Assembly (NCBI GenBank): GCA_010027295.1
Contig: RGVM01000013.1
Location: 1-15,780 of the forward strand
Source of the DNA: Chitinophagia bacterium
Lineage (GTDB): Bacteria; Bacteroidota; Bacteroidia; Chitinophagales; Chitinophagaceae
Length of the DNA: 15,780 nucleotides
Reading direction: 5' to 3'
The notes under the pieces are model-generated. The model ran no database searches and was not told the origin of the DNA. It was given only the letters and a program-made list of their open reading frames with translations. How positions within the stretch are numbered: position 1 is the stretch's first letter; every line of letters starts with the position of its first letter. A program made the translations under genes and the position numbers. Positions 1-15,780 of this stretch are shown in pieces.

Positions 1-44
1 AGCAGGGCAAGACGCAGCCCGCTGCCGCCCCCGCCAATCCCTGA
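1..44 (+). CDS. 3' end of an upstream gene, probably the ActE cytochrome c subunit (partial)
   Basis: Reading from base 3, the frame gives QGKTQPAAAPANP followed by a TGA stop at 42-44. Only this low-complexity Ala/Pro tail is visible, so the product cannot be identified from sequence. Position supports ActE: in Bacteroidota the alternative complex III genes run actA-B-C-D-E-F, and actF starts 32 bp downstream. A similar Ala/Pro-rich tail ends the CoxB protein in this operon. The family call is inference from gene order only. Confidence 0.5.
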   Translation, partial: QGKTQPAAAPANP

Positions 45-76
45 CCCGAGACCGACACGAAAGAACCGATTCAATT

Positions 77-1306
77 ATGAGCGCGATGACCAAGCAACAC
101 TTTGAGACCTCGGCCGGCTATCGGAAGTGGACCCTCGCCCTCCTGGGCATCGGGGGACTGGCGCTGGTGCTGGGTTTCATATTCCTCGGGATGAGTCCCG
201 ACGAGCATGCCAGGACCCGCTTCTGGGCGGTACTTCTGCAAAACAGCACCTTCTTCCTGCTCGTGGTGAATGCCAGCATGTTTTTCATATGCGTGACCAC
301 CCTGGCCATGGGTGGCTGGCAGATGAGCTTCCGCCGGGTGCCGGAGGCCATCTCCACGCTCGTGCCCATCTTCTCGATTCTGGCGCTCCTGGTGTTCCTC
401 GGGATCATCTTCGGACACCAGCACCATATCTATCACTGGCTCGACAAGGAACATGTGGAGCATGACCCCGTCCTCAAGGGCAAGAGCGGCTTCCTGAACC
501 CGACGTTCTTCCTCGGATGGACCGTCCTCACCTTGGTGATATGGTCGCTCGTCGGTCGCAAGATGCGCCAGCTCTCCCAGCGCGCCGACAGTCCCTTCAC
601 CGAGGAGGAGACGAAGGGCTACATGTGGACCAACTCCGTCTGGGCCTCGGTCTTCACGGTCTTCTTCGGCCTGACCGTCGCCTCGACCATCCCATGGTTC
701 TGGCTCATGAGCATCGACGCCCATTGGTACTCAACGATGTACAGCTGGTACACTTTCGCGAGCACCTTCGTGTCGGGCATGTCGCTCATCGCCCTTTTCG
801 TGATCTACCTCAAGAATCAGGACCGCCTCGAGTATGTCACCGAGGAGCACCTGCACGACCTCGGCAAGTTCATGTTCGCCTTCAGCGTGTTCTGGACCTA
901 CCTATGGTACTCCCAGTTCATGCTCATCTGGTATGCGAACATTCCCGAGGAGACGACATACTTCAAGGTGCGCATGCAGGGCCCCTATCGCCTGCTCTTC
1001 TTCCTGAACCTTGTGATGAACTTCATCCTGCCCTTCCTGCTGCTGATCCGTCGCGGCTCCAAGAGGAACTACACCACGATGACCTATCTCGCGGTGCTGA
1101 TCATCCTGGGCCACTGGATCGACTTCTACCAGATGGTCATGCCCGGTCCGCTGGGCGAGCATTACAGCCTGGGCTGGTACGAGTTCGGAATCCTGGCGCT
1201 GTACGCGGGCCTCATCATGCACTTCACGGGCAAGGCGCTCGAGAAGACGCGGCTGCTGCCCGAGCACCATCCGCTGGTCAAGGAGAGCCTGATCCACCAT
1301 ACCTGA
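77..1306 (+). CDS. actF: Alternative complex III (quinol:cytochrome c oxidoreductase) membrane subunit ActF
   Basis: The 409-aa protein is an integral membrane subunit of alternative complex III, which oxidises menaquinol and passes electrons to cytochrome c or directly to a partner oxidase. It is almost entirely hydrophobic helices, about ten, as expected for the NrfD/PsrC-like ActC/ActF fold. Recognisable family features are the FWAVLLQNSTFFLLVVNA stretch (about 49-66), the GGWQMSFRRVPEA loop (79-91) and FGHQHHIYHWLD (112-123). In ACIII structures ActC carries the quinol site and ActF is its pseudo-symmetric partner, lining a possible proton path; that is family knowledge. The start at 77 fits the family N-terminus; the frame is open further upstream, but only an A-rich GAAAGAA leader precedes the ATG. 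It is followed after 54 bp by coxB, so ACIII and the oxidase are probably co-transcribed. The whole act block lies mostly outside the window. Confidence 0.9.
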   Translation: MSAMTKQHFETSAGYRKWTLALLGIGGLALVLGFIFLGMSPDEHARTRFWAVLLQNSTFFLLVVNASMFFICVTTLAMGGWQMSFRRVPEAISTLVPIFSILALLVFLGIIFGHQHHIYHWLDKEHVEHDPVLKGKSGFLNPTFFLGWTVLTLVIWSLVGRKMRQLSQRADSPFTEEETKGYMWTNSVWASVFTVFFGLTVASTIPWFWLMSIDAHWYSTMYSWYTFASTFVSGMSLIALFVIYLKNQDRLEYVTEEHLHDLGKFMFAFSVFWTYLWYSQFMLIWYANIPEETTYFKVRMQGPYRLLFFLNLVMNFILPFLLLIRRGSKRNYTTMTYLAVLIILGHWIDFYQMVMPGPLGEHYSLGWYEFGILALYAGLIMHFTGKALEKTRLLPEHHPLVKESLIHHT

Positions 1307-1360
1307 CATCATCGGCCGGAACCCTGAGAACCTCAACGAAAACCAATCATTCGGAATACC

Positions 1361-2437
1361 ATGACGGGAATCCTGATTACCTCGATACTGGCCCTGGCCT
1401 TCATCGTGATCTTCCAGATCGCGAAGGCCAGCGAGTACGTGAGTGTGCTGAAGGGCGAGGAGAAGGCCTTCCAGCAGAGCAACCGAATCAACGCCTTCCT
1501 TTTCCTTTCCTTCCTGGTCCTGGGCCTCGTAGGGGCCTGGTGGTGCAACAAGCTCTTCTACGGGAAGACACTCTTCGTGCAGCCCGCCGCCTCCGACCAT
1601 GGCGAGAAGATCGACAACATGCTCTGGCTCACGCTGGCAGTGACGGGCCTGGTCTTCTTCATCACGCAGATCCTGCTGTTCTGGTTCGCCTACAAGTACC
1701 AGTACTCGGAGAAGCGCAAGGCCCACTTCTTCGCCCATAGCAACAAGTTGGAGCTCATCTGGACGGTCGTGCCGGCCATCTTCCTCACGGTGCTGGTGGG
1801 CTTGGGCCTCTATTATTGGTTCGGCATCACGGGTCCCGCCCCCAAGGACGCGCAGCTCGTGGAGATCACCGGCAAGCAGTTCAACTGGCTGATGCGCTAT
1901 CCCGGAAAGGACGGCGTCCTCGGCCGCAAGAACTACCGCCTGACGGACGCCTCCAACGGCAACGCTCTGGGCGTCGACTGGGAGGATGGCAGCAGCCATG
2001 ACGACATCGAGTCTACCGAGATGCACCTTGTCGTCGGCAAGCCCGTGCAGCTGGTCATCAACGCACAGGACGTCATCCACGACGTGGGCCTCGTGCATTT
2101 CCGGATGAAGATGGATGCCGTACCGGGCATTCCCACCACCATGTGGTTCACACCCAAGTACACCACCGCGCAGATGAAGGAGATCACCGGGAACAAGGAC
2201 TTCGTGTACGAGATCTCCTGCGACCAGATGTGCGGCAGCGGCCACTATTCCATGCGCGGCATCGTCATCGTCGAGACGCAGGAGGAGTACGACCGCTGGA
2301 TCTCAGGGATCAAACCCCAGTACAAGACCGTCATGGAGGCAAAGGCCCCTGCCGCCTCTCCCGCTGCGGACACCCTGAAGAGCGTCTCCATGCCACCGGC
2401 CGCGAAGCCCCTGGCACAGAACCTGACTGTGAAATAA
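1361..2437 (+). CDS. coxB: Cytochrome c oxidase subunit II (CuA subunit)
   Basis: The 358-aa protein receives electrons at the binuclear CuA centre and passes them to heme a in subunit I. There is an extra N-terminal helix (about 3-20), then two helices (about 43-61 and 86-110) forming the usual hairpin, then the periplasmic cupredoxin domain with GKQFNWLMRYPG (171-182). The CuA ligands are visible: H240 in DVIHDVGLVHF, and C287, C291, H295 and M298 in CDQMCGSGHYSM. Residue 289 is Gln where the classical CxExC motif has Glu; Bacteroidota homologues also vary here. There is no CXXCH, so unlike caa3 oxidases it carries no fused cytochrome c. The C-terminus is an Ala/Pro-rich tail. It lies 54 bp after actF and 47 bp before coxA. 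Confidence 0.95.
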   Translation: MTGILITSILALAFIVIFQIAKASEYVSVLKGEEKAFQQSNRINAFLFLSFLVLGLVGAWWCNKLFYGKTLFVQPAASDHGEKIDNMLWLTLAVTGLVFFITQILLFWFAYKYQYSEKRKAHFFAHSNKLELIWTVVPAIFLTVLVGLGLYYWFGITGPAPKDAQLVEITGKQFNWLMRYPGKDGVLGRKNYRLTDASNGNALGVDWEDGSSHDDIESTEMHLVVGKPVQLVINAQDVIHDVGLVHFRMKMDAVPGIPTTMWFTPKYTTAQMKEITGNKDFVYEISCDQMCGSGHYSMRGIVIVETQEEYDRWISGIKPQYKTVMEAKAPAASPAADTLKSVSMPPAAKPLAQNLTVK

Positions 2438-2484
2438 CCCAAGGACATACGGACACCTGATCCATATACCCTAAACGAAGAGAG

Positions 2485-4305
2485 ATGAGCACCGAAATCA
2501 CACAGCACAGCCATGCCGCCACGCTCCAGACGGAGTCACATGGCCACCATGAGGGCGACCATGGCCACCACCATGAGGAGTCGTTCATCAGCAAATACGT
2601 CTTCAGCCAGGACCACAAGATGATCGCCAAGCAGTTCCTCATCACGGGGATGATCTGGGGTGTCATCGGCGGCCTGTTCTCGGTCCTATTCCGTCTCCAG
2701 CTCGGCTACCCCGACATGACCTTCCCCATCCTGGAGGACATGTTCGGCAAGTGGGCCGCCGGCGGACGGATCTCCAATGAGTTCTACTATGCGCTCGTCA
2801 CCATGCACGGCACCATCCTGGTGTTCTTCGTGTTGACGGCCGGCCTCAGCGGCACTTTCGCCAACTTCCTCATCCCCCTGCAGGTGGGTGCGCGCGATAT
2901 GGCCTCCCCCTTCCTGAACATGCTCAGCTACTGGTTCTTCTTCCTCGCCAGCGTGATCATGTTCGCCTCGCTGTTCCTGCAGACCGGACCCGCAAGCGGC
3001 GGTTGGACCATCTATCCGCCGCTCAGCGCGCTCGGACAGGCATCCGAGGGATCCAAGCTGGGCATGGACTTCTGGCTGGTGTCCATGGCCATGTTCATCG
3101 TCTCCTCGCTGCTCGGCGGCCTCAACTACATCACCACGATCCTCAACATGCGCACCAAGGGCATGTCGATGACGCGGATGCCCCTGACCATCTGGGCCAT
3201 CTTCTTCACCGCTGTCCTGGGCGTACTGTCCTTCCCGGTACTGCTTTCCGGCGCCATCCTGCTGCTCTTCGACCGGAACCTGGGTACCAGTTTCTATCTC
3301 TCCGAGATCGTCGTGAAAGGCGAGATCCTCCCCAACGAGGGCGGCAGTGCCATCCTCTTCCAGCACCTGTTCTGGTTCCTGGGCCACCCCGAAGTGTACA
3401 TCATCCTGATGCCGGCCCTGGGCATGGTCTCCGAGATCCTGAGCGTAAACTCGCGCAAGCCCATCTTCGGCTATCTGGCAATGGTGGGATCGCTGTTCGC
3501 CATCGCAATACTTGCCTTCCTGGTATGGGCGCACCACATGTTCGTGACCGGACTGAACCCGTTCCTGGGAGCTTTCTTCGTACTGCTCACGCTGCTGATC
3601 GCGGTACCCTCCGCCATCAAGGTCTTCAACTGGCTGACGACGATCTGGAGGGGTAACCTCAGGTTCACTCCGGCCATGCTTTTCGCCATGGGCTTCGTGA
3701 GCCTGTTCATCTCGGGCGGACTGACAGGCATCTTCCTCGGCAACTCGACGCTCGACATTCACCTGCACGACACCTATTTCGTAGTGGCACACTTCCACAT
3801 CGTGATGGGAGTGGCCTCGATGTTCGGGATGTTCGCCGGCGTCTACCACTGGTATCCGAAGATGTACGGCCGCTACATGAACAATACGCTTGCCTACATC
3901 CATTTCTGGGTATCCCTGGCGGGCGCCTACCTGATCTTCTGGCCGATGCACTACTTCGGTCTGGCAGGCATGCCACGACGCTACACTGACTGGAGCAACT
4001 GGCAGTCGTTCAACATGTTCGCCGACGCCAACCGCGCCATCAGCACCGTGGCCATGGTCGTGTTCGCAGTACAGCTGCTGTTCATCTTCAACTTCTTCTA
4101 TTCGATATGGAAGGGCCGGAAGGTGACCACGCAAAATCCGTGGGGTGCCAACACGCTGGAGTGGACGGCCCCCATCCGTCCCGGCCATGGAAACTGGCCC
4201 GGCGACATCCCCGAGGTACACCGCTGGGCGTACGACTACGGCAAGGACGGCAGGGAGTTCATCCCGCAGACCGAGGCCGTGTCGGACAGCGAGTCGAAGC
4301 ATTGA
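2485..4305 (+). CDS. coxA: Cytochrome c oxidase subunit I (aa3-type, A1 heme-copper oxidase)
   Basis: The 606-aa catalytic subunit reduces O2 to water at heme a3/CuB and pumps protons. Key residues are readable: H108 (TMHGT) and H438 for heme a, H436 (AHFHIVMG) for heme a3, and H301, H350 and H351 for CuB. Y305, in GHPEVY, is the His-Tyr crosslink residue. E303 in the same motif, with D138, N145 and N127, marks an intact D-channel; S376 and K379 (PSAIKV) mark the K-channel, with Ser replacing the usual Thr. The set defines an A1-type oxidase. About twelve helices span roughly 50-545. The N-terminus is an unusual His-rich stretch, nine His in residues 8-30, ahead of the conserved DHK motif (43-45). 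The ATG is preceded by GAAGAGAG. ctaB follows after 63 bp. Confidence 0.97.
   Translation: MSTEITQHSHAATLQTESHGHHEGDHGHHHEESFISKYVFSQDHKMIAKQFLITGMIWGVIGGLFSVLFRLQLGYPDMTFPILEDMFGKWAAGGRISNEFYYALVTMHGTILVFFVLTAGLSGTFANFLIPLQVGARDMASPFLNMLSYWFFFLASVIMFASLFLQTGPASGGWTIYPPLSALGQASEGSKLGMDFWLVSMAMFIVSSLLGGLNYITTILNMRTKGMSMTRMPLTIWAIFFTAVLGVLSFPVLLSGAILLLFDRNLGTSFYLSEIVVKGEILPNEGGSAILFQHLFWFLGHPEVYIILMPALGMVSEILSVNSRKPIFGYLAMVGSLFAIAILAFLVWAHHMFVTGLNPFLGAFFVLLTLLIAVPSAIKVFNWLTTIWRGNLRFTPAMLFAMGFVSLFISGGLTGIFLGNSTLDIHLHDTYFVVAHFHIVMGVASMFGMFAGVYHWYPKMYGRYMNNTLAYIHFWVSLAGAYLIFWPMHYFGLAGMPRRYTDWSNWQSFNMFADANRAISTVAMVVFAVQLLFIFNFFYSIWKGRKVTTQNPWGANTLEWTAPIRPGHGNWPGDIPEVHRWAYDYGKDGREFIPQTEAVSDSESKH
2539..2578 (+). 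repeat. Imperfect 21-bp-spaced tandem repeat encoding the His-rich N-terminus of CoxA
   Basis: CATGGCCACCATGAGG at 2539-2554 recurs at 2560-2578 as CATGGCCACCACCATGAGG, with one extra CAC codon. The repeat sits in frame inside coxA and encodes HGHHEGDHGHHHEE, so it explains the His-rich stretch. Such a repeat could arise by slippage. A role in metal handling is possible but not shown. Confidence 0.6.
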
Positions 4306-4368
4306 GGCAACCCTCCCGCGCCGCACGGTGCGGACAGGGCATGCGATACAAGGATTTTTGACATACGG

Positions 4369-5268
4369 ATGGAGAAGGAAAGCGAGGGGGAGGCCGCCCG
4401 TACGGGCCTGAAGGCCAGAATCGGCGACCTCGGACAGCTGATGAAGTTCACCCTGAGCTTCACGGTCGTGTTCTCTTCGGTGGTCAGCTACCTGCTGGTC
4501 CCCTCGGTGTCCTTCGACATCACGTCAGTTCTTTTACTTTTCGCAGCGGGCATGCTGGTGACGGGATCTGCCAACGCGATCAACCAGATCGTGGAGAAGG
4601 ATACCGACGCTCTCATGAAGCGTACCGCGAAGCGGCCGGTGGCATCCGGCCGGATGGGTGTGGACGAGGCATGGACGTATGCCGTCGTGGCTGGTGTCGT
4701 CGGGGTCTTCCTGATGGCCTGGCGTTTCAACGGCACATCGGCCCTGCTTTCGGCCTTCAGCCTCTTCCTCTACGCCTTCGTCTATACGCCGCTGAAGAAG
4801 GTGCACTCCATCGCCGTGCTCGTGGGCGCGGTACCCGGTGCGCTGCCCTGCCTCATCGGCTGGGTGGCGGGCGAGGACGGCTTCTCGCCCGGGGGATGGG
4901 TACTGTTCGCCCTTCAGTTCGTATGGCAATTCCCGCATTTCTGGGCCATCGCCTGGGTTGTGTACTCCGACTACGGCAGGGCGGGATTCCGCCTGCTGCC
5001 CTCGGCCGAGGGACCGACCAAGTACGCGGCAGTCCAGGCCGTGCTGTACACGATCATCCTGATACCCATCGGGGCCCTGCCCTATGTGTTCGGGATGAGC
5101 GGAGCCATGAGCCTGGTGGTCGTGACGGCCGCCAACCTGGCCCTCCTCTGGCAGTGTATCCTCCTTTTCCGGCGGATGGACGTCGGATCGGCGCGGAAGG
5201 TCATGTTCGGATCATATATCTACCTGCCAGTGGTGCTGCTGGCCCTTCTGGCCGACAAGGCCTCCTGA
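4369..5268 (+). CDS. ctaB: Protoheme IX farnesyltransferase (heme O synthase), UbiA family
   Basis: The 299-aa membrane prenyltransferase adds a farnesyl group to heme B to make heme O, the precursor of the heme A used by the neighbouring oxidase. The first aspartate-rich motif is at N72-x3-E76-x-D78-x-D80, followed by MKRTAKRPVASGRM (83-96), the CyoE/CtaB signature; Glu at 76 replaces the first Asp. The second motif is YSDYGRAGFRLLP, within a loop matching the family's KDDYARAG region. Roughly eight to nine helices are seen, and the length is normal. The charged N-terminal 20 residues precede the first helix, and the start at 4369 gives the best fit. It lies between coxA and the first subunit III gene. 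No heme A synthase (ctaA) gene is present in the window, so heme A formation must be encoded elsewhere. Confidence 0.93.
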   Translation: MEKESEGEAARTGLKARIGDLGQLMKFTLSFTVVFSSVVSYLLVPSVSFDITSVLLLFAAGMLVTGSANAINQIVEKDTDALMKRTAKRPVASGRMGVDEAWTYAVVAGVVGVFLMAWRFNGTSALLSAFSLFLYAFVYTPLKKVHSIAVLVGAVPGALPCLIGWVAGEDGFSPGGWVLFALQFVWQFPHFWAIAWVVYSDYGRAGFRLLPSAEGPTKYAAVQAVLYTIILIPIGALPYVFGMSGAMSLVVVTAANLALLWQCILLFRRMDVGSARKVMFGSYIYLPVVLLALLADKAS

Positions 5269-5309
5269 CAGGCAAACAGTAAGAAAGAGAGACGAGGGAG
5301 AAAGAAAAA

Positions 5310-5885
5310 ATGACGGAGACGGTCAACATACAGCGAGGGAGGATCCATCCCTACAAGTTCACGATGTGGGTCGCGATCGGCAGCATCATCATGATGTTCG
5401 CCGGCCTGACCAGCGCATACATCGTGAAGCGCAGCCAGGCGGGCTGGGTGATGATCGACATACCCTTGGCGTTCTGGTTCTCCACTGTCGTGATCCTGGC
5501 CTCCAGCGTGACGGTGCATCTCGCGGTACGGGCCTCCCGGGAGCGCGACATGCCCGGCTACCGGAAGTGGATGGTGGCCACGGCCGTGCTGGGAACGGTA
5601 TTCCTGATCCTCCAGACGAAGGGATTCATGGACCTGAGGGCCCAGGACATCCGTCTCGTGGGCGCCGGCTCGAACGCGTCGCATTCCTTCCTGCTGGCCA
5701 TAGCCGGACTGCACGGCCTGCACGTGCTCGGCGGCGTGGCCGCCTTGCTGGTCATCGCCTGGCGTGTGGTACGCTCCCGCACCCGAACCTACAGCAGCGT
5801 TCCAGCCGAGGTTATATCGACATACTGGCATTTCGTGGACGTGCTCTGGATATATCTGATCCTCTTCTTCAACTGGATGCGGTGA
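5310..5885 (+). CDS. Cytochrome c oxidase subunit III, first paralogue (short, five helices)
   Basis: This 191-aa member of the heme-copper oxidase subunit III family has about five helices and the conserved YWHFVDVLW motif (172-180) in the last helix. Subunit III stabilises subunit I and helps keep the D-channel supplied with protons. The helix that normally carries QxxE (the DCCD-reactive Glu in classical enzymes) reads LQTKGFMD (101-108), with Gly at 105 in place of Glu. The next gene is a second, longer subunit III that keeps the Glu, so this may be a structural paralogue. Two tandem subunit III genes are common in Bacteroidota oxidase operons. A strong purine tract (about 5280-5309) lies directly before the ATG. 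It starts 41 bp after ctaB. Confidence 0.88.
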   Translation: MTETVNIQRGRIHPYKFTMWVAIGSIIMMFAGLTSAYIVKRSQAGWVMIDIPLAFWFSTVVILASSVTVHLAVRASRERDMPGYRKWMVATAVLGTVFLILQTKGFMDLRAQDIRLVGAGSNASHSFLLAIAGLHGLHVLGGVAALLVIAWRVVRSRTRTYSSVPAEVISTYWHFVDVLWIYLILFFNWMR

Positions 5886-5923
5886 CACAGGGCCCCTTAC
5901 AATCATAAACCAAGACGATCGAC

Positions 5924-6673
5924 ATGGCAACAGCCCAAGCAGCACAGATGGAGACCAAATGGTGGAGTGGCGGGAAGAGCCCCTTCAACGTGGAATACGG
6001 CAAGCTCATGATGTGGTACTTCCTCATGAGCGACGCCTTCACCTTCGGCGCTTTCCTGATCTCCTACGGCACCATACGTTTCAGCCAGAACTACTGGCCC
6101 GACCCCAACCAGGTCTTCAACGCATTCCCCTTCGCGGGCCATGCCAACCTGCCGCTCGCATTTGTGAGCCTCATGACCTTCATCCTCATCGTGAGTTCCG
6201 TCACCATGGTGCTCGCGGTACATGCGGGTCATCACAACGACAGGAAAGGCGTTATCAAGTGGATGATATGGACCATACTGGGCGGCATTGCCTTCCTGGC
6301 CTGCCAGGCATGGGAATGGACCCACCTCATCACTGGCGACCACGCCGTGCTCATCAACGGAAAGGTCGAGCACATCGGAACGACCGTCAGCCGCAACCCC
6401 TGGGGTGCCGCAGTGCCTGGCATGGCGCATGACGGGCATGCCCTAACCACGACGGGACCGGTCGCCTTCGGTGGCTACTTCTTCGGCATCACCGGCTTCC
6501 ACGGCTTCCACGTGTTCTCCGGCGTGATCATCAACATCATCATGCTGATTATGACCATGAACGGCGTGTTCGACCGTCGCGGACACTACCTCATGATCGA
6601 GAAGGCAGGCCTCTACTGGCACTTCGTCGACCTGGTATGGGTCTTCGTCTTCCTCTGCTTCTACCTCATCTGA
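5924..6673 (+). CDS. coxC: Cytochrome c oxidase subunit III, second paralogue
   Basis: The 249-aa protein has about five helices, an N-terminal soluble stretch containing WWSGGKSPFNVEYGK (13-27), and the family motif YWHFVDLVW (231-239). Q128 and E131 in CQAWEWTHL match the conserved QxxE of subunit III, so this copy is the better candidate for the classical role next to the D-channel. It has a roughly 45-residue hydrophilic insertion (about 137-180, rich in Gly, His and Thr) between two helices, absent from the paralogue just upstream. It starts 38 bp after the first copy and lies 36 bp before the subunit IV gene. Typical length for the Bacteroidota version. Confidence 0.92.
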   Translation: MATAQAAQMETKWWSGGKSPFNVEYGKLMMWYFLMSDAFTFGAFLISYGTIRFSQNYWPDPNQVFNAFPFAGHANLPLAFVSLMTFILIVSSVTMVLAVHAGHHNDRKGVIKWMIWTILGGIAFLACQAWEWTHLITGDHAVLINGKVEHIGTTVSRNPWGAAVPGMAHDGHALTTTGPVAFGGYFFGITGFHGFHVFSGVIINIIMLIMTMNGVFDRRGHYLMIEKAGLYWHFVDLVWVFVFLCFYLI

Positions 6674-6709
6674 GTCCATCGATCCAGCAACAAAGAAATC
6701 CCTTCCGAT

Positions 6710-7153
6710 ATGGAGCATCAATCGACACCCGAAGTCACCTTCCACCACGAGCCCGGCGGCAAAGAAGTGGTACAGCGGATCATCCGCACGACCGTCATCC
6801 TCTCCGTCATCACCCTGATCGAACTGGCCCTCGGCTTCGGCATCTACTTCCTGCACAAGAACCCCGACCCGAGCGCGGCCCTCATACTCTTCATGAAGGG
6901 TGTCATCGTCATACTCTCCCTGCTGAAGGCCTTCTACATCGTGGGCGTCTTCATGCACCTGGGCGACGAGATTCGCAACCTGATCATGACGATCGTGGTG
7001 CCGCTGCTGCTGTTCGTCTGGTTCATCGCCGCCTTCCTGTGGGATGGCGACTCCTGGAAGATGCTCCGCAACACGGACGGCCACTCCAAGGCGGCCACGG
7101 AACAGACCAGCCATCCGGCGCCCTCCACCCAGGGACACGGACAAGGACATTGA
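6710..7153 (+). CDS. Cytochrome c oxidase subunit IV family protein
   Basis: This small 147-aa membrane protein has three predicted helices (about 25-48, 57-82 and 90-112). The second ends in KAFYIVGVFMHLGDE (73-87), which matches the KAxxIxxxFMHL signature of the prokaryotic subunit IV (CyoD/CtaF-like) family. It probably stabilises the catalytic core at its periphery. The N-terminus is polar with HH at 12-13, and the C-terminal 30 residues are hydrophilic and His/Gly-rich. It is the last gene before a strong terminator-like hairpin, which places it at the end of the structural oxidase block. Confidence 0.88.
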   Translation: MEHQSTPEVTFHHEPGGKEVVQRIIRTTVILSVITLIELALGFGIYFLHKNPDPSAALILFMKGVIVILSLLKAFYIVGVFMHLGDEIRNLIMTIVVPLLLFVWFIAAFLWDGDSWKMLRNTDGHSKAATEQTSHPAPSTQGHGQGH

Positions 7154-7174
7154 CATGTTCAGCCAACCCAGTGG

Positions 7175-7215
7175 AATGCACCGTCGCGTCGAACCGCAAC
7201 GGTGCATTTTTGTTT
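7175..7215 (+). terminator. Rho-independent terminator after the oxidase structural genes
   Basis: AATGCACCGT (7175-7184) pairs perfectly with ACGGTGCATT (7199-7208). After a C/A mismatch, three more pairs (GCG 7186-7188 with CGC 7195-7197) extend the stem over a six-base loop. The stem runs directly into TTTGTTTG. It begins 21 bp after the subunit IV stop. This should end or strongly attenuate the act/cox transcript, so the SCO gene is read by readthrough or from its own promoter, which I cannot pinpoint. Confidence 0.82.
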
Positions 7216-7228
7216 GATACGTTCACAG

Positions 7229-7927
7229 ATGTCCTACCGAAAGGCGATAGCGATAGCCGTTGTGCTCGTACTCCCCGTGATGAGCTACCTCATCGTGGAG
7301 AACCTCAGCAGAGGGGCTGTACGCATGCCCCGACGATACTTCTACGACAGCGTCACGATGGTCACCCAGGAGGGTAAGACGCGTCCGGACACTGCCTGGC
7401 ACAGAGTTCGACCGTTCACCCTCACCAACCAGTTCGGCCGCGAAGTGTCTCTAGACGAGTGGCAGGGCCGCATCATCATCGCCGATTTCATCTTCACCTC
7501 CTGCCCCAGCGTCTGCCCCACCCTCACGCGCAACATGAAACGTCTGCAGGACGCTTTCAAGAAGACCGATTCGTTGGTGCGCTTCGTATCCTTCACCGTC
7601 GACCCGGCTCGTGACTCCGCCCCCCGGCTGAAGGCCTACGGCGACCGCTTCCGTGTGGACCACGACACCTGGTGGATGCTCACCGGTGACAAGAAGGAGA
7701 TCTACGACATAGCCCTTCATGAGTTCAAGGCCAACATCGCTCAGGCGGATGGCGTCGATACGGGCTTCATCCACACCGACAAGTTCTTCCTACTCGACCG
7801 CGACAGGGTGGTGAGGGGATGGTATAGCGGACTGGACAGCGTCAGGCTCGATGAGGTCATACGCGATGTGGTGCTGCTCAACATGGAGCGAGATAAGAAG
7901 AAGAAACGCAACCTCTTCCGGAAATAA
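7229..7927 (+). CDS. SCO1/SenC/PrrC family copper chaperone for CuA assembly
   Basis: The 232-aa protein has one N-terminal membrane anchor (about 5-23) and a thioredoxin-fold domain outside the membrane. The copper ligands of the family are present: C92 and C96 in TSCPSVCPTLTRNM, and the distal histidine H182 in FIHTDKFFLLD. SCO proteins deliver copper to, or reduce, the CuA cysteines of subunit II, which fits the coxB gene upstream. A GTG at 7202 would extend the frame by nine residues, but it lies inside the terminator hairpin, so the ATG at 7229, which places the hydrophobic anchor correctly, is chosen. DUF420 follows after 23 bp. The C-terminus is strongly basic (DKKKKRN). Confidence 0.92.
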   Translation: MSYRKAIAIAVVLVLPVMSYLIVENLSRGAVRMPRRYFYDSVTMVTQEGKTRPDTAWHRVRPFTLTNQFGREVSLDEWQGRIIIADFIFTSCPSVCPTLTRNMKRLQDAFKKTDSLVRFVSFTVDPARDSAPRLKAYGDRFRVDHDTWWMLTGDKKEIYDIALHEFKANIAQADGVDTGFIHTDKFFLLDRDRVVRGWYSGLDSVRLDEVIRDVVLLNMERDKKKKRNLFRK

Positions 7928-7950
7928 ACAACACCCGCAAGGGCCATTCC

Positions 7951-8493
7951 ATGCTGCCACCTTCCATTCCAAAGAACGACAGGCTCGCCAACATCGCCAT
8001 CCTGGCCGTCTCGGCCGTCGTATTCGCCGCCGTGGTCCTACTGAAGCAGGTCCAGGTCCCGGTGGACCCGTCTTTCGACGTGCACATCTTCGCCCGCATC
8101 AACGCCGTCATCAACAGCCTCGTCTCCGTGCTGCTGGTGGCCGGACTGGTGGCTGTGAAAAACGGCCGCTACCTGCTACACAAGCGCATCATGGGGACGG
8201 CGATCCTGCTCTCGGTGGTGTTCCTGCTGTCCTACATCGCCCACCACCTGCTCTCGGGCGACACGAAGTACGGTGGCGAGGGCGCCATCCGCTATGTCTA
8301 CTTCTTCATCCTCATCAGCCACATCCTGCTGGCGGCCGTGATCCTGCCCTTCATCCTGTACACCTCGTATCGTGCGCTGGTGGCCGAATGGCATGCGCAC
8401 CGCAGGATGGCCAAGCTGACCTGGCCCGTATGGTTCTATGTCTCCGTGACGGGCGTGGTGGTGTATTGGATGATCAGCCCCTATTATTCCTGA
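7951..8493 (+). CDS. DUF420 membrane protein (YozB/CtaM-like oxidase assembly factor)
   Basis: The 180-aa protein has about five helices. Conserved DUF420 features are the ARINAVINSLV helix start (about 49-59), the GRYLLHKRIM loop, YIAHHLL with paired histidines, the FFILISHILLA helix with a His, and WHAHRRMAKLTWPVW near the end. Several in-membrane His residues could bind heme or metal. The Firmicutes homologue YozB/CtaM is needed for cytochrome c oxidase biogenesis. The position directly after a SCO gene (23 bp) and after the cox genes supports the same role here. An AAGGG lies before the ATG. It ends 17 bp from the convergent minus-strand gene. Confidence 0.85.
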   Translation: MLPPSIPKNDRLANIAILAVSAVVFAAVVLLKQVQVPVDPSFDVHIFARINAVINSLVSVLLVAGLVAVKNGRYLLHKRIMGTAILLSVVFLLSYIAHHLLSGDTKYGGEGAIRYVYFFILISHILLAAVILPFILYTSYRALVAEWHAHRRMAKLTWPVWFYVSVTGVVVYWMISPYYS

Positions 8494-8495
8494 AA

Positions 8496-8507
8496 GTCCG
8501 GCGGACG
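8496..8507 (-). terminator. Small hairpin between convergent genes, possible weak terminator
   Basis: Read on the minus strand, GTCCGCCGGAC forms a 4-bp GC-rich stem with a three-base loop and is followed by TTT. It falls in the 17-bp gap between the converging DUF420 and Atl1-like genes. The stem is short and the T-run poor, so this is only a weak candidate. Confidence 0.2.
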
Positions 8508-8510
8508 CAT

Positions 8511-8921
8511 TCAGAGTGCAAGCTCCTGTCCCGGGTCCCAGAAGCGCGATTTGAAATCGACGACTCTGTCATCGGCCACATCCACGCCCTCCATCCGGAG
8601 AAGTGTTTCCATGGGCCTGTCGGGCGGGAAATGATGTTTTCCGCTGAGCATGCCGTTTCTGTTGACGACCCGTTGCGCCGGTACTTCAGGGATGGCATGA
8701 TGGCTCGCGTTCATCGCCCAACCGACCATGCGGGCGGAGAGCCGGCTTCCGAGGCAGGCAGCGATGGCCCCATAGGTGGTCACCCTCCCGGCCGGGACCT
8801 GCCGAACGATGTCGAAGACGTCCTCGAAGAAGCCCTGCTGCCGTGGGATGCCATCCGGCACACGTGTCTCAGCGGATCTGCTCCTATCCGTTCTTCCTTT
8901 CCGAGGCATTCCTTTTTTCAT
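8511..8921 (-). CDS. Alkyltransferase-like (Atl1/MGMT-family) DNA-binding protein without catalytic cysteine
   Basis: The 136-aa protein matches the DNA-binding domain of O6-alkylguanine-DNA alkyltransferases: VPAGRVTTYGAIA (42-54, with the Tyr used in base flipping at 50), the arginine-finger region SARMVGWAM (62-70), and VPAQRVVNRNG (80-90). In active MGMT the last motif is PCHR; here it is PAQR, with Ala82 for Cys and Gln83 for His. The protein should therefore bind, but not repair, O6-alkylguanine. Atl1-type proteins flag such lesions for nucleotide excision repair; the role here is inference. The start at 8921 has AAGG about 5 bases upstream and overlaps the DUF5522 gene by 38 bp; a second ATG at 8909 is possible. 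The first 27 residues are basic and not part of the domain. Confidence 0.88.
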   Translation of the reverse strand: MKKGMPRKGRTDRSRSAETRVPDGIPRQQGFFEDVFDIVRQVPAGRVTTYGAIAACLGSRLSARMVGWAMNASHHAIPEVPAQRVVNRNGMLSGKHHFPPDRPMETLLRMEGVDVADDRVVDFKSRFWDPGQELAL

Positions 8922-9105
8922 TGGCCCTTACGGCCGCTTTCACATCGGCCAGTCGGTCGGCAGGCACGTTGACATGGTCATACGGGCAGTTGAGGCAACC
9001 GTTGCCGCAGCAGACCCCGTTCTCGAGATGGTACTTTGCGGTGAGCACCATGTAGCCCATCTCGTTGTAGTAGAAATGCTCCCCCTCAATTAGCTTCCTC
9101 TTCAT
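8884..9105 (-). CDS. DUF5522 cysteine-rich mini-protein
   Basis: The 73-aa protein matches DUF5522, small Bacteroidota proteins of unknown function. The core is EGEHFYYNEMGYMVLTAKYH (7-26), then a cysteine cluster C32, C33, C37 and C40 in VCCGNGCLNCPYDH, spaced CCxxxCxxCP. Four clustered cysteines suggest a zinc or iron-sulfur site, which is inference. The frame is open up to 9219, but those residues overlap trmB and do not match the family, so the ATG at 9105 is chosen. It lies 22 bp after trmB and overlaps the start of the Atl1-like gene, so the three are probably one transcript. The C-terminal 20 residues are charged and likely helical. Confidence 0.85.
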   Translation of the reverse strand: MKRKLIEGEHFYYNEMGYMVLTAKYHLENGVCCGNGCLNCPYDHVNVPADRLADVKAAVRANEKRNASERKNG

Positions 9106-9127
9106 GGGTAAATATGGTTGTGGTTCT

Positions 9128-9859
9128 TCAGGACAGGGTATCGTAATGGCTCTTGGCCTTGATGGGTTCCGCCAGTACCCAGCGGTGAAGGCCTTCGTCC
9201 AGTTCTTGCGAAATGGCACCCCTCAGTCGGAAACAGAGGTAATGAATCCGGTTGCTGCCGGAGATATCGAGGCCCTCGTAGTGTGTCCGGATGCGCAGCT
9301 CAGGAGCCGGGTCGGGATGGACGGAGAGGTCGAAGACGTCTTCGATCGTCTCCAGGCCGTAGATCTCTATGACCTTGCGGGTGAAGTCGTACAGGTCCGG
9401 CGAGTCGGTCTTCAGGTGAATCAGGCCGCCGGGCGCCAGGAGTCGGGCATACCGTCGGAGGAAGGCCGGATGGGTGAGGCGTTTCCGGTCGCGCGAGGCC
9501 CGGAGTTGCGGGTCGGGGAAGGTGATCCATATTTCCGACACCTCGCAGTCGGCGAAGTAGTCGTTGATCCTGTCGATCTGGGTACGGAGGAAGGCCACGT
9601 TGGTCAATCCCTCGCGAAGGGCCTGCCGGGCGCCCACCCAGATGCGATTTCCCTTGACATCGGTCCCGATGCAGTTGCGACCGGGGTGCATCCTTGCCAG
9701 TCCGACGGCGTACTCCCCTTTGCCGCAGGCCAGCTCCAGCGTGATGGGATGGTCGTTCCCGAAATGAAGCTGCCAGTTCCCGGGCATGCCCGAAGGGTAC
9801 TGCAGGACGTTGGGGAACGTCGCCACCTCTGCGAAACGGATGAGCTTCTTCTGGGCCAT
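9128..9859 (-). CDS. trmB: tRNA (guanine-N7-)-methyltransferase
   Basis: The 243-aa SAM-dependent enzyme makes m7G46 in the tRNA variable loop. The SAM-binding motif is ELACGKGEY (42-50), followed by GTDVKG (65-70) with the acidic ribose contact. The catalytic-region motif is WITFPDPQLR (111-120), then RKRLTHP, LKTDSP (149-154) and the C-terminal RTHYEGLDISG (191-201). The family usually has FPDPW; Bacteroidota homologues commonly have another residue, here Gln. The N-terminal KKLIRFAEVATFPNVLQ is typical of the phylum's TrmB. It is first in a minus-strand operon with DUF5522 and the Atl1-like gene. C-terminal residues about 212-243 extend slightly beyond the usual domain. Confidence 0.95.
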   Translation of the reverse strand: MAQKKLIRFAEVATFPNVLQYPSGMPGNWQLHFGNDHPITLELACGKGEYAVGLARMHPGRNCIGTDVKGNRIWVGARQALREGLTNVAFLRTQIDRINDYFADCEVSEIWITFPDPQLRASRDRKRLTHPAFLRRYARLLAPGGLIHLKTDSPDLYDFTRKVIEIYGLETIEDVFDLSVHPDPAPELRIRTHYEGLDISGSNRIHYLCFRLRGAISQELDEGLHRWVLAEPIKAKSHYDTLS

Positions 9860-9905
9860 GGTGTATGCGGCTGAGGGAACTGCGGGGTAGTTCCAATCCC
9901 AATAA

Positions 9906-9940
9906 CAAGTTTATGCTGAAGGATGTTTCGAAGCGTCGAA
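9906..9940 (-). promoter_or_regulatory. Weak candidate Bacteroidota-type promoter for trmB
   Basis: On the minus strand TAAACTTG (9906-9913) differs by one base from the TAnnTTTG -7 element of Bacteroidota. TTCG (9937-9940) stands 23 bp upstream as a one-mismatch -33 TTTG. Transcription would start about 40 bp before the trmB ATG. Both elements are imperfect. Confidence 0.25.
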
Positions 9941-10063
9941 GAATTAGCGTTTCAAAGACAATTGACACAATGGCTTCAACAGCCCCAAGTTGGGACCTTG
10001 TGTCGGCATCACTCCGCACGGTTGAATCCAACTACCGTCGCCGTCCTTTTTCCCTTTGAACAC

Positions 10064-10085
10064 GGCCTTTTACACTTGGAAGGCC
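10064..10085 (+). other. Stem-loop GGCCTT/AAGGCC in the region before the small secreted protein gene
   Basis: GGCCTT (10064-10069) pairs perfectly with AAGGCC (10080-10085) across a 10-base loop. No T-run follows, so it is not a classic terminator. It could be an operator dyad or leader structure. The loop contains TACACTTG, a one-mismatch -7-like element, so the dyad may overlap the promoter. Confidence 0.35.
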
Positions 10086-10106
10086 CTGTCGCACGAAGCT
10101 ACCTTA

Positions 10107-10132
10107 GGACCGTGATCGCCCGTAAGCGGTCC
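10107..10132 (+). other. Stem-loop GGACCG/CGGTCC in the region before the small secreted protein gene
   Basis: GGACCG (10107-10112) pairs perfectly with CGGTCC (10127-10132) across a 14-base loop. It directly abuts the GGGGGTGACACC repeat at 10134. With that repeat it would form a structured 5' leader 45-80 bases before the ATG, if transcribed. Confidence 0.35.
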
Positions 10133-10133
10133 C

Positions 10134-10145
10134 GGGGGTGACACC
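10134..10145 (+). repeat. Left arm of a 12-bp inverted repeat flanking the small secreted protein gene
   Basis: GGGGGTGACACC here is the exact reverse complement of GGTGTCACCCCC at 10511-10522. Each arm also contains the quasi-palindrome GGTGNCACC. The arms lie 45 bp before the ATG and 12 bp after the stop of the gene between them. A shared operator, long-range RNA pairing or chance are all possible. Confidence 0.5.
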
Positions 10146-10189
10146 CGACCGAAACAACCAATTTTCAAAAACCATTAAAACCAAAGCGT

Positions 10190-10498
10190 ATGAGGAGATG
10201 GATCGTGATGGCGGTGATGATGGCGATGGGATTCGCCGCGACCGCCGGTGAGAAGGGACACGCGTACAGTAATGAAACCGGTGCGAAAGTCGAAAAGGGT
10301 ATCGGAGCCGTCCGGCCCACGGGGGAGGACGGGCAAGGACCTTGCTCGTTCACCGCGAAGGGTTCGGTCAGCACCCCGGTCATCAGCTTCGATTTTTCCT
10401 GCACAGCCACGGAGGAGTCATGCAAGCTGGCCATTCAAAAGGCACTGGAATGTGCGAGGCTGGCAGTAAAGGTCTTTCGGGACCAATTCAAGAGTTAG
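10190..10498 (+). CDS. Small secreted four-cysteine protein of unknown function
   Basis: I do not recognise a family. The 102-aa product begins with a clear signal peptide (RR at 2-3, hydrophobic to about 18, AATAG near a cleavage site around 19-20), so the mature part is about 82 residues in the periplasm or outside. It has four cysteines, all in the mature part: C52, C71, C78 and C88, suitable for two disulfides. Residues 25-50 are Gly-rich and polar. Residues 73-100 form a probable amphipathic helix (ESCKLAIQKALECARLAVKV). The start follows an A-rich leader (CAAAAACCATTAAAACC). It lies 49 bp before the GLPGLI gene and may be expressed with it or alone, since a hairpin sits between them. 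Coding is supported by the signal peptide and codon use; function unknown. Confidence 0.7.
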   Translation: MRRWIVMAVMMAMGFAATAGEKGHAYSNETGAKVEKGIGAVRPTGEDGQGPCSFTAKGSVSTPVISFDFSCTATEESCKLAIQKALECARLAVKVFRDQFKS

Positions 10499-10506
10499 AC
10501 CGATAG

Positions 10507-10526
10507 GGAAGGTGTCACCCCCTTCC
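10507..10526 (+). other. Stem-loop between the small secreted protein gene and the GLPGLI gene
   Basis: GGAAGG (10507-10512) pairs with CCTTCC (10521-10526) across an 8-base loop containing TGTCAC. No T-run follows, so termination is doubtful; RNA processing or attenuation is possible. The hairpin overlaps the right arm of the 12-bp inverted repeat, so the two structures would compete. Confidence 0.4.
10511..10522 (+). repeat. Right arm of the 12-bp inverted repeat
   Basis: GGTGTCACCCCC is the exact reverse complement of 10134-10145. It starts 12 bp after the stop of the small secreted protein gene and ends 25 bp before the chosen ATG of the GLPGLI gene. Confidence 0.5.
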
Positions 10527-10547
10527 TCCCATCAAAATAAATACAAG

Positions 10548-11321
10548 ATGAGACACTGGATGTTGATTTTCCTGATACTGCCGTGCATGGTCCTCGGGCA
10601 GGAGGGCCTGGACATCCGGCTTGACGGGCCTATGCGCGTCGAATATGCCGTCCTGTACAACCTGCGCTTCGACAGGGGCCGGCTCGACAGGCCCTACCGC
10701 GGCTATCTGACCCTCTCGGGACAGTCATCCCATTTCACCATGGTGCCTTCCACGGATACGGCGGCGAAAGGGCCGGCCGACGAAAACGAGGTGTTCATCG
10801 GCGCGGATACCGTGATGCAGGTCTGGAAGGACCTGGAACATGACCGGCTCGTGTTCATGGACCTCACCCTTTCCGGCCGTCCGGTCCCCTATGGCGATAC
10901 GCTGCATCCGATGGCATGGCATCTCCTCCCCGGGCAACGCATCCTCGATGGCATCGAATGCCATCGGGCGGAGACCCGGTTCCGGGGAAGGACATACATA
11001 GCCTGGTATGCCCCATCGATTCCTATTCCGCATGGACCCTGGAAGTTGGGCGGACTGCCGGGTCTGGTGCTGGAGGCCTTCGACGAGGATCGTAACCTGA
11101 CCTTCCGATTTTTGTCCATAAAAGGGGAAGACACACCAGGTGATCCCATGCCTCCGACACCATCCGGCGGCATCGGCGACTATGCGGCCTATCGGGACTA
11201 TTGGCAGGGTACCTTCCGTAGGCTGAGGCGTTCGATGGCGGCACAATCGGAGGGGGGCTGCCTGAGCTGCCAGACCCGGACCAAGCTGGCCTTTCACACC
11301 TGGGAAAGGATGGCGGAATGA
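10548..11321 (+). CDS. GLPGLI family secreted protein
   Basis: The 257-aa protein belongs to the GLPGLI family (Porph_ging), Bacteroidota-specific exported proteins of unknown function. The signature is GPWKLGGLPGLVLEAFD (163-179). A short signal peptide (about 1-17, MLIFLILPCMVLG then QEG) precedes beta-rich sequence. A CxxC pair, C238 and C241 (GGCLSCQT), lies near the C-terminus. The frame is open back to a GTG at 10512, but that would put 12 polar residues before the signal peptide and lies in a hairpin, so the ATG at 10548 after AAAATAAATACAAG is chosen. Its stop overlaps the start of the outer-membrane protein gene in an ATGA, which indicates translational coupling. GLPGLI genes often neighbour such TonB-receptor-like genes, suggesting a joint envelope role. 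Confidence 0.9.
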   Translation: MRHWMLIFLILPCMVLGQEGLDIRLDGPMRVEYAVLYNLRFDRGRLDRPYRGYLTLSGQSSHFTMVPSTDTAAKGPADENEVFIGADTVMQVWKDLEHDRLVFMDLTLSGRPVPYGDTLHPMAWHLLPGQRILDGIECHRAETRFRGRTYIAWYAPSIPIPHGPWKLGGLPGLVLEAFDEDRNLTFRFLSIKGEDTPGDPMPPTPSGGIGDYAAYRDYWQGTFRRLRRSMAAQSEGGCLSCQTRTKLAFHTWERMAE

Positions 11322-14038
11322 TCCGGAATCCGAAAGGTCGGACTGCCCATGCGATACCACTCCTACTCTACACCTGTCTGTGGGCTGCCGGTCTGTCCGT
11401 CCAATCCCAGCCTTTGTCCCGAGGTGAGATCAAGGGCGGCGTGATGGGCCCGGACGGGCAACCCCTGCCCTTCGCGACCGTGGTGATGAAGGATTCCTCC
11501 GGCGTCAGGGCCCTGGCTTATGCGTTGACCGACAGGGAGGGACATTATGTGATGCGCATCCCGGGTAACGCGCCGCGCATCACCCGCATCGTGGTGGAGC
11601 ATGTGCAGATGCGGGCTGCCGAATGCCTGCTTCCACTGGAGGGAGGCCCTTTCGCCTCCTATGACGCAAGCCTAAGGATGGCAGAGTTACCACGGACGCT
11701 GCAGGAGGTCGTCGTGAAGGCCGCGCCTCCCTCCATCTACGAAAAGGGCGACACGCTTGTCTATAGGGCCGTCGCCTTTGCCGATGCCGAGACGCGCAAG
11801 GTCGAGGACCTGCTGCGCCGGATGCCCGGTTTCCAGGTGTCGTCGGACGGTCGGATTCATTTCAACGGACGTGAGGTGGACAGGATCCTCATCGATGGCG
11901 ACGACCTCACCGAACGAAACTACCGCCTGCTGTCCAGGAATCTGCAGGCGGGCATCGTGGACAAGGTCGAGGTACTGCAGGACTATCATCCCGACCGGCT
12001 CCTGGGTCAGGTGGAGCGCTCCGACAGGGTCGGCATCAACCTGCGCACGGACACCAGGTTTCGCAACAGGCCGACATGGGACCTCGCACCCGGCGTCGGC
12101 ACTTCGGGCAGGAGCCGCTCCGATGGGCAGTTCGCCTGGCTGACGGAGCGTGGCAAGGCGCTGGCATTCCTCGACTTCAACCGTACGGCCGGCAAGCAGG
12201 GGGTCGGTCTGCAGTCCTCGCCGGATGATGAGGCCGGTCAAGGGTTGGAAGGAGTGGATTTCCCCTCCCTTCCCATCCGGACGGGTCGGATATCCACCCC
12301 CTCTCTGGAAGCCTCCTATGTCAGGGATAATCGCGATGCATCCGCCGTGCAGGTATTGGCGACGCGACTGGGTGCGCATGCCCGTCTCAGACTTGTCGCC
12401 GCGGCCGGCAGCAGTCAACGGCAGTCGGCTTCCCGCGAGACCCATGCATTTCTCACCCCAGATGCGGGTGGGTGGTCGCTGCAGGAGGAGAGGGGCTTCC
12501 GGGAGGCCATCAGCGAACGATCGGCTAAAATCGTCCTCACCCATGACAGAGGGGGGCGCCATGTCGGTAACAGCTCCATAGCATTCAACAGGCTTTCCGG
12601 TGTCACGACCTTCCGTGACCGGGTGGAAGGTGCCTTTCGCGATAGCATGGTCGAAAGGCTGGCAGATGGGTCGTCGTCGCTGAAGGTCCATGTATCCGAA
12701 ACCTTCAAGCTACCGGGCTCGAAGGTCCTCCGGTTCCGGTATGGGCATGAGCATTCCTGGTTCTCGCAGGATTTCGACATCACGAGCGGGAGGTGGAGTG
12801 CCGCTCTGGGCATGCCGCCCGGCCACCAAGGCTACCTGCAGGCGCTCGATGCCGTCGTCCAGGAGGGGGATGGCGGACTGACGCTGCATGGCAGGGGAGG
12901 CCGCATCGATTGGCGCTTGGGGGCTGACATGCGGCATTCATTCCAATCATACGAGGACCGGCTCCAATACGGCCCTATCGGCCAGCCCTTGTCGGGTGTA
13001 TTCAGAGACGGACGTACCCGTGCAGGCCAACGGATACTCGGGCTAGGCTATGCCTTCGAGATGCGGGCACGCAGGCGATGGTCGATGGGAGGCTCATGGA
13101 TGGCCGGCTGGGGGTTTGCCTCGAATGTGCGGCATGGATACACCTTGGATTCTGCCACAGTATTGTATCGGGCCATGCTGTCCATGCGCAGAGATTTCTC
13201 GCCACGCGAGAAGATCCTCCTGACGATTGGTACATGGAGGGAGCTGCCCTCTCGGGAGTCCTTCTTGCCCGAACGGCTCGACGGCGAGGGGATAGCCCGG
13301 GCACCTGTGGAAGTCCTGTCATGGGCGGACCGCAGGAGCCTTCAAATGACGTACGTCCGCCAAGAGCTTGCGAAAGCCCGGTCGATGGTATTGTCCCTCG
13401 CAGGCGGGCATGACGCCGGCGTGTATATTCCGCAGGTCGTGAGGGTAAAGGAATTTGCCAGAATCATGGAAGTGCCTTCCAAGAGTCGGGTCGCCATCCG
13501 CGCCAGCCTGCATGCGGAGGCATATGTCGATGCGTTGAGGGGCCGGACGGTGAGCGACCTGACCTGGTTCGGTTCCGACTCCGAGCTTCGTTTCAACGGA
13601 ATACCCGGACGGAACCGTTCCGCCCAGTTGACGCTCGGACAGAAATGGATCGCATCCTCTGAAGGGTGGTTCCGGATGGAATGCGGATGGACGTCGGAGC
13701 GGATGGTGAATGCCACGCGGCCGTCCATCGGCAATGGTGTCCGACAAGAGCTATGGCAGCATCACGGGTATGTGAAGGCCAAGGCTGATTGGGAGGGAAG
13801 GCCCTTCCTGGCGGTACAGTATGCCAGACGGAGTCTGGGGGCGGGGACATCCCTCGGAACCCTCGACCTCTTCGCGAGCCTGCAGGTCGGTAAGTCGTTC
13901 CGTTTCACCCTGACCTGCCATAACCTGACAGGAGCCGAAAGCATCACACTGGGGTCCGTCGGGTCCAACGAGAGGAGCCAGGTTGCTTACGACCTGGTGG
14001 GTCGCTATGTATGGGCCGGCATCGCATGGACCATGTGA
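11318..14038 (+). CDS. TonB-dependent-receptor-like outer-membrane beta-barrel protein with CarboxypepD-reg N-domain
   Basis: The 906-aa protein has a signal peptide (about 1-31) and a carboxypeptidase-regulatory-like beta-sandwich (about 36-118: GEIKGGVMGPDGQPLPFATV, then TDREGHYVM). A plug-like domain follows (about 125-245: LQEVVVKAAPPSIYEKGDTLVY, split here as LQEVVVKAA and YEKGDTLVY, then DLLRRMPGFQV, INGREVDRILIDGDD-like HFNGREVDRILIDGDD and DKVEVLQDYHPD). The rest is an alternating-residue beta-barrel ending in YVWAGIAWTM. No TonB box is recognisable, so energised transport is uncertain; this class is often annotated simply as outer-membrane beta-barrel protein. It is coupled to the GLPGLI gene by a 4-bp ATGA overlap. 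Full length for the class, with no frameshift seen. Substrate unknown. It ends 19 bp from the convergent symporter gene. Confidence 0.87.
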   Translation: MIRNPKGRTAHAIPLLLYTCLWAAGLSVQSQPLSRGEIKGGVMGPDGQPLPFATVVMKDSSGVRALAYALTDREGHYVMRIPGNAPRITRIVVEHVQMRAAECLLPLEGGPFASYDASLRMAELPRTLQEVVVKAAPPSIYEKGDTLVYRAVAFADAETRKVEDLLRRMPGFQVSSDGRIHFNGREVDRILIDGDDLTERNYRLLSRNLQAGIVDKVEVLQDYHPDRLLGQVERSDRVGINLRTDTRFRNRPTWDLAPGVGTSGRSRSDGQFAWLTERGKALAFLDFNRTAGKQGVGLQSSPDDEAGQGLEGVDFPSLPIRTGRISTPSLEASYVRDNRDASAVQVLATRLGAHARLRLVAAAGSSQRQSASRETHAFLTPDAGGWSLQEERGFREAISERSAKIVLTHDRGGRHVGNSSIAFNRLSGVTTFRDRVEGAFRDSMVERLADGSSSLKVHVSETFKLPGSKVLRFRYGHEHSWFSQDFDITSGRWSAALGMPPGHQGYLQALDAVVQEGDGGLTLHGRGGRIDWRLGADMRHSFQSYEDRLQYGPIGQPLSGVFRDGRTRAGQRILGLGYAFEMRARRRWSMGGSWMAGWGFASNVRHGYTLDSATVLYRAMLSMRRDFSPREKILLTIGTWRELPSRESFLPERLDGEGIARAPVEVLSWADRRSLQMTYVRQELAKARSMVLSLAGGHDAGVYIPQVVRVKEFARIMEVPSKSRVAIRASLHAEAYVDALRGRTVSDLTWFGSDSELRFNGIPGRNRSAQLTLGQKWIASSEGWFRMECGWTSERMVNATRPSIGNGVRQELWQHHGYVKAKADWEGRPFLAVQYARRSLGAGTSLGTLDLFASLQVGKSFRFTLTCHNLTGAESITLGSVGSNERSQVAYDLVGRYVWAGIAWTM

Positions 14039-14057
14039 GGGCTTCCCCCATGCCTCT

Positions 14058-15470
14058 CTACCAGAAACGGATGTAGAGGGCGGCCAGCACCATCATCACG
14101 GAGACCGCCATCACGAGCACGCGGTTGCTGACGGCGAACATGCCCTTCTCGAAGACAAAGGCCTTGGGGTTGACCTTCGGACCTGCGAGACTGATGCCCA
14201 CCATCAGGACGACCGTGAAGAAGAAGGACCAGCCCATGTTAATGAGGAAGGGGATCTCGTAGGCGCCGCCCGCGTTTCGGAAGGCCGTGTAGAGAATCGT
14301 CTCATTGCCGAGCAGTGAGATGGCGAAGCTGTTGAAGAAGACGACGATGAGGAAGCCGGCGATGACGCCCGTCACGGCGGCGGCCCCGGTGGTGCGCTTC
14401 CAGAACATGCCCAGGATGAAGGCGGCGAAGACGCCCGGGCTGATGAAGCCGGTGTACTTCTGGATGAAGGTGAAGCCGCCCGCCCCTCCGATGCCGAGCG
14501 TGTCGTTCCAGGTGAACACCACGGCCACGGCCATCGACACGAGGATGACGATCCGTCCGATGCGTACGAGTCTGCCTTCATCGGCCTCGGGGCTCACGTA
14601 CTTCTTGAAGATGTCGAGCGTGAAGATGGTGGAGATGCTGTTGACCTTGCCGGCGAGGGAGGCCACGATGGCGGCCGTGAGGGCTGCGATCGACAGGCCC
14701 TTGAGCCCGCTGGGCAGGAAGCTCAGGATGGCGGAGTAGGCGCCGTCCTTTCCTCCCTCGAGTTGAGGCAGGTGTCCGTTCTTGTACAGCACGTAGGCCG
14801 TGATGCCGGGCACCATCACGATGAGGGGCATGACCAGCTTGATCATGGCGGCGAAGAGGATGCCTGTCCGGGCCGTCTGCAGGTCGGCGCCGAGGGCCCG
14901 CTGGGTGATGTACTGGTTGCAGCCCCAGTAGTTGATGTTCAGGATCCACTGACCGGCGAAGTACATGGTGATGCCGGGCAGGATGAGGTACTTGTCCACC
15001 TCGAGTTGTGGGGCGTCGGGACCCGGCTTGTCGAGGATGAGGTGGAAGTGGTCGGGCGCCTGCTGCAGCAGGGTGCGGAAGCCGTCGACAACGCCGGTGC
15101 CGAGACCGTATTTCTCACTGACCATCGACAGGGCCATGAAGGTTGTCGCCAGGCCTCCCACGATGAGTACGGCCACCTGTATGACGTCGGTGTATCCGAT
15201 GACCTTCATGCCCCCCAGCGTGATGATGAGGGCGAAGACAGCCAGGGCGAGCATGATGGTATGGAGGTATTGCCCGCCCATCAGTCCATTGATGGCGACT
15301 GCACCGAGGTACAGGATGGAGGTCAGGTTGACGAACACGTAGAGGAAGAGCCAGAAGACAGCCATGATGAGCGCGACTGTCCCGTTATAGCGCCGGGTGA
15401 GGAACTGCGGCATCGTGAGGATGCCGTTCTTCAGGTATATCGGCATGAACCACACGGCGATGATGACGAC
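14058..15470 (-). CDS. Sodium/solute symporter (SSS, SGLT-like), 5'-truncated at a sequence seam
   Basis: About 470 residues of an SSS-family Na+ symporter are present. Visible motifs are AVWFMPIYLKNGILTMPQFL, FVNLTSILYLGAVAIN, YTDVIQV, NYWGCNQYITQR (about 14897-14938; matches the gating-Tyr helix of vSGLT), and IVASLAGKVNSISTIFTLD (about 14615-14671; the Na+-site helix, one of its two serines kept). The C-terminus ends LYIRFW, as in the family. The family's first roughly 85 residues, including the NISAEQ-like helix needed for Na+ and sugar binding, are absent. Upstream of about 15470 the frame continues to an ATG at 15638, but those 56 codons are antisense to a phosducin-like coding sequence and match no symporter. 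The gene is thus cut, not naturally started. Substrate (sugar or other organic solute) not determined. Confidence 0.9.
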   Translation of the reverse strand, partial: VVIIAVWFMPIYLKNGILTMPQFLTRRYNGTVALIMAVFWLFLYVFVNLTSILYLGAVAINGLMGGQYLHTIMLALAVFALIITLGGMKVIGYTDVIQVAVLIVGGLATTFMALSMVSEKYGLGTGVVDGFRTLLQQAPDHFHLILDKPGPDAPQLEVDKYLILPGITMYFAGQWILNINYWGCNQYITQRALGADLQTARTGILFAAMIKLVMPLIVMVPGITAYVLYKNGHLPQLEGGKDGAYSAILSFLPSGLKGLSIAALTAAIVASLAGKVNSISTIFTLDIFKKYVSPEADEGRLVRIGRIVILVSMAVAVVFTWNDTLGIGGAGGFTFIQKYTGFISPGVFAAFILGMFWKRTTGAAAVTGVIAGFLIVVFFNSFAISLLGNETILYTAFRNAGGAYEIPFLINMGWSFFFTVVLMVGISLAGPKVNPKAFVFEKGMFAVSNRVLVMAVSVMMVLAALYIRFW

Positions 15471-15482
15471 CTTCGTGAGCTC
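15459..15482. other. Junction between bacterial and eukaryotic-type sequence
   Basis: Left of here the minus strand encodes the symporter; right of here the plus strand encodes a phosducin-like protein. GATGATGACGAC (15459-15470) reads acceptably in both: Val-Val-Ile-Ile in a symporter helix on the minus strand, and four Asp before the phosducin helix on the plus strand. The break therefore cannot be placed more exactly, and short shared homology at the join is plausible. Confidence 0.75.
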
Positions 15483-15780
15483 GAACGCATTCGGAATAAG
15501 CGTCTTGAGGCCCTGAAGCAAGAAAAAGCCGAAATCTCGTTCGGCCACGTTTTTTCCGGTGTCAATAAGCAAAACTACGTCAATCAAGTGACTCAAGCGA
15601 GTGCGAAGGTTCCTGTGTTTTGCCACATGTTCGGTCATCGGTCGGTGCTTTGTGGCGAAATGACGCGGGTCTTCGATTTTCTAGCGCAGCGTCACAAATC
15701 GATCAAATTCGTTTCTGGCGTGGCGAGCGAAATCGTCGGCAGCGACTTTCCCGAGTCCAATCTTCCTTTCGTAGTCTTCT
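15459..15780 (+). CDS. Phosducin-like protein (PhLP2/PDCL3 type), internal fragment, eukaryotic-type
   Basis: An uninterrupted 107-codon frame runs off the window edge. It begins with an acidic-to-basic helix (DDDDLRELERIRNKRLEALK, residues 1-20), then SFGHVFSGVNKQNYVNQVTQ (27-46), CHMFGHRSVLC (55-65), FLAQRHKSIKFV (74-85) and FPESNLPFVVF (97-107). These align in order with human PDCL3: FGEVLEISGKDYVQEVTKA, LHLYKQGIPLC, LARKFPDVKF, YPDRNLPTIFVY. The family has a thioredoxin fold without CxxC and acts with the CCT chaperonin in folding actin, tubulin and related proteins; it is known to me only from eukaryotes. Hand-counted GC over 15481-15780 is 50%, against 57% in the preceding 300 bases. 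The N-terminal part upstream and the C-terminal part beyond the edge are missing. Contig chimerism is the likeliest cause. Confidence 0.82.

Follow-up and report, generated by a model that had tools for sequence, protein, structure and literature searches.

Phosducin-like proteins work together with CCT, the eukaryotic chaperonin, as described in excerpts of two papers (PMC10837153; PMC6312279), and their thioredoxin-like domain is without a CXXC motif (excerpt of PMC6312279). In PDCL3 (PhLP2A), a CCT/TRiC co-chaperone, the N-terminal domain comprises residues 1–90 and the thioredoxin domain residues 91–210 (excerpt of PMC10837153). Here, we describe a bacterial contig that ends in a phosducin-like gene piece. 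Aligned to PDCL3 as laid out in that excerpt, the piece runs from the final portion of the N-terminal domain into the first part of the thioredoxin domain; unlike PDCL3, it amounts to 107 residues with both ends missing, lies on a bacterial contig and has no match to the Pfam profile PF02114. It also differs from its closest relatives P0001–P0003, which are nearly full-length genes on contigs of 1.4–1.9 kb. Misassembly is known to yield chimeric contigs and is expected to occur less often than mis-binning (excerpt of the GUNC paper, PMC8201837). As in the chimeric contigs of that excerpt, fragments from different sources appear misassembled into one contig; unlike them, the contig studied here has one eukaryotic source, and the foreign piece measures 313 bases at one end. 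Set against this part of PMC8201837, it looks like the rarer misassembly case rather than mis-binning. This case was absent among the matches listed, as far as their text was available, in literature searches on chimeric contigs or eukaryotic contamination, chimeric reads or microhomology, phosducin-like proteins with bacteria or horizontal transfer, and phosducin-like proteins with CCT.

The window, i.e. the whole stretch of DNA that was analysed (15 780 bases), is the entire contig C25 of an assembly of 923 contigs totalling 3,569,746 bases, so the foreign piece lies at a contig end. The draft genome is catalogued as 92.79% complete and 4.48% contaminated. The features discussed below are the following:

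1–15467, no strand: bacterial part, recognized by a colinear DNA match to contig C4 of the relative G007, gene families and named kin
14058–15467, minus strand: sodium/solute symporter gene (TIGR00813) without its first 91 codons, recognized by Pfam/NCBIfam profiles and relatives
15456–15467, no strand: joint, at most 12 bases claimed by both homologies (read as Gly-Asp-Asp-Asp in the phosducin frame and as symporter codons on the opposite strand)
15468–15780, plus strand: eukaryote-type phosducin-like piece, approximately residues 71–174 of the 245-residue protein P0001, both gene ends missing, recognized by PDB and protein matches and third-position GC

Identity of the phosducin-like piece

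The plus-strand frame 15459–15779 runs through 107 codons without interruption. The chance of 104 open codons at this composition is ~0.009, and the evidence for a gene piece is its homology, not the open frame. The best protein relative, P0001 (245 aa; E 1.6e-45, search space 5.77 billion sequences), aligns without gaps over its residues 68–174, with 84 of 107 residues identical. Six protein relatives reached E 0.001 or better, and identity over the queried region ranged from 46 to 78% among P0001–P0006 (P0001 78%, P0002 69%, P0003 63%). The best PDB match was PDCL3 (7nvm_P, E 8.2e-9; residues 2–105 of the piece against 65–166 of PDCL3), followed by a phosducin-like protein 2 chain (7ylu_P, E 2.6e-4) and the PDCL2 domain 3evi_A (E 0.0065). 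The gap-free identity to P0001 and the PDCL3 match bear out an earlier note, made from the sequence alone, that had described an open phosducin-like frame of 107 codons on the plus strand. Its more specific label, phosducin-like protein 2, fits loosely: a chain of that name ranks second among the PDB matches, behind PDCL3. The note had also placed the start of the frame in mid-protein, and the first 67 residues of P0001 are indeed missing. A full layout of N-terminal, thioredoxin and C-terminal parts was not found, as coverage is confined to residues 68–174 of the 245 in P0001. Reading of the translation revealed no CXXC, as in the thioredoxin-like domain of phosducin-like proteins, to which the alignment assigns this region. 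Searched against Pfam and NCBIfam profiles, the fragment gave no phosducin match (PF02114 included). Among the relatives, PF02114 (cut-off 23 bits) scored P0002 (28.9 bits) and P0004 (35.4 bits) above its cut-off and P0001 (17.6 bits) below it, with no match to P0003.

All organism-named relatives are eukaryotes, including Amphidinium, Effrenium, Selendium, Volvox, Pelomyxa, Leishmania, Trypanosoma, flukes, primates, and fungi. Names were available for 9/63 and 27/100 proteins in two profile searches, most relatives in both being without one; the 63-protein search scored just the 7997 candidates with the most shared words. One distant relative (P0009) is automatically labelled as a thioredoxin-like negative regulator of GroEL. 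Two trees were built, one from 55 of the 63 proteins (8 shorter than 185 residues were dropped) and one from 54 hand-picked proteins, each with the window piece added. In both, the piece and P0001–P0003 formed a clade of four with support 100/98. The wider position of this clade differed between the trees: in the first tree a clade of nine adjoined P0010, P0011, and P0024 (96/90), whereas in the second these three grouped with Amphidinium and Effrenium, and the window's clade sat unresolved at the edge.

In the second tree, the environmental phosducin-like proteins P0001–P0006 and P0008, none of which has an organism name, formed a well-supported clade (99/94) with the window piece, and this clade may represent a little-sampled protist group. 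PF02114 annotations were precomputed for some of these relatives, P0001 and P0003 not being among them.

Base composition also sets the piece apart. Its GC (15468–15780, 0.505) is lower than that of its neighbour (14058–15467, 0.614), as the earlier note had it, but 313-base windows of 1–15467 (mean 0.601) reach down to 0.498, and lower GC is a weak mark when taken by itself. Third-position GC is the better mark: at 0.587, the foreign piece fell below 334/334 bacterial windows (minimum 0.644), the reference being overlapping 104-codon windows from 15 hand-picked putative bacterial gene frames.

The bacterial stretch and its interrupted symporter

Judged from gene content and order, positions 1–15467 are an ordinary Bacteroidota-type stretch whose host is probably a member of the Chitinophagaceae. 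A congeneric genome, G007, matched this part through its contig C4 in five colinear pieces, separated by unaligned gaps at 9861–10116, 10463–10785, 11322–11794, and 12053–13748 (the largest). Besides the symporter, eight of nine further frames had a Pfam match at 0.001, with families including cytochrome oxidase subunit I, UbiA, SCO1, DUF420, a methylguanine-methyltransferase domain, and a TrmB-like methyltransferase.

The symporter passed the curated cut-offs of both profiles (TIGR00813, 215.7 bits against 184; PF00474, 134.5 against 22.8), with scores taken on the frame 14058–15638, whose reading continues into the foreign part. Among the best 80 of 590 relatives, the named ones closest to it were an uncultured bacterium bin (81%), a Sediminibacterium pond MAG (79%), and Sediminibacterium soli (78%); after these came further Bacteroidota, in many cases Chitinophagaceae. 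With a threshold of E 1e-100, the symporter was found in 20/40 genomes, its own counted. Compared with the G007 symporter, it is 94% identical over 470 residues (91–560 of the relative), and its N-terminus is incomplete: it lacks the counterpart of the first 91 residues of the relative, as counted from an assumed start codon.

DNA identity with bacterial relatives ends sharply at 15467, whereas the G007 stretch continues for another 2 kb. All 91 related loci tested read through the breakpoint into the N-terminal part of the symporter itself, 87 of them from residue 30 or earlier and four from residues 35–56, where the stored sequence begins. These loci comprise 11 of 19 matching relatives (L003–L013) and the best 80 of 590 relatives of the symporter protein (L024–L103); in each of two pairs (L006/L024 and L007/L060), the two loci appear to be one and the same contig. 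The earlier claim that the foreign frame interrupts another gene is thus borne out, the symporter being cut at a point where related loci are intact.

The missing 5′ end of the symporter was sought in the window's own genome with G007 DNA, which returned only matches of 22–28 bases (E 0.06–0.8), none of them convincing. As a side observation, contig C217 of the same genome (L105, positions 6–1059) shows 64% DNA identity over 1066 bases to the G007 sequence upstream of the symporter. The similarity begins at the end of that contig and stops ~0.8 kb short of the joint, so C217 does not demonstrate the true continuation of the symporter; it could be what truly adjoins the broken end, or else a paralogue or contamination.

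The joint and its probable origin

Sequence comparison demonstrates the two origins, the breakpoint and the truncation of both genes: the symporter and the phosducin-like gene, each cut within its coding sequence, meet head to head, and the contig ends 313 bases further on. Identity with P0001 starts at the glycine codon at 15456 and bacterial DNA identity stops at 15467, so the part that is surely foreign is 15468–15780. The span of 15459–15780 given in the earlier note is refined accordingly: its bulk stands, and 15456–15467 can be assigned to either side. At the joint, P0001 reads Gly-Asp-Asp-Asp and P0002 Gly-Asp-Asp-Glu, while P0003–P0006 differ more; on the bacterial side, L003 is identical to the window across 15456–15467, and four other aligned relatives differ at one or two bases. 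The 12-base overlap is an upper estimate, with the eukaryotic side compared as protein.

We consider it very likely that the contig end is a chimera of a bacterial stretch and a eukaryote-type gene piece and that the joint is an artefact. The homology of both halves, the sharp breakpoint and the two truncated genes support the chimera that the earlier note had suggested; colinear homology stops at 15467, the related loci read through this point, and the foreign piece is short, terminal, and confined to one contig in the searches of kin. The example of a source given in that note, a symbiont, food or contaminant bacterium in a protist sample, gains no support from these data. We infer both the artificial nature of the join and the way it arose. 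In this reading, 15.47 kb of a draft genome from the Bacteroidota (probably Chitinophagaceae) would have been joined, inside the symporter, to a short piece of microbial-eukaryote DNA, most likely in the laboratory or in the computer. The join could stem from a chimeric library fragment or a template switch where the two sides share a short sequence, or else from false extension by the assembler. A short sequence common to two unrelated genes, head to head and both cut in mid-coding, would be the trace expected of a template switch or a false overlap. The k-mers usually used by assemblers are longer than 12 bases, so a plain graph error would explain the joint less easily than a library chimera.

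Searches of kin bear on whether the junction could exist in a living cell. A search with P0001 across 41 genomes of the genus (own included) matched the window's contig alone, with no match in the 40 others and no second piece of the phosducin gene elsewhere in its own assembly. Searches with the alignment A2 likewise matched this contig alone among 395 genomes of the phylum (none in 394 others) and 294 of the family (none in 293 others), own included in each. A2 contains the window piece (P0007, which includes 14 residues translated from the bacterial side); recovery of its own genome (G000) is therefore partly by construction, and the worth of these searches is in the genomes without a match. 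In a contig scan with A2, 0/66 pattern matches were confirmed; its own genome may be outside that scan. A PF02114 search of the 395 phylum genomes (0 matches) was dropped: it missed the window's own piece and no control matched, and its zero therefore cannot show absence.

A recent, real insertion of a eukaryotic gene piece into the chromosome of this strain, breaking the symporter, is highly improbable. In its favour, the sequence is continuous as given, the frame is intact, and nothing looks unusual in the left part of the contig. Eukaryotic marker profiles, a point counting against the chimera, revealed no other eukaryotic DNA in the assembly: kinesin and protein kinase gave 0 matches each, and actin gave one, in a family that also matches in six control genomes of bacteria. 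With these markers, three in number, no general contamination of the bin was thus seen. Against such an insertion, the visible piece is without the beginning of its protein, disrupts a gene kept by 91/91 related loci, was not found in the other genus, phylum, and family genomes searched, and shows a single edge, at a contig end. To our knowledge, bacteria lack CCT, the chaperonin with which phosducin-like proteins work, so a phosducin fragment would have no evident use in a bacterium. A junction that is real in the cell would require a very fresh eukaryote-to-bacterium insertion via short-homology joining, caught before decay, in a bacterium that perhaps lives in or alongside a protist, and we regard this as very unlikely. 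The earlier note had likewise ranked true transfer lower, and the failure to find the piece in the kin searched and the truncation of both genes support that ranking. If real, the locus would be a fresh eukaryote-to-bacterium insertion. Under the preferred reading, a chimera with an artificial joint, it carries a caution: a short foreign end of a draft contig can be mistaken in annotation for a eukaryotic gene carried by bacteria and feed false claims of gene transfer.

Even less probable is the converse, bacterial DNA inserted in a protist chromosome, with the whole contig eukaryotic. A joint of both kinds of DNA would look alike from one side, but over 15.4 kb the contig carries bacterial genes arranged as in a relative, with bacterial gene families and high third-position GC, and the insertion would have severed the protist's own phosducin-like gene. 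That the piece is a chance open frame or diverged bacterial sequence merely resembling phosducin has a negligible probability: the fragment has no phosducin match in Pfam or NCBIfam, and PF02114 misses it in its own genome too, but the E value and gap-free identity to P0001 speak decisively against this, and the full-length relatives P0002 and P0004 exceed the PF02114 cut-off.

Two frames of the bacterial part stand apart from its otherwise familiar gene content. Frame 77–1306 (409 aa), upstream of the oxidase genes, was without a Pfam match at 0.001. Frame 11318–14038 (906 aa), which comes after a Porph_ging (PF09697) gene and contains the largest stretch unmatched in G007 (12053–13748), had as its sole Pfam match a carboxypeptidase-regulatory-like domain, below cut-off.
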